From the NCBI RefSeq assembly GCF_024171955.1, contig NZ_JAMTCS010000016.1:1-64000 (forward strand): a stretch of 64,000 bases of DNA, read 5' to 3'. The notes under the pieces are model-generated. The model had not been told where the DNA came from, searched no databases, and saw only the letters and a list, made by a program, of their open reading frames with translations. The DNA comes from Promicromonospora thailandica. Its GTDB lineage: Bacteria > Actinomycetota > Actinomycetes > Actinomycetales > Cellulomonadaceae. Made by a program: the position numbers and the translations under genes. Below are positions 1 to 64,000 of the stretch, one piece after another (the first letter of the stretch is position 1; each line of letters opens with the position of its first letter).

Positions 1-68
1 AGGCCGGATGTGGAAGCAAGGACTGAAGACTTGTGGAGCTGACCGGTACTAACTGCCGATAACTTCAA
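1..68 (+). rRNA. rrl: 23S ribosomal RNA, 3' end (partial)
   Basis: The first bases carry the conserved end of bacterial 23S rRNA, including GACCGGTACTAA near 40-53. A 5S gene follows about 130 bases later, the normal bacterial order. The gene begins before the window. The exact 3' end is estimated from the family pattern, within about 10 bases. Confidence 0.85.
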
Positions 69-195
69 CACCCTCACAACAAACGATTGTTTTGTGTTTC
101 TGCGTGTTCGCGTCCACTGTGCGGTTCCCGAGTCACGGGCACCACCCCACCGTCGTTGTTCGACGGAGTTTGGGGGTTGCCTGGTTCTCGATAGT

Positions 196-312
196 GTTTC
201 GGTGGTCATAGCATGGGGGAAACGCCCGGTCCCATTCCGAACCCGGAAGCTTAGCCTCATAGCGCCGATGGTACTGCCCTGGAGACGGGGTGGGAGAGTA
301 GGACGCCGCCGG
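196..312 (+). rRNA. rrf: 5S ribosomal RNA
   Basis: A stretch of about 117 bases reads as a standard actinobacterial 5S rRNA. It starts GTTTCGGTGGTCATAGC, contains the conserved CCCGGTCCCATTCCGAACCC segment, and ends with GGGAGAGTAGGACGCCGCCGG. The 5' and 3' ends pair (GGTGG near the start with CCGCC at the end). It lies directly after the 23S gene and before a strong terminator, so it closes the rrn operon. Ends are good to a few bases. Confidence 0.93.
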
Positions 313-323
313 ACAACCATTCC

Positions 324-383
324 GTCAGGGGATGGACCCACGCACCCACAACGGGTGCACAGGGTCCATCCCCTGACGCTTTT
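324..383 (+). terminator. rrn operon terminator
   Basis: A perfect 16-bp stem (324-339 with 362-377) encloses an inner stem GCACCC/GGGTGC (342-347 with 353-358). It is followed by a short T run at 380-383. This long hairpin straight after the 5S gene is a strong intrinsic terminator for the rRNA operon. The T run overlaps the first candidate IclR operator at 381-396. Confidence 0.9.
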
Positions 384-422
384 CCGTACCCGGAAGCAGG
401 GCCGGCTTTCACGTCATGGAAG
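381..422 (+). promoter_or_regulatory. candidate IclR-type operators before the iclR gene
   Basis: Two inverted repeats lie in the leader of the regulator gene: TTTCCGTACCCGGAAG at 381-396 and TTTCACGTCATGGAAG at 407-422. Both have TTTC and GGAAG ends around a short spacer, like the pair before malate synthase at 1266-1303. IclR-family proteins commonly bind such repeats, so autoregulation is inferred. There is no experimental support. Confidence 0.5.
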
Positions 423-476
423 ACTGGTTCCGCCGTACGACAGCACGGCGGGACGAGCGGGACGTGGGAGGTCGGC

Positions 477-1223
477 ATGGCAGAAGCCGGTGTGCAGTCG
501 GTCGAGCGGGCGCTCGACCTGCTGGAGATCCTGGCGGAGCTCGGCGACGATGCCGGGCTGAGTGAGCTCTCGGAGCGTTCGGGGCTGCCGCTGCCGACGA
601 TCCATCGCCTCCTGCGCACGCTCGTCGCCCGCGGTTACGCCCGCCGGCTCCCGTCGCGCCGGTACGCCCTCGGTGCGCGCACCATGGGACTCGGCGAGGC
701 GGCCGGGCGACAGCTCGGCGCCGGCGCGCGGCGGCACCTGGCCCGGCTCGCGCGCGAGCTGGGGGAGACAGCGAACCTGGCCATGCTCGACGGCGAGATG
801 GCGGTGTACGTGGCCCAGGCGGCGTCGTCGCACTCGATGCGGATGTTCACCGAGGTGGGCCGACGCGTGCACCTGCACAGCACCGGCGTGGGCAAGGCGC
901 TCCTGGGGGAGCTGCCCGACGGTGCGGTGCGGGACGTCGTGGGGCGGGCCGGGCTCCCGCCCGCGACCGACCGGACCATCACCGACGTCGACGCGCTCCT
1001 GGCGGCGACCGCCGAGGCGCGCGAGCGCGGGTACGCCGTCGACGACGGCGAGCAGGAGGTGGGCGTGCGGTGCTTCGCTGTGGTCGTGCCCGGAGTGCCC
1101 GTGCCGACGGCGCTGTCCGTCTCCGGGCCCGCGGCGCGCGTGACCTTCGAACTCGGCGAGCGTGCGGTGCCGCTGCTGCACGAGGTGGCTCGCGACGTCG
1201 CGCGCGAGCTGTCGGGGAGCTGA
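477..1223 (+). CDS. IclR family transcriptional regulator, probably of glycolate/glyoxylate use
   Basis: A 248-residue protein with the two IclR domains. The N-terminal winged helix-turn-helix is at about residues 8-65 (SVERALDLLEIL, then LPLPTIHRLLRTL). The C-terminal effector domain is at about 80-245, with the family pattern HLHSTGVGKALLG and RGYAVDDGEQEVGVRC. The start is ATG 477, preceded by GGGAGGTCGGC. Malate synthase, glycolate oxidase and a permease follow on the same strand, and similar inverted repeats precede this gene and malate synthase. I infer that it senses glyoxylate, glycolate or a related acid and controls the cluster. The ligand cannot be read from sequence. Confidence 0.88.
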   Translation: MAEAGVQSVERALDLLEILAELGDDAGLSELSERSGLPLPTIHRLLRTLVARGYARRLPSRRYALGARTMGLGEAAGRQLGAGARRHLARLARELGETANLAMLDGEMAVYVAQAASSHSMRMFTEVGRRVHLHSTGVGKALLGELPDGAVRDVVGRAGLPPATDRTITDVDALLAATAEARERGYAVDDGEQEVGVRCFAVVVPGVPVPTALSVSGPAARVTFELGERAVPLLHEVARDVARELSGS

Positions 1224-1265
1224 CGGCCGCGGAGGCGTTGACCCGGTTCAGCTGACAACCTAGGG

Positions 1266-1303
1266 TTTCCACTAGGAAGTATTTGGTTTCCGCATCGTGG
1301 AAG
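1266..1303 (+). promoter_or_regulatory. candidate IclR operators before malate synthase
   Basis: Two inverted repeats stand just upstream of the malate synthase start: TTTCCACTAGGAAG at 1266-1279 and TTTCCGCATCGTGGAAG at 1287-1303. They match the pair before the adjacent iclR gene. Binding by that regulator is inferred from position and symmetry. Confidence 0.55.
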
Positions 1304-1335
1304 ATGCGACCATCCGCTCGACCGAGGGAGCGACA

Positions 1336-2922
1336 GTGGACACACCGGACGGCCTCACCATCACCGGCGACATCGCCCCGCGCGCGGAGGAGGTGCTCAC
1401 GCCGCAGGCGCTGGGTCTGGTCGTCGCGCTGCACCGCGCCCTCGACGACCGGCGGCTCGAGCTGCTGGAGGCGCGGGCGCGCCGGGTCGCGGACCTCGCG
1501 GCCGGCGGCACGCTGGACTTCCTGCCCGAGACCCGGCACATCCGGGAGGACCCGACGTGGCGGGTGGCGCCGCCGGCACCCGGGCTCGAGGACCGGCGCT
1601 GCGAGATCACCGGCCCCACGGACCGCAAGATGACCGTCAACGCCCTGAACTCGGGGGCGAAGGCGTGGCTCGCGGACCACGAGGACGCCAACACCCCGCA
1701 GTGGAGCGCCGTCGTCGGCGGGCAGCTCAACCTGCTCGACGCGATCAACCGCACCATCGACTTCACGGGTGACAACGGCAAACGGTACGAGCTGCGGCCG
1801 GACGAGGAGCTGGCCACCATCATCGTGCGGCCGCGGGGCTGGCACCTGCCCGAGAAGCACGTGCTGGTGGACGGCCGGCCGACGTCGGGCAGCCTGGTGG
1901 ACTTCGCGCTGTACCTGGCCACCGCGGGCCTGCGCCAGATCGAGAAGGGCCAGGGGCCCTACTTCTACCTGCCCAAGATGGAGTCGCACCTGGAGGCGCG
2001 GCTCTGGAACGACGCGTTCGTGCTGGCGCAGGACTTCCTCGGCATCCCCCGGGGCACCATCCGGGCCACCGTGCTCATCGAGACCTACCCGGCGGCGTTC
2101 GAGATGGAGGAGATCCTCTACGAGCTGCGGGAGCACAGCGCGGGCCTGAACGCCGGACGCTGGGACTTCATGTTCTCCGTGATCAAGTCGTTCCGGACGC
2201 GCGGCACCGAGTTCATGCTGCCCGACCGCAACGCCGTGACGATGACCGTACCGTTCATGCGCGCCTACACCGAGCTGCTGGTCAAGACGTGCCACACCCG
2301 CGGGGCGCACGCCATCGGCGGCATGGCCGCGTTCATCCCGAGCCGCGACGAGGCGGCCAACGAGGCCGCCTTCGCCAAGGTGCGCGACGACAAGACCCGC
2401 GAGGCGAACGACGGCTTCGACGGGTCGTGGGTGGCCCACCCGGGCATGGTGGACCTCTGCACGGAGGTGTTCACGTCGGTGCTGGGCGACCGGCCGAACC
2501 AGATCGACCGCACCCGCGAGGAGGTGCGGGTGACCGCCGCACAGCTGCTCGACGTCGCCTCCACGCCGGGGGAGGTGACCGAGGCGGGCCTGCGGAACAA
2601 CATCTCGGTGGGCATCCAGTACCTCCGGGCCTGGCTGGGCGGGCTCGGTGCCGTGGCGATCTTCAACCTCATGGAGGACGCCGCGACGGCGGAGATCTCC
2701 CGCTCCCAGGTGTGGCAGTGGCTGCACAACGACGTCACGCTCGCCGACACGGGCCACCGGGTCACGCGCGAGCTGATCGACCGGCTGGTCGAGGAGGAGG
2801 TCGCGAAGCTCCCGGGAGACCCTGCGGACTACGAGGAGGCGCGGCAGACGTTCCTGGAGGTGGCGGTCGCCGACGACTACGCCGACTTCCTGACCCTCCC
2901 GGCCTACGCGCGCATGCCCTGA
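1336..2922 (+). CDS. aceB: malate synthase A
   Basis: Malate synthase condenses glyoxylate with acetyl-CoA to malate. The 528-residue length fits the A form (about 530), not the longer G form. The signature [15 protein letters not shown] is near the C-terminus and [16 protein letters not shown] is in the middle. GTG 1336 is chosen as start because GAGGGAG lies 5 bases upstream; an in-frame start at 1297 lies within the candidate operator and has no ribosome site. The next gene, glcD, follows after 43 bases. With GlcDEF it would form the path glycolate to glyoxylate to malate. Confidence 0.95.
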
Positions 2923-2965
2923 CCAGCGTCGAGTGCTGAGTGCTGCGGGCGACGAGGAGGTTGTC

Positions 2966-4441
2966 ATGGGCGAGAGCGGGGTCGGGCGGCTCGGGCGGGT
3001 CATCGGCGAGCTGATGGGGACGCTGGGCACGGGGCAGGTGATCACCGACCGGCAGCGACGCCGGACCTACGAGTGCGACGGCCTGTCCGCGTACCGGGTG
3101 GTCCCGGGGGTCGTGGTGCTCGCCCGGACGGCGGCCGACGTCGTCACCACGGTGCGGGCCTGCGCGCGGCACGGCGTGCCGTTCGTCGCGCGCGGGTCGG
3201 GCACCGGCCTGTCGGGTGGTGCGCTGCCACACGCGGAGGGTGTGCTCGTGGTCCTGTCGCAGCTGCGGGCCGTCCGCGAGGCGGACGTCGACAACCAGCG
3301 CGCCGTGGTCGAGCCCGGGGTGATCAACCTGCAGCTCACGGCCGCGACCAGCCCCGACGGGTACTACTTCGCGCCGGATCCCTCCAGCCAGTCGGTGTGC
3401 TCGATCGGCGGCAACGTCGCCGAGAACTCGGGCGGGGCGCACTGCCTCAAGTACGGGTTCACCACCAACCACGTGACGGGCCTCGACCTGGTCACGCCCG
3501 GCGGGGAGCAGGTGGAGATCGGCGGCAAGGCGCCCGACCCGCCGGGGTACGACCTGCTCGGCGCGCTCGTCGGCAGCGAGGGCACGCTCGGCGTCGTCAC
3601 CGCGGCCACGGTGCGGCTCACCCGGCTGCCGCAGGAGGTGCGCACGCTGCTCGCGGCGTTCCGCACCATGGACGACGCCGGGGCCGCCACCTCCGCGATC
3701 ATCGCCGCGGGCGTGATCCCCGCGGCGATCGAGATGATGGACGCGCTCGCGATCGAGGCCGCGGAGGCGGCCGTGCACTGCGGCTACCCGGCGGGCGCCG
3801 GCGCGGTGCTCGTGATCGAGCTGGACGGTCCGGCGCCGGACGTCGCGGGGGAGTTCGACGACGTCGTGCGGCTGTGCGAGACCGCCGGGGCGTTCGAGGT
3901 GCGCGTCGCGGCCGACGACGCCGAGCGCGCCCTCATCTGGAAGGGCCGCAAGTCCGCGTTCGCCGCGGTCGGCCGGATCAGCCCCGACTACATCGTGCAG
4001 GACGGCGTGATCCCGCGGACCGCGCTGCCGCAGGTGCTGCGGCAGATCGCCGAGCTCGGCGAGCGCGCGGGCGTGCGGGTCGCCAACGTCTTCCACGCCG
4101 GCGACGGCAACCTGCACCCGCTGGTGCTGTTCGACGGCGGGGTACCGGGCGCCGTCGACCGGGCGGAGGAGGTGGCCGGCGGGATCCTCGACCTGTGCCT
4201 CGAGCACGGCGGGTCCATCACGGGCGAGCACGGCGTGGGCGCCGACAAGGCCAAGCACATGCCGCGCATGTTCACGCCCGACGACCTCGACACCATGCAG
4301 GCGGTCCGCTGCGCGTTCGACCCCGAGGGCATCGCGAACCCCGGCAAGGTGTTCCCGACGCCGCGGCTGTGCGGGGAACGGCCCGGCCGGCACCGCGGCG
4401 CCCACCCGCTGGCGGAGTCCGGTGTGGCGGAGGTCTTCTGA
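2966..4441 (+). CDS. glcD: glycolate oxidase, FAD-binding subunit GlcD
   Basis: A 491-residue FAD-linked oxidase of the VAO/PCMH type, the catalytic subunit that oxidises glycolate (or D-lactate) to the 2-oxo acid. Seen: the FAD-binding segment GSGTGLSGGA, the flavin loop DPSSQSVCSIGGNVAENSGG, and the C-terminal HAGDGNLHP and GEHGVG motifs. ATG 2966 is preceded by GAGGAGG at the right distance, so it is preferred over the upstream in-frame start at 2933. It overlaps glcE by one base (TGATG), which implies translational coupling in a glcDEF operon. D-lactate dehydrogenase is the alternative, but glcE and glcF next door favour glycolate oxidase. Confidence 0.93.
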   Translation: MGESGVGRLGRVIGELMGTLGTGQVITDRQRRRTYECDGLSAYRVVPGVVVLARTAADVVTTVRACARHGVPFVARGSGTGLSGGALPHAEGVLVVLSQLRAVREADVDNQRAVVEPGVINLQLTAATSPDGYYFAPDPSSQSVCSIGGNVAENSGGAHCLKYGFTTNHVTGLDLVTPGGEQVEIGGKAPDPPGYDLLGALVGSEGTLGVVTAATVRLTRLPQEVRTLLAAFRTMDDAGAATSAIIAAGVIPAAIEMMDALAIEAAEAAVHCGYPAGAGAVLVIELDGPAPDVAGEFDDVVRLCETAGAFEVRVAADDAERALIWKGRKSAFAAVGRISPDYIVQDGVIPRTALPQVLRQIAELGERAGVRVANVFHAGDGNLHPLVLFDGGVPGAVDRAEEVAGGILDLCLEHGGSITGEHGVGADKAKHMPRMFTPDDLDTMQAVRCAFDPEGIANPGKVFPTPRLCGERPGRHRGAHPLAESGVAEVF

Positions 4442-5688
4442 TGACCGACGCGGACCGGCTCGCGGACGCGCTGCGGCCACACGGCGGCGAGGTCCGCACG
4501 GCGGGCCCGGCGGACGCCGTCGACGGGGTGCCCGCCACGGTGGTGGCGCGGCCGGTGACCACCGACGGCGTGGCCGCCGTGCTGCGGGAGGCCACCGCCC
4601 AGGGCCTGGTCACCGTGGCGCGCGGCGGCGCGACCGCCCTGGACTGGGGCGCGCCGCCGGAACGGGTGGACCTGCTGCTCGACACGACCGGGCTCGACCG
4701 GCTCGTGGAGCACGGTGCGGGTGACCTGGTGGTCGTGGCCGAGGCCGGCCTGCCGGTCGCGGAGCTGCTCGGGCACGTCGCCGGGGCGGCGCAGGAGCTG
4801 GTCGTCGACCTGCCGCCGGACCGGCTCGCGGGCGGCTCCACGGTGGGCGGCGCCCTGTCGACAGGGGCGTCCGGCCCGCGGCGCCTGCAGCGCGGCGCCC
4901 TGCGGGACCTCGTGCTCGGCGCCACCGTGGTGCTCGCCGACGGCACGGTCGCCACCGCCGGGGGCACGGTGGTCAAGAACGTCGCGGGGTACGACCTGGC
5001 GAAGCTGCTGACCGGCGCGTACGGCACGCTCGGCGTGGTCGTGCGGGCCGCGTTCCGGCTGCACCCCGTGCGGCCCGACCGCGCGTTCGGCGTCGCGGCG
5101 GGCCCGGCTGCGGACGTCGCCGCCCGGGCCCGCTCCGTCGTCGCCTCGCAGCTCGCACCCGCCGCGGTCGAGATCGACCGGCCCGCGGGGAGCGACGTCG
5201 CCGAGGTGGCGGTGCTGCTGGAGGGGGCGGGGGCCGCCGTCGGGCGGCGGGCCGCGGAGGCGGCCGGGCTGCTGGACGGCCGGGTCCAGGACGAGCCGCC
5301 CGCGTGGTGGGGTGCGCTGCCGGGCGGACCGGGCACCCTGGCCAAGGCGACCGCCACGCTCACCGGGGTGGCGGACCTGCTCGCGGCCGCCCGCGCCGCC
5401 GAGCAGCGCCACGGCGCGGGAGTGGCGCTGCGCGGCACGGCGGCCGGGGTGCTGCACGCCCTGGTGACGGGGACGCCCGGGGCGACCGCGGGCGCCGTCG
5501 GGCGGCTGCGGGGTGCCGCGCCCAGCCCACGGGAGGGCACGGTGACCGTGCTGCGGGCGTCGCGCGAGGTGCGCGCCGCCCTGGACGTGTGGGGTCCCGT
5601 GGGCGGGCTCGACCTGATGCGGGCGGTCAAGCGGCAGCTCGACCCGGGGCGGAACCTGGCACCCGGCCGATTCGTGGGAGGCATCTGA
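4441..5688 (+). CDS. glcE: glycolate oxidase, FAD-binding subunit GlcE
   Basis: A 415-residue protein, a shorter relative of GlcD. It has FAD-binding-like segments LAGGSTVGGALSTGASGPRR and GGTVVKNVAGYDLAKLLTGAYGTLGV, the latter being the GlcE/GlcD core signature. GlcE is a required second flavoprotein-like subunit of glycolate oxidase. Translation starts at ATG 4441, overlapping the glcD stop by one base, and the end overlaps glcF in the same way. An in-frame open stretch runs upstream across glcD but is only a GC-rich shadow. Confidence 0.92.
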   Translation: MTDADRLADALRPHGGEVRTAGPADAVDGVPATVVARPVTTDGVAAVLREATAQGLVTVARGGATALDWGAPPERVDLLLDTTGLDRLVEHGAGDLVVVAEAGLPVAELLGHVAGAAQELVVDLPPDRLAGGSTVGGALSTGASGPRRLQRGALRDLVLGATVVLADGTVATAGGTVVKNVAGYDLAKLLTGAYGTLGVVVRAAFRLHPVRPDRAFGVAAGPAADVAARARSVVASQLAPAAVEIDRPAGSDVAEVAVLLEGAGAAVGRRAAEAAGLLDGRVQDEPPAWWGALPGGPGTLAKATATLTGVADLLAAARAAEQRHGAGVALRGTAAGVLHALVTGTPGATAGAVGRLRGAAPSPREGTVTVLRASREVRAALDVWGPVGGLDLMRAVKRQLDPGRNLAPGRFVGGI

Positions 5689-7040
5689 TGACCGACGAGA
5701 AGCCGGACCTGCTGGGCTCGTTGAACGGGGGCTCCTCCGACGGACAGGGCGCGTTCGACGCGCACCACCCGCCCGCGCGCGAGCTCGTGGACGACTGCGT
5801 GCACTGCGGGTTCTGCCTCCCGGCCTGCCCGACGTACTCGCTGTGGGGCGAGGAGATGGACTCGCCGCGCGGGCGGATCTACCTCATGAAGGAGGGGCTC
5901 GAGGGCGAGCCGATGACGCCGTCCCTGGTGCAGCACGTGGACGCGTGCCTCGGCTGCATGGCGTGCGTGACGGCGTGCCCGTCGGGCGTGCGGTACGACC
6001 GGCTGGTCGAGGCGACCCGGCAGCAGGTGGAGCGGCGCGGGGCGGAGCACCGGACGTGGGGGCAGCGGGTGCTCCGGTCGGCGGTCTTCGCGCTGTTCCC
6101 GCGGCCCGAGCGGCTGCGGCGCGTGCTGCCGCTCCTGGCGCTGTACCAGCGCTCGGGCCTGTCCCGGCTGGTGCGTCCCGTGCTGGAGCGGGTCTCGCCG
6201 ACGCTCGCGACGATGGAGGCGATAGCCCCGCCGGTGGCCCGCCGGGAGACCGTGCCCGCGCTCGTCCCGGCGGTCGGTGAGCGGCGCGCGACGGTCGGCC
6301 TGCTGCTGGGCTGCGTGCAGCGCGAGCTCTTCCCCGGCGTCAACGCCGCGACCGCGCGGGTGCTCGCGGCAGAGGGGTGCGACGTCGTCGTGCCGCCGGA
6401 GCAGGGCTGCTGCGGGGCGCTGTCGGTGCACGCCGGGCGCGAGGCCGAGGGTCTCGAGTACGCGCGGGCGCTGATCGACGCGTTCTCGGACGCGGGGGTC
6501 GAGCGGATCGTCGCCAACTCCGCCGGGTGCGGCTCGACGATGAAGGAGTACGCGGACCTGCTGGCCGACGACCCCGCGTACGCGGGGCGGGCCGCGCGGT
6601 TCGCGGAGCGCACACGGGACGTGTCGGAGGTGCTGGCGGAGCTCGGGCCGGTCGCGACGCGGCACGCGCTGCCGCTGACGGTGGCGTACCACGACGCCTG
6701 TCACCTGCGGCACGCGCAAGGCGTGCGGGCGCAGCCGCGCGCGGTGCTCACGACCATCCCGGGGCTCGTGGTGAAGGAGATCGCGGACGGCGACATGTGC
6801 TGCGGCTCGGCGGGCGTCTACAACCTCACGAACCCGGGCCCGGCGCGCGAGCTGGGGGACCGCAAGGCGGCGAACGTGGCGGCGACGGACGCGGAGCTGC
6901 TGGTCACGTCCAACCCGGGTTGCCTGATGCAGATCACCGACGCGCTGCGCCGGCAGGGACGCGAGATCCCGACGGCACACATGGTGCTCGTCCTGGACGC
7001 GTCCCTGCGCGGGGCGGGGGCGGAGTCGCTCACCGGGTGA
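5688..7040 (+). CDS. glcF: glycolate oxidase, iron-sulfur subunit GlcF
   Basis: A 450-residue iron-sulfur protein that takes electrons from GlcD/GlcE. Two ferredoxin-type 4Fe-4S motifs are visible near the N-terminus: CVHCGFCLPACP and CLGCMACVTACP. Two cysteine-rich CCG domains follow (EQGCCGALS with NSAGCGS, and HDACHLRH with DMCCGSAG). This is the GlcF architecture. Translation begins at ATG 5688 overlapping the glcE stop (TGATG). It is the last gene of the glc operon before the permease, which starts 120 bases further on. Confidence 0.94.
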   Translation: MTDEKPDLLGSLNGGSSDGQGAFDAHHPPARELVDDCVHCGFCLPACPTYSLWGEEMDSPRGRIYLMKEGLEGEPMTPSLVQHVDACLGCMACVTACPSGVRYDRLVEATRQQVERRGAEHRTWGQRVLRSAVFALFPRPERLRRVLPLLALYQRSGLSRLVRPVLERVSPTLATMEAIAPPVARRETVPALVPAVGERRATVGLLLGCVQRELFPGVNAATARVLAAEGCDVVVPPEQGCCGALSVHAGREAEGLEYARALIDAFSDAGVERIVANSAGCGSTMKEYADLLADDPAYAGRAARFAERTRDVSEVLAELGPVATRHALPLTVAYHDACHLRHAQGVRAQPRAVLTTIPGLVVKEIADGDMCCGSAGVYNLTNPGPARELGDRKAANVAATDAELLVTSNPGCLMQITDALRRQGREIPTAHMVLVLDASLRGAGAESLTG

Positions 7041-7098
7041 ACCGGGGGCTCCCGCGGGCCCGGGTGAACTGCTACGTTTGTCGGTACGTGGAGTGATA

Positions 7099-7115
7099 GT
7101 TCCGACATGCGAAAT
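7099..7115 (+). promoter_or_regulatory. possible weak IclR operator before the permease
   Basis: GTTCCGACATGCGAAAT is an imperfect inverted repeat (TTCCG/CGAAA) about 45 bases before the permease start. It resembles the TTTCCGCATCGTGGAAG site before malate synthase. This is a tentative third regulated promoter of the glycolate cluster. Confidence 0.3.
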
Positions 7116-7159
7116 ATCCAGCGCACCCTACCCGGCAGCGTGGCCGGTCTGGAGTCACC

Positions 7160-8971
7160 ATGGACAACCTCGGCGTCCTCGCCCTGCTCGCTCTCCTCCC
7201 CATCCTCGTGGTCGGCACCCTGCTGCTCGGCCTCCGCTGGCCCGCCCGGACGGCGATGCCCGTCGGGCTGGCGGTCGTGGTCGGCGTCGCCCTGCTCACC
7301 TGGCGGATGTCGCCGGTCGCCGTGGGCGCGTCCGTGGTGCAGGGCCTGCTCATCGCGCTCGGCCTGCTCTGGATCATCTTCGGCGCGCTGCTCCTGCTGG
7401 AGACCCTGACCAAGAGCGGCGCGCTGCAGACCATCCGCGCCGGCTTCACCACCATCAGCCCCGACCGGCGCGTCCAGGTGATCATCGTCGCCTGGCTGTT
7501 CGGCTCCTTCATCGAGGGGGCTGCCGGGTTCGGCACGCCGGCCGCCGTCGTCGCGCCGCTGCTGCTCGCGCTCGGGTTCCCCGCGGCGGCCGCGGTGATG
7601 GCCGGGCTCATCATCCAGTCCACGCCGGTGAGCTTCGGCGCCGTCGGCACCCCGATGCTGACCGGCCTCGGGACCGGGCTCGCCGACACCTCCGGGGCGC
7701 TGGCGCCCGAGGTCCAGGCGCGGGCCGACGCGCTGGGCCTGGACCACCTGGGCTTCGTCGCGCACACGGCGACCCAGGTGGCGACGATCCACGCGATCGT
7801 CGGCATCCTCGTGCCGCTCATCCTGGTCACCCTGATGTGCGGGTTCTACGGCGAAAAGCGGTCGTTCCGCGCGGGCCTGGCCGTGGCGCCGTTCGCCGTC
7901 TACGGGGCGCTCGCGATGATCGTGCCGTACGTGACCGTCGCCTACCTGCTGGGGCCGGAGTTCCCGTCGCTGCTCGGCGGGTTCCTCGGGCTGCTGCTGG
8001 TGATGTACACGTCGTCGAAGGGCTTCCTCATGCCCTCGGACGTGTGGGACTTCCCGCCGCGCGAGCGGTGGAGCGACCGCTGGACGGGCACCGTGGACCC
8101 GACGCGGGAGGCGGCCACGCTGACCCGCAGCATGTCGATGGCGCGGGCCTGGTCGCCGTACGTGATCGTGGCGGCGCTGCTGCTCCTGACCCGGAACGTG
8201 CCGGCGATCAAGGAGTTCCTCACCGGGCCGGCCGTGATCCAGGTGCCGGACATCTTCGGCACCGGGATCAGCCAGAACCTGGACCTGCTGTACTCGCCCG
8301 GCGCGATCTTCCTGCTCGTCTGCCTGGCCACGTACGTGCTGCACGGGATGAGCCGGTCGCAGATCGCGGCCTCGTGGCGGGTGGCCGGCGGGCAGCTCGG
8401 CGGCGCGGCCTTCGCGCTGCTGTGCGCGGTGCCGCTGGTGCGGATCTTCATCAACTCCGGGCCCGACTTCAACGCGGCCGGTCTTGACTCGATGCCCATC
8501 ACGCTCGCGCGGGCCGCGGCCGACCTCGCCGGTCAGGGCTGGCCCGTCGTGTCACCGTTCATCGGTGCTCTCGGCGCGTTCGTGGCGGGGTCCAACACGG
8601 TGTCCAACATGATGTTCGCGCTGTTCCAGTTCAACACCGGCCTGGGCATCGGCGCGGCGTCGCCCGAGACCGTGGCCGCGCTGCAGGCCGTGGGCGGGGC
8701 GGCCGGCAACATGGTGGCCGTGCACAACGTGGTCGCCGCGGCCGCGACCGTGGGGCTGCTGGGTCGCGAGGGAGACCTCATCCGCAAGACCATCCTGCCG
8801 ATGACGTACTACTGCCTCGCGGCCGGCGGCATCGGGTACCTGTGGATCTTCGGGTTCGCGCTCAACGCGGGTCTCGTGGTGCTGCTGGTCGTGGTCCTCG
8901 CGCTGGTGGTCACGGGCGTGCGCATGGTGCGCACGCCGGACGCCTGGAACCCGGAGGTGGTCCGGGTGTGA
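7160..8971 (+). CDS. L-lactate/glycolate permease (LctP/GlcA family)
   Basis: A 603-residue, very hydrophobic membrane protein of the lactate permease family, with about 12-14 predicted membrane segments. Family signatures seen include [27 protein letters not shown] in the N-terminal half (residues about 113-140) and [19 protein letters not shown] in the C-terminal half. These permeases import 2-hydroxymonocarboxylates with protons. Because it follows glcDEF and malate synthase, glycolate is the likely main substrate; lactate cannot be excluded. ATG 7160 has GGAG a few bases upstream. Confidence 0.92.
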
Positions 8972-9099
8972 GGTACGGGTGCGTTGCGGTGGCGTGCGCG
9001 GACCGGGGTGCCCGGCCGCGCACGTCACAGCCGCCCGACCCCCGGTGACACCCGCGCGCGTGGGAGAATGTGCGGGCATCTGTCATCGAAGGGAACACT

Positions 9100-11550
9100 G
9101 TGAACGAAACGCCCCGCGACCAGGGGAACGACCGCGAGCGAGACCGCCGCGGCGAACGCAGGAGCGGCAGCCGCGACCAGGGCCGTGGCCAGGGCCAGGG
9201 TCGCGAGGAGCGTGGCGGACGCCGGTACGACGGCCCCCGGCGGTACGACGACGACCGCCCCCGCCGGACGTTCGACCGCGACGACCGCCCGCGTCGTGAC
9301 GACCGCGGAGGCGACCGGCCGTACCGGCGCGACGACCGGGACGACCGCCGGGGCGGCGACGCACAGGACCGCCCGCGCCGGCCGTACGGCGAGCGGCGCG
9401 ACGGCGGCGGCTACCGCGGCGGTCGCGACGAGCGTGCGGGAGACCGCCCGGCCCGTCGGTACGACGACCGGCCGCACCGCTCTGGTCAGGACGACCGGGG
9501 TGCCGGGCGTCCCGCACGGCGCGACGACGACCGTCCGCGCCGCCCGTACGGGGAGCGGGACGACCGTCCGCAGCGATTCTCCGGGAACCGTGACGACAGG
9601 CCGCGCCGGTCGTTCGAGGACCGTGGGGACCGCCCGCGCCGGGACGACCGTGGTGGTGACCGCCCGTTCCGTCGCGACGACCGCCCGCAGCGTTCCTACG
9701 GCGACCGGGACGACCGGTCGCAGCGGTTCGGTAACCGCGACGACCGTCCGCAGCGGTCGTTCGACGACCGTGACGACCGTCCGCGCCGACCGTACGGCGA
9801 CCGGGACGACCGTCCGCGGCGTTCGTTCGGCGACCGCGACGAGCGCCCGCGCCGGTCGTTCGACGACCGCGGGGACCGTCCGCGCCGGGACGACCGTGGT
9901 GGTGACCGCCCGTTCCGTCGGGACGAGCGGCCGCAGCGGTCGTTCGACGACCGTGGCAGCCGGCCGCAGCGCTCCGGCGACCGGGACGACCGTCCGCAGC
10001 GTCCGTACGGGAACCGGGACGACCGTCCGCAGCGTCCCTACGGGAGCCGCGACGACCGTCCGCAGCGGTCGTTCGGCAACCGGGACGACCGCGGAGGCGA
10101 CCGACCGTTCCGCCGCGACGACCGTCCCCGCCGGGACGTCGAGGACCGCGGCGACCGGCCGCGCCGCGGCTTCGACCGCGACGACCGTCCGCAGCGTTCT
10201 TCCGGGTACCGGGACGAGCGGCCGCGCCGTGACGACCGCCGTGACGATCAGCGCACCGACCACCGTGGTGACCGCCGCGGCGACGACCGCCGTTTCGACC
10301 GCGGTGGCGACCGCCCGGCGCGCGACCGCGACGAGCGCGCGCCCCAGGTGCCGGAGCCGGAGATCGCCGAGGACGCGTCGTTCGGTCAGCTCGACCGAGA
10401 GGCGCGCTCGCGCCTGCGCGGCCTGAGCAAGGACCACGCCGAGCGGGTCGGCCTGCACCTCGTGATGGCCGGCCGGCTGCTCGACGTCGACCCGGAGCTC
10501 GCCTACGAGCACGCCCAGGCGGCGGTGCGGCACGCGGGCCGGATCGACATCGTCCGCGAGGCCGCAGGACTGGCCGCCTACCGCACGAACCGGTTCGCGG
10601 AGGCGCTGCGCGAGCTGCGTACCGTCCGCCGGCTCAACGGCTCCTCGGAGCACCTGCCGATCATGGCCGACGCCGAGCGCGGCCTCGGCCGGCCCGAGCG
10701 CGCACTGGCGCTCGCCGCCTCGGAGGAGGCCGCGTCGCTCGACGCGACCGGACGCGTCGAGCTCGCGATCGTGGCGAGCGGTGCCCGCTCCGACCTGGGC
10801 GAGCACGACGCCGCGCTGGCAGTGCTCGACAAGGTCGCGCCCGCGGACGCCCCCGGCGATCTCGGGCTCCGCGTGCTCCAGGCGCGCGCCGTGGCGCTCG
10901 AGGCGGCCGGCCGGGACGACGAGGCCGCCGCCCTGCTCGCGACGGTCGACCCCGAGGCGCTGGAACGTGCCATCGGTGCGACCCCGCCCGATGAGGACAT
11001 CACGGTCTTCGACGTCGAGGAGGACGCGGCGCTCGCCGAGGAGGAGTACGCCGCGGACCACCCGGAGGAGCTCGCGTCGGCCGACGACGAGCTGGACGAG
11101 GACGACGAGTCCGAGCTGGACGAGGACGGCGCGGAGGGCGCCGTCGCCCCGGACGAGGCCTCCGCGGGTTCGGCCGGCTCGGGGGACTCCGCCGATTCTG
11201 CTGACTCCGCCGACTCTGCCGATTCGGCCGACTCCGGCGATTCGGCCGACTCCGGCGACTCGGCGGACTCCGCCGGTTCGCCGGACGAGGACGACGACCT
11301 CGACGAGGACGTGGCGCCCGACGAGGACGCCGCCCGCTCCGGCGAGACCGAGGCCGTGCCCGAGGAGGACGTCGCCTCCGACGAGGACGCTGCCGGCACC
11401 GCCGTGGCCGACGACCTGGACGAACCACAGGCGGACGCCGTCGACGAGCCGAGCGACCCGGAGTCGGACGAGGACGTTGCCGAGGGAGCGACCGAGGACG
11501 CCGGGAGCGCCGCGGGCGACCGGTCCGGCGTCGGGCAGGAGCGGGCGTGA
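9100..11550 (+). CDS. arginine/aspartate-rich repeat protein with TPR-like domain and acidic tail (Rv1691-like position)
   Basis: An 816-residue protein in three blocks. Residues about 1-420 are a disordered, highly charged region of many units such as RDDRPQRSF and RGGDRPFRRD. Residues about 425-625 are helical and TPR-like (AERVGLHLVMAGRLLDVDP, FAEALRELRTVRRLN). Residues about 640-816 are strongly acidic with a DSADS/GDSADS run. M. tuberculosis has a TPR protein (Rv1691) in this place, upstream of the same HAD gene, but I recall it as much shorter. GTG 9100 follows AAGGGA. It overlaps the next gene by GTGA. The role is unknown; the composition recalls RNA-binding or condensate-forming proteins, which is inference. 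Confidence 0.8.
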   Translation: MNETPRDQGNDRERDRRGERRSGSRDQGRGQGQGREERGGRRYDGPRRYDDDRPRRTFDRDDRPRRDDRGGDRPYRRDDRDDRRGGDAQDRPRRPYGERRDGGGYRGGRDERAGDRPARRYDDRPHRSGQDDRGAGRPARRDDDRPRRPYGERDDRPQRFSGNRDDRPRRSFEDRGDRPRRDDRGGDRPFRRDDRPQRSYGDRDDRSQRFGNRDDRPQRSFDDRDDRPRRPYGDRDDRPRRSFGDRDERPRRSFDDRGDRPRRDDRGGDRPFRRDERPQRSFDDRGSRPQRSGDRDDRPQRPYGNRDDRPQRPYGSRDDRPQRSFGNRDDRGGDRPFRRDDRPRRDVEDRGDRPRRGFDRDDRPQRSSGYRDERPRRDDRRDDQRTDHRGDRRGDDRRFDRGGDRPARDRDERAPQVPEPEIAEDASFGQLDREARSRLRGLSKDHAERVGLHLVMAGRLLDVDPELAYEHAQAAVRHAGRIDIVREAAGLAAYRTNRFAEALRELRTVRRLNGSSEHLPIMADAERGLGRPERALALAASEEAASLDATGRVELAIVASGARSDLGEHDAALAVLDKVAPADAPGDLGLRVLQARAVALEAAGRDDEAAALLATVDPEALERAIGATPPDEDITVFDVEEDAALAEEEYAADHPEELASADDELDEDDESELDEDGAEGAVAPDEASAGSAGSGDSADSADSADSADSADSGDSADSGDSADSAGSPDEDDDLDEDVAPDEDAARSGETEAVPEEDVASDEDAAGTAVADDLDEPQADAVDEPSDPESDEDVAEGATEDAGSAAGDRSGVGQERA
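9230..10330 (+). repeat. degenerate tandem coding repeats (DDRPxR units)
   Basis: About 1.1 kb of imperfect direct repeats inside the preceding gene. Units of roughly 27-45 bases are built on GACGACCGTCCGCAGCGG and close variants. They encode charged RDDRPQRSF-type peptides. Copy number is probably variable among strains, since such arrays recombine easily. Confidence 0.8.
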
Positions 11551-12554
11551 CGGGAGCGGCAGGGCTGCTGGCGAGCGACGTCCCGCTCGCCACGGCCTAC
11601 GACCTGGCGCTCGTCGACCTGGACGGGGTGGCCTACAAGGGGCACCTGCCGATCGAGCACGCGTCGGCCAGCCTGACGGCGGCGCGCTCGGGCGGGATGC
11701 GGCTCGTGTTCGTCACGAACAACGCGTCGCGCGAGCCCGAGGACGTCGCGGGGCAGCTCACGGGCCTGGACATCCCGACGGACCCGGCGGAGGTGATGAC
11801 CGCGGCGCAGGCGTGCGCCGCGCTGCTCACCACCCGCCTGGACCCGGGGGCGAAGGTGCTGGTCGTGGGCGGCAAGGGGCTGGTCACGGCGGTGCGGGCC
11901 GCGGGCTTCACGGTGGTGACGTCGGCCGACGACGAGCCGGACGCCGTCGCGCAGGGCTATGCGCCCGAGGTGGGCTGGACCCAGCTCGCCGAGGCCGCCT
12001 ACGCCGTGAACCGCGGGGCGTGGCACGTGGCGAGCAACCTGGACCTGTCGCTGCCGACGGCGCGGGGGTTCGCCCCGGGCAACGGTGCGCTGGTCGGTGC
12101 GGTGCGCTCGGCGACGGGTGTCGTGCCCGACAGTGCGGGCAAGCCGTCGCCGACCATGTACCGGCTCGCGGTCGAGCGGGCCGAGGCCGGCCGGCCGCTG
12201 GTGATCGGCGACCGGCTCGACACGGACCTGGCAGGTGCCCGGGGCGGCGGCTACCCGGGGCTGCACGTGCTCACGGGCGTCTCGACGGCCCGCGACGCGG
12301 TGCTCGCCGTGCCGGGGGAGCGTCCTTCGTACCTGGGCGCGGACCTGCGGGCGCTGCTCGAGCCGCACGCGGCGCCCGCTCTCGCGGACGGCTGGTACGT
12401 CTGCGGGACGGCGGCCGCCCGCGTGAGCGACGGTGAGCTGCGGCTCGACGGCGCCGGGATCGACCTGGTCCGGGCCGCGTGCGCCGCCGCCTGGGCCGCG
12501 GTCGACGCGGACGAGACCCTGGACCCGACGACGGTCCCGGAGCTCACCGCCTGA
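11547..12554 (+). CDS. HAD-superfamily phosphatase, NagD-like (Rv1692-like)
   Basis: A 335-residue HAD hydrolase of subfamily IIA. The nucleophile motif is LALVDLDGVAYKG (DxDG), motif II is FVTNNASR, and the C-terminal motif is GDRLDTDLAGARGGGYPGLHVLTGV. In M. tuberculosis the protein at this position, Rv1692, is described as a glycerol-3-phosphate phosphatase recycling lipid headgroups; the same role is plausible here by position. The start is GTG 11547, overlapping the stop of the previous gene (GTGA). The long C-terminal extension after about residue 260 matches the two-domain form of the family. Confidence 0.88.
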   Translation: MTGAAGLLASDVPLATAYDLALVDLDGVAYKGHLPIEHASASLTAARSGGMRLVFVTNNASREPEDVAGQLTGLDIPTDPAEVMTAAQACAALLTTRLDPGAKVLVVGGKGLVTAVRAAGFTVVTSADDEPDAVAQGYAPEVGWTQLAEAAYAVNRGAWHVASNLDLSLPTARGFAPGNGALVGAVRSATGVVPDSAGKPSPTMYRLAVERAEAGRPLVIGDRLDTDLAGARGGGYPGLHVLTGVSTARDAVLAVPGERPSYLGADLRALLEPHAAPALADGWYVCGTAAARVSDGELRLDGAGIDLVRAACAAAWAAVDADETLDPTTVPELTA

Positions 12555-12577
12555 GCCGGGCCGGGCCCCGGCGCCAG

Positions 12578-12637
12578 TTCGGTCGGTTGCCTCGAGATCG
12601 GTCGTTCGAGCGACCGATCTCGAGGCAACCGACCGAA
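12578..12637. repeat. 60-bp perfect palindrome (27-bp arms)
   Basis: Left arm 12578-12604 and right arm 12611-12637 are perfect reverse complements around the 6-base loop TTCGAG. The arm contains GGTTGCCTCGAGATCGGTCG. There is no T run after it, so it is not a classical terminator, though the transcript would fold very stably. It lies between the HAD gene and the 57-aa gene. It may be a dispersed palindromic element of the REP type or a terminator. Confidence 0.85.
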
Positions 12638-12773
12638 ACCAGCGGGATCGACCGCAGGACTGGCGGACTTCTCCCCGGTTCTGTCGGAGGGGGCGGGTAC
12701 GGTGTCAACCAGCGGCCGGCAGCACAAGGTCAGCAGCAGGAGCACGACGAGCACAGTGGAGCGTTGACGCACT

Positions 12774-12947
12774 ATGGACGAGTTCTACGCGACCGAGGAG
12801 ACGCCGGCCCCGGCCGACTCCGCGGAAGGGGTCCGTCGTGCCCTCGACGGGCTGGACGGGCTCGACGACCTGCCGCCGGCCGAGCACGTGGCCCGGTTCG
12901 AGGCGGTGCACGACGCCTTGCGGGCGCACCTGAGCGGTGACGCCTGA
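12774..12947 (+). CDS. small conserved protein (57 aa, Rv1693-like position)
   Basis: A short acidic protein, beginning MDEFYATEETPAPAD and ending VHDALRAHLSGDA. It sits between the HAD phosphatase and tlyA, where M. tuberculosis has the similarly small Rv1693. That synteny and its separation from tlyA by only 2 bases support a real gene. The LPPAEHVARFEAVHDALRAHL part should form a helix. No clear ribosome site precedes ATG 12774. Function is unknown. Confidence 0.75.
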   Translation: MDEFYATEETPAPADSAEGVRRALDGLDGLDDLPPAEHVARFEAVHDALRAHLSGDA

Positions 12948-12949
12948 CG

Positions 12950-13936
12950 GTGGTGACCACGACAGCGGGCGCGCGGGTGGACGCGGAGCTGGTGCGTCGC
13001 GGCCTGGCCCGGTCGCGCCGGCATGCCGCCGAGCTCGTCGCGTCGGGCCGGGTCATGGTCGCGGGCCGGGTGGTGACCAAGCCCTCGGCCGGTGTGGCCG
13101 ACGGCGCCGACGTGTCGGTCTCGCCCGGACCGGACCCGGAGCACGAGTTCGCGTCCCGCGCCGCCCTGAAGCTGGCCGGCGCGCTCGACGCGCTGGCCCG
13201 GGTGCCGGGCGGGCCGCGGGTGGAGGGCTCGTTCTGCGCCGACCTCGGCGCGTCCACCGGCGGGTTCACCGACGTGCTGCTGCGCCGCGGCGCCGACCAC
13301 GTCGTCGCGATCGACGTGGGGCACGACCAGCTCGTGCCCGCGCTGCGCGCGGACGACCGGGTGACGGTGGTCGAGGGCTTCAACGTGCGCGACCTGACGC
13401 CCGCCGACCTCGTCCGGCCCCCGGACCTCGTGGTCGCCGACCTCTCGTTCATCTCCCTGACGGTGGTGCTGCCGGCGGTCGCGACCGTCGTGCGCCCTGG
13501 CGCGCAGGCGCTGCTCATGGTCAAGCCGCAGTTCGAGGTGGGGCGCGAGCGGCTCGGCAGCGGCGGCGTGGTGCGTGACCCGGCGCTCCAGGCCGCGGCG
13601 GTGCGCACCGTGGCCGAGGCCGCGGGGCGTGCGGGTCTGCGGACGCGCGCGGTGGTGCCGAGCCCGCTGCCCGGGCCCAGCGGCAACCGCGAGTTCTTCC
13701 TCTGGCTGGTGGCGGGCGAGGCTGGGACCAGCCAGGAGGCCGGGAACGGGGAGCAGGCAGTGGCCGGCGCCGTAGCGGCGGCGGTGGCGTGGGACCCGTC
13801 CGGCGGCGAGCCCGCCGCCCGGCCCGGGCACCCGCCCGAGCCGCCGGCCGTCGTCGTCGGTGCAGGTGCAGGTGCAGGTGCAGGAGCGGGACGTGACGCC
13901 CTGGGGGCGTCCGAGCGAGAGGAGCGGGAGCCGTGA
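12950..13936 (+). CDS. tlyA: TlyA family rRNA (cytidine-2'-O)-methyltransferase
   Basis: A 328-residue protein with an N-terminal S4-like RNA-binding domain (residues about 5-65, ARVDAELVRRGLARSRRHAAELV) and an FtsJ-type methyltransferase domain (SFCADLGASTGGFTDVLLRRGA is the SAM motif). TlyA methylates 16S and 23S rRNA at C1409/C1920 in mycobacteria, and loss gives capreomycin resistance. This copy carries an unusual extra C-terminal stretch of about 70 residues, proline- and alanine-rich, ending in (GA)n encoded by a hexamer repeat. GTG 12950 (or 12953) is the start. The end overlaps nadK by GTGA. Confidence 0.92.
   Translation: MVTTTAGARVDAELVRRGLARSRRHAAELVASGRVMVAGRVVTKPSAGVADGADVSVSPGPDPEHEFASRAALKLAGALDALARVPGGPRVEGSFCADLGASTGGFTDVLLRRGADHVVAIDVGHDQLVPALRADDRVTVVEGFNVRDLTPADLVRPPDLVVADLSFISLTVVLPAVATVVRPGAQALLMVKPQFEVGRERLGSGGVVRDPALQAAAVRTVAEAAGRAGLRTRAVVPSPLPGPSGNREFFLWLVAGEAGTSQEAGNGEQAVAGAVAAAVAWDPSGGEPAARPGHPPEPPAVVVGAGAGAGAGAGRDALGASEREEREP
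13860..13883 (+). repeat. GTGCAG hexanucleotide tandem repeat (4 copies)
   Basis: Four perfect copies of GTGCAG inside the C-terminal extension of tlyA, encoding alternating Gly-Ala. A change in copy number keeps the reading frame, so this could vary in length without inactivating the gene. Confidence 0.9.
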
Positions 13937-14913
13937 CGAGGCGTGTGCTGATCGTGACCCATGGCGGCCGCCCGCAGGCGGTCGCGGCGCTGGCCGAGGC
14001 CCTGCGCGAGCTGAAGACGGCGGGGTTCGAGTACACGCTGCACGACGACGCGCTGGCCGAGGAGTTCGGCGACCACATGGCGGCCAAGCGGGTCGCCGAG
14101 GGCGTGCACAACGCCGAGGTCGTGATGGTGCTGGGCGGTGACGGCACCATCCTGCGCGCCGCGGAGCTGACGCGTGGCACGGACGTGCCGCTGCTCGGCG
14201 TGAACCTCGGGCACGTGGGCTTCCTGGCGGAGTCGGAGCGCGAGGACCTGCGCGCCGCCGTGCAGCGCCTCGCGGCCCGGGACTACGAGGTCGAGGAGCG
14301 CGCGACGGTCGACGTGACCGTGCACCTGCCCGGCACGGCCGAGCCCGTGGTGGGCTGGGCGCTGAACGAGGCCACCGTGGAGAAGGCGTCGCGCGACCGC
14401 ATGCTGGAGGTGGCGATCGGCGTCGACGGCCGGCCGCTGCTGTCCTTCGGGTGCGACGGCGTGGTGATGTCGACGGCCACGGGGTCCACGGCGCACGCCT
14501 TCTCGGGCGGCGGTCCGGTGATCTGGCCCGACGTCGACGCCGTGCTCATGGTGCCGCTGTCGGCGCACGCGCTGTTCGCCCGGCCGCTCGTGATCGGTCC
14601 GCGTTCGCGGTACACGGTGGACGTGCTGCCGCAGTCGACGGTCGAGGGCGTGCTCACGTGCGACGGCCGTCGCGAGATCCGGCTGCCCCGCGGTTCTCGC
14701 GTGGTGGTGCGCCAGGGCGGTACGGTGCGGCTCGCACGGTTGTCGACCGCGCCGTTCGCCGACCGTCTCGTGTCGAAGTTCAACCTGCCCGTCTCGGGCT
14801 GGCGCGATCGTGTCGGTTCGGCGCACGCCGAGGCGCAGGATGTACGGTCTGACCCGACATCGGATTCGAACACGGGATCGAACACGGGACCGGACAACCC
14901 CGCAGAGACCTAA
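13933..14913 (+). CDS. nadK: NAD kinase
   Basis: A 326-residue ATP/polyphosphate NAD kinase that makes NADP. Seen: the GGDGT motif (VLGGDGTILRAAEL), the NE motif in GWALNEATVEKASRDRM, and the STATGSTAHAFSGGGP substrate loop. The start is GTG 13933, overlapping the tlyA stop. The tail after about residue 300 is low complexity (SNTGSNTGPDN). Its place between tlyA and recN is the conserved actinobacterial order. Confidence 0.96.
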   Translation: MTRRVLIVTHGGRPQAVAALAEALRELKTAGFEYTLHDDALAEEFGDHMAAKRVAEGVHNAEVVMVLGGDGTILRAAELTRGTDVPLLGVNLGHVGFLAESEREDLRAAVQRLAARDYEVEERATVDVTVHLPGTAEPVVGWALNEATVEKASRDRMLEVAIGVDGRPLLSFGCDGVVMSTATGSTAHAFSGGGPVIWPDVDAVLMVPLSAHALFARPLVIGPRSRYTVDVLPQSTVEGVLTCDGRREIRLPRGSRVVVRQGGTVRLARLSTAPFADRLVSKFNLPVSGWRDRVGSAHAEAQDVRSDPTSDSNTGSNTGPDNPAET

Positions 14914-14931
14914 GCAGACCTAAGGAGTCAG

Positions 14932-16683
14932 GTGCTCGAGGAGATCGCTATCGAGAACCTGGGCGTCATCCGCTCGGCCCGGGTACCCCTGTCGGACGGC
15001 CTGACCGTCATCACGGGTGAGACGGGCGCGGGCAAGACGATGGTGCTCACGGGGCTCAACCTGCTCATGGGCGCCAAGGCGGACCCGCAGTCGGTGCGCC
15101 CGGGTGCGGCGTCGGCCGCCGTCGAGGGCCGCGTACGGGTCTCCGGCCGTGACGCGGTGCTGGAGCGGGTCGACGAGGCGGGCGGCGAGGTGGAGGACGA
15201 CGGCACCGTCGTCATCCTGCGCACCATCGCCGACGGCCGCTCGCGCGCGCACCTGGGCGGCCGCGCCGTGCCGCAGGGCGTGCTCGCCGAGATCGCCGAG
15301 GACCTCTTCACGGTGCACGGCCAGGCGGACCAGCTCCGGCTGCGCACGGCGGCCAAGCAGCGGGACGCGCTGGACACGTTCGTGGGCCCGGCCCACCAGC
15401 GGGTGCTGGCGTCCTACCGCGCGGCGTGGACCGAGCGTGGCGGCCTGCTGGCCGAGATCGCCGACCTGGAGGCGCGCGGCGCCGAACGGGCGCGCGAGGT
15501 CGAGCTGCTCCGCATCGGCCTGGAGGAGATCGAGCGCGTGGACCCGCAGTCCGGCGAGGACGCCGAGCTGCAGGCGCTGATCGAGCGGCTGTCGAACGCC
15601 GAGGGCCTGCGCACGGCGGCCACCGAGGCGCACGAGGCCGTGGCGGGCGAGGACGCGGACGGGGCGCGGGAGAACGCGATCGCCCTCGTGGAGCGGGCGC
15701 GGCGCGCCCTGGAGTCCGCCGCGCACTCCGACGCGGCGCTCGGCGCCCTGGCCACCCGGTTCGCCGAGGTGGGCTACCTGCTGTCCGACGTGGCGACCGA
15801 CGTGGCCGCCTACGTCGACGACCTGCAGGCCGACCCCGCGGGGCTGGAGACGGCCCACAACCGCATGGCGGAGCTGAACGCCCTGACCCGCTCCTACGGC
15901 GAGACCATCGACGAGGTGCTGCAGTGGGCCAGCGACGCCGGCCTGCGCCTGCTCGACCTGGACGACGGCGGCGACCGCCTCACCTCGATGCGCGCCCGCG
16001 TGGCGGAGCTGGACGGCGAGCTGGCCCGGCTGGCGGAGATCCTGACCGCCGAGCGCACGCGCGGGGCGACCGAGCTGGCCGAGGCCGTCACCCACGAGCT
16101 GCACGGCCTCGCGATGGGCGGCGCCCACCTGGTGGTCTCGGTGCAGCCGCTGGAGGAGCCCGGCCCGTTCGGCGCCGACCAGGTGACGTTCCTGCTCGTG
16201 CCGCACCCGGGCGCACCCGAGCGGCCGCTCGGCAAGGGCGCGTCCGGCGGTGAGCTCTCGCGCGTGATGCTCGCGCTGGAGGTGGCGCTGGCGACGTCGG
16301 GCGGCGCCGCCGCGGAGCGGACCGCGGACACCCCGCGCAGCACCTTCGTGTTCGACGAGGTGGACGCGGGCGTCGGCGGCCGGGCGGCCGTCGAGGTGGG
16401 TCGCCGGCTGGCGCAGCTCGGCCGGAGCACGCAGGTGGTCGTGGTGACGCACCTGGCGCAGGTCGCCGCGTTCGCGGACGCGCACCTGGTGGTCACCAAG
16501 AGCTCCGACGGCGACGGCGGCGACGCCGCAGATGACGGAATGATCACGGTTACGGGCGTGCGGGAGGTCACCGCCGACGCCCGCGTGCGGGAGCTGGCGC
16601 GCATGCTGTCCGGCCAGGACGACTCGGAGACGGCGCGTACCCATGCGCTGGAGCTCCTCGAGTCCTCGGTCGTGGGACGATAG
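14932..16683 (+). CDS. recN: DNA repair protein RecN
   Basis: A 583-residue SMC-like ATPase acting early in double-strand break repair. The Walker A motif is TGETGAGKTMVL (residues about 25-36), the middle is coiled coil, and the C-terminal ABC signature KGASGGELSRVMLALE and Walker B TFVFDEVDAGVGGRAA are intact. The start is GTG 14932 with AAGGAG upstream. It is close to nadK and followed after 5 bases by steA. Confidence 0.96.
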   Translation: MLEEIAIENLGVIRSARVPLSDGLTVITGETGAGKTMVLTGLNLLMGAKADPQSVRPGAASAAVEGRVRVSGRDAVLERVDEAGGEVEDDGTVVILRTIADGRSRAHLGGRAVPQGVLAEIAEDLFTVHGQADQLRLRTAAKQRDALDTFVGPAHQRVLASYRAAWTERGGLLAEIADLEARGAERAREVELLRIGLEEIERVDPQSGEDAELQALIERLSNAEGLRTAATEAHEAVAGEDADGARENAIALVERARRALESAAHSDAALGALATRFAEVGYLLSDVATDVAAYVDDLQADPAGLETAHNRMAELNALTRSYGETIDEVLQWASDAGLRLLDLDDGGDRLTSMRARVAELDGELARLAEILTAERTRGATELAEAVTHELHGLAMGGAHLVVSVQPLEEPGPFGADQVTFLLVPHPGAPERPLGKGASGGELSRVMLALEVALATSGGAAAERTADTPRSTFVFDEVDAGVGGRAAVEVGRRLAQLGRSTQVVVVTHLAQVAAFADAHLVVTKSSDGDGGDAADDGMITVTGVREVTADARVRELARMLSGQDDSETARTHALELLESSVVGR

Positions 16684-16688
16684 TCCGG

Positions 16689-17912
16689 ATGAAGCTGATC
16701 TCCCGACCCGACAAGCGCGCCGACAAGGGCGCCTCCAAGAGCGGCGACGACCCCGGCACGGCCTCGTCCGAGGCGGCCGTGCACGGACCTGCCCGGATCG
16801 GAGCCCGCACGAAGGAGCTCACGTCCCGGCTCAACGCGGGCGACGTCGCGGTGATCGACCACGTGGACATCGACCGTGTCGCCGCCGACGCGCTCGTGGC
16901 CGCGGCGCCCGTCGCCGTCCTGAACGCCGCCCCCTCGATCTCGGGCCGGTACCCCAACACGGGCCCCGGCATCCTGGTCGAGGCCGGGATCGTGCTGGTG
17001 GACGACCTCGGTCCGTCGGTCATGGCCATCGAGGAGCACGCGGACATCGAGATCCGGGGCGGCGACGTCGTCGTCGGCGGCGAGGTCGTGGCCTGCGGCA
17101 CGTACCAGACGGAACGGACCGTGGCCGCGAGCATGACGGCCGCCCGCGAGGGGCTGTCGGCCGAGATCGAGCGGTTCGCCGAGAACACCATGACCTACCT
17201 GCGCCGGGAGCGGGACCTCCTGCTCGACGGCGTGGGCGTGCCCGACATCCGCACGCCCATCGAGGGCCGGCACGTGCTGATCGTGGTGCGCGGGTACCAC
17301 TACCGGGAGGACCTCGCGCTGCTGCGGTCCTACATCCGGGAGAACCGGCCCGTCCTGATCGGGGTGGACGGCGGCGCCGACGCGATCCTCGACGCGGGCT
17401 GGCAGCCCGACATGATCGTGGGCGACATGGACTCCGTGTCCGACCGCGCCCTGGCCTGCGGCGCCGAGATCGTGGTGCACGCCTACCGCGACGGCAAGGC
17501 GCCGGGCCTGGAGCGCGTGCGCTCGCTCGGCGTGGACCCCGTGGTCTTCCCGGCGACGGGCACCAGCGAGGACATCACGATGCTCCTGGCGGACGACAAG
17601 GGTGCCGAGCTCATCGTCGCCGTCGGCACGCACGCCACGCTCGTCGAGTTCCTCGACAAGGGCCGCGCGGGCATGGCCTCGACGTTCCTCACCCGGCTGC
17701 GCGTCGGGGGCAAGCTCGTGGATGCCAAGGGCGTCTCGCGCCTGTACCGTACGCGGATCTCCAACATCCAGCTCACGCTGCTGTCGGGGGCAGGGGTCGC
17801 GGCGGTGCTCGCGGCGCTCGCCTCGACGTCGGCGGGCCAGACCTCCTTCGGCCTGATCGGCGCACGTTTCGACGATCTCGTGTCCTGGATCAGCCACCTC
17901 TTCGGCGGCTGA
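16689..17912 (+). CDS. steA: SteA-like cytokinesis protein, thiamin pyrophosphokinase fold
   Basis: A 407-residue protein with a thiamin-pyrophosphokinase-like fold ([39 protein letters not shown], then DMIVGDMDSVSD). A C-terminal hydrophobic stretch (ISNIQLTLLSGAGVAAVLAALAS) should anchor it in the membrane. It corresponds to Rv1697 and to corynebacterial SteA, which with SteB influences RipA-type peptidoglycan hydrolases at division. The partner gene lies 90 bases downstream. Confidence 0.85.
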   Translation: MKLISRPDKRADKGASKSGDDPGTASSEAAVHGPARIGARTKELTSRLNAGDVAVIDHVDIDRVAADALVAAAPVAVLNAAPSISGRYPNTGPGILVEAGIVLVDDLGPSVMAIEEHADIEIRGGDVVVGGEVVACGTYQTERTVAASMTAAREGLSAEIERFAENTMTYLRRERDLLLDGVGVPDIRTPIEGRHVLIVVRGYHYREDLALLRSYIRENRPVLIGVDGGADAILDAGWQPDMIVGDMDSVSDRALACGAEIVVHAYRDGKAPGLERVRSLGVDPVVFPATGTSEDITMLLADDKGAELIVAVGTHATLVEFLDKGRAGMASTFLTRLRVGGKLVDAKGVSRLYRTRISNIQLTLLSGAGVAAVLAALASTSAGQTSFGLIGARFDDLVSWISHLFGG

Positions 17913-18002
17913 GGCGGACCGGAGCTCGCTCCTGACCGCCTGCCGCCCCGACCTCTGCCGGGCGCCGACTGCCCGGAACATGCCTAAGGACCTCTCCGTA
18001 CC

Positions 18003-18974
18003 GTGATCGACTTCCGATACCACCTCGTCTCGCTCATCTCCGTCTTCCTGGCCCTGGCGGTCGGCATCATCCTCGGTGCCGGACCCCTGCAGGGGGCGAT
18101 CGGGGAGACCCTGACCGAGCAGGTGGACGCGCTGCGCGCCGAGCGCACCGACCTGCGCACCGAGCTGGACGCCACGCAGACCGCCCTGGACGGCGACGAG
18201 CGCTTCATCGAGGCGGTGAGCACGCAGCTCGTGCCCGGTTCGCTCGAGGGCGACCGGATCGCGGTCGTGGAGCTCGGCGACGTCTCCGACGACGTGCGCG
18301 ACGGCGTGCGGGCACAGCTCGACGCCGCCGGCGCCGCCGTGGTGTCCACCTCGACGCTCACCGAGGCGTGGACGGACCCGGACGAGGAGTCGTCCCGCGA
18401 GACCGTGGCCGACGGCCTGCGCGCCAACCTCGGTGACAACGCCCCCGAGGAGGAGGACGCGGGCGCCACGCTCGGCACGGCCCTGGCGCTCGCGCTCACC
18501 GGCAGCGAGGGTGGCGAGGGCGACGCCGGCGGCACGCAGCGCAGCGCCCAGGCGGTCGACCTCGAGGCACAGCTCGAGCGCTTCGGGTTCGTCGAGGCGG
18601 GCGAGGAGCAGACCGAGGCCGCGCAGGCGGTGCTGCTGCTGGTGGGCCCGGCCGGACAGCCGCAGCAGACGGCCGACGGGTCCACCGAGGAGGCCGAGCC
18701 CGCCCCGGACACCTGGACCGCCGTGACGCGCGCGGTGCAGCAGGTCTCGGGCGCCGCGGTGCTCGCCGGACCGACCGAGGACCCGGGCGACGCGGTGCAG
18801 GCCGTGCGCGACGACGAGGCCATCGCGGCCGAGGTCAGCACCGTGAGCGGCCTCAGCCGGCTCACGGGCCGCATCACCGTGCCGCTCGCGATCGCCGCGC
18901 GGCTGGACGGCGTGGTGGGCCAGTACGGGCTCGAGGACGACGCGACGGCGGTGCTCCCGCCCGCCGCTCCCTAG
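18003..18974 (+). CDS. SteB/MctB-like membrane protein
   Basis: A 323-residue protein whose N-terminus IDFRYHLVSLISVFLALAVGIILGAGPL is the signature of the MctB (Rv1698) / SteB family: one membrane helix at about residues 8-30, then a coiled coil (LTEQVDALRAERTDLRTELD) and an extracytoplasmic domain. Rv1698 has been linked to copper handling, and corynebacterial SteB to cell separation with SteA. Adjacency to steA favours the division role. Start GTG 18003. Confidence 0.85.
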   Translation: MIDFRYHLVSLISVFLALAVGIILGAGPLQGAIGETLTEQVDALRAERTDLRTELDATQTALDGDERFIEAVSTQLVPGSLEGDRIAVVELGDVSDDVRDGVRAQLDAAGAAVVSTSTLTEAWTDPDEESSRETVADGLRANLGDNAPEEEDAGATLGTALALALTGSEGGEGDAGGTQRSAQAVDLEAQLERFGFVEAGEEQTEAAQAVLLLVGPAGQPQQTADGSTEEAEPAPDTWTAVTRAVQQVSGAAVLAGPTEDPGDAVQAVRDDEAIAAEVSTVSGLSRLTGRITVPLAIAARLDGVVGQYGLEDDATAVLPPAAP

Positions 18975-19042
18975 CACCACCGCAGTCACCGCGGCCGGCG
19001 GGCCGCGACCGTCAGACAACCGAAACCGACCGAGGGGTAGTC

Positions 19043-19975
19043 ATGGGGGCAGGCAGGTTCATCGTGGCCGGCGTCGTCGCCGCAGCCGCGACGGTGCTCA
19101 CGCGCCGCACGCTCGACGAGAAGGTGGCCGCCGGAGGTCTCGGCGGGGCCTCGACCTGGACACGCACCAACCATCGCGGCGAGCCGATCAGCCTGCTGGA
19201 GGGGCCTGCCGTCACGGCCGGGCTCGTCGCAGGCGCCGCCGTGAGCGGCGGGACCGCTCCGGGGGCGAAGGCGTTCGCCACGGCGGCCGCGGGGGCCTTC
19301 GGCCTGGTCGACGACCTCACCGAGGACACGTCCGAGCGCACCAAGGGCTTCCGCGGTCACCTCGGCGCGCTCCGGCAGGGCCGCCTGACGACCGGCGGGC
19401 TGAAGATCCTCGGCATCTCCGGGTCGGCGCTCCTGGCCTCGGCCGCGGGCACGCCCCGGACGGCGCGCACGGCCTTCGGGCACCTGGTCGACATCGGCCT
19501 GAACGGTGCGCTGATCGGCGGCACCGCCAACCTCGTCAACCTGTTCGACCTGCGCCCCGGTCGCGCCCTCAAGGCCGGCGTGGTCGCGAGCCTGCCCGCC
19601 GTCGCGGGCGGGGCGGGCGCCACGGGCGCCGTGCTCGGGGCCGCGGCCGGCGCCGCGCCCGGCGACCTGGGGGAGCGGGACATGCTCGGCGACGGCGGCG
19701 CCAACGCGCTGGGCGCCCTCGTGGGCAGCCGGGTCGCGTTCGGCGCGCCCCGCGCCGTCCGGTGGGCGGCCCTGGCCGGCATCGTCGGCCTCATGGCGGC
19801 CTCGGAGAAGGTGAGCTTCTCCAAGGTCATCGCGGGCAACGAGTGGCTCAACCGGGTCGACATGCTGGGCCGGCGGCCTGCGGACGCACCGGCCACCGCG
19901 GCCCCCGCCTCCGACGCCGGCACCGGCGTCCGCTCGACCGCCGCCTCCGACCCCCTGGCCTCCCCGGGCGCGTGA
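19043..19975 (+). CDS. MraY/WecA-like membrane protein, probably degenerate glycosyl-1-phosphate transferase
   Basis: A 310-residue hydrophobic protein with traces of the polyprenyl-phosphate phosphosugar transferase family. A DD motif lies in GLVDDLTEDTSERTKGF, followed by GHLGALRQGRLTTGGLK. NLVNLFDLRPGRALK stands where MraY has its NxxDG motif, and MLGDGGANALGALVG where it has GDxGS. The usual His-rich substrate loop is not seen. The next gene is a MurJ-like flippase, so a lipid-linked cell wall precursor is the likely context. Whether it is catalytic is open. It overlaps the flippase gene by GTGA. Confidence 0.65.
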   Translation: MGAGRFIVAGVVAAAATVLTRRTLDEKVAAGGLGGASTWTRTNHRGEPISLLEGPAVTAGLVAGAAVSGGTAPGAKAFATAAAGAFGLVDDLTEDTSERTKGFRGHLGALRQGRLTTGGLKILGISGSALLASAAGTPRTARTAFGHLVDIGLNGALIGGTANLVNLFDLRPGRALKAGVVASLPAVAGGAGATGAVLGAAAGAAPGDLGERDMLGDGGANALGALVGSRVAFGAPRAVRWAALAGIVGLMAASEKVSFSKVIAGNEWLNRVDMLGRRPADAPATAAPASDAGTGVRSTAASDPLASPGA

Positions 19976-21717
19976 GCAGGTTCTCCACGCTGGCGAGCGC
20001 CGCGCTGCTCGTCACGGTCGTCACGCTCGCCAGCCGCATCGTCGGCTTCGGCCGCTGGCTCGCACAGGGCGCATGGCTCGGGTCCGACGGCGTCGGGACG
20101 GTCTTCAACTCCGCGAACCAGCTGCCGAACCTGCTGTTCGAGGTCGCGGCGGGCGGTGCCCTCGCGGGCGCCGTCGTGCCGCTGCTGGCCGGCCCGCTGG
20201 GCCGCGCCCTGGTGGCCTCGGGCGCGGAGGGGACGCAGGACGCCGCGGCCGCGCGGGAGCAGGCCTCCCGGAGCGCGTCGGCGCTGCTGGGCTGGACGCT
20301 CGTCGTGCTCGTACCGCTGGCGGGCCTCATGGCGCTGCTGGCCCGCCCGGTCATCGGGCTGACGGGGCTCGACGACCCCGTGCACGTGGACGTCGCGACG
20401 AGCTTCCTGCGCGTCTTCGCGGTGCAGGTTCCGCTGTACGGGCTGGCCGTGGTGCTGGGCGGCATCCTGCAGGCGCACAAGCGGTTCTTCTGGCCCACGT
20501 TCGCGCCGCTGGTCTCCAGCCTCGTGGTCATCGTGGTCTACGCGGTGTTCGGCGGCCTGGCGCACGGCGACCAGCGGGAGGTGGCCGCGCTCTCGGGGCA
20601 GGCGCTCACCTGGCTGGCGTGGGGCACCACCGTGGGCGTGCTGTTCCTGGCGCTGCCGCTGGTGGTGCCGGTGTGGCGCACGGGGCTGCGCCTGCGGCCC
20701 ACGCTGCGCTTCCCGGCCGGCGAGGGGTCCCGGGCCGCGCGCCTGGCGTTCGCGGGGGTGGGCGCTCTGGTGGCGCAGCAGCTTTCGGTCTTCCTCACGC
20801 TGCGCGCGGCCAACGCCGCGGGCGGCGACGGCACGCTGTCGGTGTACCTCTACGCGCAGCAGGTGTACCTGCTGCCGTACGCGGTGCTCGCGTTCCCCAT
20901 CGCGACGAGCGCCTTCCCGCACTTCGCGGAGCACGCCTCGGCCGGGCGCCTGGACGAGCTGCGCGCCCTGGTGGCCCGCACGACCCGCACGCTGCTGCTC
21001 GTGACGTCGCTGGGCGTGGCCGCGCTGGTCGCGGCCGCGCCGTTCGTGGAGCGCGTCTTCGACCTCATCGTGCTCGGCGACGCGCCGGGGATGGCGGCCG
21101 GCCTGGTCGCGCTCGCCCCCGGTCTGGTCGGGTTCGCGCTCATCCTGCACCTGTCCCGCGCCCTGTACGCCGTGGACCACGGGCGGGCCGCCGTCGTCGC
21201 GACGGCGAGCGGGTGGGGCGTCGCGGCGCTCGGGGCCGCGCTGACGCCGCTGCTGTTCGCGGGCCGGTCGCAGGGCGGTGGCTGCAACGCGCTGCTGTGC
21301 GCGCCCGACCTGCTGCGCACCGAGGTCATGGCCGTGCTGGGCGCCGTGGGCACGGCGGGCATGGTCGTGGCGGGGTTGGGGCTCCTGCTGGCCGTGCGCA
21401 GGCACCTGGGGCCCGACGCGCTGAGCGGCGTGTGGCGCGCGCTGGGCGCGCTGGTGGTCGCAACGTCCGTGGGGTCGGCCGCCGGTCTGTACCTCACGTC
21501 CCTCGGGTCCGCCGGGCGCGGCTGGTTCTCGGCCGATGCGTCCACCGGTCGCCCCGAGGTCGAGCTCGACGGTGTCGCGTTCGCCACGAATCTCGGCCTC
21601 GGCCTCGGTGTCGGGCTGCTCGCCGCGCTGGTCGCGCTGGCGGTGGCGGTGCTGCTGGACCGCGACCTGCGGGGCTCCGCCCGGGCGGCGGCCAGGAAGT
21701 TCTCCCGCAGGGGCTGA
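19972..21717 (+). CDS. MurJ/MviN-like lipid flippase
   Basis: A 581-residue membrane protein of the MOP flippase superfamily. The N-terminus [24 protein letters not shown] is the MurJ/MviN pattern, and [22 protein letters not shown] is the conserved second and third helices. About 14 membrane segments are expected. MurJ moves lipid II or related undecaprenyl intermediates across the membrane. The start is GTG 19972, overlapping the stop of the MraY-like gene, so the two are probably translationally coupled. It may be a second MurJ paralogue, since many actinobacteria have another near the origin. Confidence 0.85.
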
Positions 21718-21844
21718 CTTAGCGAGCGTTCGGGCACGGACAGGAGCACACTCGACGGGACCGAACCGACGACGCCCACCTGGTGGGCACGTGTGCCGAC
21801 GGTTACACCACCGGCACGCCATACCTCGGATAGGATGGAGTTCC

Positions 21845-23521
21845 GTGGTCGAACACCGAAGCAGTCTCCAGTCCCGTCATCGGTCCGGCGCCTCGACGCC
21901 GACCAAGCACATCTTCGTCACCGGTGGTGTGGCGTCCTCTCTCGGCAAGGGGCTGACGGCGTCGTCACTCGGCCGCCTTCTCCGCTCGCGTGGCCTCAGC
22001 GTCACCATGCAGAAGCTGGATCCCTACCTCAACGTGGATCCCGGCACCATGAACCCGTTCCAGCACGGTGAGGTCTTCGTCACCGAGGACGGCGCGGAGA
22101 CCGACCTGGACATCGGCCACTACGAGCGGTTCCTGGACGTCGAGCTGCCCGCGTCGTCCAACGTGACGACCGGCCAGGTGTACTCCCGCGTCATCGCCAA
22201 GGAGCGGCGCGGCGAGTACCTGGGCGACACCGTGCAGGTGATCCCGCACATCACCGACGAGATCAAGTTCCGCATGCGCGAGCAGGCCTCGGACGACGTC
22301 GACGTCATCATCACCGAGATCGGTGGCACCGTCGGCGACATCGAGTCGCAGCCGTTCCTGGAGTCCGCCCGCCAGGTGCGCCACGAGCTCGGCCGCGACA
22401 ACGTGTTCTTCCTGCACGTCTCCCTCGTGCCGTACATCGGTCCGTCGGGTGAGCTGAAGACGAAGCCGACGCAGCACTCCGTGGCCGCGCTGCGCTCCAT
22501 CGGCATCCAGCCGGACGCCATCGTGCTGCGCTCCGACCGCGTGGTGCCCGAGGGCATCAAGCGCAAGATCGCGCTCATGTGCGACGTCGACAACGAGGCG
22601 GTCATCAACTGCGCCGACGCGCCGTCGATCTACGACATCCCGCGCGTCATCCACGCCGAGGGCCTGGACGCCTACGTGGTGCGCCGCCTCGGCATGCCGT
22701 TCCACGACGTCGACTGGGACGGCTGGAGCCGCCTGCTGGAGCGCGTGCACGAGCCCGAGCACAACGTCGAGGTCGCGCTGGTCGGCAAGTACATCGATCT
22801 GCCCGACGCCTACCTGTCCGTGACCGAGGCGCTGCGCGCGGGTGGCTTCGCCAACGACGCGAAGGTGGCGATCCGCTGGGTCGCGGCCGACGACTGCCAG
22901 ACGCCCGAGGGGGCCCAGGCCTCGCTGGAGGGTGTCGACGCCGTGCTGGTCCCCGGTGGCTTCGGCGTGCGCGGCATCGACGGCAAGGTCGGCGCACTGC
23001 GCTGGTCGCGCGAGAACCTCGTGCCCACGCTCGGCATCTGCCTGGGTCTGCAGTCCATGGTGATCGAGTACGCGCGCAACGTGCTGGGCTGGGCGGACGC
23101 GTCGTCCACCGAGTTCCACCCGGACAGCAGCCACCCCGTCGTCGCCACCATGGCCGAGCAGAAGTCGATCGTCGAGGGTGAGGGCGACCTGGGCGGCACG
23201 ATGCGCCTGGGCGCCTACGAGGCGTCGCTGACGGCCGGCTCCGTGGTCGCCAAGGCGTACGGCAGCGAGAAGGTCACCGAGCGGCACCGCCACCGGTACG
23301 AGGTCAACAACGCCTTCCGTGGCGAGCTGGAGGAGGCGGGCCTGCTGATCTCCGGCACGTCGCCCGACTCGTCGCTCGTCGAGTTCGTGGAGCTGCCTGC
23401 CGAGACGCACCCGTACTTCGTCTCGACGCAGGCGCACCCCGAGTTCAAGTCGCGGCCGACGCGCGCGCACCCGCTGTTCGCGGGCCTGATCGCCGCGGCG
23501 CTCGAGAAGCAGTCCGCATGA
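21845..23521 (+). CDS. pyrG: CTP synthase
   Basis: A 558-residue enzyme making CTP from UTP, ATP and glutamine. The synthetase domain begins [26 protein letters not shown] and the C-terminal glutamine amidotransferase domain has the nucleophile elbow [19 protein letters not shown] 21845 with GGAG 5 bases upstream gives the usual family length. Longer in-frame readings extend into the previous gene and are not supported. A possible -10 element TAGGAT lies at 21831-21836. The stop overlaps the Nudix gene (ATGA). Confidence 0.96.
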
Positions 23522-24186
23522 GCACCGACACCGGCCCCGACGTCGGCTCGGAGCTCAGCGCGGACGAGGTCGCCGACGTCATCGACCCCCGCCCCGCGCG
23601 GCGGCTCGACGTGCCGTTCCAGGGCTTCGTGGTCGACATGGTCTCCGACGAGGTCGACCTCGGCGAGGCGGGCGGCATCGTCCGCCGCGAGTACGTGGAC
23701 CACCCCGGCGCGGTGGTCGTGGTGGCGCTCACCGACGACGGCGACGTGCTGCTCCTGCGCCAGTACCGGCACCCCGTCGGCGCCTTCCTCTGGGAGGCGC
23801 CGGCCGGCCTGCTCGACCTGGACGGCGAGGACCCGCACGTGGCCGCCGCCCGGGAGCTGGCCGAGGAGGCGGACATGAACGCCGCCACCTGGGACGTGCT
23901 CCTGGACCTGCTGCCCACGCCGGGCGGCAGCAACGAGGCGGTGCGCGTCTACCTGGCCCGCGGCCTCACCCCTGTGCCCGACGACGAGCGCCACGTGCGC
24001 GAGGCCGAGGAGGCCGACATGGTCGTGGTGCCGGTGCCGCTGGAGGAGGCCGCGGCGCTCGCGCTCTCGGGCCGCCTGCACAACGCGGCGACGATCGCGG
24101 GCGTGCTGGCGGCGGCGATCGGTCGCGCGTCGGACTGGGAGACCCTGCGCCCGGTGGACTCCCCGTGGGAGTACCGCAAGAACTGA
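23518..24186 (+). CDS. Nudix hydrolase, ADP-ribose pyrophosphatase type
   Basis: A 222-residue Nudix protein, syntenic with Rv1700. The Nudix box reads [25 protein letters not shown], with the metal-binding RELxEE intact but Asp in place of the usual final Gly. It likely hydrolyses ADP-ribose or related nucleoside diphosphate sugars. It starts in the pyrG stop codon (ATGA), so it is co-translated with CTP synthase. Confidence 0.9.
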
Positions 24187-24287
24187 GCCCTGGTGACGCC
24201 CCGCCGCCGGGCGGGCGAGTGTCAGTGGGTCGCTGTAGCGTTTCCCGTTAGCGAGATATGTCCGGTATCTCCGAAGGGGGCGCTCCG

Positions 24288-25028
24288 ATGACCGACACCG
24301 AGGCAGACACCCGCGCCGCGCACGAGACCGCGCCGGACGGTGCAGCCCCGCGCCGGCGGATGCCGGGCCCGCTCGCGGGCGTCATCGGGTTCGTCCTGGG
24401 CCTCGCGCTGGCCGCCGGCCTGGTGCTGGGCGTGCTGTCGGCGCTCCGCGAGGAGTTCCGGGACGCGTTCTGGCGGGTGGTCGTCGAGGGGCTGAACCCG
24501 TTCACGACCAGCCAGGTGGACCGTTCGGAGACACCCGTGCTGCTGAGCATCAGGGACCTGGCCCGGTTCGTGGCCGCCGAGGCGCAGTACGAGGTGCTCG
24601 TCGACCTGGAGCGCGACGTCCGGTACGTGCCGGGCTGGCTGGCGGGGGAGCGGATGGTGCTCGTCGTGAACGGCTCGGTCGACGCGTACGTCGACTTCAC
24701 GGACCTCGACGAGGATGCGATCGAGATCTCGGACGACGGCACGACCGTCACGGTGACGCTGCCCGAGCCCGAGCTCGCCGAGCCCCGCATCGACCTCGAC
24801 GCCAGCCGCGCCCTCACCGAGGACCGCGGGCTCGTGGACCGCGTGGGTGATCTCTTCGAGTCCGACACCGACGCCCGCCAGGAGGCGCTCGCCGTGGCGC
24901 AGGACCAGATCTCGGACGCCGCGGCGGGCTCCGACCTGGCCGGTCGTGCCCGCGCGAACACCACGTCGACCCTCGAGGCGATGTTGTCCGCGTCGGGGTT
25001 CGACAAGGTCGTGGTCGAGTTCGGGTAA
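24288..25028 (+). CDS. DUF4230 membrane-anchored protein
   Basis: A 246-residue protein with one N-terminal membrane helix (PLAGVIGFVLGLALAAGLVLGVLSAL, residues about 25-50) and an extracytoplasmic domain of the DUF4230 type (LLSIRDLARFVAAEAQYEVLVDLERDVRYVPGWLAGER, then GTTVTVTLPEPELAEPRID). Function is unknown. ATG 24288 is preferred since GAAGGGGG lies just upstream; an in-frame ATG at 24258 has no ribosome site. M. tuberculosis has xerD after the Nudix gene, so conserved synteny ends here. Confidence 0.8.
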   Translation: MTDTEADTRAAHETAPDGAAPRRRMPGPLAGVIGFVLGLALAAGLVLGVLSALREEFRDAFWRVVVEGLNPFTTSQVDRSETPVLLSIRDLARFVAAEAQYEVLVDLERDVRYVPGWLAGERMVLVVNGSVDAYVDFTDLDEDAIEISDDGTTVTVTLPEPELAEPRIDLDASRALTEDRGLVDRVGDLFESDTDARQEALAVAQDQISDAAAGSDLAGRARANTTSTLEAMLSASGFDKVVVEFG

Positions 25029-25091
25029 GGACCCCGGATCGCTCACCGGGCGTGTCATAACGCCGTCACCGGGCTGCGCTATTCTCCCCGC

Positions 25092-26072
25092 GTGACCAGC
25101 GAACCCGACATGCTTCCCAACGTTTCGTCCCTCCCGGCCTGGCTCGTTCCGTCCGTCTACCTCAACTGGTCCGAGGACTGGCTGGGCGAGGCGGTCGCGA
25201 TCGCGAGCCGGAGCCACGAGCACCGCCTGCCGGGCGGCGCCGACGGCCCGCAGCGCGGTGACGTCGTCGTCACCGTCGTGGGCTCCGAGCCGGGCATCGT
25301 CGCCGCGGTCGAGCTCATGGGCGCGAGCCAGGGCGAGGACTGGGTCAGCGACGAGGTCTTCGGCCCGGACAAGCCCGTGGTCTGGGACGACCTCTTCAAC
25401 GGCGCCGCCGCCTACGCCCGCTCGTCCGGCTGGCTGCCGCAGGAGCACGCGCGCCTCGTGCTCGACGGCATCGCGCACCAGTACAAGCACGGCGCCACGG
25501 GCACGCTCGACGCCGGCAACTGCGAGACCGACGAGCTCTCGCCCAACCTGCACGTGCTGCGCCTGCTGGGGCACAAGCAGGTGGCGGGCGTCGACCTGCG
25601 CCGCGAGGAGCGCTGCGCCTCGTGCGAGCGGTTCGTCGACGTCATGCAGCTGCGTCCGCACGACGACGGCGCCCACACCGGCCAGACCGGCGAGCGCCCC
25701 CTGGCGGAGCTCATCGAGCAGACGTTCCTCGTGTGCGCGCCGTGCCACGCGCTGCTGCACCCGCACCCCGTGCTGTCGCAGCGGGCGCAGATGCGTCCGG
25801 CGTGCCCGTCGTGCGGTCAGCGTGGCGCCACGAAGCGGATCGTGTGGGGCCAGTCCGCGGACGCGGCGCGGCTCGAGCCGGACGTCGTGTACGGCGGCTT
25901 CGACACCCCGGTGCCGACGCCGGACTGGTACTGCCCGGAGTGCTACGCCAACTTCTCCTCGGGTGCCGTGGCGCAGCGTGCGCTGGGCGAGCTGCCCGAG
26001 CCGGTCCCCGCGGGCGTCGGCGCCGTCGGCACGCCCCCGAACGGCGAGGACCTCTGGACCCCGGAGGTCTGA
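25092..26072 (+). CDS. unknown zinc-ribbon protein with HNH-like cysteine/histidine cluster
   Basis: A 326-residue protein I do not recognise as a named family. The N-terminal third (YLNWSEDW, then RGDVVVTVVGSEPGIVAAVELMG) loosely resembles an EVE/PUA-like fold. The centre has CASCERF and, about 45 residues later, FLVCAPCHALLHPHP, the CxxC...CxxCHxxxH arrangement of zinc-binding HNH nucleases. A second ribbon follows, CPSCGQRG and WYCPECYANF. The canonical catalytic HH is not obvious (MQLRPHDDG in its place). A modification-dependent nuclease or a plain zinc-binding protein are both possible. Start GTG 25092. Confidence 0.6.
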   Translation: MTSEPDMLPNVSSLPAWLVPSVYLNWSEDWLGEAVAIASRSHEHRLPGGADGPQRGDVVVTVVGSEPGIVAAVELMGASQGEDWVSDEVFGPDKPVVWDDLFNGAAAYARSSGWLPQEHARLVLDGIAHQYKHGATGTLDAGNCETDELSPNLHVLRLLGHKQVAGVDLRREERCASCERFVDVMQLRPHDDGAHTGQTGERPLAELIEQTFLVCAPCHALLHPHPVLSQRAQMRPACPSCGQRGATKRIVWGQSADAARLEPDVVYGGFDTPVPTPDWYCPECYANFSSGAVAQRALGELPEPVPAGVGAVGTPPNGEDLWTPEV

Positions 26073-26093
26073 CCCACCCCCGACGACGTGGCG

Positions 26094-26125
26094 GACCCTC
26101 AGGTCACTCCGGTGGCCTGAGGGTC
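26094..26125 (+). terminator. hairpin after the zinc-ribbon gene
   Basis: GACCCTCAGGTCAC (26094-26107) pairs with GTGGCCTGAGGGTC (26112-26125) with one G-T pair and a 4-base loop. It lies 22 bases after the stop codon and has no T run. It is probably a terminator of the high-GC type. Confidence 0.65.
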
Positions 26126-26201
26126 TGACACGTCCGGGGGTCTGCGGCACCATGTGGAGGACTACGGTCGTCGTAGGTCGGACGCGTCATCGAGGAGAGC
26201 C

Positions 26202-27374
26202 ATGAGCGGGAGCGCGGTCGTCGTCGGAGCCGGGATCGCGGGACTGACCGCGGCGAACGCGCTCCTGCGGTGCGGATGGGACGTGCGGGTGCTGGAACGC
26301 TCGCCCGAACCGCGGACCACGGGTGCAGGGATCGTGCTGCTGGCCAACGCGCTGCGCGGGCTCGACGCCGCGGGCGTGGGGGACGCGGTGCGCGCCATCG
26401 GGGAGCGCGCCTACCCCGGGTCGCTGCGGGACGGCGCGGGCCGCGCCCTCGTGCACGTGTCGCCCGAGCAGATCGCGGCCCGGCTCGGCACCGTCGCCAT
26501 CGCCTTCCACCGCCCGCGGCTCCAGGAGGCGTTGCTGGGCGGCCTCGGCGACACCGCGGTCACCTACGGCGCCGCGGCGGTCTCCGTCGACCCGGGTGCC
26601 GCCGACCGCCCCGCCGTCGTCACGCTCGAGGACGGTTCCACGGTCAGCGCCGACCTCGTGGTCGCGGCGGACGGCGTCCGGTCGCTCCTGCGGGCCGCGG
26701 TCGCCCCGGACGCCGCGGAGCCGGTCTACGTCGGGTCCACGACCTGGCTGGCCGTGCTCGACAACCCCGGGATCACCGAGATGTCGCAGACCTGGGGTCC
26801 GGGCGGCGAGGTGGGTCTGATCCCGCTCGGCGACGGGCGCCTGTACTGGTACGCGACGCAGGTCGGGCCGGCGGGCCGGCCCACGGGGGACCCCGTGGCG
26901 GACCTGGCGGCCGCGCGCTCGGCGTTCGCCGGCTGGCACGCACCCGTACCGCAGGTGCTGGCCGCGACCGCGCCGGAGCAGGCGCAGCAGCTCGACCTGT
27001 ACGGGTTCGCCCGCCCGGTCCCGCGGATGGCTCGTGGCCGGGTGGCGCTGGCCGGTGACGCCGCGCACGCCATGCCGCCGAACGTGGGCCAGGGTGGCTG
27101 CCAGGGCATCGAGGACGCCGTGGTGCTGGCGGCGTCGGTCTCGGGTACGGGCGACGTGATCGACGGGCTCGCCGCCTACGACCGCGTGCGCGGCCCCCGG
27201 ACGTCCGGCGTGCTGCGCGCGGCCTGGGCGAGCGCCCGGGTGGGCGAGCAGCTGCGCAACCCGCTGCTGGTGGGCCTGCGCAACGCGGCGCTGCGCGCGC
27301 TGCCTGCGCGGGTCATGCTCGACGGCATGTCCCGGTTCGCGAGCTGGACCCCGCCGGCGCTGCCGGTGCGGTGA
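26202..27374 (+). CDS. FAD-dependent monooxygenase (aromatic hydroxylase class A)
   Basis: A 390-residue flavoprotein of the PHBH/UbiH-like family. It shows the Rossmann GxGxxG motif (VVVGAGIAGLTAANALLRCGWDVRVLERS), the DG motif in VVAADGVRSLLRAAV, and the GD motif in GDAAHAMPPNVGQGGCQGIEDAVVL. These enzymes hydroxylate aromatic or polyketide substrates using NAD(P)H and O2. The substrate cannot be inferred; no pathway genes adjoin. ATG 26202 is preceded by GAGGAGAG. It is convergent with ctaA, one base apart. Confidence 0.88.
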   Translation: MSGSAVVVGAGIAGLTAANALLRCGWDVRVLERSPEPRTTGAGIVLLANALRGLDAAGVGDAVRAIGERAYPGSLRDGAGRALVHVSPEQIAARLGTVAIAFHRPRLQEALLGGLGDTAVTYGAAAVSVDPGAADRPAVVTLEDGSTVSADLVVAADGVRSLLRAAVAPDAAEPVYVGSTTWLAVLDNPGITEMSQTWGPGGEVGLIPLGDGRLYWYATQVGPAGRPTGDPVADLAAARSAFAGWHAPVPQVLAATAPEQAQQLDLYGFARPVPRMARGRVALAGDAAHAMPPNVGQGGCQGIEDAVVLAASVSGTGDVIDGLAAYDRVRGPRTSGVLRAAWASARVGEQLRNPLLVGLRNAALRALPARVMLDGMSRFASWTPPALPVR

Positions 27375-27375
27375 C

Positions 27376-28302
27376 TCAGGCGCGCTCGCGCGTCGTGAGC
27401 CACACCCGCGTGGTACCTGCGATGAGCGCGGCGGCCCCGACCATGTGCAGCCCCACCAGGAGCTCCGGTAGGTCGGTGAAGTACTGCACGTAGCCGATCA
27501 GGCCCTGGGCCAGGGTGATGACGAGCAGGAGCAGCGTGGCGCGGCGCACCGGGGCGGGGGCGCGGCGCGTGGTCACCAGGAAGGTGACGAGCGCGGCGAG
27601 GAACGCCCACACGGCGGCGGCGTGCCACTTCGTCAGGAGCGCCGGGTCGACGGCGAAGCGGTAGCCCACCTCGGAGTCGCCGCTGTGCGGGCCCGCGCCC
27701 GTGGTGAGCACGCCGAGCACGACGACGACGGCGGTCAGGCCCGCCAGCAACCAGGCCAGGGTGCGGGTCCGCGGGCCGACGACGCGGACGGGGGCGCCGT
27801 CGCCCTCGTCGTGCCGGTGCAGGATGTACAGCGACGCCGCCACCAGCGCGGCGGAGACGCCGAAGTGCAGGGAGACCCAGCCCGGGTGCAGGTCGAGCAG
27901 CACCACGACGCCGCCGATGACCGCCTGCGCCAGGACGGCGACGATCGGCACGAAGCCGAGCACGCGGTACGAGAGGGATCGCTGCAGGTCGGTCCACACG
28001 AGCACCGCCAGCAGCACGCCGATCAGCCCGAGCACACCGGTCAGCGTGCGGTTCCCGAACTCGATGTAGGGGTGCAGCGTCGTGGCCGCGTGGAACTGCG
28101 GCGTGAAGCTGCCGGGCTCGCACTGGGGCCATGTGGAGCAGCCCAGGCCGGAGTCGGTGAGACGCACGGCGCCGCCGGTGCCGATGATGCCGATCTGGCC
28201 GATCAGGTTCGCGACCAGGACCGCGCGGGTCCAGGAGCGGAACCGGTCGACGCGCCCGGCGAGCGCGGTGGACCAGGAGGCAGGGGCGGCGGTTGCGGTC
28301 AC
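27376..28302 (-). CDS. ctaA: heme A synthase, COX15/CtaA
   Basis: A 308-residue membrane protein with about eight helices that oxidises heme O to heme A for cytochrome aa3 oxidase. Seen: GGAVRLTDSGLGCSTWPQCEPGSF with the paired cysteines of gram-positive CtaA, HPYIEFGNRTLTGVLG with the essential Glu, and His residues in VSLHFGVSAAL and GLHMVGAAAL. In M. tuberculosis a ctaA-like gene lies next to the ABC genes and sufR. Here three extra genes (28382-31074) separate them. Confidence 0.94.
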   Translation of the reverse strand: MTATAAPASWSTALAGRVDRFRSWTRAVLVANLIGQIGIIGTGGAVRLTDSGLGCSTWPQCEPGSFTPQFHAATTLHPYIEFGNRTLTGVLGLIGVLLAVLVWTDLQRSLSYRVLGFVPIVAVLAQAVIGGVVVLLDLHPGWVSLHFGVSAALVAASLYILHRHDEGDGAPVRVVGPRTRTLAWLLAGLTAVVVVLGVLTTGAGPHSGDSEVGYRFAVDPALLTKWHAAAVWAFLAALVTFLVTTRRAPAPVRRATLLLLVITLAQGLIGYVQYFTDLPELLVGLHMVGAAALIAGTTRVWLTTRERA

Positions 28303-28381
28303 GGCACCACGGTAGTGCCCGACGGCGGTGCCCCGCCCCGCGCGGGGTGTGATCTGCGCCCGCGCGGGCCGGGCGGCGCCG

Positions 28382-29107
28382 TCAGGGTGCGAACGAGGCG
28401 ACCTGCTCGTCCAGCCAGGGGTAGAGCACCTCGGCCGGCTGGCCCATGCGCGACCTCAGGTCGCGGGACGGCTCGTCGGCGAGCACCTCGGGCAGGCCCT
28501 CCGCGATCCCGTCGTAGGCCTGCGTGACGACGCTCTCCGGGCTGACCTTCGGCACGTCCCAGCGTGCGCCCATCGGGGTGTCGACCATGCCGACGAGCAG
28601 GCCCATGACGTGGGTGCCCTGCGGCCGCAGCAGGTTACGCAGCCCGTTGGTCGCCGACCACATCGCCGCCTTCGAGGCCCCGTAGGCGGTCGGGACGGGG
28701 GTCCAGGCCGCGGCGGACAGGATGTTGAGGATGGTGCCGCCCCCGTTGGCCGCGAGCACCGGGGCGAACGCCTTCGCGAGCCGCAGCGTGCCGAAGAAGT
28801 TGGTCTCGAAGGTCTGGCGCAGCTCCTCCTCGGGTCCGGTGAGGTACTCGCCGGGCAGCGCGATCCCCGCGTTGTTGACCAGCAGGTCCACGTCGGGTGC
28901 GGCGGCCGCCGCACGATCGGCGTCGTCGGGCACCGTGAGGTCGAGGGCCAGCGGCCGGATCCGCGCGTCGTCCCACTCCCGCGGCGTGCGGGTGGTGGCG
29001 TACACCGCACGGGCCCCGCGCTCGAGCGCCTGTCGCACGAACTGCTGCCCGAGGCCTCCGTTCGCCCCCGTGACGAGGACGGTCCGGCCGTCGAGTGACT
29101 GGTTCAT
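28382..29107 (-). CDS. short-chain dehydrogenase/reductase
   Basis: A 241-residue SDR. It has the cofactor motif VTGANGGLGQQFVRQALERG, NNAGIA, and the catalytic region with Ser in NILSAAAW and YGASKAAM (YxxxK). The substrate is unknown. It is transcribed away from the TetR gene at 29188 and shares with it an 80-bp promoter carrying two palindromes, so it is the probable target of that repressor. Confidence 0.9.
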   Translation of the reverse strand: MNQSLDGRTVLVTGANGGLGQQFVRQALERGARAVYATTRTPREWDDARIRPLALDLTVPDDADRAAAAAPDVDLLVNNAGIALPGEYLTGPEEELRQTFETNFFGTLRLAKAFAPVLAANGGGTILNILSAAAWTPVPTAYGASKAAMWSATNGLRNLLRPQGTHVMGLLVGMVDTPMGARWDVPKVSPESVVTQAYDGIAEGLPEVLADEPSRDLRSRMGQPAEVLYPWLDEQVASFAP

Positions 29108-29124
29108 CTATACTCCTCGATCAT

Positions 29125-29166
29125 GTGGGGAATGTCCCCGGATCAGTATGTGGGGACTGTCCCCAC
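29125..29166. promoter_or_regulatory. TetR-type operators in the SDR/TetR divergent promoter
   Basis: GTGGGGACTGTCCCCAC at 29150-29166 is a perfect 17-bp palindrome with one central base. GTGGGGAATGTCCCC at 29125-29139 is a near copy 25 bases away. They fill the gap between the two divergent genes. Binding by the adjacent TetR protein is the natural inference. Confidence 0.75.
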
Positions 29167-29187
29167 TTTTGTCAAGGAGGCTTCGCC

Positions 29188-29772
29188 ATGCCCGCTGCCC
29201 GAGGTGCCGGCCCGGCGTCGCGACCCCTGCGGGCCGACGCGCAGCGCAACCGCGACGCGATCCTGAGCGCCGCGCGCGAGACGTTCGAGACCGAGGGCGT
29301 GCTCGCGTCCCTCGACGGCATCGCCCTGCGGGCCGGGGTGGGCAACGCGACGCTCTACCGCAACTTCCCCACCCGCGACGACCTGCTCGCGGCCGTGATG
29401 GAGGGCACCATCGCCCAGGCGCTCGCCGACGGCGACGAGCTGGCGCACGCCCGCCCGCCCCGGGAGGCGCTCGTGGAGTGGCTGGTGCGCCTGACGTGGC
29501 AGCTGCGCATCTGGCACGACCTGCCGTACTGCGTGGCGACGGCTTACGACGACCCGGAGTCGCCGCTGTACTCCGCGTGCAACCCCGTGCTGGTGCAGAC
29601 GGGCGTGCTGCTGGACGCCGCGAAGGCGTCGGGCGACGCGGTCGACGGGGTCACCCGTGACGAGGTGTTCGAGCTGGCCACCACGCTGTCGTGGGGCGTG
29701 GACCGGTTCGGGGACGATCAGGAGGCCGCGCGCAGGCGCGTCGAGCGGGCGACGGCGGGCTTCTTCGTCTGA
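29188..29772 (+). CDS. TetR/AcrR family transcriptional regulator
   Basis: A 194-residue TetR repressor. Its N-terminal HTH reads QRNRDAILSAARETFETEGVLASLDGIALRAGVGNATLYRNFPTRDDLLAAVM (residues about 18-70); the C-terminal ligand domain is unspecific. ATG 29188 is preceded by AAGGAGG. It is divergent from the SDR gene, with two palindromic operators between, so it probably represses both. Confidence 0.9.
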   Translation: MPAARGAGPASRPLRADAQRNRDAILSAARETFETEGVLASLDGIALRAGVGNATLYRNFPTRDDLLAAVMEGTIAQALADGDELAHARPPREALVEWLVRLTWQLRIWHDLPYCVATAYDDPESPLYSACNPVLVQTGVLLDAAKASGDAVDGVTRDEVFELATTLSWGVDRFGDDQEAARRRVERATAGFFV

Positions 29773-29800
29773 GCGCCGCGCCCCGGGACCCGCGGACGGC

Positions 29801-29833
29801 GGAGGGACCCCGGCAGGCTGCCGGGGTCCCTCC
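29801..29833. terminator. bidirectional terminator between TetR and subtilisin genes
   Basis: A perfect 15-bp stem (29801-29815 with 29819-29833) and a 3-base loop lies between two convergent genes. There is no strong T run on either side. Position and stability support termination of both transcripts. Confidence 0.8.
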
Positions 29834-29859
29834 GTGTGCGGTTCTGTCGAGCGGGTCGG

Positions 29860-31074
29860 TCAGAGGCCGCTGACGTTCAGCAGCAGGTTCGGCGAGCCCG
29901 TGCCCGGGTCGGACACGACGCCCTCGAGCGCCGCACCGGTCAGCGCGTCGCCGACCTCGGCCGGGGTCGCGGCCGGGTTGCCGCTCAGCACGAGCGCCGC
30001 GGCGCCCGCCACGTGCGGCGTGGCCATCGAGGTGCCGCTGATGGTGTTGGTGTCGCTGTCACCGGTGTGCCAGGCCGACGTGATGCCGCTGCCGGGGGCG
30101 AAGATGTCCACGCAGCTGCCGATGTTGGAGTACGGCGCGCGGGCGTCGTCCTCCTCCGTGGCGCCGACCGTGAGCGCCTCCGGGGTGGAGCCCGGCGAGC
30201 CGCCGCACGCGTCGGCCGCGTAGTCGTTGCCCGCCGCGAGGGCGAACGTGACGCCGTCCGCGACGGCCGCGGACACGGCGTCGTTCACGGCCTGCGAGAA
30301 GCCGCCGCCGAGCGACATGTTGGCCACGGCCGGCTCGCCGGCCTCGTGGTCGGCGGTCACCCAGTCGATGCCGGCGATGACGCCGTCGTAGGTGCCGGAG
30401 CCGTTGCAGTCGAGCACGCGGACCGCGACGAGCGAGACGTCCTTGGCGACACCGTACGCCGAGCCGCCGACGGTGCCCGCGACGTGGGTGCCGTGCCCGG
30501 CGCAGTCGGTCGCGTCGTCGTCGCCGTCCACCGTGTCGGTGCCGCTGACGGCGCGGCCGCCGAAGTCCTCGTGCGTGGTCAGGATGCCCGTGTCGACGAT
30601 GTACGCCGTCACGCCGCTGCCTGAGGCCCCGTACGTGTACGAGTCGTCGAGCGGCAGGCTCTCCTGGTCGATGCGGTCCAGACCCCAGGAGGGCACCGGC
30701 GCCTGCGTGTCCGTCGCCGTCACGACACGGTTCTGCTCGACGTACGCGACCGACGGGTCCTGCGCGAGGCGCTCGGCCTGCTTCTCGGACATGGACGCCG
30801 AGAAGCCGCGCACCGCGTTGGTGTACGAGTGGCGCACCTCGCCGCCGTACTCCTGGACCAGGCTGCTCGCCGTGCTGCGGACCTGGGCCTTGCCGACGTC
30901 GCCGTCCTTGAGGACCACGATGTACGAGTCCTCGACCAGAGCGCCCGCGGCGGGTGCGGGTGCCTCGTCCGGCGCCGCCGTGGCCATGGCCGCGGCGCCG
31001 GGCGCCGCGGCGAGGGCGATCGCGATGCCGGCACCGACGATCAGCCGACGGCGGTTGCTGTGAGTGGAAGTCAC
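29860..31074 (-). CDS. secreted subtilisin-like serine protease (S8, proteinase K type)
   Basis: A 404-residue exported protease. A signal peptide occupies residues about 1-34 (arginine-rich start, then IVGAGIAIALAAAPGAAAM). An I9 propeptide inhibitor is at about 48-118 (SYIVVLKDG to VAYVEQNRVV). The S8 domain follows with catalytic Asp161 (IVDTGI), His194 (GHGTHVAG), the oxyanion Asn283 (AAGNDY) and Ser349 (GTSMATPHVAG). All are intact, so it should be active outside the cell. It has no C-terminal binding domain. It stands alone between the TetR gene and the ABC exporter. Confidence 0.95.
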   Translation of the reverse strand: MTSTHSNRRRLIVGAGIAIALAAAPGAAAMATAAPDEAPAPAAGALVEDSYIVVLKDGDVGKAQVRSTASSLVQEYGGEVRHSYTNAVRGFSASMSEKQAERLAQDPSVAYVEQNRVVTATDTQAPVPSWGLDRIDQESLPLDDSYTYGASGSGVTAYIVDTGILTTHEDFGGRAVSGTDTVDGDDDATDCAGHGTHVAGTVGGSAYGVAKDVSLVAVRVLDCNGSGTYDGVIAGIDWVTADHEAGEPAVANMSLGGGFSQAVNDAVSAAVADGVTFALAAGNDYAADACGGSPGSTPEALTVGATEEDDARAPYSNIGSCVDIFAPGSGITSAWHTGDSDTNTISGTSMATPHVAGAAALVLSGNPAATPAEVGDALTGAALEGVVSDPGTGSPNLLLNVSGL

Positions 31075-31197
31075 GCTGCCTCCCTGGGGAATGTAGGTGA
31101 AGTGAACCCTAAATGGGTAAATTTCACCCGACTACCTCACGAAAAGGTCATACCACCCGGGTATGCGCGGAACCCCCTGGGGACCCGTAGTCAGGCG

Positions 31198-31956
31198 TCA
31201 GTGCCAGCGGAACAGGCGCGCGGCGCCCGCGCCCAGGGCCGCCGTCCAGGCCAGCAGCACGACCACCGAGAACGGCGGCACGGCGCCGTGCAGCAGCGCC
31301 CCGCGCATCGCCTCGCCCAGCGCACCCGACGGCAGCAGCACCGCCACGTGCGCGAGCGGGCCGGCCAGCTGCTGCGCGGGCAGCAGCACGCCGCCGCCCA
31401 CCGTGAGCAGCACCAGCACGAGGTTGGCCACCGCGAGCACACCCTCGGCGCGCAGCGTCCCGGCGAGCAGCAGCGCCAGCGCGGTGAACGCCGCGGTACC
31501 CAGCAGCACCGTGCCGACGACGGCGGGCAGCGCCCCCAGCTCCGGCCGCCAGCCCAGCGCCACCGCCACGCCGCAGATGACGGCCACCTGCACCACCTCG
31601 ACCGTCAGCACGCCGAGCACCTTGCCCGCCAGCAGCCCGGACCGGCCCAGGGGCGTGGTGGCCATCAGGCGCAGCACGCCGTTGCGGCGGTCGAACGCGG
31701 TGGCGATCGCCTGCGACGTGAACGCCGTCGACATGACCGCCAGCGCGAGCACGCCCGGGGTCACGAGGTCGACGCGCGAGAAGCCGTTCGTGCCCAGGTC
31801 GACGAACGACGTGCGGACCAGCGCGAACAGCACCAGCACGGGCAGCACGATCGTCACCAGGAGCTGCTCGCCGTTGCGCAGGATGGCACGCGTCTCGAAC
31901 GAGGCCTGGGCGGCGACCCGCCGGACCACGGGCGCGGCGGCCGGTGCGGCGCTCAT
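31198..31956 (-). CDS. ABC-2 type transporter permease
   Basis: A 252-residue membrane protein with six predicted helices (for example LLVTIVLPVLVLFALVRTSF and VLAVANLVLVLLTVGGGVLLPAQQLAGPL, the latter being an ABC-2 signature). Its ATG overlaps the stop of the ATPase gene (ATGA), forming a two-gene exporter. The pair corresponds to the Rv1457c/Rv1458c ABC genes beside sufR in M. tuberculosis. The substrate is unknown. Confidence 0.9.
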   Translation of the reverse strand: MSAAPAAAPVVRRVAAQASFETRAILRNGEQLLVTIVLPVLVLFALVRTSFVDLGTNGFSRVDLVTPGVLALAVMSTAFTSQAIATAFDRRNGVLRLMATTPLGRSGLLAGKVLGVLTVEVVQVAVICGVAVALGWRPELGALPAVVGTVLLGTAAFTALALLLAGTLRAEGVLAVANLVLVLLTVGGGVLLPAQQLAGPLAHVAVLLPSGALGEAMRGALLHGAVPPFSVVVLLAWTAALGAGAARLFRWH

Positions 31957-32957
31957 CGCAGGTTCCTCCCCGTGAGGTCGAGGAACACGTCCTCGAGCGT
32001 GCGGCTGCCCGTGGTGACCGACCGTGCCAGCACGCCCCGCTCCGCCAGCCAGCCGGTCACGGCGGCCACCGCCGCGGGGCTCACCGGACCGGTCACCGTG
32101 TAGACACCGGGCTCCGGCTCGGCCGCGGTCCAGTCCGCGCCGGGCTCGGCCAGCGCCTCGACCAGCGTCGTCACGTCCAGGCCCGGCGCCGCCTCGACGC
32201 GGACCGAGCCCGGGCCCGCGCCGTCCGCGGAGGTCAGCTCGCGGACGCTGCCGGACGCGATCACGCGCCCGTGGTCCACGACGTGCACGTGGTCGGCCAG
32301 GTCGGCCGCCTCGTCCATGAGATGGGTCGTGAGCACGATCGCCACGCCGTCGGCCCGCAGCTCGCGCACCAGGTCCCAGACCGCGCGGCGGCTCTGCGGG
32401 TCCATGCCCGCGCTCGGCTCGTCCAGGAACACGACCTCCGGCCGCCCTACGACCGCCGCGGCGAGCGCCACCCGCTGCCGCTGCCCGCCCGACAGGCGCC
32501 GCACCGTGGTGCGCGCGAACCCGTGCAGGCCGAGGCGCTCGGCGAGCTCGTCCACCGGGCGGGGGGCGGCGTACATGGCGGCGACGTGGCGCAGCAGCTC
32601 CAGGGCGCGCACGCCGGTGGGCAGGCCGCCGTCCTGCAGCATGACGCCGACACGGGGGCGCAGCCGGCGGGCGTCGGCGACGGGGTCCAGGCCCAGCACG
32701 CGCACCGTGCCGCCGTCGGGGGAGCGCAGGCCCTCGCAGCACTCGATCGTGGTGGTCTTGCCCGCCCCGTTGGGGCCCAGGACGGCGGTGACGGCGCCCT
32801 GCGCGGCGGTCAGGTCCAGCCCGTCGACGACGGCGCGGCCGTCGTAGCGCTTGACCAGACCGCGCACCCGGACGGCGGCGTCGTCCGCGTCGGGGGCTGC
32901 GTCGTCGGGGGCGGCGCTCGCGGTGCGGGGGCGCGCGGGCGCGTCGGACAGGGGCAC
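31953..32957 (-). CDS. ABC transporter ATP-binding protein
   Basis: A 334-residue ATPase. Walker A is GPNGAGKTTTIE, the signature is LSGGQRQRVALAAAVVG, and Walker B is VVFLDEPSAGMDP with the H-loop LTTHLMDEA. The C-terminal part after about residue 240 is the extra domain of drug/antibiotic exporter ATPases (DrrA-like). It is translated with the permease and is divergent from sufR. Confidence 0.92.
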   Translation of the reverse strand: MPLSDAPARPRTASAAPDDAAPDADDAAVRVRGLVKRYDGRAVVDGLDLTAAQGAVTAVLGPNGAGKTTTIECCEGLRSPDGGTVRVLGLDPVADARRLRPRVGVMLQDGGLPTGVRALELLRHVAAMYAAPRPVDELAERLGLHGFARTTVRRLSGGQRQRVALAAAVVGRPEVVFLDEPSAGMDPQSRRAVWDLVRELRADGVAIVLTTHLMDEAADLADHVHVVDHGRVIASGSVRELTSADGAGPGSVRVEAAPGLDVTTLVEALAEPGADWTAAEPEPGVYTVTGPVSPAAVAAVTGWLAERGVLARSVTTGSRTLEDVFLDLTGRNLR

Positions 32958-33063
32958 CGCACAATCGTAGGCGGCGGTGCGGCCAGGACGTGTGCCAGGC
33001 GTGTGAGATGTGTCGCGATCGGGCCCTGGTGAGGGTCGCCTTCCTTGCGCATCTCGAATTAGG

Positions 33064-33094
33064 GAACAAGGATGTTCTCAAAAGCACGAGTGCT
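33064..33094 (+). promoter_or_regulatory. candidate SufR operator region
   Basis: GAACAAGGATGTTC at 33064-33077 is an inverted repeat (GAAC-N6-GTTC). A second, AGCACGAGTGCT, follows at 33083-33094. They lie about 75 bases before sufR and about 110 before the divergent ABC genes. The spacing resembles a CAAC-N6-GTTG operator that I recall reported for a streptomycete SufR. Autoregulation is inferred. Confidence 0.5.
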
Positions 33095-33153
33095 CGCGAG
33101 GGCGCGTCCGCGGGGTGAGGTCTGCCCCGGATCCGGCGGGGGAGGTGACAGGC

Positions 33154-33927
33154 ATGAGCGCCGACGTATCGGCTCAGGTACCGGCTCAGGTAGAGGTCCA
33201 GGTACCGGTGAGCCACGAGACCGACGGCACCACGCGTCGCCGCGTGCTCGAGCTCGTCGCCTCGCGCGGCCCCGTCACGGCCGGCGCGCTGGCCGCGGAG
33301 CTGCACCTGACGGCGCCCGCGGTGCGCAGGCACCTGACGCTCCTGGAGGAGGACGGGAAGATCGCCGTCCACGAGGCCTCGCCGACCGGTGCGCCCCGTC
33401 GCGGCCGTCCGGCCCGCCGGTACGTCGTCACGAGCGGCGGCCAGTCGGAGCTCGCGGGCGGCTACCAGGAGATCGCGCGCCAGGTGCTGCGCTTCCTGCG
33501 GGAGACCGGCGGCAGCGAGGCCGTGGCCGGCTTCGCCCGGCAGCGGTTCGACGCCGTCGCCCGCAGCTACGCGCCGCACCTCACGGCCGACACGGCGCAG
33601 GGCCGGGCCGCGCAGCTCGTCCAGCTCCTGTCGGCGGACGGTTTCGCCGCCTCGGTGCGGCCCGTCCCGGCACCCGTCACCGGCCCGGGGGCCGGCGTCG
33701 TGGCGCCCGCCGTCCAGCTCTGCCAGGGGCACTGCCCGGTCCAGCACGTGGCCGAGGAGTTCCCCGAGCTGTGCGAGCAGGAGGCCCTCGCGTTCTCGCA
33801 GCTGCTGGGCTCGCACGTGCAGCGGCTCGCGACCATCGCGGGCGGCGCGCACGCCTGCACCACGAACATCCCCGTCCCCGTGCACCTGACCACGAACCCC
33901 GCCACGACCCCCACCGAAGGAATGTGA
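33154..33927 (+). CDS. sufR: SufR family Fe-S-sensing repressor of the suf operon
   Basis: A 257-residue regulator with an N-terminal winged HTH (residues about 27-75, [34 protein letters not shown]) and a C-terminal sensor region. Cys190, Cys194 and Cys207 (LCQGHCPVQ...LCEQE) plus Cys235 could ligate a cluster, as in known SufR proteins. When the cluster is present SufR represses suf. ATG 33154 has GGAGGTGA upstream. It is first in the operon and overlaps sufB by one base (TGATG). Confidence 0.92.
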
Positions 33928-35363
33928 TGAGCGCAGAAACGCAAGCGCCAGAGCAGCGCTCCGACGACGAGATCATCGCCAGCATCGGAGCCTACGAGTA
34001 CGGCTGGCACGACTCCGACGAAGCCGGTGCCATCGCGCAGCGTGGCCTCAACGAGGACGTGGTCCGCAACATCTCGGCGCTCAAGAAGGAGCCCGAGTGG
34101 ATGCTGAACCAGCGCCTCAAGGCCCTGCGCCTGTTCGGCAAGAAGCCGATGCCGAACTGGGGCTCGGACCTGTCGGGCATCGACTTCGACAAGATCAAGT
34201 ACTTCGTGCGCTCCACGGAGAAGCAGGCCACCTCCTGGGACGAGCTGCCCGAGGACATCAAGGCCACGTACGACAAGCTCGGCATCCCCGAGGCGGAGAA
34301 GCAGCGCCTCGTGGCCGGTGTCGCGGCGCAGTACGAGTCCGAGGTCGTCTACCACCAGATCCGTGAGGACCTGGAGGAGCAGGGCGTCATCTTCGTCGAC
34401 ACCGACACGGGCCTGCGCGACTACCCGGAGCTCTTCCAGGAGTACTTCGGCACGGTCATCCCGTCGGGCGACAACAAGTTCGCCGCGCTGAACTCGGCCG
34501 TCTGGTCGGGCGGCTCGTTCGTCTACGTGCCGCCGGGCGTGCACGTGGAGATCCCGCTGCAGGCCTACTTCCGGATCAACACCGAGAACATGGGCCAGTT
34601 CGAGCGCACGCTGATCATCGCGGACGAGGGCTCGTACGTGCACTACGTCGAGGGCTGCACCGCGCCGATCTACTCGTCCGACTCGCTGCACTCCGCGGTC
34701 GTCGAGATCGTCGTCAAGAAGAACGCCCGCGTGCGCTACACGACCATCCAGAACTGGTCGAACAACGTGTACAACCTCGTGACCAAGCGGGCCACGGCCG
34801 CCGAGGGCGCCACCATGGAGTGGGTCGACGGCAACATCGGCTCGAAGGTCACCATGAAGTACCCGGCGATCTACCTGCTGGGCGAGCACGCCCGCGGCGA
34901 GACCCTGTCCATCGCCTTCGCGGGCGAGGGCCAGCACCAGGACGCCGGCGCGAAGATGGTCCACGCGGCGCCCAACACGTCGTCGTCGATCGTCAGCAAG
35001 TCCGTGGCGCGCGGCGGCGGCCGCACGTCCTACCGCGGGCTGGTGCAGGTGCTCGAGGGCGCCTCCCACTCCGCGTCCAACGTCCTCTGCGACGCGCTGC
35101 TGGTGGACCAGATCTCCCGCAGCGACACCTACCCGTACGTCGACGTCCGCGAGGACGACGTGTCCATGGGTCACGAGGCCACGGTCTCGCGGGTGAGCGA
35201 GGACCAGCTGTTCTACCTCATGTCCCGAGGCCTGGAGGAGACCGAGGCCATGGCCATGATCGTGCGCGGGTTCGTCGAGCCCATCGCGCGCGAGCTGCCC
35301 ATGGAGTACGCACTCGAGCTCAACCGCCTCATCGAGCTGCAGATGGAAGGGTCCGTCGGCTGA
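33927..35363 (+). CDS. sufB: Fe-S cluster assembly protein SufB
   Basis: A 478-residue scaffold subunit of the SufBCD complex, full length for the family and without the intein found in the M. tuberculosis protein. Recognised by [20 protein letters not shown] at the start, [25 protein letters not shown], the core [21 protein letters not shown] and the C-terminal [21 protein letters not shown]. Start ATG 33927 overlaps the sufR stop. Confidence 0.97.
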
Positions 35364-35364
35364 C

Positions 35365-36579
35365 ATGACTCTCACGACCGATCACTCGCGCGCTGTTGCC
35401 GACGGCGCCCACTCCCACGGCGCCGTCAAGCCGGAAGGCTCGCGCGCGGAGCGCCGCACGTCGTTCTCGCTGGACGACATCCCCGTCCCCCACGGCCGCG
35501 AGGAGGAGTGGCGCTTCTCCCCGGCCGACCGCCTCCAGCCGCTGTTCCAGGCCGGCCTGGGCGCCTCCGGCATCACGGTCCAGGTGACCCCGGCCCCCGA
35601 GGTCACGGTCGAGACCGTCGGGCGCGACGACGCCCGCCTCGGCACCGCCGGCAAGCCCGGCGACCGCACCGCCGTCACCGCATGGAACGCCTTCGAGCAG
35701 GCCACCGTCGTGACCGTGCCCGCGGAGGCCGTCGCCACCGGCGTCACCTCGGTGCGCATCGACGGCGTCGCCGAGGACGCGTCCGCCGCGCACGTGCTGG
35801 TCCGCGCCGAGCGCCACTCCCAGGCCGTCGTAGTCCTCGACCACGCGGGCGACGCCACCCTGACCGAGACGGTCGAGATCGTCGTCGAGGACGGCGCGCA
35901 CCTCACCGTCGTCAGCGTCCAGGACTGGGCCGACGGCGCCGTGCACGCCTCGTCCCACCGGGCCCGTCTGGGCCGCGACGCCAAGCTCAAGCACGTCGTG
36001 GTCACCTTCGGCGGTGACGTCGTGCGCATCACGCCCGACGCGGAGTTCACCGCAACGGGCGGCGAGGTCGAGATGGTCGGCCTGTACTTCGCCGACACCG
36101 ACCAGCACCAGGAGCACCGCCTCTTCGTGGACCACGCGGTCCCCGACTGCAGGTCCCGCGTGACGTACAAGGGCGCCCTGCAGGGCTCCGGCGCGCACAC
36201 GGTGTGGGTGGGTGACGTGCTGATCCGTGCCAACGCGGAGAACACCGACACCTACGAGCTCAACCGCAACCTCGTGCTCACGGACGGCGCCCGCGCCGAC
36301 TCCGTGCCGAACCTCGAGATCGAGACCGGCGAGATCGCCGGCGCCGGCCACGCCAGCGCCACCGGCCGGTTCGACGACGAGCAGCTCTTCTACCTGCAGG
36401 CCCGCGGCATCCCCGAGATCGAGGCCCGCCGCCTCGTCGTGCGCGGCTTCTTCGCCGAGCTCATCCACGAGATCGGCGTCCCCGAGGTCGAGGAGCGCCT
36501 GCTCGCCTCCATCGAGGCCGAGCTGGAGAAGTCGATGAGCGTCATCACCGGCGCCCCGGCCGAGGCACCCACGGCATGA
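35365..36579 (+). CDS. sufD: Fe-S cluster assembly protein SufD
   Basis: A 404-residue partner of SufB in the SufBCD scaffold. The C-terminal domain shows RVTYKGALQGSGAHTVWVGDVLIRANAENTDTYE and ATGRFDDEQLFYLQARGIPEIEARRLVVRGFF. It begins one base after the sufB stop and overlaps the Rieske gene (ATGA). Confidence 0.96.
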   Translation: MTLTTDHSRAVADGAHSHGAVKPEGSRAERRTSFSLDDIPVPHGREEEWRFSPADRLQPLFQAGLGASGITVQVTPAPEVTVETVGRDDARLGTAGKPGDRTAVTAWNAFEQATVVTVPAEAVATGVTSVRIDGVAEDASAAHVLVRAERHSQAVVVLDHAGDATLTETVEIVVEDGAHLTVVSVQDWADGAVHASSHRARLGRDAKLKHVVVTFGGDVVRITPDAEFTATGGEVEMVGLYFADTDQHQEHRLFVDHAVPDCRSRVTYKGALQGSGAHTVWVGDVLIRANAENTDTYELNRNLVLTDGARADSVPNLEIETGEIAGAGHASATGRFDDEQLFYLQARGIPEIEARRLVVRGFFAELIHEIGVPEVEERLLASIEAELEKSMSVITGAPAEAPTA

Positions 36580-36920
36580 CCGCGCAGCTGGCCTGCATGA
36601 CCGACGACCTGGGACCGGAGGAGGCGATGCTCGTGGAGCTCGACGGCGCCGACGGCGCCCCGGTCCCGGTCGCGGTCGCCCGCGACGCCGACGGCACCTT
36701 CCACGCCGTCTCCGACATCTGCTCGCACGGCGCCGTCTCGCTGTCCGACGGCGAGGTCGAGGGCTGCCTCGTCGAGTGCTGGCTGCACGGCTCGCAGTTC
36801 GACCTGCGCACCGGCATGCCCGTCCAGCTCCCCGCGGTGCGTCCCGTGCCCGTGTACCCGGTGACCATCGACGGCGACAAGGTGCTCGTCGACATCGACG
36901 TCACCGTCCCCGTCTCCTGA
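36576..36920 (+). CDS. Rieske [2Fe-2S] ferredoxin in the suf operon
   Basis: A 114-residue single-domain Rieske protein. The ligands are in ICSHGAVSLSDG (CxH) and CWLHGSQFD (CxxH). It overlaps sufD and precedes sufC, a position seen in other actinobacterial suf operons but not in the E. coli one. It may deliver electrons for cluster assembly or repair, or serve dioxygenase-type partners; the role is not established. Confidence 0.93.
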   Translation: MTAQLACMTDDLGPEEAMLVELDGADGAPVPVAVARDADGTFHAVSDICSHGAVSLSDGEVEGCLVECWLHGSQFDLRTGMPVQLPAVRPVPVYPVTIDGDKVLVDIDVTVPVS

Positions 36921-36956
36921 CCCCCTGACTTTCCCGCAACCCTGGAGTAAACCGAT

Positions 36957-39064
<2,108 letters not shown>

Positions 39065-39092
39065 TTTCCACGGGATCGAGAAAGGCTGCGGA

Positions 39093-39572
39093 GTGAGCAC
39101 GCTCGAGCAGATGTACCAGCAGGTGATCCTGGACCACGCGAAGCACCCGGTGGGCCGCGGGCTCGTGGACGCGGCGCCGGGCCAGGGCCACCTCGCGGGC
39201 GAGTCGCACCAGGTCAACCCGACGTGCGGGGACGAGGTGACCCTCCGGGTCGACGTCACCCCGGACGGGGCGGTGGCCGGTGTGTCGTGGGACGGGCAGG
39301 GATGCTCGATCTCGCAGGCGTCGGTGTCCGTCATGGCGACGCTCGTCGAGGGCGCGTCCCTCGACGAGGTGGCCCGGCTGGACGGCCTGTTCCACGACCT
39401 CATGTCGTCCCGCGGCAAGGGCCTGGACGACGACGACGCGGAGGACGCCCTCGGCGACGCGACCGTCTTCACGGGCGTGTCGCAGTACCCCGCGCGGATC
39501 AAGTGCGCGCTGCTCGGCTGGGCAGCGCTCAAGGACTCGCTGGCGCGCAGCGGCGCGCTGGCCACGAGCTGA
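39093..39572 (+). CDS. sufU: sulfur transfer/scaffold protein SufU
   Basis: A 159-residue IscU-like protein with zinc-site cysteines in NPTCGDEV, GQGCSISQAS and RIKCALLGW. In gram-positive bacteria SufU accepts sulfur from SufS rather than acting as the scaffold. The true start is GTG 39093, just after the sufS stop; longer in-frame readings run into sufS. Confidence 0.95.
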   Translation: MSTLEQMYQQVILDHAKHPVGRGLVDAAPGQGHLAGESHQVNPTCGDEVTLRVDVTPDGAVAGVSWDGQGCSISQASVSVMATLVEGASLDEVARLDGLFHDLMSSRGKGLDDDDAEDALGDATVFTGVSQYPARIKCALLGWAALKDSLARSGALATS

Positions 39573-39582
39573 GGAGAGACCG

Positions 39583-39942
39583 ATGACCGAGTCGAGCACC
39601 GACGTCGGACAGGATGCGACGGCCGCTCCTTCGCCGACCACCGTCGTGGACGTCGAAGAGGCGCTGCGCGACGTGATCGACCCCGAGCTGGGCATCAACG
39701 TCGTGGACCTGGGCCTGGTGTACGGGATCCAGGTGGACCAGACCAACCACGCCACCATCGACATGACGCTCACGTCGGCGGCCTGCCCGCTGACGGACGT
39801 GATCGAGGACCAGAGCGCCCAGGCGCTCGAGGGGATCGTGGACGGGTTCCGTGTGAACTGGGTCTGGATGCCGCCGTGGGGTCCGGAGAAGATCACGGAC
39901 GACGGCAAGGAGCAGCTGCGGATGCTGGGGTTCAACGTCTGA
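39583..39942 (+). CDS. sufT: SufT-like metal-sulfur cluster assembly factor (MIP18/DUF59)
   Basis: A 119-residue DUF59 protein with IDPELGINVVDLGLVYGI and the conserved cysteine in TLTSAACPLTDVI. It helps Fe-S protein maturation and is the usual last gene of the actinobacterial suf operon (Rv1466). ATG 39583 follows GAGGAGAG. Confidence 0.95.
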   Translation: MTESSTDVGQDATAAPSPTTVVDVEEALRDVIDPELGINVVDLGLVYGIQVDQTNHATIDMTLTSAACPLTDVIEDQSAQALEGIVDGFRVNWVWMPPWGPEKITDDGKEQLRMLGFNV

Positions 39943-39954
39943 GGATCGAGCAGG

Positions 39955-39992
39955 TCAGGCGGCAGCTCCCTCGACCGGGAGCTGCCGCCTGA
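39955..39992 (+). terminator. suf operon terminator
   Basis: A perfect 16-bp stem (39955-39970 with 39977-39992) with a 6-base loop lies 12 bases after the sufT stop. No T run follows, as is common in high-GC actinobacteria. Confidence 0.8.
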
Positions 39993-40193
39993 TCTGGTCC
40001 CGAGGGGCTGCCCGAAGTCCAGCGGAAGTAGGACGGACGCGCCGCTCGCACAGGAGGCGCGAGCGCAGAAGTGATTCTGTCGAGCAGGAGTTGCTCGATA
40101 CTTCGCCGGCGAAGGTCAAGGGTGCCCTTCGAGACAAGGCGGCGCATGCCGGCGTGCCGCCATCTACTCGCAGTGGTGGAGCCGGCGAGGCGC

Positions 40194-40853
40194 TCAGGAC
40201 GAGAGCGGGCGCTCGGCTGCTCGACCCGTCCACGCCCGTTCGAGCGCTTCGGTGAATGTGGCGGTCAGTTGTGCGCCGGAGATGCCGTACCGCCGGTCGA
40301 TCACGAAGAACGGCACGCCAGTGATGCCCAGCCGACTCGCTTCGCTCTCGTCCGCGCGGACCTTGTCGGCGTAGGTGCTCGGGTCCGCAAGGACGGTGCG
40401 GATCTCGGCCTCGTCGAGCCCGGCTCGGACGGCGAGCTCCACCTGGTGCTCCGGGTCGTAGATGCTGCGTTCGGCAGAGAAGTTGCCCTCGTAGAACAGA
40501 TCGAGCAGCGTGTTGCCGAGGCCCCGGGAGGCCGCCAGGTGCAGCAGCCGGTGCAGGTCGAAGGTGTTGCCGTGGTCGCGGAAGTCGACGAGGTAGTCGA
40601 GCCCCTCGGCTCGGGCCAGCCGGGCGAGGTCTTCCTCGGCCGCGCGAGCTTGTTGCGGTGTCATGCCGTACTTCTGCGCGTGCTCCGGGCCGGTCGTCGA
40701 CCGTGTCCGGGCCAGACGGGGGTCGAGCTCGAAGGAGCGGTGGACGACCTCGACCTCATCGCGGTGCGGGAAGGCGACCAGGGCTTTCGTGAAGCGTGCC
40801 TTGCCGATGTAGCACCACGGGCAGGACACGTCCGACCAGATCTCAATGCGCAT
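40194..40853 (-). CDS. DsbA-family oxidoreductase, FrnE-like
   Basis: A 219-residue thioredoxin-fold protein starting MRIEIWSDVSCPWCYIGKARF, with the CPWC active site and a helical insertion. It is of the FrnE/2-hydroxychromene-2-carboxylate isomerase group. There is no signal peptide, so it acts in the cytoplasm, perhaps as a disulfide isomerase. It is divergent from the NTF2-like gene, and four identical-type palindromes lie between them. Confidence 0.88.
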   Translation of the reverse strand: MRIEIWSDVSCPWCYIGKARFTKALVAFPHRDEVEVVHRSFELDPRLARTRSTTGPEHAQKYGMTPQQARAAEEDLARLARAEGLDYLVDFRDHGNTFDLHRLLHLAASRGLGNTLLDLFYEGNFSAERSIYDPEHQVELAVRAGLDEAEIRTVLADPSTYADKVRADESEASRLGITGVPFFVIDRRYGISGAQLTATFTEALERAWTGRAAERPLSS

Positions 40854-40922
40854 CGCGCGTGCTCCTCAGGTTGTGTGGAAGTGCCCACCTCGGCCGTGTC
40901 CGGCGGGCGGCGCGCTCGTTTC

Positions 40923-41071
40923 CGGACAGTGCTCGTCCGCTTCCACCGGAGTATAAACGGACGATGCCCGTCCGTATGACCTCCTGACCATGTCGCCTTG
41001 CTCACGCAGGTCCGGGAATTCGGACGACGCTCGTCCGGTTATGCTGAATGCAAGCGGACGGGGTTCGTCCG
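40923..41071. promoter_or_regulatory. four CGGAC-N7-GTCCG operators in a divergent promoter
   Basis: Four inverted repeats with identical arms and a 7-base spacer: 40923-40939, 40958-40974, 41021-41037 and 41055-41071. They form two pairs, with starts 35 and 34 bases apart and 63 between the pairs. One pair is nearer each divergent gene. The TetR regulator at 41574 is the obvious binder. Inference: it represses the FrnE-like gene and its own operon together. Confidence 0.8.
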
Positions 41072-41119
41072 CATGGTTGGCGCTCCATACGGCGCCGGAA
41101 CCCCCGAGGAGACATGGAC

Positions 41120-41581
41120 ATGAGTGACCTGGCTGAGCTGACCCGGCGCCTGGACGCGCTGGAGGCGGTCGAGGAGATCAAGAAGCTGAAGGCGCGGTAC
41201 TTCCGGTTCGTGGACGAGAAGAAGCACGACGAGCTGGCGGCGCTGTTCACACCGGACGCCACGCTGGTGACCGACGGCATCACCTGGGGCTCGCCGCGCG
41301 AGTTCGCGGACACGATCCGCGACCTGACGGGCGACGCCCCGTCGGTGCACCACGGGCACATGCCGGAGATCGAGATCCAGGGCGAGGACTCGGCGTCCGG
41401 CATCTGGGCGATGGAGGACCTGCTGACGTTCCCCGTCGGGCCCGAGGCCCCCGAGGGGCACAACGGTTACGGGCAGTACCGTGAGACCTATCGCAAGGTC
41501 GACGGCCGATGGCTGATCGACTCGGTACTGCTGACTCGTCTGCGGATGGACGCACTGGAGAACTGGGACCCGGATGCCTGA
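41120..41581 (+). CDS. NTF2/SnoaL-like protein
   Basis: A 153-residue protein of the SnoaL-like NTF2 fold. It begins with a helix (LAELTRRLDALEAVEEIKKLKARYFRFVDEKKHDELAALFTPDATLVTDG) and ends RMDALENWDPDA. Such proteins act as small isomerases, dehydratases or ligand binders. ATG 41120 lies 8 bases after GAGGAG and is preferred to ATG 41114, only 2 bases after it. It overlaps the following TetR gene by 8 bases. Confidence 0.82.
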   Translation: MSDLAELTRRLDALEAVEEIKKLKARYFRFVDEKKHDELAALFTPDATLVTDGITWGSPREFADTIRDLTGDAPSVHHGHMPEIEIQGEDSASGIWAMEDLLTFPVGPEAPEGHNGYGQYRETYRKVDGRWLIDSVLLTRLRMDALENWDPDA

Positions 41582-42203
41582 CCTGGACGTCACCACGGAT
41601 GTCCGCGCCGACGCGCGGCGCAACCGGCGCCAGCTGATCGTCGCGGCCCGGGAGGCCATCGCCTCCCGCGGCCTCGACGTCTCCGCGCTGGACATCGCCA
41701 CGGCCGCCGGCGTCGGGGTGGGCACGCTCTACCGCCGGTTCGGCACCAAGGACTCGCTCCTGGACGCCGTGGTGGTCGGCCTCTACGACGAGATGCTCGA
41801 CAGTGCGCAGGAGTGCCTGCGGGTCGAGGATCCATGGGAGGGCCTGACGCGGTTCGTGACGGAGCTGGCCGGTGCGCACCGCGACAGCCGCGGCGTGGCC
41901 GAGGTGACCGCCGCGTGCGACACCGTGCCCACACCCGAGATCGCCGAGCGGACCACGGCCCTGCAGGACGCCGTCATCCGGCTCACCGACCGGGCCCACG
42001 CGGCGGGCGCGCTGCGCGCGGACGTGACCTGGCAGGACGTCATGATCGGCTCACGCGCGGGTCTGGACACCGACCACTGCCTCGGCGTGGACGCCGGGCC
42101 CGACGGCTGGCGCCGCGTCATCACGCTCCTGCTCGACGGGATGCGCGCCCCCGGGTACACGCCGCTGAGCGGCGCCGCACCCCACCTGCACGACAACTCC
42201 TAG
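41574..42203 (+). CDS. TetR family transcriptional regulator
   Basis: A 209-residue repressor with HTH at residues about 12-62 (ADARRNRRQLIVAAREAIA, then VGVGTLYRRFGTKDSLLDAV). It overlaps the NTF2-like gene and precedes an MDR oxidoreductase gene. The four palindromes upstream of the operon are its likely sites. The regulated gene set (FrnE-like, NTF2-like, quinone-reductase-like) suggests a response to reactive electrophiles or quinones, which is inference. Confidence 0.88.
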   Translation: MPDLDVTTDVRADARRNRRQLIVAAREAIASRGLDVSALDIATAAGVGVGTLYRRFGTKDSLLDAVVVGLYDEMLDSAQECLRVEDPWEGLTRFVTELAGAHRDSRGVAEVTAACDTVPTPEIAERTTALQDAVIRLTDRAHAAGALRADVTWQDVMIGSRAGLDTDHCLGVDAGPDGWRRVITLLLDGMRAPGYTPLSGAAPHLHDNS

Positions 42204-42283
42204 CACCGGGCCGACCACGCCACGACCCGTCCGGAGCGTGGCTAGGTTCCCGTGCGCCCAGAACTGAGCGAGGAAGAACTGGC

Positions 42284-43234
42284 ATGAGAGCCATCGGTAT
42301 GACGAGGTTCGGCGGACCGGGCGTCCTGCGCGAGCTCGACCACCCCGAACCCGCGGTGGGCGACCACGAGGTACGGATCCATGTGGCGGCCGCGACCGTC
42401 AACAACGGAGACCTGATGATGCGCCGCGGTGAGGTGCACCAGCTGCGCCACGACGCCCCGTGGGTCCCGGGAATGGAAGCCGCGGGGGTGGTCGACGCCG
42501 TCGGAGCGCGGGCCGCGAACCGGTTCCGCGTCGGCGAGGCGGTCACGGCGCACGTGTGGCCGATCGACCCACGCGGCGGCGCCTACGGGGAGCTCACCGT
42601 CGCCGACATGAACCGGGTGCTACGCATACCCCACGGTGCCTCGGTCGCGCAGGCGGCCACCCTGCCGATGAACGGGCTGACCGCCTACCAGGCCGTCGAG
42701 GCGATGGGGCTCGAGCGGCCGGGCACCGTGGCCGTGATCGGCGCCGCGGGCGCGGTCGGCGGCTACATCGTGCAGCTCGCCGTCGCCGCCGGGCACCGCG
42801 TGGTCGCGGACGCCGCCGACACCGACCGGGCACTGGTCGAGAGTCTCGGCGCGCACGTCGTCGTCCCGCGTGGGGATGGCGTGGTCGACGCGATCCGCGC
42901 GGCGGTCGGCGAGGTGGACGCCGTCGCCCTGGCCGCCATGCCGACACTGGACGCCGCGGAGATCGTCCGACCCGGTGGCGCCGTGGCGTCCGTCTTCGGC
43001 TTCAGTGACCCCGGCCAGGCCATGACCGCGCGCCGCCGCCACGTCCGGCTCGCGCCCGTGCTGGTGGACGCGATTCCCGACCCGGCGCCGATGCTCCGAC
43101 ACCTCGGTGAGCTCACCGAGAGCGGCGAGCTCACGCTGCGGGTCGCGGACGAGCTCCCGGCCGAGGACGCGCCGGAAGCACACCGCCGCCTGGAGTCTGG
43201 CGGCGTCCGCGGAAGGATCGTCCTTCGATTCTGA
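42284..43234 (+). CDS. zinc-independent MDR oxidoreductase, quinone reductase-like
   Basis: A 316-residue medium-chain dehydrogenase/reductase. It has the GroES-like N-terminal domain ([22 protein letters not shown], then [15 protein letters not shown]) and the NADP fold [28 protein letters not shown]. The zinc-ligand cysteines are absent, as in NADPH:quinone reductases. ATG 42284 follows GAGGAAGAAC. A longer in-frame reading overlaps the TetR gene and is not supported. Confidence 0.87.
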
Positions 43235-43286
43235 AGCGATGCCGCGATCCAGTGATGGGTCCGGGTCGGTGTCAGGTCGGCCCACT

Positions 43287-43496
43287 GCTGCGTTCATCCA
43301 CATCATCGACTCGATGTTCGACCAGCACCCCAAGCGGCTCAAGGTGACCGGCCACGAGCGCTGGCACGTGCTCGGGTACAAGGAGGAGGGCACGACGACG
43401 ACGCCGTTCGACATGGTCATGCTCAACGACCTCGACCGGTACCACCTGGTGATCGACGTCATCGACCGGGTGCCCTCGCTCGGCAGCACCCAGGCC
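43287..43496 (+). pseudogene. phosphoketolase (Xfp) remnant, internally deleted
   Basis: About 70 codons join two separated parts of phosphoketolase. [20 protein letters not shown] matches the internal IHIVDSMFNQHAKWLK region. [20 protein letters not shown], followed by [20 protein letters not shown], matches the C-terminal [14 protein letters not shown] region. The roughly 100 or more residues normally between them, the whole N-terminal part and the last residues are missing. There is no start codon of its own. Family assignment is from memory of the conserved segments. It was probably once a gene of the hypoxia island. Confidence 0.8.
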
Positions 43497-43524
43497 GGGC
43501 TCCCCGACCCTGTTCGGGGAGCCC
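43497..43524 (+). terminator. hairpin after the phosphoketolase remnant
   Basis: GGGCTCCCCGA (43497-43507) pairs perfectly with TCGGGGAGCCC (43514-43524) around a 6-base loop. It directly follows the remnant and may be the surviving terminator of the former gene. Confidence 0.65.
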
Positions 43525-43548
43525 GCGTCGTCGCTGTGAAAAGTCCTC

Positions 43549-43562
43549 GTGCCGTTGGTCCC
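43549..43562 (-). promoter_or_regulatory. DevR/DosR-like box before the ctpF-like gene
   Basis: Read on the minus strand: GGGACCAACGGCAC. It matches the motif shared by the promoters of this island. It lies exactly 100 bases before the ATG of the DUF1876 remnant, the same spacing (99) as at the intact DUF1876 gene at 55676. Confidence 0.55.
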
Positions 43563-43648
43563 TGGCGTGCGCGGGCCCCACGCGAAATGCTGGGAGCACG
43601 CTCGCCCTCCCACGACGGGCGGTGGACTGACCGACAGGAGGCTCTTCC

Positions 43649-43707
43649 ATGACATGCACCACGACATCGCGCAGATCGAGCACCGACCAGTCCGGCTGCA
43701 CCCGTGA
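43649..43707 (+). pseudogene. DUF1876 remnant with big internal deletion, now a short leader ORF
   Basis: The first bases (ATGACATGCACC) match the start of the intact DUF1876 gene at 55676. The rest (GACATCGCGCAGATCGAGCA onward) matches its end; the middle, over 200 bases, is gone. From ATG 43654 a 17-codon frame remains, ending HDIAQIEHRPVRLHP against DDIAQIEHRPVRLR in the intact protein. Its stop codon overlaps the GTG start of the ATPase gene (GTGA). The ribosome site AGGAGG at 43637-43642 is kept. It may now act as a coupled leader peptide. Confidence 0.75.
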
Positions 43708-46568
43708 GCTCCGGTAGCCCGTCCCGGGCCGATCGCCTGCCGTCCACCTCGTCGACAGACTCGGGTCCGACCGACCCGTCCCTGCGGGAGGTGGCCGACG
43801 TCGCTCGCGAGCTCGGTGTCGATCCCGCGGTCGGGCTCGACGACACCGAGGCCGCGCGCCGGCTGGCCGCCGACGGGCCGAATGAGCTGCGGTCCAAGCC
43901 GCCCGTGCCGCTCTGGCGCAAGGTCCTGGACCAGTTCCGCGATCCGTTGGTGGCCCTGTTGCTGGTGGCCATGGGCATCTCGGTCACCGTCTGGTGGGTC
44001 GAGGGTGCCGACGGCGTACCCGTGGACGCCCTGGTGATCGTCGCCGTGGTCGTGCTCAACGCGGCGCTCGGTCTGGTGCAGGAGAGCAAGGCGGAGAACG
44101 CCGTCGCCGCGCTGCGGTCGATGACCGAGGCGACGTCGACGGTGCTCCGGGAGGGCCGTCGGGTCACCGTGCGGTCGGCCGAGCTGGTTCGCGGGGACGT
44201 GCTCGTGCTGGCCGAGGGCGACGCGGTCGGCGCCGACGCACGCCTCGTGAGCGCGACCGCCCTGCGGGTCCAGGAAGCGTCGTTGACCGGTGAGTCCGAG
44301 GCGGTCCTCAAGGACGCGAGGGTCCTGCCGGCCGCCGCTCCGCTGGGCGACCGGTTCGACATGGTCTACAAGGGCACCGCCGTCGCCCAGGGCGTCGGCC
44401 GGGCCGTCGTGGTGGCCACCGGTATGGCCACGCAGATGGGCGCGATCGCGCGGCTCCTCGACGCCACCGAGGAGGAGGCCACCCCGCTGCAACGGGAGAT
44501 CTCCCGGGTGAGCAAGGTGCTCGGCCTCACGGTGATCGGCATCGCCGTCGTCGTGATGGTCCTCGCCGCGATCGTCAACGACGTCAGTTCGGCGGCCGAC
44601 CTCGTCACCGTCCTGCTGCTGGGCGTCTCGCTCGCCGTGGCCGCCGTCCCCGAGGGGCTGCCCGCCATCCTGTCGGTCGTGCTGGCGGTCGGGGTACAGG
44701 CCATGGCGCGCCGCAAGGCCGTCGTGAAGAAGCTCCATTCCGCGGAGACGCTGGGTTCGGCGTCGGTCATCGCGTCGGACAAGACCGGCACCCTGACCAA
44801 GAACGAGATGACCATCCAGCGGGTCGCCACGGCTTCCGGTGAGGTCGCACTCACCGGCGTGGGCTACCGGCCCGACGGCGAGGTCCGCGCCGGCCCGGAC
44901 ATCGACCGTGGAGGACCGCTCGAGGACGAGCGGCTGCTCCGGGAGGTGGTCATGGTGCTGGGCGGCGGCTCGCTCGCCAACGACGCCCAGCTCGTCGAGG
45001 CCGACGGGGAGTGGACGGTGCAGGGCGACCCCACCGAGGCTGCGTTTCTCGTCGCCGCGCACAAGCTCGCAGGCACGGTGGACCGCGTGGCTGAGTTCGA
45101 GCGCCGGGGAGAAGTCCCGTTCACCTCCGAGCGGAAGCTGATGTCCGCACTCGTCGACCCGCCGGGGGAGGGCGCCTGGGCGCTGGTCACCAAGGGTGCT
45201 CCGGACGTGCTGCTCGCGCGCTGTAGTGCCGTGCAGGTGGGCGAGGAGATCGTTCCGCTGGACGACGAGCGGCGCGCAACGGCGCTCGACGCGGTCGAGC
45301 GGCTGTCGGACAGGGCGTACCGCACACTCGGCGTCGCCTACCGGCGCGTCGCGGAGGGCTTCGGGACGGATCGGCTGGAGGAGCACGAGTCCGACCTGGT
45401 CCACCTCGGCGTGGTGGGCATCATCGACCCGCCCCGGCCCGAGGTCACGGCGGCGGTGGCCGAGGCCCGCCGGGCCGGCATCCGCGTCGTGATGATCACG
45501 GGTGACCACCCGGTCACCGCCACCCGGATCGCGACCGACCTGGGCATCGTCGAGCGTGGGGCACGCGCCGTCACCGGCACGGAGCTGGACCGCCTGGACG
45601 GGCCGGGTCTGCGCGCGGCCGCGCGCACCGTGTCGGTCTACGCCCGTGTGGCTCCGCAGAACAAGCTGCAGATCGTCGACGCGCTCCAGGCCGACGGGCA
45701 CGTGGTCGCGATGACCGGTGACGGCGTCAACGACGCGCCCGCCCTGAAGACCGCCGACATCGGTGTCGCCATGGGCGTCACGGGCACGGAGGTGACCAAG
45801 GAGTCGGCCACGATGATCCTTGGCGACGACAACTTCGCGACGATCGTCGCGGCAGTGCGCCAGGGTCGCGTCATCTTCGACAACATCAAGAAGTTCCTGC
45901 GCTACCTGCTCTCCTCGAACATGGGCGAGGTCTGCACCGTGCTGTTCGGCGTACTCTTCGCCGGGGTGGTCGGCCTGGAAGGCGCGTCCGGCGGCGGGGC
46001 CGTCGTCGTGCCGCTGCTGGCCACGCAGATCCTGTGGATCAACCTCGTCACCGACTCCGGCCCTGCTCTGGCGATGGGCGTCGACCCCGAGACGGACGAC
46101 GTCATGGCCCGGCCGCCGCGAGGCATGCACGAGCGGATCATCGACGCGCGCATGTGGACCGGCGTCCTGAGCATCGGCCTCGTCATGGGCATCGCCACCC
46201 TGCTGACCATCGACATCTTCCTGCCCGGCGGCCTCGTCGAGGGCAGCGACTCGCTCGCCGTGGCTCGCACGGCCGGGTTCACCACGCTCGTGCTAGCACA
46301 GTTGTTCAACGTCTTCAACTCCCGGTCGGAGACGACGAGCGCGTTCCACCGGATGTTCGTGAACCGGTGGCTGTGGGGCGCGGTCGGCCTGGGCCTGCTG
46401 CTCCAGGTCGCCGTCGTCCAGGTGCCGTTCCTCCAGGTCGCCTTCGGGACCGCGAGCCTCGACCTCGCACACTGGGGCGTTGCAGTCGCCATGGCGTCCT
46501 CGGTGCTCTGGTTCGACGAGATCCGCAAGCTCCTCTGGCGGGCGCGGCACCGGGGCGAGGTGGCCTGA
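43704..46568 (+). CDS. P-type cation ATPase, CtpF/SERCA-like (P2)
   Basis: A 954-residue membrane pump. The N-terminal cation ATPase domain precedes LTGESEAV (actuator). The phosphorylated Asp is Asp359 in SDKTGTLTKNEM. The membrane motif VPEGLPAILSVVLAVGVQ is of the calcium type, and the hinge MTGDGVNDAPALK is intact. M. tuberculosis CtpF (Rv1997) is a DosR regulon member of this type. The start GTG 43704 has no ribosome site of its own and overlaps the leader frame, so coupling is likely. Ca2+ is the probable ion, but Na+/K+ types cannot be excluded. Confidence 0.92.
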   Translation: MSSGSPSRADRLPSTSSTDSGPTDPSLREVADVARELGVDPAVGLDDTEAARRLAADGPNELRSKPPVPLWRKVLDQFRDPLVALLLVAMGISVTVWWVEGADGVPVDALVIVAVVVLNAALGLVQESKAENAVAALRSMTEATSTVLREGRRVTVRSAELVRGDVLVLAEGDAVGADARLVSATALRVQEASLTGESEAVLKDARVLPAAAPLGDRFDMVYKGTAVAQGVGRAVVVATGMATQMGAIARLLDATEEEATPLQREISRVSKVLGLTVIGIAVVVMVLAAIVNDVSSAADLVTVLLLGVSLAVAAVPEGLPAILSVVLAVGVQAMARRKAVVKKLHSAETLGSASVIASDKTGTLTKNEMTIQRVATASGEVALTGVGYRPDGEVRAGPDIDRGGPLEDERLLREVVMVLGGGSLANDAQLVEADGEWTVQGDPTEAAFLVAAHKLAGTVDRVAEFERRGEVPFTSERKLMSALVDPPGEGAWALVTKGAPDVLLARCSAVQVGEEIVPLDDERRATALDAVERLSDRAYRTLGVAYRRVAEGFGTDRLEEHESDLVHLGVVGIIDPPRPEVTAAVAEARRAGIRVVMITGDHPVTATRIATDLGIVERGARAVTGTELDRLDGPGLRAAARTVSVYARVAPQNKLQIVDALQADGHVVAMTGDGVNDAPALKTADIGVAMGVTGTEVTKESATMILGDDNFATIVAAVRQGRVIFDNIKKFLRYLLSSNMGEVCTVLFGVLFAGVVGLEGASGGGAVVVPLLATQILWINLVTDSGPALAMGVDPETDDVMARPPRGMHERIIDARMWTGVLSIGLVMGIATLLTIDIFLPGGLVEGSDSLAVARTAGFTTLVLAQLFNVFNSRSETTSAFHRMFVNRWLWGAVGLGLLLQVAVVQVPFLQVAFGTASLDLAHWGVAVAMASSVLWFDEIRKLLWRARHRGEVA

Positions 46569-46578
46569 GGCGCCGGGC

Positions 46579-46598
46579 GACCTGGGCTTCTCCAGGTC
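46579..46598. terminator. short hairpin between convergent genes
   Basis: GACCTGG (46579-46585) pairs with CCAGGTC (46592-46598) over a 6-base loop. It lies between the convergent ATPase gene and the 61-aa gene and is a weak candidate terminator. Confidence 0.45.
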
Positions 46599-46619
46599 AT
46601 CGGGATCCGCGGGCGTGCG

Positions 46620-46805
46620 TCAGCCGCCGAGCGCGGCGAACGCCTCATACACCATGAACGCGGGCCAGACGATGCCCTGTACGACGGCCCAGACGAACTC
46701 CCAGAAACCGTCGGCCTGCTGCCAGAAATAGACCCAGGCACCGAAGATGCCGAGCCCATAGATCGCGCCACCGCCCGCGGCCGCACCTGTGTTCCGGTCT
46801 CCCAT
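46620..46805 (-). CDS. small membrane protein (61 aa)
   Basis: A 61-residue protein, MGDRNTGAAAGGGAIYGLGIFG at the start and then aromatic-rich (WVYFWQQADGFWEFVWAVVQGIVWPAFMVYEAF). It should span or lie in the membrane with two short helices. ATG 46805 is preceded by GGAGG. Similar small Trp-rich proteins are common in actinobacteria, without known function. It is the last gene of a minus-strand group with two universal stress proteins. Confidence 0.75.
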   Translation of the reverse strand: MGDRNTGAAAGGGAIYGLGIFGAWVYFWQQADGFWEFVWAVVQGIVWPAFMVYEAFAALGG

Positions 46806-46910
46806 CACGCCACCTCCCTCTGCCGGGTGGCGCCCGCAAGATGCGGTCGCGGTCCGGTCGTGCCCGTAGTTCTGCACATTGTCTCTCGCCATACACCGAA
46901 CCGGGCTCGG

Positions 46911-46997
46911 TCAGCCGGCCGGATGGCGGTGGGAGTGCACGACCAGGACCGGGCACGCAGCGCCACGTGTGTCGCCGGGAGAAGCTGCCGTCGGACG
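46911..46997 (-). pseudogene. universal stress protein C-terminal fragment
   Basis: In frame directly after the stop of the USP gene at 46998, 28 more codons read RPTAASPGDTRGAACPVLVVHSHRHPAG and a stop. RGAACPVLVVHSHRHPA matches the end of the intact USP at 50495 (RGAPCAVLVAHAHRRPA). It is a leftover of a further USP domain, either deleted or cut off by the stop codon. Confidence 0.7.
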
Positions 46998-47510
46998 TCA
47001 CGTCTTCAGAAACCTTCCGTCCCGTTCGAGGACCAGGGGAGCAGACGGCGCTCGACCGGTGAGCGGGACGATCTCGACGGGGGCTGCGCATGTTGCCATG
47101 ACCGCGCGTGGCACCGGTCCGAGGCGGACCAGGTGCTGCAGGTCGCGGTGGTGCCTGGCCACGACGACGACGTCCGCGTCCTCGCCTGCGCGGTGCAACG
47201 TGTCGACAGCGTCGTCCGTGACGACGGAGAGGTCTACAGAAACTGCCGGGTATGCGGAGGACCAGTCGTCGACCTCGGCCCTGAGCGCACGGGCCTCGCG
47301 CTCATACCTGACACCCTGTGATGAGGGTTGCGCATGCACGACGTGCAGGGCCGAGCCGAGCGTGTCGGCGGTGTCGAACGTGTGGGCGAGAAGCTCGTTG
47401 GTACTTCCCACGGACTTGATACCGACGGCGACCCGGCCGCGGTGGGTCGGTACCCAGCCCTCGTCGACGACGACGACCGGAGCCGCGGTGCGGTTCGGGA
47501 CGGCGGTCAT
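46998..47510 (-). CDS. universal stress protein, single domain
   Basis: A 170-residue USP-like protein: PVVVVDEGWVPTHRGRVAVGIKSVGSTNELLAHTFDTADTLGSALHVVHA, then DVVVVARHHRDLQHLVRLGPVPRAVMATCAAPVEIVP. It looks like the second half of a tandem USP: the PVVVV at its start is how a first USP domain ends. The GxxG(S/T) ATP motif is weak. Its ATG overlaps the stop of the upstream USP gene (ATGA), so the two are coupled and may form one functional unit. Confidence 0.8.
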   Translation of the reverse strand: MTAVPNRTAAPVVVVDEGWVPTHRGRVAVGIKSVGSTNELLAHTFDTADTLGSALHVVHAQPSSQGVRYEREARALRAEVDDWSSAYPAVSVDLSVVTDDAVDTLHRAGEDADVVVVARHHRDLQHLVRLGPVPRAVMATCAAPVEIVPLTGRAPSAPLVLERDGRFLKT

Positions 47511-48496
47511 GGCCAGTTCCCGGCGTGAAGCGGGGCGATGGTGAGGTTTGCCGGGCGGCGCGCCCCCGGCGAGGGCGGTGGTGTGGCGCTCTCGGGTGCC
47601 GTGCCGGTGTCGGATGCGGTCTGCCGTGCCGCGTGGGTGTGGACCACCAGCACGGGGCAGGGTGCCGAACGCAGCAGGGCGCCGGAGACGCTGCGCAGCA
47701 GGCGGCCGGTCAGCGTCCAGTGGCTGTTGCCGCCGACCACCACCAGGTCGTCCGGGGTCAGGCCGTCCAGCAGCGCCGCGACGGCGTCGCCCGGTGGGTT
47801 GGTCGTGGTGCAGGTGACGCCCGGGTAGCGTGCCGACCAGCGGGCCGCTCTGCCGGCGACCGCGGTGGCGACGACGCCCTGCCAGGAGTCCGCGGACGGA
47901 TCCCGCCGAAGCGCGGCGTCCGTGATCGGGTCGCTGCCGGTCGCGTGCAGCACCTCGAGGGGGCATCCGCGAGCGACGGCTTCGGTGAAGGCAGTGGTCC
48001 ACAGCTCGGGTTCCTCGCTCCGCCCGGCGCCCATCCGGATCCTGGCGGGGGCGCCGCCGGAGGCGCCCTCGGGAACTACGGCGACCGCGCCGGTGGTGTG
48101 TGCCGCGAGCACGGACGAGGTCGAGCCCAGCAGGGCCCGGTCGAACGCACCGAGGCGGCGCCGCGCCACCACGACGAGGTCCGACGACCGGGAGAGCTGT
48201 GCCAGGACGTGGGCTGCCGTCCCAGGCAGAGCGACGGTCTGGACGGTGCGGTTGCCCGGGCGTCGTCCGTCGAGCCGGTCCATCGCGACGCGCAGCGCGT
48301 CGTGGGCCTGCGTGCGAGCGTCCTCCACGAGGCGGCTGGTGCCCGGTCCGGGTTCAGGCGGGGTGGCGTACGTGGACACGACGGTCAGCCGGGTGTCGTG
48401 GGCGTCGGCGGTGCGGGCGGCCCAGTCGAGCGCGACCAGGCTCTCCTCGGAGCCGTCGACCCCGACGGTGACGCTTCTGTACCAGGTGGTGTTCAT
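47507..48496 (-). CDS. universal stress protein, tandem domain
   Basis: A 329-residue protein with two USP domains. Domain 1 begins SVTVGVDGSEESLVALDWAARTA and has VVVARRRLGAFDRALLGSTSSVLAAHTTGAVAVVP. Domain 2 ends VVVGGNSHWTLTGRLLRSVSGALLRSAPCPVLVVHTHA, with a variant nucleotide loop. Such proteins bind ATP and are DosR-regulated in M. tuberculosis (Rv1996, Rv2005c, Rv2623). ATG 48496 is 7 bases after GGAG. Two DevR-like boxes lie about 110-140 bases upstream. Confidence 0.9.
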   Translation of the reverse strand: MNTTWYRSVTVGVDGSEESLVALDWAARTADAHDTRLTVVSTYATPPEPGPGTSRLVEDARTQAHDALRVAMDRLDGRRPGNRTVQTVALPGTAAHVLAQLSRSSDLVVVARRRLGAFDRALLGSTSSVLAAHTTGAVAVVPEGASGGAPARIRMGAGRSEEPELWTTAFTEAVARGCPLEVLHATGSDPITDAALRRDPSADSWQGVVATAVAGRAARWSARYPGVTCTTTNPPGDAVAALLDGLTPDDLVVVGGNSHWTLTGRLLRSVSGALLRSAPCPVLVVHTHAARQTASDTGTAPESATPPPSPGARRPANLTIAPLHAGNWP

Positions 48497-48602
48497 GATC
48501 ATTCTCCGGTGCGTTCGTGTCAGAGGCCGAACGGCTCCGATCGGTGAGCGGTGCATCGTGCACTGTTGCTCCTAGGACACGCCTAGCCGGCGGGCCCGGG
48601 CA

Positions 48603-48638
48603 GGGGCGAACGTCCCGCCTCGGTTCGGCGAAGGTCCC
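48603..48638 (-). promoter_or_regulatory. tandem DevR/DosR-like boxes before the USP operon
   Basis: On the minus strand: GGGACCTTCGCCGA (48625-48638) and GGGACGTTCGCCCC (48603-48616), starts 22 bases apart. Both fit the shared motif of the island. They precede the operon of two USP genes and the 61-aa gene. Confidence 0.65.
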
Positions 48639-48651
48639 CGCCGCCCCTGGT

Positions 48652-49542
48652 TCAGTGCGGGGGCGACGGGACGACCGCCACCGGGCACGCCGCGTGGTAG
48701 ATCATCGCCTGGCTGGTCGACCCGAGGAGCAGGCCGCGGAACCCGCCGCGCCCTCGTGATCCGACCACGAGCAGCTGGGCGGCACCGGCCCGGGCCAGCA
48801 GCACCTGGGCAGGCCCGCCGTGGGCGATCACCGGCTCCACCGTGACGTCGGGGTGCTCGGCGTGTGCCGCCGACAGCCACGTCGTCAGCTCCTCCGCGGC
48901 GTGCTGCTGGACCAGGTCCGTCGCCGTCGTGAGCTCCCAGGAGGTGGTCAGCGGGAGGTCGCTCCACGCGTGCACGGCGACCAGCGGGACGGAGCGGGCG
49001 GCCGCCGCGGCGAACGCGAACCGGACGGCGTCCCGGTTGGCGGGTGACCCGTCCACACCCACGACCACCGGGCCGTCCTGCCGCACGATCTCGTCGTCGT
49101 CGCCGCGGACCACCACCACCGGGCAGTGCCCGTGAGTGGCGACGGCGACGGCGACGGAGCCGACGACCAGCCCCGTGAACCCGCCCAGTCCACGCGAGCC
49201 CAGCACGATCAGCTGGGCGGCGGCCGACCTGCCGATCAGCCGGGCAGCGGCCGACCCTTCGACCAGCGAGGAGCCGGTCGGTACGTCGGGTGCGGCCTCG
49301 CGCGCGACGCTCTCGGCGTCGGCCAGCCACTGACGCGCCTGCGCGACGAGCGCGTCCTCGTAGGCCCCCAGTGCGGCCGCGTGCGGTACGGAGGCCGGGA
49401 CGGGCGTCCAGACGTGCAGCAGGCTCAGCCTGGTGTTGCGGCGGGCCGCCTCGAGGGCGGCCCATCGCACCGCCCGGGTCGACGACGGCGATCCGTCGAT
49501 GCCCACGACCACCGGGTCGGGTGTCGTCGTCGATGTGCTCAC
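48652..49542 (-). CDS. universal stress protein, tandem domain
   Basis: A 296-residue two-domain USP with both ATP loops intact: VVVGIDGSPSSTRAVRWAALEAARR with GSRGLGGFTGLVVGSVAVAVATHGHCPVVVV, and VVVGVDGSPANRDAVRFAF with GSRGRGGFRGLLLGSTSQAMIYHAACPVAVV. It resembles Rv2623-type ATP-binding USPs. GTG 49542 has AGGAGG 5 bases upstream and is preferred; an in-frame ATG at 49563 lies in the stop region of the nitroreductase gene. It is the last gene of the operon begun by the USP at 51427. Confidence 0.92.
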   Translation of the reverse strand: MSTSTTTPDPVVVGIDGSPSSTRAVRWAALEAARRNTRLSLLHVWTPVPASVPHAAALGAYEDALVAQARQWLADAESVAREAAPDVPTGSSLVEGSAAARLIGRSAAAQLIVLGSRGLGGFTGLVVGSVAVAVATHGHCPVVVVRGDDDEIVRQDGPVVVGVDGSPANRDAVRFAFAAAAARSVPLVAVHAWSDLPLTTSWELTTATDLVQQHAAEELTTWLSAAHAEHPDVTVEPVIAHGGPAQVLLARAGAAQLLVVGSRGRGGFRGLLLGSTSQAMIYHAACPVAVVPSPPH

Positions 49543-49559
49543 GGGTTCCTCCTGGCTGC

Positions 49560-50498
49560 TCATGGCCCGACCGGTCGGCGGGGCGTGTGCTGGGGCAGCG
49601 CCTGGTAGCCGAGCCGCATGACCATCTGCGGTGCGCCCTGGAGCCGCAGCGCCCGACGCAAATCGTGCCTCGTCGTCGGATTCTCCAGCACGGTGGTCGC
49701 GAACGACGCGTGGACGAGGTAGGTGGTCGCGACCAGGAGCACGTGCTCGAGCGCCTGCCCGGCGGTGATCCACGCGGCGGCGTCGTCGCCTGGCGTGACG
49801 AGGACGCCCATCGTGCTGCGGCGCTCGAACCGTGCCGCCCCGGCAGCCGCGGCGAACCGCCGTACCGGTGCCCCTGCATCCGTCGGCACCGGCCCGAGCA
49901 GGCTGCGTGGGATGCCGTCGTCACGGCTCGGGTCGACGGCGGTCCAGGCCGCCTCCTCGGCCGTCGCCGCGGGGTCCTCCGCCGCGAGGGCCTCGGCGTG
50001 ACGCACCAGGTCGATGACGACCTCGCGCGCCGGGTCGGAGTGCTGGACGAGTCGCAGTGTGGCGCCCTCCGACTCGGCTGCGGCGTGGAGGGCGATCACC
50101 GCGTCGGTGAACAGGGGCTGGTCCTCGAACGGGAGCCGGGACGTGGTGCGGCGCCCGATCGCCGTGGCCAGGTCGAGCTCGTACGGGGTGGGAGCGGGTC
50201 CGGGCTCGAACGTCAGCTCGGCGACGAGGAGCTCGTCGTCCGGGTCCGGGAGTATTCGCACGGTCGCGACCAGACGCTCCTGGCGTGCGGCTACGCGGGC
50301 GTTGAGCAGGAACGCTCCGCAGCTGATCAGCATTTCCCGGCCGCGCGGATCGGTGTGCTGCAGCTGGCGTGCCGGGTCTGCGCGGAGGGTGACCGTGTCC
50401 CGTGCACGGGTCGCCTGCCAGGGCTGGGTGTTCGCGATGCTCGGCGCGGCGGCAGCTGCGCGCAGGACGCGGCCGATCTGCGGGTCGAGCGTCCTCAT
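49560..50498 (-). CDS. Acg-like nitroreductase family protein
   Basis: A 312-residue protein of the Acg (Rv2032/Rv3131) branch of nitroreductases: RAAAAAPSIANTQPWQ at the start, ATAIGRRTTSRLPFEDQPL in the middle, and ERRSTMGVLVTPGDDAAAWITAGQALEHVLLVAT near the end. In M. tuberculosis these are classical DosR targets thought to sequester FMN rather than reduce substrate. It is translationally coupled to the USP gene upstream (ATGA). Confidence 0.9.
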   Translation of the reverse strand: MRTLDPQIGRVLRAAAAAPSIANTQPWQATRARDTVTLRADPARQLQHTDPRGREMLISCGAFLLNARVAARQERLVATVRILPDPDDELLVAELTFEPGPAPTPYELDLATAIGRRTTSRLPFEDQPLFTDAVIALHAAAESEGATLRLVQHSDPAREVVIDLVRHAEALAAEDPAATAEEAAWTAVDPSRDDGIPRSLLGPVPTDAGAPVRRFAAAAGAARFERRSTMGVLVTPGDDAAAWITAGQALEHVLLVATTYLVHASFATTVLENPTTRHDLRRALRLQGAPQMVMRLGYQALPQHTPRRPVGP

Positions 50499-51427
50499 GG
50501 CGAGTCGTCCTCAGCCTCGTTCCCACCCAGCGGCACCGAGGCGGGGCGGCGGTGGGCGTGCGCCACGAGGACCGCGCACGGCGCACCCCGCAGCACCGCG
50601 TCGGGGACGCTACGGAGCATCCGGCCCAGCAGCGGCTGGTGTCTCCGCCCGCCGACGACGACGAGGTCGTCGGGCGTGAGGCCGCGTAGCAGCACTGTTG
50701 CCGGGTCTCCGCGACCGACCACGATCGTGCAGCTCACCTCGGGGTACTTCTCCGACCAGCGGGCGACGCGGTCGGCCAGGTCTGCCTTGGCGGCCTCGCG
50801 CCACGACGCGGCGATGGGGTCCATCTCGGGGAACGACGACGACAGGGCGTCGGCGTCCGTCACGTGCACCACCTCCAGCGGGCGGCCGCGTGCCGCCGCT
50901 TCGGCGAACGCCGCACCCAGGACGTCCGGTTCGTCGTGCAGGCCCACGCCCACCCGGATCCGCCGCGGGTCACCGGTCGAGGCCCCGGCCGGCACCACGG
51001 CAACGGCTCCCGGTGCGGTGGCTGCCAGCGTGGCGGACGTGGAGCCGAGCACCACGCGATCGATCCGCCCAAGGCCTCGGCGGCCGACCACGACCAGGCC
51101 ACATGTCCGGGACCGGCGGCCCAGCTCGTAGGCGGCGTTGCCCTGCACCACGTCGATCTTCGCGTGCTGTCCGTGCACCCGGCCGCCGGCCCGGTGCTCG
51201 GCGAGCCACTCGTGTGCGGTGTCGGCGGCCCCTCGTGCCTGAGCGCGTATCTCCCCGATCAGGCCGCCGATCCCGGGGTCGGGGGTGATGGGCACCCCGT
51301 AGGCCGCGACGACCGTGAGGCTCGCCTCGTGCAGGTCGGCGGCGCGTGCCGCCCACTCGAGGGCGGCGAGGCTCTCCGCCGACCCGTCGACCCCGACGAC
51401 GATGCCGTCGTACCAGTTGATGCTCAT
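50495..51427 (-). CDS. universal stress protein, tandem domain
   Basis: A 310-residue USP, close in sequence to the one at 47507. It begins MSINWYDGIVVGVDGSAESLAALEWAARAADLH and includes VVVGRRGLGRIDRVVLGSTSATLAATAPGAVAVVPAG and GLTPDDLVVVGGRRHQPLLGRMLRSVPDAVLRGAPCAVLVAH. ATG 51427 has AGGAGG 6 bases upstream. It heads the operon USP - nitroreductase - USP and diverges from the sensor kinase; a nearly perfect DevR-like box lies between. Confidence 0.92.
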   Translation of the reverse strand: MSINWYDGIVVGVDGSAESLAALEWAARAADLHEASLTVVAAYGVPITPDPGIGGLIGEIRAQARGAADTAHEWLAEHRAGGRVHGQHAKIDVVQGNAAYELGRRSRTCGLVVVGRRGLGRIDRVVLGSTSATLAATAPGAVAVVPAGASTGDPRRIRVGVGLHDEPDVLGAAFAEAAARGRPLEVVHVTDADALSSSFPEMDPIAASWREAAKADLADRVARWSEKYPEVSCTIVVGRGDPATVLLRGLTPDDLVVVGGRRHQPLLGRMLRSVPDAVLRGAPCAVLVAHAHRRPASVPLGGNEAEDDSP

Positions 51428-51502
51428 GGTCGTCCTCCTTCGTGACCCCCAGGACACCACCGCACCGGTGGGCCCAGGCAGAGACAGGAGGCCCGAGCAT
51501 GC

Positions 51503-51516
51503 GGGACCAAGGTCCC
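51503..51516. promoter_or_regulatory. DevR/DosR-like box, divergent USP/kinase promoter
   Basis: GGGACCAAGGTCCC has perfect GGGACC/GGTCCC arms. It is the most symmetric copy of the motif. It lies 76 bases before the USP operon and 41 bases before the kinase start, so it could serve both. Confidence 0.7.
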
Positions 51517-51556
51517 TCGCAGGCCATCACGCGCTACCGTGACCGCGGGAGGCACC

Positions 51557-53227
51557 ATGGACCGAAGAGACGCCCCGCGCGACCGCACCGAGCTGCTCCT
51601 GGAGGCGGTCGTCACGGTCAGCCGTGGCCTGGACCTGGAGACGGTGCTCCACCACATCGTCGAGACGGCCGTCACGCTGGTCGATGCTCGGTACGGCGCC
51701 CTCGGGGTGCTCGGTGACGACGGCCGTATCGCCCGGTTCCTGACCGTCGGGCTCAGCGACACGCAGATCCACGCGATCGGTCCCTACCCGACCGGTCACG
51801 GCGTGCTCGGCGAGCTCATCCGGCACCCGGTGCCGCTGCGCCTGCACGACCTGTGCGAGCACCCGGTCTCCGTGGGCTTCCCCGCCCACCACCCGCCGAT
51901 GCACACCTTCGTGGGCATGCCGCTCCAGATGCACGGCGCACCGTTCGGCAACCTCTACCTCACGGACAAGCGCGGCGGTGGCGACTTCACCGCCGACGAC
52001 GAGCGGGTGCTGGAGGCGCTCGCGTCGGCCGCGAGCGTCGCGATGGAGAACGCGCGCCTCTACGACGACGCCCAGCTGCGGGAGCGCTGGGCGCGGGCCA
52101 ACGACCGGATCTCACGTCATGTGCTGGCCGGCTACTCGCCCGACGACGTGCTGAGCCTGATCGGCAGCGAGGCGCGGGAGGTCGCCGACGCCGACCTGAC
52201 GGCGGTGTCGCTGCCGGACCCGGAGACCGGTCGTCTGGTCCTGCGTGCGGCGGCCGGGTTGGGGGCCGAGGACCAGGTGGGCGCCGTGCTGCCCGCGGAC
52301 GGGACGTTCGCCACGATCGCGTTCCGCGAGGGGGCACCGATGGTCACCCACGACGCGTCGACGGACGAACGCGCCGGGTTCTCGCTGCCGCTCCCGGTCG
52401 AGCTCGGCCCGCTGGCGGCGTGGCCGCTCGGCGAGTCCGGGAGCGTCCGCGGCGTCCTCGTGGCGGCCCGCAGCCGGGGGCGGCAAGCCTTCTCCCCGCT
52501 CGTGGTCGAGGCGCTCGGCGCGTTCGCTGCCCAGGCTGCTGTGGCCCTCGAGCTGGCTGAGGGCCGAGCGGACGCCGAACGCCTGGTCCTGCTGCGCGAC
52601 CGCGAACGCATCGCGCGCGACCTGCACGACCTCGCGATCCAGCGTCTCTACGCGACCGGCCTCTCGCTGCAGCGGGTGGCACGGACGGCACCGCCGGAGG
52701 TGGCCGAGCAGGTAGCCGCAGCGGTCGACGAGGTGGACGAGACCATCGCCCTGGTCCGGACCACGATCTATCGGCTGCAGCCGGGTGAGCAGGCAGGAGG
52801 TCCCGCCGGCCGGCGCGTGGGCCTGCGCTCCCGCGTGATCACGGAGGTCGACGCCGCGGGTGTCTCGCTCGGGTTCCGTGTCCGGCTGCGGTTCGAGGGT
52901 GCGGTGGACACCCTTGTACCGCCGGACGCGGCCGACCACGTGGTCGCCGTGGTACGCGAAGGGCTCTCGAACGTTGCCCGGCACGCGTCGGCGACCCAGG
53001 CGGAGGTCCGCCTGTCGGCAGCCGACGACCTGGTGCTCTCGGTGACGGACGACGGCACGGGCATCTCGTCGGACGCGCCGCGCAGCGGGCTGCACAACCT
53101 GAGGCGGCGTGCGGAAGAGCTCGGTGGTTCGTTCGTGACCGAGGCAGCGTCCCCGGGTGCCGACCGGGTGGGCACGCGGCTGGTGTGGCGTGTGCCGCTG
53201 TCCGCGGATGGTCAGAGGCCGGTGTGA
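51557..53227 (+). CDS. DevS/DosT-like heme GAF sensor histidine kinase
   Basis: A 556-residue cytoplasmic kinase with two GAF domains (residues about 30-165 and 185-335), a HisKA_3 dimerisation domain with His357 (RIARDLHDLAIQRL), and a HATPase domain (VREGLSNVARHASAT, VTDDGTGI, GLHNLRRRAEELGG). In GAF-A, GFPAHHPPMHTF aligns with M. tuberculosis DevS GFPPYHPPMRTF, placing the heme ligand His149 at His112. The distal Tyr171 corresponds to Tyr134 (GNLYLTDK). It is therefore expected to sense O2, NO or CO through heme. ATG 51557 follows GGGAGG. The response regulator is convergent, 16 bases beyond. Confidence 0.93.
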   Translation: MDRRDAPRDRTELLLEAVVTVSRGLDLETVLHHIVETAVTLVDARYGALGVLGDDGRIARFLTVGLSDTQIHAIGPYPTGHGVLGELIRHPVPLRLHDLCEHPVSVGFPAHHPPMHTFVGMPLQMHGAPFGNLYLTDKRGGGDFTADDERVLEALASAASVAMENARLYDDAQLRERWARANDRISRHVLAGYSPDDVLSLIGSEAREVADADLTAVSLPDPETGRLVLRAAAGLGAEDQVGAVLPADGTFATIAFREGAPMVTHDASTDERAGFSLPLPVELGPLAAWPLGESGSVRGVLVAARSRGRQAFSPLVVEALGAFAAQAAVALELAEGRADAERLVLLRDRERIARDLHDLAIQRLYATGLSLQRVARTAPPEVAEQVAAAVDEVDETIALVRTTIYRLQPGEQAGGPAGRRVGLRSRVITEVDAAGVSLGFRVRLRFEGAVDTLVPPDAADHVVAVVREGLSNVARHASATQAEVRLSAADDLVLSVTDDGTGISSDAPRSGLHNLRRRAEELGGSFVTEAASPGADRVGTRLVWRVPLSADGQRPV

Positions 53228-53243
53228 GCGTCCGCAGGGCGCG

Positions 53244-53897
53244 TCACGCGGGTCGGTGCCGGTCCTGGTCGAGGCGCGCGGCGAGCACCGCCGCCTGGGC
53301 ACGGCGTTCGAGGCCGAGCTTGGCGAAGATGCTGGAGACGTAGTTCTTGACCGTCTTCTCGGCGAGGAACATCTCGTCGCCGATCTGCCGGTTGGTCAGT
53401 CCGTGCCCGATGAGGGCGAGGATACGGCGTTCCTGGTCGGTCAGGGTGGCCAGCGGATCGGGCTCGCGGTGGGCGTCGGCGCGGATGCGCTCCATGACGC
53501 GGGCCGCCGCGCGGGGGTCGAGCGTCGAGCCACCGGCGGCGACGGTGAGCACCGCCTGGACGAGGTCGGTACCGCGCACCTGCTTGAGCACGTAGCCCGC
53601 CGCGCCCGCCAGGATCGCGTCGTAGAGCGCCTCGTCGTCGGAGAACGAGGTGAGCATGAGGCAGGGCAGGTCCGGCATGCGGGAGCGCAGCTCGCGGCAC
53701 ACGCTCACGCCGTCGCCGTCGGGCAGGCGCACGTCGAGCACCACGACGTCGGGGGACAAGGCGGGCACACGGGCGAGCGCCTCGCGGGCCGTGCCCGCCT
53801 CGCCGACCACGCGTACGCCGGGTTCCGACTCGAGCAGGTCGGCGACGCCGCGGCGCACCACTTCGTGATCGTCCACGAGGAACACCCGTACGTCCAT
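53244..53897 (-). CDS. DevR/DosR-like response regulator (NarL/LuxR family)
   Basis: A 217-residue regulator, the length of M. tuberculosis DevR. The receiver domain has the acidic pocket (LVDDHEVV), phospho-acceptor Asp55 ([11 protein letters not shown]) and Lys105 (GYVLKQV). The HTH reads [36 protein letters not shown]; Lys181, Lys184 and Asn185 correspond to the DNA-reading Lys179, Lys182 and Asn183 of DevR. It is the likely partner of the neighbouring kinase and binder of the GGGACC boxes. It is downstream of doxX on the minus strand, so it may be autoregulated through the boxes before doxX. Confidence 0.93.
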
Positions 53898-53913
53898 GGC
53901 TCCTACCGTAGCT

Positions 53914-53951
53914 GTGGTGCCTGTCCCGGTCACGACCGGGACAGGCACCAC
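53914..53951 (-). promoter_or_regulatory. long hairpin between doxX and devR-like genes
   Basis: A perfect 18-bp stem (53914-53931 with 53934-53951) with a 2-base loop fills the 65-base gap between the DoxX gene and the regulator. There is no T run. It may terminate or attenuate part of the doxX transcript and set the regulator level. Confidence 0.7.
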
Positions 53952-53962
53952 GGGACCGGTGC

Positions 53963-54547
53963 TCATCGCAGGAACGGGAACCGCTGGACCAGCGGCAGGC
54001 GTGCCCACCAGCGGCCGAGGCCGAGCGTGTCGCCGGCGAGGACCGCGGCGAGGCCGACGAGCAGGACGGCGTCGACGAGGTGGTAGTCCACGAACGGGTT
54101 GTTCTCCAGCGGCAGCGACGCGAGCCACATGAGCAGCATGAGCAGCGCGCCGGTCGCGGCGGCCAGCCGCATGCCGATGCCCAGGGCCAGCGCGAGGCCG
54201 ATGCCGAGCAGGCCGAGCATGAACAGCCAGTCGATGACGGCGCTGCCGGCCAGCGAGCCGAAGAACTCGCCGAACGGGCCCTGGACGTTGCTGAGGTAGC
54301 CCACGGTGGGCGACCCGCCGTTGATCCACGCCCGCTCGGGCGGGGTGGCGAGGTTCCAGCCGAACAGCTTGTCGCCGAACGCCCAGAGGAACTCGACGGC
54401 GAGCAGCAGCCGGACGCCCGCGAAGCTGTACCGGGCGACGGCGCTGCGGGTGACGGCGTCGACCGCCGTGGTGCTCGTGCCGGTGGCGCGGGCGCCGGCG
54501 GCGGGTCCGTGCGCCAGGGGTGCGGAGTGGTGGCTGACGGAGCTCAT
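53963..54547 (-). CDS. DoxX family membrane protein
   Basis: A 194-residue protein with four predicted helices: [24 protein letters not shown] (residues about 40-65), [40 protein letters not shown], and [21 protein letters not shown]. DoxX-type proteins are linked to redox balance and membrane-associated oxidoreductase complexes. ATG 54547 is preceded by GGGAGG. Two DevR-like boxes lie about 100-140 bases upstream. Confidence 0.87.
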
Positions 54548-54647
54548 GATGATCCTCCCGGAGATGCGCCGGAACGGTTCCGGCTGCCTGTGACAACGTT
54601 CCCGTGAGTGGCACCCCCCGGCGCAGGGCCACCTGGCTCCTGTCGGC

Positions 54648-54685
54648 GGGACCTTGGTCCTGTGCCCGGGCGGGACAATGGCCCG
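54648..54685 (+). promoter_or_regulatory. tandem DevR/DosR-like boxes before doxX-devR
   Basis: GGGACCTTGGTCCT (54648-54661) and GGGACAATGGCCCG (54672-54685), starts 24 bases apart, lie between the doxX start and the end of the SDR gene. They suggest control of doxX and the regulator gene by the regulator itself. Confidence 0.65.
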
Positions 54686-54696
54686 GGCGGGCCGTC

Positions 54697-55467
54697 CTAC
54701 CAGGTGGAGTCGCCGCGGATGATCGCGTCGGCGCCGCCGTCGACGAAGACGACCTGCCCGCACAGGTGGGTGTTCTTCTCGCCGACGAGCCAGCTGATGA
54801 GATGTGCGGGTACCTCTGGCCGCATGAAGCCGTTCAGCGGCATCGGCACCGCGGCGGCCATCGCTGCGCGCTGGATCTCGGTGCCGATCATGCCCGCCAC
54901 CATCGGGGTCTCCACGACCCCGGGCGCGACGGCGTTGAGCGGGATGCCCGCGCCTGCCCACTGCGCGCCGGGCGCGGTCCTGCGCAGCCACCGGCACAGT
55001 GCCGCCTTGCTGCTGGAGTAGATCAGCCCGTGCTCCTGCGCCTGGACGAGCTTGACCGCCCGGTCCAGGGCGCCCGGCTCGTCTCCGGCGAGACACCGGT
55101 CGACCAGTTCCGCGTCCGTGGGCAGGAGGCTCGCCATCGAGGAGGTGGCCGCGGCACGGGGCGTCCGCGAGCGCGTGAGCAGCGGCAGCAGCCCCTCGAG
55201 CGTGGCGACCGTGCCGAAGAAGTTGACCGCGACGTCGTCGGGGGACCGGTGGGCCACGCCGGCGTTGGCGACCACGCCGTCGATGGTGCTGCGGCGGGAC
55301 CGCACCTGGTCGATCATCGTGGCTCGGCCGTCCGGCGTGCGCAGGTCGGTCTCGATCTCGGCGTCGTGGGTGTCCACACCGATGACCCGGTCGCCACGCT
55401 GTTCCAGCAGGCGCAGGGTCGCCCTGCCGATTCCTGAGGCCGAGCCGGTGACGACGATGGTGCGCAT
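54697..55467 (-). CDS. short-chain dehydrogenase/reductase (3-alpha-HSD/carbonyl reductase-like)
   Basis: A 256-residue SDR: cofactor motif [20 protein letters not shown], Asp in [14 protein letters not shown] for NAD preference, VVANAGV, and the active site [11 protein letters not shown] (YxxxK). The form without a long N-terminus, and the FVDGGADA end, resemble 3-alpha-hydroxysteroid dehydrogenase/carbonyl reductases. It is divergent from the DUF1876 gene and shares its box-bearing promoter. Confidence 0.88.
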
Positions 55468-55553
55468 GAGAATCCCTCCGAGTGGTAGGCCCTGCCCGCC
55501 GGGTGCTCACCGGGGTGATTCTCACGCTAGGCAGCCGGCCCGAGCGTGCAACC

Positions 55554-55590
55554 GTGCCGACCGTCCCGGGGTGCCCGGGCCGTTGGTCCC
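55554..55590 (-). promoter_or_regulatory. tandem DevR/DosR-like boxes, SDR/DUF1876 divergent promoter
   Basis: Minus-strand reading: GGGACCAACGGCCC (55577-55590) and GGGACGGTCGGCAC (55554-55567), starts 23 bases apart. They lie 99 bases before the DUF1876 ATG and about 90 before the SDR start. Confidence 0.65.
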
Positions 55591-55675
55591 TGGTGGTTGC
55601 CTCGGGTGCGCGACACCGTGGGACCACTCGCACTCCCACGACGGGAAGCGCGGTCGGACCGAAAGGAGAAGGACG

Positions 55676-55954
55676 ATGACACACACCTGGAACGTCGCCA
55701 TCCGCTTGTTCGACGCGGACGACGTCGAACGCGACGGCACGCTCACCGCTGCGCACGCCGTGCTGACGACGTCGAGCGGGACGTCGCTCGAGGGGCACGG
55801 GCGCGCCCTGCGCAACCCGCAGGACCCGCAGGTCCGGGAGATCGGTGAGGAGCTGGCTGCCGCCCGTGCTCTGCGTGACCTGGCCGACAGGCTGTTGCGC
55901 GCGACGTCGGACGACATCGCGCAGATCGAGCACCGCCCCGTTCGCCTGCGGTAG
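55676..55954 (+). CDS. DUF1876 protein (Rv1738/Rv2632c-like)
   Basis: A 92-residue protein with the DUF1876 pattern: MTHTWNVAIRLFDADDVERDGTLTAAHAVL, RNPQDPQVREIGEELAAARALRDLADRLL, and the C-terminal IAQIEHRPVRLR. Rv1738 is one of the most strongly DosR-induced proteins, and its structure resembles ribosome-hibernation factors, so a role in slowing translation under hypoxia is plausible. ATG 55676 has AAGGAGAAGG upstream. A deleted copy with the same promoter lies at 43549-43707. Confidence 0.9.
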   Translation: MTHTWNVAIRLFDADDVERDGTLTAAHAVLTTSSGTSLEGHGRALRNPQDPQVREIGEELAAARALRDLADRLLRATSDDIAQIEHRPVRLR

Positions 55955-55985
55955 CCACCAGAACGAGCAACAGGAGGTGAGGGCG

Positions 55986-56513
55986 ATGCGTGCCCTCGTG
56001 GTCTACGAGTCCATGTACGGCAACACGAAGCTGGTCGCGCAGGCGATCGGCGAGGGTATCGAGGAGTCGATGCATGCCGACGTGGTCGAGGTGACGGTGG
56101 CACCCACCACCGTGACGGCCGATGTGACGCTGCTGGTCGTGGGAGGACCGACGCATGCCTTCAGCATGTCCTGGCCCTCGACCCGGCGCGACGCCGCGCA
56201 GCAGGCGGCGTCGATCATCTCCCGTGGCCGGGGTATCCGGGAGTGGCTGGGTGCCTTGCCGGGTACGAGGAGGGAGACGGAGGCCGCGACCTTCGACACC
56301 CGCACGACGTCGAGGATCACGGGGTCGGCCGCTCGTGCGGCGAGCCGCCGGCTCGACCGGCTCGGGTTCCCGTTGGTCGCCACGCCCGTGAGCTTCCGGG
56401 TGGCGGACGCCCTGGGCCCGCTGGTCGCCGGGGAGCTGGACCGGGCCCGGTCGTGGGGGAGGGAGCTGGGTGCCGAGGTCGCCGCACGCCGGCCGAGCCG
56501 GCCGGTCTCCTGA
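55986..56513 (+). CDS. flavodoxin-domain protein
   Basis: A 175-residue protein starting MRALVVYESMYGNTKLVAQAIGEGI, the FMN phosphate-binding loop (SMYGNT) of flavodoxins, followed by VTLLVVGGPTHAFSMSWPSTR. The C-terminal 80 residues are less typical and Arg-rich. It may carry electrons in the hypoxic metabolism coded here, for example to pyruvate formate-lyase activase. It follows the DUF1876 gene by 31 bases, in the same operon. ATG 55986 follows GGAGGTGAGGGCG. Confidence 0.87.
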   Translation: MRALVVYESMYGNTKLVAQAIGEGIEESMHADVVEVTVAPTTVTADVTLLVVGGPTHAFSMSWPSTRRDAAQQAASIISRGRGIREWLGALPGTRRETEAATFDTRTTSRITGSAARAASRRLDRLGFPLVATPVSFRVADALGPLVAGELDRARSWGRELGAEVAARRPSRPVS

Positions 56514-56522
56514 TCGGCGTCG

Positions 56523-56594
56523 ATGGCTCTGCCCCCCGATGACCAGCAGGGCACCACGGTCCAGACCCTGGAGCAGGAGATCGACCGGGTCCCG
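56523..56594 (-). pseudogene. universal stress protein internal fragment
   Basis: On the minus strand, RDPVDLLLQGLDRGALLVIG and the next few residues (GQSH) resemble the GDPATVLLRGLTPDDLVVVGG segment of the intact USPs in this island. The match covers about 24 residues and has no continuation or start. It looks like a relic of a deleted USP gene. Confidence 0.5.
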
Positions 56595-56651
56595 GCAGTG
56601 TGCCACCGCCGTCCGGGCACGTGAGGGCGCCGTTCGCGCGGGCCGTGTGCA

Positions 56652-56709
56652 GGGACCAGGGTCATCGAGCTCTCAGGACCTTCCCTGCAGCACGGGGGAC
56701 CTTCGTCCC
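56652..56709 (+). promoter_or_regulatory. three tandem DevR/DosR-like boxes before the alcohol dehydrogenase gene
   Basis: GGGACCAGGGTCAT (56652-56665), AGGACCTTCCCTGC (56675-56688) and GGGACCTTCGTCCC (56696-56709). Starts are 23 and 21 bases apart, about two helix turns. The last is nearly symmetric. The gene start is 88 bases after the third box. Confidence 0.7.
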
Positions 56710-56796
56710 TGCCACGTGCAGGCCGTGCCGAGAGACCGTGGAACTGCCGCCACCGGGCGGTTGCCATTTCAGAATCACCGTCCGAACGGAGCCGTC

Positions 56797-57807
56797 ATGA
56801 GAGCCGCAGTCGTCACCGACTTCACCGCCCCCCTGGAGGTCCGGGAGATTCCCGTCCCGGAGCCCGGACCCGGCGAGGTGCTCGTCCGGATCGAGGCCAG
56901 CGGGCTGTGTCACACGGACATCCACGCCGCCCACGGCGACTGGCCGGTCAAGCCGACCCCGCCGTTCGTCCCTGGGCACGAGGGCGTCGGCCGCATCGAG
57001 AAGCTCGGCCCCGGCGTGACGAGCCGCTCCGTCGGTGAGCGCGTGGCGATCGCCTGGCTCGGCAGCGCATGCGGTGAGTGCCGTTACTGCATCGCCGGCT
57101 GGGAGACGCTGTGCGAGCAGCAGCAGAACTCCGGCTACTCGGTCGATGGTGCGTTCGCCGAGTACGCGGTGGTCCGGGCAGGGTTCGCCGTGCCAGTCCC
57201 CGACGGTGTGACTTCCGCGGACGCCGCACCGCTGAGCTGCGCGGGCGTGACCACCTACAAGGCCGTCAAGGTCGCCCGTGTGTCGCCCGCGGAGACCGTG
57301 GCCGTGTTCGGCATCGGCGGGCTGGGGCACCTCGCGCTGCAGTACGCGCGGATCGCCGGTGCGTTCGTGATCGCGGTCGACGTCGAGGACCACAAGCTGG
57401 AGCTGGCCAGCCGCCTCGGTGCGGACCACGTGGTCAACGCCGCCCGCGAGGACCCGGTCGAGGCCATCCAGCGGCTCGGCGGCGCGGACGTCGCGGTGGC
57501 GCTTGCCGTCTCGTCGTCCTCGTTCGACCAGGCCTTCCACTCGCTGCGCAGGGGCGGTCGGCTGGTCTGTGTGGCGCTGCCCGCCGACGGCACGATCCAG
57601 CTGCCGATCTTCGACACGGTGCTCAAGGGCATCTCGGTGATCGGGTCGATCGTCGGTACGCGGAACGACCTCGCGGACGTGTTCGCGCTGCACGCGGCCG
57701 GCCGCACCGAGGTCGTGGCCGTGGAGCGCAAGCTCGACGAGGTCAACGAGTCCTTCGCGGACGTGCTGGCCGGTCGGGTGCCTGCCCGCATCGTCTTCGG
57801 CTTCTGA
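56797..57807 (+). CDS. zinc-dependent alcohol dehydrogenase, AdhP-like
   Basis: A 336-residue MDR alcohol dehydrogenase. Catalytic zinc ligands are Cys38 (GLCHTD) and His61/Glu62 (GHEGVG); structural zinc cysteines are at 92, 95, 98 and 106. The NAD fold has FGIGGLGHLALQYAR and Asp in VAVDVEDHK. It would reduce acetaldehyde to ethanol, disposing of NADH during fermentation with the following pyruvate formate-lyase. Three DevR-like boxes lie upstream. The start is ATG 56797. Confidence 0.93.
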   Translation: MRAAVVTDFTAPLEVREIPVPEPGPGEVLVRIEASGLCHTDIHAAHGDWPVKPTPPFVPGHEGVGRIEKLGPGVTSRSVGERVAIAWLGSACGECRYCIAGWETLCEQQQNSGYSVDGAFAEYAVVRAGFAVPVPDGVTSADAAPLSCAGVTTYKAVKVARVSPAETVAVFGIGGLGHLALQYARIAGAFVIAVDVEDHKLELASRLGADHVVNAAREDPVEAIQRLGGADVAVALAVSSSSFDQAFHSLRRGGRLVCVALPADGTIQLPIFDTVLKGISVIGSIVGTRNDLADVFALHAAGRTEVVAVERKLDEVNESFADVLAGRVPARIVFGF

Positions 57808-57851
57808 GCCCGACACGGCCGCCGCAACCACGGTGGTCACCCAGAACCCGC

Positions 57852-57865
57852 AGGACGTCGGCCCG
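57852..57865 (+). promoter_or_regulatory. weak DevR/DosR-like box before pflB
   Basis: AGGACGTCGGCCCG fits the motif less well than the others. It lies about 65 bases before the pyruvate formate-lyase ATG. The pfl genes may alternatively be read through from the alcohol dehydrogenase promoter. Confidence 0.4.
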
Positions 57866-57930
57866 GGAGCGGCCCCAGAACGAACCCGGTCCGGCGTCCC
57901 GCGCCACCCACGACCACGCAGGAGCGGACC

Positions 57931-60213
57931 ATGACCACGGTCCATGAAGCACCGGCCGCCCCGGTGCCGGGCGCCGAACCGAACGGCTCCGCCTGGGCCG
58001 GTCTCGTCGGCGGCCCCTGGCAGGACCAGGTGGACGTGCGCGACTTCGTCCAGCGCAACTACACGCCGTACGAGGGCGACGCGAGCTTCCTCGCCGGGCC
58101 AACCGCCCGCACCTCGCACGTGTGGGACACCGTGAGCGCCCTGTTCCCCGAGGAGCGGGCCAAGGGGGTCTACGACATCGACGCGCGGACGCCCGCTGGC
58201 ATCACCGCCCACGCACCCGGCTACATCGACCGGGACGCCGAGCTGGTCGTCGGCCTGCAGACGGACGCGCCGCTGCGCCGGGCGATCATGCCGAACGGTG
58301 GTTGGCGCCTGGTCGAGCCCGCGCTGGCGACCTACGGCTACGAGGTGGACGAGTCGCTCAGGACGATCTTCACCACGTACCGCAAGACGCACAACGAAGG
58401 TGTCTTCGACGCCTACCCGCCCGACGTCCGTGCCGCCCGGCGCAGCCACGTGATCACCGGACTGCCCGACGCCTACGGGCGGGGCCGGATCATCGGTGAC
58501 TACCGCCGTGTGGCCCTGTACGGCGTGGACGCGCTGATCGAGGCCAAGCGGGCGGACAAGCTGAGCCTGGACACGCTGCCGTTCAGCGAGAAGGTCGTGC
58601 GCGAGCGGGAGGAGCACGCCGAGCAGATCCGGGCGCTGGGCGAGCTCAAGGAGATGGCCGCCTCGTACGGCTACGACATCTCCGGACCGGCGGCCACGGC
58701 CCGGGAGGCGGTGCAGTGGCTCTACTTCGCCTACCTGGGGGCGGTCAAGGAGCAGAACGGCGCCGCGATGTCGCTGGGCCGCACCTCGACCTTCCTGGAC
58801 GTGTACTTTCAGCGTGACCTGGCCGCCGGCCGCATCACCGAGGAGCAGGCCCAGGAGCTGGTCGACGACCTCGTCATCAAGCTGCGCATCGTGCGCTTCC
58901 TGCGCACGCCCGAGTACGACACGCTGTTCTCGGGCGACCCGACCTGGGTCACCGAGACCGTCGGCGGCATGGGCGAGGACGGACGCACCCTGGTCACCAG
59001 GACCTCGTTCCGCTACCTGCAGACCCTCTACAACCTCGGCCCCGCGCCCGAGCCCAACCTCACCGTGCTCTGGAGCCCGGACCTGCCCCGCGGGTTCAAG
59101 GAATTCTGCGCCCGCGTCTCCATCGACACCAGCGCGCTGCAGTACGAGTCGGACCGGCTGATCCGGAGCGCCTGGGGTGACGACGCGGCCATCGCGTGCT
59201 GCGTGTCCCCCATGGCGCTCGGCAAGCAGATGCAGTTCTTCGGCGCTCGCGTAAACCTTGCCAAGACCCTGCTGTACGCGATCAACGGTGGGCGTGACGA
59301 GGTCAGCGGCGAGCAGGTCGCGCCGGCCTTCCCGGCGGTCCCCGTCGGCCGCCCGCTGGAGTACGACGACGTCCGCCGCCGTCTCGACACGACGATGGAC
59401 TGGCTCGCGGCGACCTACGTCGAAGCGCTGAACGTCATCCACTACATGCACGACAAGTACGCCTACGAGCGCCTGGAGATGGCGCTGCACGACCGCGACG
59501 TGCTGCGCACCATGGCCTGCGGCATCGCCGGGCTGGCGGTGACGGCGGACTCGCTGAGCGCGATCCGGTACGCCCGCGTCACGCCGGTGTTCGACGAGCG
59601 CGGCGTCGCGGTCGACTACGAGGTCGAGGGATCGTTCCCGGCCTACGGGAACGACGGCGACCGGGCCGATGCCATCGCCGTCGAGCTCGTCGAGTCGTTC
59701 ATGGACAAGATCCGTCGCCAGAACACCTACCGGGACGCGGTGCCCACACAGTCGGTCCTGACCATCACGTCGAACGTCGTCTACGGCAAGGCCACGGGCA
59801 ACACCCCTGACGGGCGACGCGCGGGGGAGCCGTTCTCACCGGGAGCCAACCCGATGAACGGGCGGGACACGCACGGCATGCTCGCCTCGGCGCTGTCCGT
59901 CGCCAAGCTGCCCTACCGCCAGGCGCAGGACGGCATCTCGCTGACCAGCACCGTCGTACCGTCAGGCCTGGGCCGCACGCGCGACGAGCAGGTCACCAAC
60001 CTCACAGGGCTACTGGACGCCACGGTCGGCGCGGACGGCTATCACATGAACGTCAACGTGCTGAACCGGCAGACCCTCGAGGACGCCATGGAGCACCCCG
60101 AGAAGTACCCGCAGCTGACGATCCGGGTCTCCGGGTACGCCGTCAACTTCGTCCGGCTCACTCGTGAGCAGCAGCTCGACGTGCTGAGCAGGACCTTCCA
60201 CGGGTCGATGTGA
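57931..60213 (+). CDS. pflB: pyruvate formate-lyase (formate C-acetyltransferase)
   Basis: A 760-residue glycyl radical enzyme that cleaves pyruvate with CoA into acetyl-CoA and formate. The catalytic pair Cys423-Cys424 is in IACCVSPM, the radical Gly735 in VSGYAVNF, and [21 protein letters not shown] is conserved, all as in E. coli PflB. It works only without oxygen, showing that the organism ferments. ATG 57931 is preceded by CAGGAGCGGACC. It overlaps the activase gene by one base (TGATG). Confidence 0.96.
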
Positions 60214-61043
60214 TGGCCACCCTCGCGACCACCTCCGGCCTTACGTCGCTGCGCTCGCAGCGGCTCGCGGCGATGCGGTCCGGTGAGCTCGGTTCGGTCC
60301 ACTCCTGGGAGCTGGTCACCGCCGTGGACGGACCGGGGACACGGCTGACCGTGTTCCTGGCCGGGTGCCCGCTGCGTTGCCTGTACTGCCACAACCCCGA
60401 CATGCTCGAGATGAGGGACGGCCGGCCCACCGCGGCCGGTCAGGTGCTCGCACGCGTGCGCCGCTACCTGCCGGTGTTCCGGGCGACCGGCGGGGGCCTG
60501 ACGCTCTCGGGCGGGGAGGTGCTGATGCAGCCGGCGTTCGCTGCGCGCCTGCTGCGCGGCGCCACCGCGATGGGCGTGCACACGGCGCTGGACACGTCCG
60601 GGTTCCTCGGCGCGAACCTCACCGACCGGATGCTCGCCGACACCGACCTGGTCCTGCTCGACGTGAAGTCCGGTGACCCCGACACCTACCGGCGGGTCAC
60701 GGGCGCCGACCTGGCACCGACGCTCGCCTTCGGACGGCGTCTCGCACCCGCCGGAGCGGAAGGCGGCCATGCACCGGAGGTCTGGGTCCGGTTCGTGCTC
60801 GTGCCCGGTCTGACCGACGACGTCGGCAACGTCGAGAAGGTCGCCGACTACGTCGCCGGGCTCGACGAGCTGCGGCCCGGCACGGTGACCCGGGTCGAGG
60901 TGCTGCCCTTCCACCAGATGGGCCGGTACAAGTGGGCTGCTCTCGGGCGCAGGTACGAGCGCGGGGCGACCCGGCCGCCGTCGCCCGAGCTGACCGAGCG
61001 CGTCCGGGACCAGTTCCGGGCGCACGGGCTCACGACGTACTGA
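60213..61043 (+). CDS. pflA: pyruvate formate-lyase activating enzyme (radical SAM)
   Basis: A 276-residue radical SAM enzyme that installs the glycyl radical on PflB. The 4Fe-4S motif CxxxCxxC is Cys52, Cys56 and Cys59 (AGCPLRCLYCHNPD). GGGLTLSGGEVLMQPAF is the SAM-binding GGE region. ATG 60213 overlaps the pflB stop; GTG 60210 is possible. The N-terminus is about 25 residues longer than in E. coli PflA. Confidence 0.95.
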   Translation: MATLATTSGLTSLRSQRLAAMRSGELGSVHSWELVTAVDGPGTRLTVFLAGCPLRCLYCHNPDMLEMRDGRPTAAGQVLARVRRYLPVFRATGGGLTLSGGEVLMQPAFAARLLRGATAMGVHTALDTSGFLGANLTDRMLADTDLVLLDVKSGDPDTYRRVTGADLAPTLAFGRRLAPAGAEGGHAPEVWVRFVLVPGLTDDVGNVEKVADYVAGLDELRPGTVTRVEVLPFHQMGRYKWAALGRRYERGATRPPSPELTERVRDQFRAHGLTTY

Positions 61044-61057
61044 GGGCGCCGTTCGCC

Positions 61058-62473
61058 TCACACGACCGCGTTGCGCCGCGCGGCCTCTCGGAACCAGGAG
61101 GCGCTGAGCTTGGGTGTCCGCTCGAGGGTGTCGAAGTCGACGTAGACGAGCCCGAACCGGTTGCCGTAGCCGTCCATCCACTCGAAGTTGTCCTGTGCGC
61201 TCCACAGGAAGTAGCCGTGCACGGGAACGCCTTCGGAGGTGGCGCGCTGGAGCTGTCCGAGGCATGCGCGCAGGAACATCACCCGGTCGGAGTCGTAGAT
61301 CCTGCCGTCGTGGGCCATGACGTCGGAGGCGCCGCACCCGTTCTCGGTGATGTAGATCGAGGGCGGGTTCCAGAGGTTCTGGACGAGCCTCGGTGCCCAG
61401 TACAGGACCTCGGGGTCCAGGAGGTGCCATGACGACTGCATCCTGGGGTGCGAGGCGTTGATCGGGATGTCGCGGTAGCCGGGTGCCTCGTCCGACGGCT
61501 CGACGTACCAGCCCGGCTTGTAGACGTTCAGGCCCACGAAGTCGAGCGGTTCGGCGATGATTCCGAGCTCCTCGTCCGTGAAGACGGGCGACCGGCCGCC
61601 GGCCTCGGCGAGGTACTCGTCGGTGTACCTGCCTTCGAGCATGACCGTCATGAATCCTGCGTTGCGCGCACGAGTAGCACGCTCGGCCGCCGCGACATGG
61701 TCCGGTGTGTCGATGGTGGGGACGGCGACGCGGATGTTGTCCGCGAACCCGATCTTCGTCCCTGCCGGCCCGTGGGCGCGGATGGCCTGGACGGCCATGC
61801 CGTGGCCCAGTACGGCATGGTGTCGGACCTGTTTGAGCTCGGAGTCCGAGAGCCTGAGACCGGGGGCCGCCCCCAGGTGCACGATCTCGTCGCCGCCGAC
61901 CTTCACGTCGACACCCTGGTAGCCGCCCTCGACGAACGAGGCGAACTCGTTGATGGTGAAGTAGTGCTTGACCCGGTCGCCGAGCCGTCCCGAGACGTAC
62001 CCGGCGTAGTCGGCGAACGCCTTCGCCGTGTCTTTCGACTGCCAGCCGCCGACCTCGTCCTGGAGCGTCTGCGGGAGGTCCCAGTGGTACAGGGTCGCGT
62101 AGGGCTCGATGCCTGCGGCCAGGAGTGCGTCGACGAGGCGGTCGTAGAAGTCGATGCCTGCCCGGTTGGGGGCACCGGCACCGTCGGGGAAGACCCTGGG
62201 CCAGGCGACGGAGAAACGGTAGGCGGTGGCCCCGATGTCGCGCATCAGGTCGACGTCCTCGTGGTGCCGGTGGTAGTGGTCGTTCGCGACGTCGCCGTTG
62301 TCGTCGTTGTGGATGTTGCCGGGCGTATGGGCGTACGTGTCCCAGATCGACGGGCCTTTGCCGTCCTCGTCCCAGGCGCCTTCGATCTGGTACGAGGACG
62401 TGGCGACGCCCCACTGGAAGCCGTCCGGGAACCTCCGGATCTCCGCTCCTGTGTTGACGGTGCTGGGTTTCAT
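61058..62473 (-). CDS. GH1 beta-glucosidase
   Basis: A 471-residue family 1 glycoside hydrolase, typical length. FPDGFQWGVATSSYQIEGAWDEDGKGPSIWD is the N-terminal signature. The acid/base is Glu176 in TINEF and the nucleophile Glu377 in YITENG. The family usually has NEP; here Pro is replaced by Phe. There is no signal peptide, so it hydrolyses imported cellobiose or other beta-glucosides. ATG 62473 is 6 bases after AAGGAG. It converges on pflA, 14 bases apart. Confidence 0.94.
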   Translation of the reverse strand: MKPSTVNTGAEIRRFPDGFQWGVATSSYQIEGAWDEDGKGPSIWDTYAHTPGNIHNDDNGDVANDHYHRHHEDVDLMRDIGATAYRFSVAWPRVFPDGAGAPNRAGIDFYDRLVDALLAAGIEPYATLYHWDLPQTLQDEVGGWQSKDTAKAFADYAGYVSGRLGDRVKHYFTINEFASFVEGGYQGVDVKVGGDEIVHLGAAPGLRLSDSELKQVRHHAVLGHGMAVQAIRAHGPAGTKIGFADNIRVAVPTIDTPDHVAAAERATRARNAGFMTVMLEGRYTDEYLAEAGGRSPVFTDEELGIIAEPLDFVGLNVYKPGWYVEPSDEAPGYRDIPINASHPRMQSSWHLLDPEVLYWAPRLVQNLWNPPSIYITENGCGASDVMAHDGRIYDSDRVMFLRACLGQLQRATSEGVPVHGYFLWSAQDNFEWMDGYGNRFGLVYVDFDTLERTPKLSASWFREAARRNAVV

Positions 62474-63101
62474 CTCGCGCTCCTTCTGGAACGACCGCAT
62501 TCGCTCTGGCGCCTTCTCCGGCCGGTCGCAGCGAGACCTCGTGCTGGTCGAACGCTGCTCACCGAAACCGTAGAGAGTCGAGGCGCTGGCGCTCCTGCGA
62601 GCCGTCACGGTGGCGGCGCTCTCGTCTAGGTTCTCCAGGCCACAAGCGGGACCGATCCGAGGGCACCTGTCATGGCGGCGACCAATCCTCATTTCGAGCA
62701 CCTCCTCGTCGTCCACGACGTGAAGTGTGCAAGCACAGCAGGACTAGAACTCACAGGCTAGTTTCGGCCAGGTGGGGCTACAACTGGAGATGCACCCGAA
62801 GAGACCCGATCGGCTTGCGCAGGCCCGCCCTGCAGAACCCGGAATGCCTTGCGCTCCGTCCGGGGCCCGACAACGTGTCCAGATCGTGCCCTGCCACGCG
62901 ACCCGGGGTGCCTACCACACGGCACGTCGAGCACTGAGCCGATGATCTCGATGAACGGTCCTCGTCGCGGGATGCGCCGCCAGCGACCGACGAGACGTCC
63001 GACCCCGGAATCCGGACTACGGTGTGCGACGGCGTGATGACGACGCCGAGACCGCCCGACGGACCAGCCGGCGGGTGACGAACGAAGGCGACGGTGCGCA
63101 C
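62474..63101. other. intergenic region of 628 bp without a recognised gene
   Basis: The region lies between two divergently transcribed genes. Base composition is slightly lower in GC than the flanking genes, and none of the short frames resembles a known protein or shows a good ribosome site. A lone GGGACC at 62648 is too degenerate to call a DevR-like box. It presumably holds the promoters of the beta-glucosidase and potassium transporter genes, and perhaps remnants. Confidence 0.5.
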
Positions 63102-64000
63102 ATGCGGTTCAGCGGCCTCACGAACCGTGACAAGAGCCGAGGTGCAGCTCTCCAGCGACGCCCGGGGCAGCTGGTCATCGGCGGTTTCCTCGCTGCTGTC
63201 GCGGTCGGCACCGGGCTCCTGCTGCTCCCCGTCTCGGCGTCGGGGGAATCCGCCACGCTGATGGAGGCGGTGTTCACCGCGACGTCGGCGGTGTGCGTGA
63301 CCGGGCTGATCGTCACGGACACACCGGTGTTCTGGTCCGGCTTCGGCGAGGCCGTGATCCTGGTGCTCATCCAGATCGGCGGCCTCGGTGTCATGACTGT
63401 CGCGTCGCTCCTCGGTGTCCTGGTTTCACGTCGGCTGGACCTGCGCTCGCGGCTCGTGGCGGCGGCCTCGACCCGGACGGTAGGTCTTGGCGACGTACGG
63501 CGGATCCTGGTACGTGTCGTCGTGATCGCGCTGGTCGTGGAGGCCGTGGTCGCGGCGGTGCTGACGGTGCGCTTCGCCGTCGCCTACGACCAGCCGCTCG
63601 GCAGGGCGGTGTGGCAGGGCCTGTTCCATGCCGTCTCGGCGTACAACAACGCGGGCTTCGCTCTGTTCTCGGGCTCGCTGATGGACTTCGTGTCCGATCC
63701 GTGGATCTGCATCCCGACGTCCGTGGCGATGATCGTCGGTGGGCTGGGCCTGCCGGTCGTGCTCGAGGTGCTGCGCGAAGGCTGGCGCCTGCCGTGCTGG
63801 AGCCTGCACACGAAGATCACGCTGCTGATGACGGCACTGCTGCTGGGAGGCGGCACCGGCTTCTTCCTGGTCGCCGAGGCGGATGCCACCATGGCCCGCC
63901 TCGGCGTCGCCGACCGGCTCCTGGCGTCGTTCACCCAGGCGGCCAACGCCCGCACCGCGGGGTTCAACTCCGTGAACACCGGCGAGATGCACACCGAGAC
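63102..64000 (+). CDS. TrkH/KtrB family potassium transporter (3' end outside the window)
   Basis: The first 299 residues of a K+ transporter membrane subunit. Selectivity-filter loops typical of the family are seen: FTATSAVCVTGLIVTDT, FHAVSAYNNAGFALFSG, and QAANARTAGFNSVN. Each is followed by a membrane helix. Such subunits work with a TrkA/KtrA regulator, not visible here. The start is uncertain: ATG 63102 is used, but in-frame GTG codons at 63075 and 63024 are possible and none has a clear ribosome site. Confidence 0.88.
   Translation, partial: MRFSGLTNRDKSRGAALQRRPGQLVIGGFLAAVAVGTGLLLLPVSASGESATLMEAVFTATSAVCVTGLIVTDTPVFWSGFGEAVILVLIQIGGLGVMTVASLLGVLVSRRLDLRSRLVAAASTRTVGLGDVRRILVRVVVIALVVEAVVAAVLTVRFAVAYDQPLGRAVWQGLFHAVSAYNNAGFALFSGSLMDFVSDPWICIPTSVAMIVGGLGLPVVLEVLREGWRLPCWSLHTKITLLMTALLLGGGTGFFLVAEADATMARLGVADRLLASFTQAANARTAGFNSVNTGEMHTE

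Follow-up and report, generated by a model that had tools for sequence, protein, structure and literature searches.

A probable DosR/OsdR-type regulon clustered with its regulator gene in Promicromonospora thailandica, with a pyruvate formate-lyase unit behind its strongest box

The DosR (DevR) regulon of Mycobacterium tuberculosis includes universal stress proteins (USPs), an Acg/Rv3131-type enzyme and an Rv2632c-like protein, and its genes are scattered, unlike those of the island described here. No pyruvate formate-lyase (PFL) is known from that regulon; PFL is an oxygen-sensitive enzyme, which in enterobacteria stands under FNR/ArcA-type control. The gathering of such genes, which a sequence-only reading of the present DNA had pointed out, is already described for Streptomyces coelicolor: of the 22 genes SCO0198–SCO0219, 20 are reported to be controlled from eight OsdR sites in the vicinity of osdR (PMC5069765). 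The OsdR sites tabulated there, 26 in number, are predictions, some of which were tested by gel shift (PMC5069765). For S. lividans, a putative PFL (SCO0206), the alcohol dehydrogenase SCO0199 and USPs are reported as co-expressed with OsdR, and a truncated PFL activase is counted among the co-expressed genes (PMC6302529).

The DNA analysed here, which we call the window, comprises positions 1–64000 of one contig; the genome measures 5.38 Mb and is spread over 24 contigs. Gene families were assigned by Pfam and NCBIfam scans, with several start codons picked by eye, and the island was bounded at 43401–57930 (14.5 kb) for the counting of sites (Table 1). Its P-type ATPase stays under the cut-offs of the Ca-type ATPase models in the NCBIfam scan, and the short ORF behind it is 96% identical to an ORF (14617–14799) in the sister island L111. 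The gene list of the sequence-only reading holds for the USPs, the Acg-like nitroreductase and the DUF1876 protein, is weak for DoxX, which falls under its cut-off, and had missed the alcohol dehydrogenase, PFL, activase, short-chain dehydrogenase and flavodoxin-like protein. The DoxX-like protein has tblastn matches in nine of the named devR loci examined, which are the best 80 among 538 relatives, and the PFL displays Cys-Cys at 423–424 and the radical Gly735 (motif positions). Elsewhere in the window, the 16-mer CGGGACGACCGTCCGC occurs four times in the ORF 9070–11550 (at 9556, 9802, 9982 and 10015), apparently as a repeated coding stretch.

Table 1. Genes and DosR-type boxes of the island and its fermentation unit. 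Box scores are from matrix (b), built free of window sequence, and ranks are among the sites of the 64-kb window.
Feature	Coordinates	Strand	Evidence or score
DosR-type box upstream of P-type ATPase	43548..43563		score 14.0, rank 5
P-type cation ATPase	43704..46568	+	Pfam; NCBIfam TIGR01494 above cut-off; "CtpF-like" is the label of the sequence-only reading
Short ORF, membrane-like by eye	46620..46811	-	no Pfam match
Universal stress protein, single domain	46998..47510	-	Pfam Usp; start by eye
Universal stress protein, two domains	47507..48496	-	Pfam Usp, 2 stretches; start by eye
DosR-type box upstream of USP 47507-48496	48602..48617		score 14.4, rank 4 (both matrices)
Weak possible secondary box, 22 bp from 48603 box	48624..48639		score 0.6; tandem spacing
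Universal stress protein, two domains	48652..49542	-	Pfam Usp, 2 stretches; start by eye
Acg-family (Rv3131-like) FMN-binding nitroreductase	49560..50498	-	NF047509 266.9 bits, cut-off 199
Universal stress protein, two domains	50495..51427	-	Pfam Usp, 2 stretches
Palindromic DosR-type box between divergent USP and kinase genes	51502..51517		score 17.0, rank 3
DosS/DosT-like GAF-GAF-HisKA_3 sensor kinase	51557..53227	+	Pfam, structure matches, residues
DevR/DosR-like NarL-family response regulator	53244..53897	-	Pfam, structure matches, residues
DoxX-like protein	53963..54547	-	Pfam DoxX 18.6 bits, under cut-off 23.6; start by eye
DosR-type box upstream of DoxX-like gene and regulator	54647..54662		score 12.1, rank 7
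Weak possible secondary box, 24 bp from 54648 box	54671..54686		score 2.5; tandem spacing
Short-chain dehydrogenase	54697..55467	-	Pfam
DosR-type box, 23 bp from 55577 box in tandem	55553..55568		score 10.0, rank 9
DosR-type box between divergent short-chain dehydrogenase and Rv2632c-like genes	55576..55591		score 17.1, rank 2
Rv2632c-like (DUF1876) protein	55676..55954	+	Pfam PF08962 94.6 bits
Flavodoxin-like protein	55986..56513	+	Pfam Flavodoxin_1 27.5 bits, cut-off 25
DosR-type box with the top score in the window, upstream of alcohol dehydrogenase	56695..56710		rank 1 (both matrices)
AdhP-type zinc alcohol dehydrogenase	56797..57807	+	NF006940 355.1 bits, cut-off 344
Pyruvate formate-lyase (PFL)	57931..60213	+	TIGR01255 1131.4 bits, cut-off 994.2
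PFL-activating radical-SAM enzyme	60210..61043	+	TIGR02493 263 bits, cut-off 231.75

The regulator combines Pfam Response_reg and GerE domains, and the best of its 255 matched PDB sequences is M. tuberculosis DevR (3c3w; E 2e-81). Its Lys181, Lys184 and Asn185, cited earlier as conserved DNA-contacting residues, indeed align with DevR Lys179, Lys182 and Asn183, which are described as contacting bases (PMC4082495). The kinase has the Pfam architecture GAF-GAF-HisKA_3-HATPase, and the best solved match of its first GAF domain is DosT (2vzw; E 1.8e-46), followed by the heme GAF domains of DosS. In this domain, His112 and Tyr134 occupy the positions of the proximal His (His149/His147) and distal Tyr (Tyr171/Tyr169) of DosS/DosT, and Gly50 aligns with DosT Gly85, the position at which DosS has Glu87; we take these residues to be equivalent to the numbered heme-pocket residues by a hand derivation from an assumed start of the DosS construct. 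The roles of the pocket residues, including the Glu87/Gly85 position, are described for DosS and DosT in PMC4082495. No NCBIfam model lies above its cut-off for either protein, the best being MadR for the regulator (192.8 against 300) and MadS for the kinase (84.1 against 500). Down to their DNA-contact and heme-pocket residues, the two proteins agree with the DosR/DevR and DosT/DosS families, respectively, and the kinase is predicted to bind heme and oxygen.

All twelve 14-mer boxes of the sequence-only reading are present (43549, 48603, 48625, 51503, 54648, 54672, 55554, 55577, 56652, 56675, 56696 and 57852), and the core of the box is identical to published OsdR sites (e.g., the site before SCO0216; PMC5069765); what had been called the island's own box is the published OsdR/DevR element. 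Scanned as the consensus proposed with them, the box shows no excess: at up to two mismatches the window holds 17 matches vs a shuffle mean of 13.0, with 17 of 100 shuffles reaching 17, and at up to one mismatch the genome holds 34 vs 64 for the reversed control; a more degenerate pattern likewise has fewer matches genome-wide than its reversed counterpart (36 vs 48). Its exact matches number three in 5.38 Mb, all of them in the island from which the consensus was itself derived. Because these scans gave no excess over controls, we used matrices instead, namely matrix (a), from the 26 OsdR sites tabulated for S. coelicolor (Table 1 of PMC5069765), and matrix (b), from 141 sites in non-PFL promoters of the 80 named devR loci (the best 80 of 538 relatives) with no window sequence. 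The training set of matrix (b) may include a few divergent promoters common to a USP and a PFL, and the genomes scored with it may share species with the named training loci.

Matrix (a) ranks the boxes 56696, 55577, 48603, 43549, 51503 and 55554 as 1, 2, 4, 7, 8 and 15 of the window and the remaining six at 122 or lower; with matrix (b), 56696, 55577, 51503, 48603, 43549, 54648 and 55554 rank 1, 2, 3, 4, 5, 7 and 9. As a motif, seven of the twelve thus stand among the best nine of matrix (b), and six among the best fifteen of matrix (a). Against an own-genome background of 24 sampled 20-kb stretches (480 kb), matrix (b) finds five sites of at least 14 in the 14.5-kb island vs one in the entire sample, and ten of at least 8 vs 2.45 expected; the excess with matrix (a) is modest (three sites of at least 12 vs 0.21 expected). 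Of 500 symmetric column permutations of matrix (b), ten reach the island count at threshold 10; at threshold 7 as many as 140 of 500 do so, and no enrichment over the permuted matrices is seen. The observation made in the sequence-only reading is largely right, though confirmed only in part for its boxes. With DevR as the top match of the regulator, DosT and DosS as those of the kinase, and window-free matrices that find six and seven of the twelve boxes, its placement of the locus as a DosR/DevR-type regulon island is supported. Sites of 9.0–12.7 also occur elsewhere in the genome (L139–L145) and are possible regulon members beyond the island; a site of 12.5 at 60414–60429 lies inside the activase gene and was left out of the promoter boxes.

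Tandem spacing helps to sort the weaker boxes. Pairs of sites in the 80 devR loci (the best 80 of 538) number 33 at 20–22 bp, five at 10–17 bp and none at 18–19 bp, and 54% of 336 strong sites in 93 loci have a partner scoring at least 0 at an offset of 20–24 bp, as compared with 7–16% in the same test at five other offset ranges. Given this enrichment, the weak boxes 48625 (22 bp) and 54672 (24 bp) are plausible secondary sites; 56675, which lies 21 bp from 56696, scores too low (−4.9) to be taken as one. Box 56652 is doubtful (6.6), while 56675 and 57852 are unsupported, the latter standing alone without a tandem partner at a score of 0.8, on which it was rejected as a PFL promoter box.

Downstream of the strongest box, 56696, lie the genes for the alcohol dehydrogenase, the PFL and its activase. 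The gap between dehydrogenase and PFL is 123 bp on the same strand, and a scan for one kind of terminator found no terminator-like site in it, where shuffles average 1.1. Because the region upstream of the PFL itself holds no good box (best 4.7, matrix (b)), control of this gene would rest on read-through from the dehydrogenase promoter. The arrangement is consistent with expression of the PFL from that promoter, and dehydrogenase, PFL and activase are a predicted operon.

The closest named locus, in Promicromonospora sp. AC04, has a regulator of 89% identity, as judged among the best 80 of 538 confirmed relatives, a selection that may leave out near-identical genomes. Across 13 genomes of the genus, including the present one, the regulator is found in 11 at E 1e-70 and a PFL in four, lying less than 18 kb from the regulator in three of these and on a different contig in the fourth. 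Matches to the kinase, regulator, DoxX-like protein and USPs occur together in eight of the ten genus genomes with a fetched regulator region; the regulator alone matched in that of G077, and in G101 the contig ends beside it. Two genomes (G031 and G104) retain much of the larger island set, and in G104 alcohol dehydrogenase, PFL and activase follow one another as in the window, preceded by a site that scores 14.3 with matrix (a). The content of the island thus varies within the genus. Farther afield, a PFL match is found in the fetched flanks of six named devR loci out of 80 (again the best among 538 relatives), from Streptomyces (four), Sphaerisporangium and Herbidospora. A search of 394 genomes of the class yielded 43 others with a PFL, 33 of which have the regulator at 1e-70, and by hand count PFL and regulator lie within 30 kb on one contig in 13 of the 43.

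For the wider link between box and enzyme, we scored 122 PFL upstream regions of 450 bp, comprising 76 from the family (80 genomes with a PFL minus G013, G026, G045 and G065, the last for want of a known gene start), 44 genes of the 43 other class genomes (G206 contributes two) and two extra genus genomes (G102 and G104). With matrix (b) at a threshold of 8, a site is present in 89 of the 122, that is 48 of 64 with a close DevR and 41 of 58 without one; permutation means are 8.5 and 7.7, none of 300 permutations reaches the observed counts, and control regions 0.9–1.4 kb upstream have such sites in 15 of 62 and two of 57, respectively. Matrix (a) finds sites in 30 of 64 and 23 of 58, each count being reached by one of 300 permutations. 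The 58 regions without a close DevR were rejected as a negative control, the box being as frequent in them. At a threshold of 9, the site is retained in 76 of the 122, with its center 50–100 bp before the PFL start in 46 and within 50–200 bp in 65. In the genus g9 (L092–L095, L099 and L101), the best PFL site, GGGGAGGACGATCCCT, lies 17–40 bp upstream and is probably the ribosome-binding region rather than a box; six g9 genomes counted at 8 drop out at 9. Inside the family, the box of at least 9 is present in 16 of 30 genomes with DevR, lower than expected if DosR-type regulators control the PFL, and, among those without DevR, in 29 of 38 with a kinase match at 1e-40 and four of ten with neither, a kinase comparison that is borderline (Fisher P 0.05 at 9 and 0.30 at 10).

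The family genomes with a PFL and no DevR at 1e-70 number 51, and 49 of these have none at 1e-55 either; 48 were scored, of which 33 carry a PFL box of at least 9 and 38 have a kinase match at 1e-40. Eight of the 38 kinase matches (G015, G017, G019, G039, G040, G070, G082 and G092) start at residue 168–171 and miss the heme domain. Twelve kinase loci were fetched, chosen for matches covering the heme domain: in 11 of them a regulator of 42–45% identity, with a Lys-Thr-Val-Lys-Asn stretch, lies within about 1.6 kb, and 11 of the 12 kinases have a His-Pro-Pro-Met stretch, which is His-Pro-Lys-Met in the twelfth. This distant heme-GAF-type kinase and its regulator (L262–L272) may constitute a second DosR-type subfamily, and the pair could explain the PFL box in many such genomes. 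By hand count, the box of at least 9 also occurs without a kinase match at 1e-40 in G004, G012, G029 and G046, and with a match past the heme domain in seven of the above eight genomes (all except G039); these 11 family genomes speak against a single DosR-type explanation for all.

In our view, the genes of the locus very probably form a two-component regulon of the DosR/OsdR type, assembled around the gene for its regulator. Drawing on the observed gene families, conserved residues, enrichment and spacing of the boxes and conservation in relatives, we posit that the first GAF domain of the kinase probably carries a heme by which oxygen or related gases are sensed, and that the kinase, upon falling oxygen, would phosphorylate the regulator. 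The latter is predicted to recognize palindromes resembling GGGACC-N2-GGTCCC in six intergenic regions, where they frequently form tandem pairs spaced by two helical turns, and to switch on the adjacent genes, so that the island would respond to hypoxia. The output would comprise the USPs, the Acg-type flavin enzyme, the cation pump and small dormancy-type proteins, along with the alcohol dehydrogenase-PFL-activase unit read from box 56696. A general stress or redox regulon that uses a DosR-like pair for another signal, such as nitric oxide, carbon monoxide or redox state, appears unlikely, yet has to be reckoned with: the presence of PFL, an enzyme sensitive to oxygen, and a Gly as in DosT where DosS has Glu87 favor oxygen, whereas PMC4082495 attributes to DosS and DosT a response to several gases, and the S. 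lividans OsdR set is reported to rise with protein production, hypoxia being unconfirmed there (PMC6302529).

It is improbable that the boxes belong to a different NarL-family paralogue while the adjacent DevR-like protein controls something else. The genome has 46 LuxR/GerE domain matches to choose from, and the 33 of 48 DevR-less family genomes that keep a PFL box, 11 of them with no kinase match (four) or one past the heme domain (seven), would accord with another regulator; against this, 11 of the 12 selected kinase loci have a nearby distant regulator that keeps Lys-Thr-Val-Lys-Asn, the box of at least 9 in other families (44 PFL genes) accompanies DevR (25 of 34 vs two of ten without it), and the window boxes occupy the intergenic spaces around the DevR-like gene itself. 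That the boxes are chance products of a palindromic composition at 73% G+C we regard as extremely improbable, although the consensus is not enriched in the window at two mismatches and is rarer genome-wide than its reversed control at one, since two window-free matrices pick the boxes out of 64 kb, sites of at least 14 number five in the island vs one in 480 kb, and the tandem spacing is sharply peaked.

The island offers a compact model for studying how DosR-type systems act at low oxygen in a bacterium other than the tubercle bacillus, since its likely targets lie beside the regulator. Should the PFL boxes prove to be real targets, they would tie the DosR family to fermentation, besides dormancy and respiration, and would change the view of the family's original role. 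A broader reading, which we hold tentatively and at less than an even chance, is that DosR-type heme-kinase systems are a general actinobacterial fermentation switch, in which a close DevR pair, or a distant pair with the same DNA-contact residues, acts on a box mostly 50–200 bp before PFL, the mycobacterial dormancy regulon being a derived offshoot from which the fermentation enzyme was lost, or to which it was never added. We lowered its standing because of the 11 family genomes with a box and no heme-domain kinase match.

Among known systems, the PFL and activase resemble those of facultative anaerobes in that both equivalog cut-offs are passed (TIGR01255 and TIGR02493), and differ from them in being placed behind a DosR-type box. 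The matches listed in a search of titles and abstract starts of the open-licence literature include no paper on DosR-type boxes before PFL genes across actinobacteria; among these matches, PMC4601167 carries both search terms. With the M. tuberculosis DosR/DevR regulon, the island shares the regulator, the heme kinase, USPs, the Acg/Rv3131-type enzyme, the Rv2632c-like protein and a related palindromic box, and with the DosT/DosS sensors the proximal His, the distal Tyr and the DosT-like Gly at the Glu87 position, a likeness known here from sequence. It is likewise broadly akin in gene content to the OsdR/OsdK island of S. coelicolor and S. lividans (SCO0167–SCO0219), which is described as having a DevR-type regulator, a sensor kinase, USPs, a nitroreductase, a zinc alcohol dehydrogenase (SCO0199), a putative PFL (SCO0206) and GGGACCTTCGGCCC-type boxes, many of them clustered around the regulator (PMC5069765; PMC6302529). 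Unlike that island, the present one has no nitrate reductase gene among its scanned ORFs, and its activase frame is open, where the S. lividans counterpart is described as a putative pseudogene that retains an N-terminal fragment (PMC6302529). The Streptomyces-like arrangement is thus already known; less expected are the fermentation unit and the wider, computationally predicted link between DosR-type boxes and PFL across actinobacteria.
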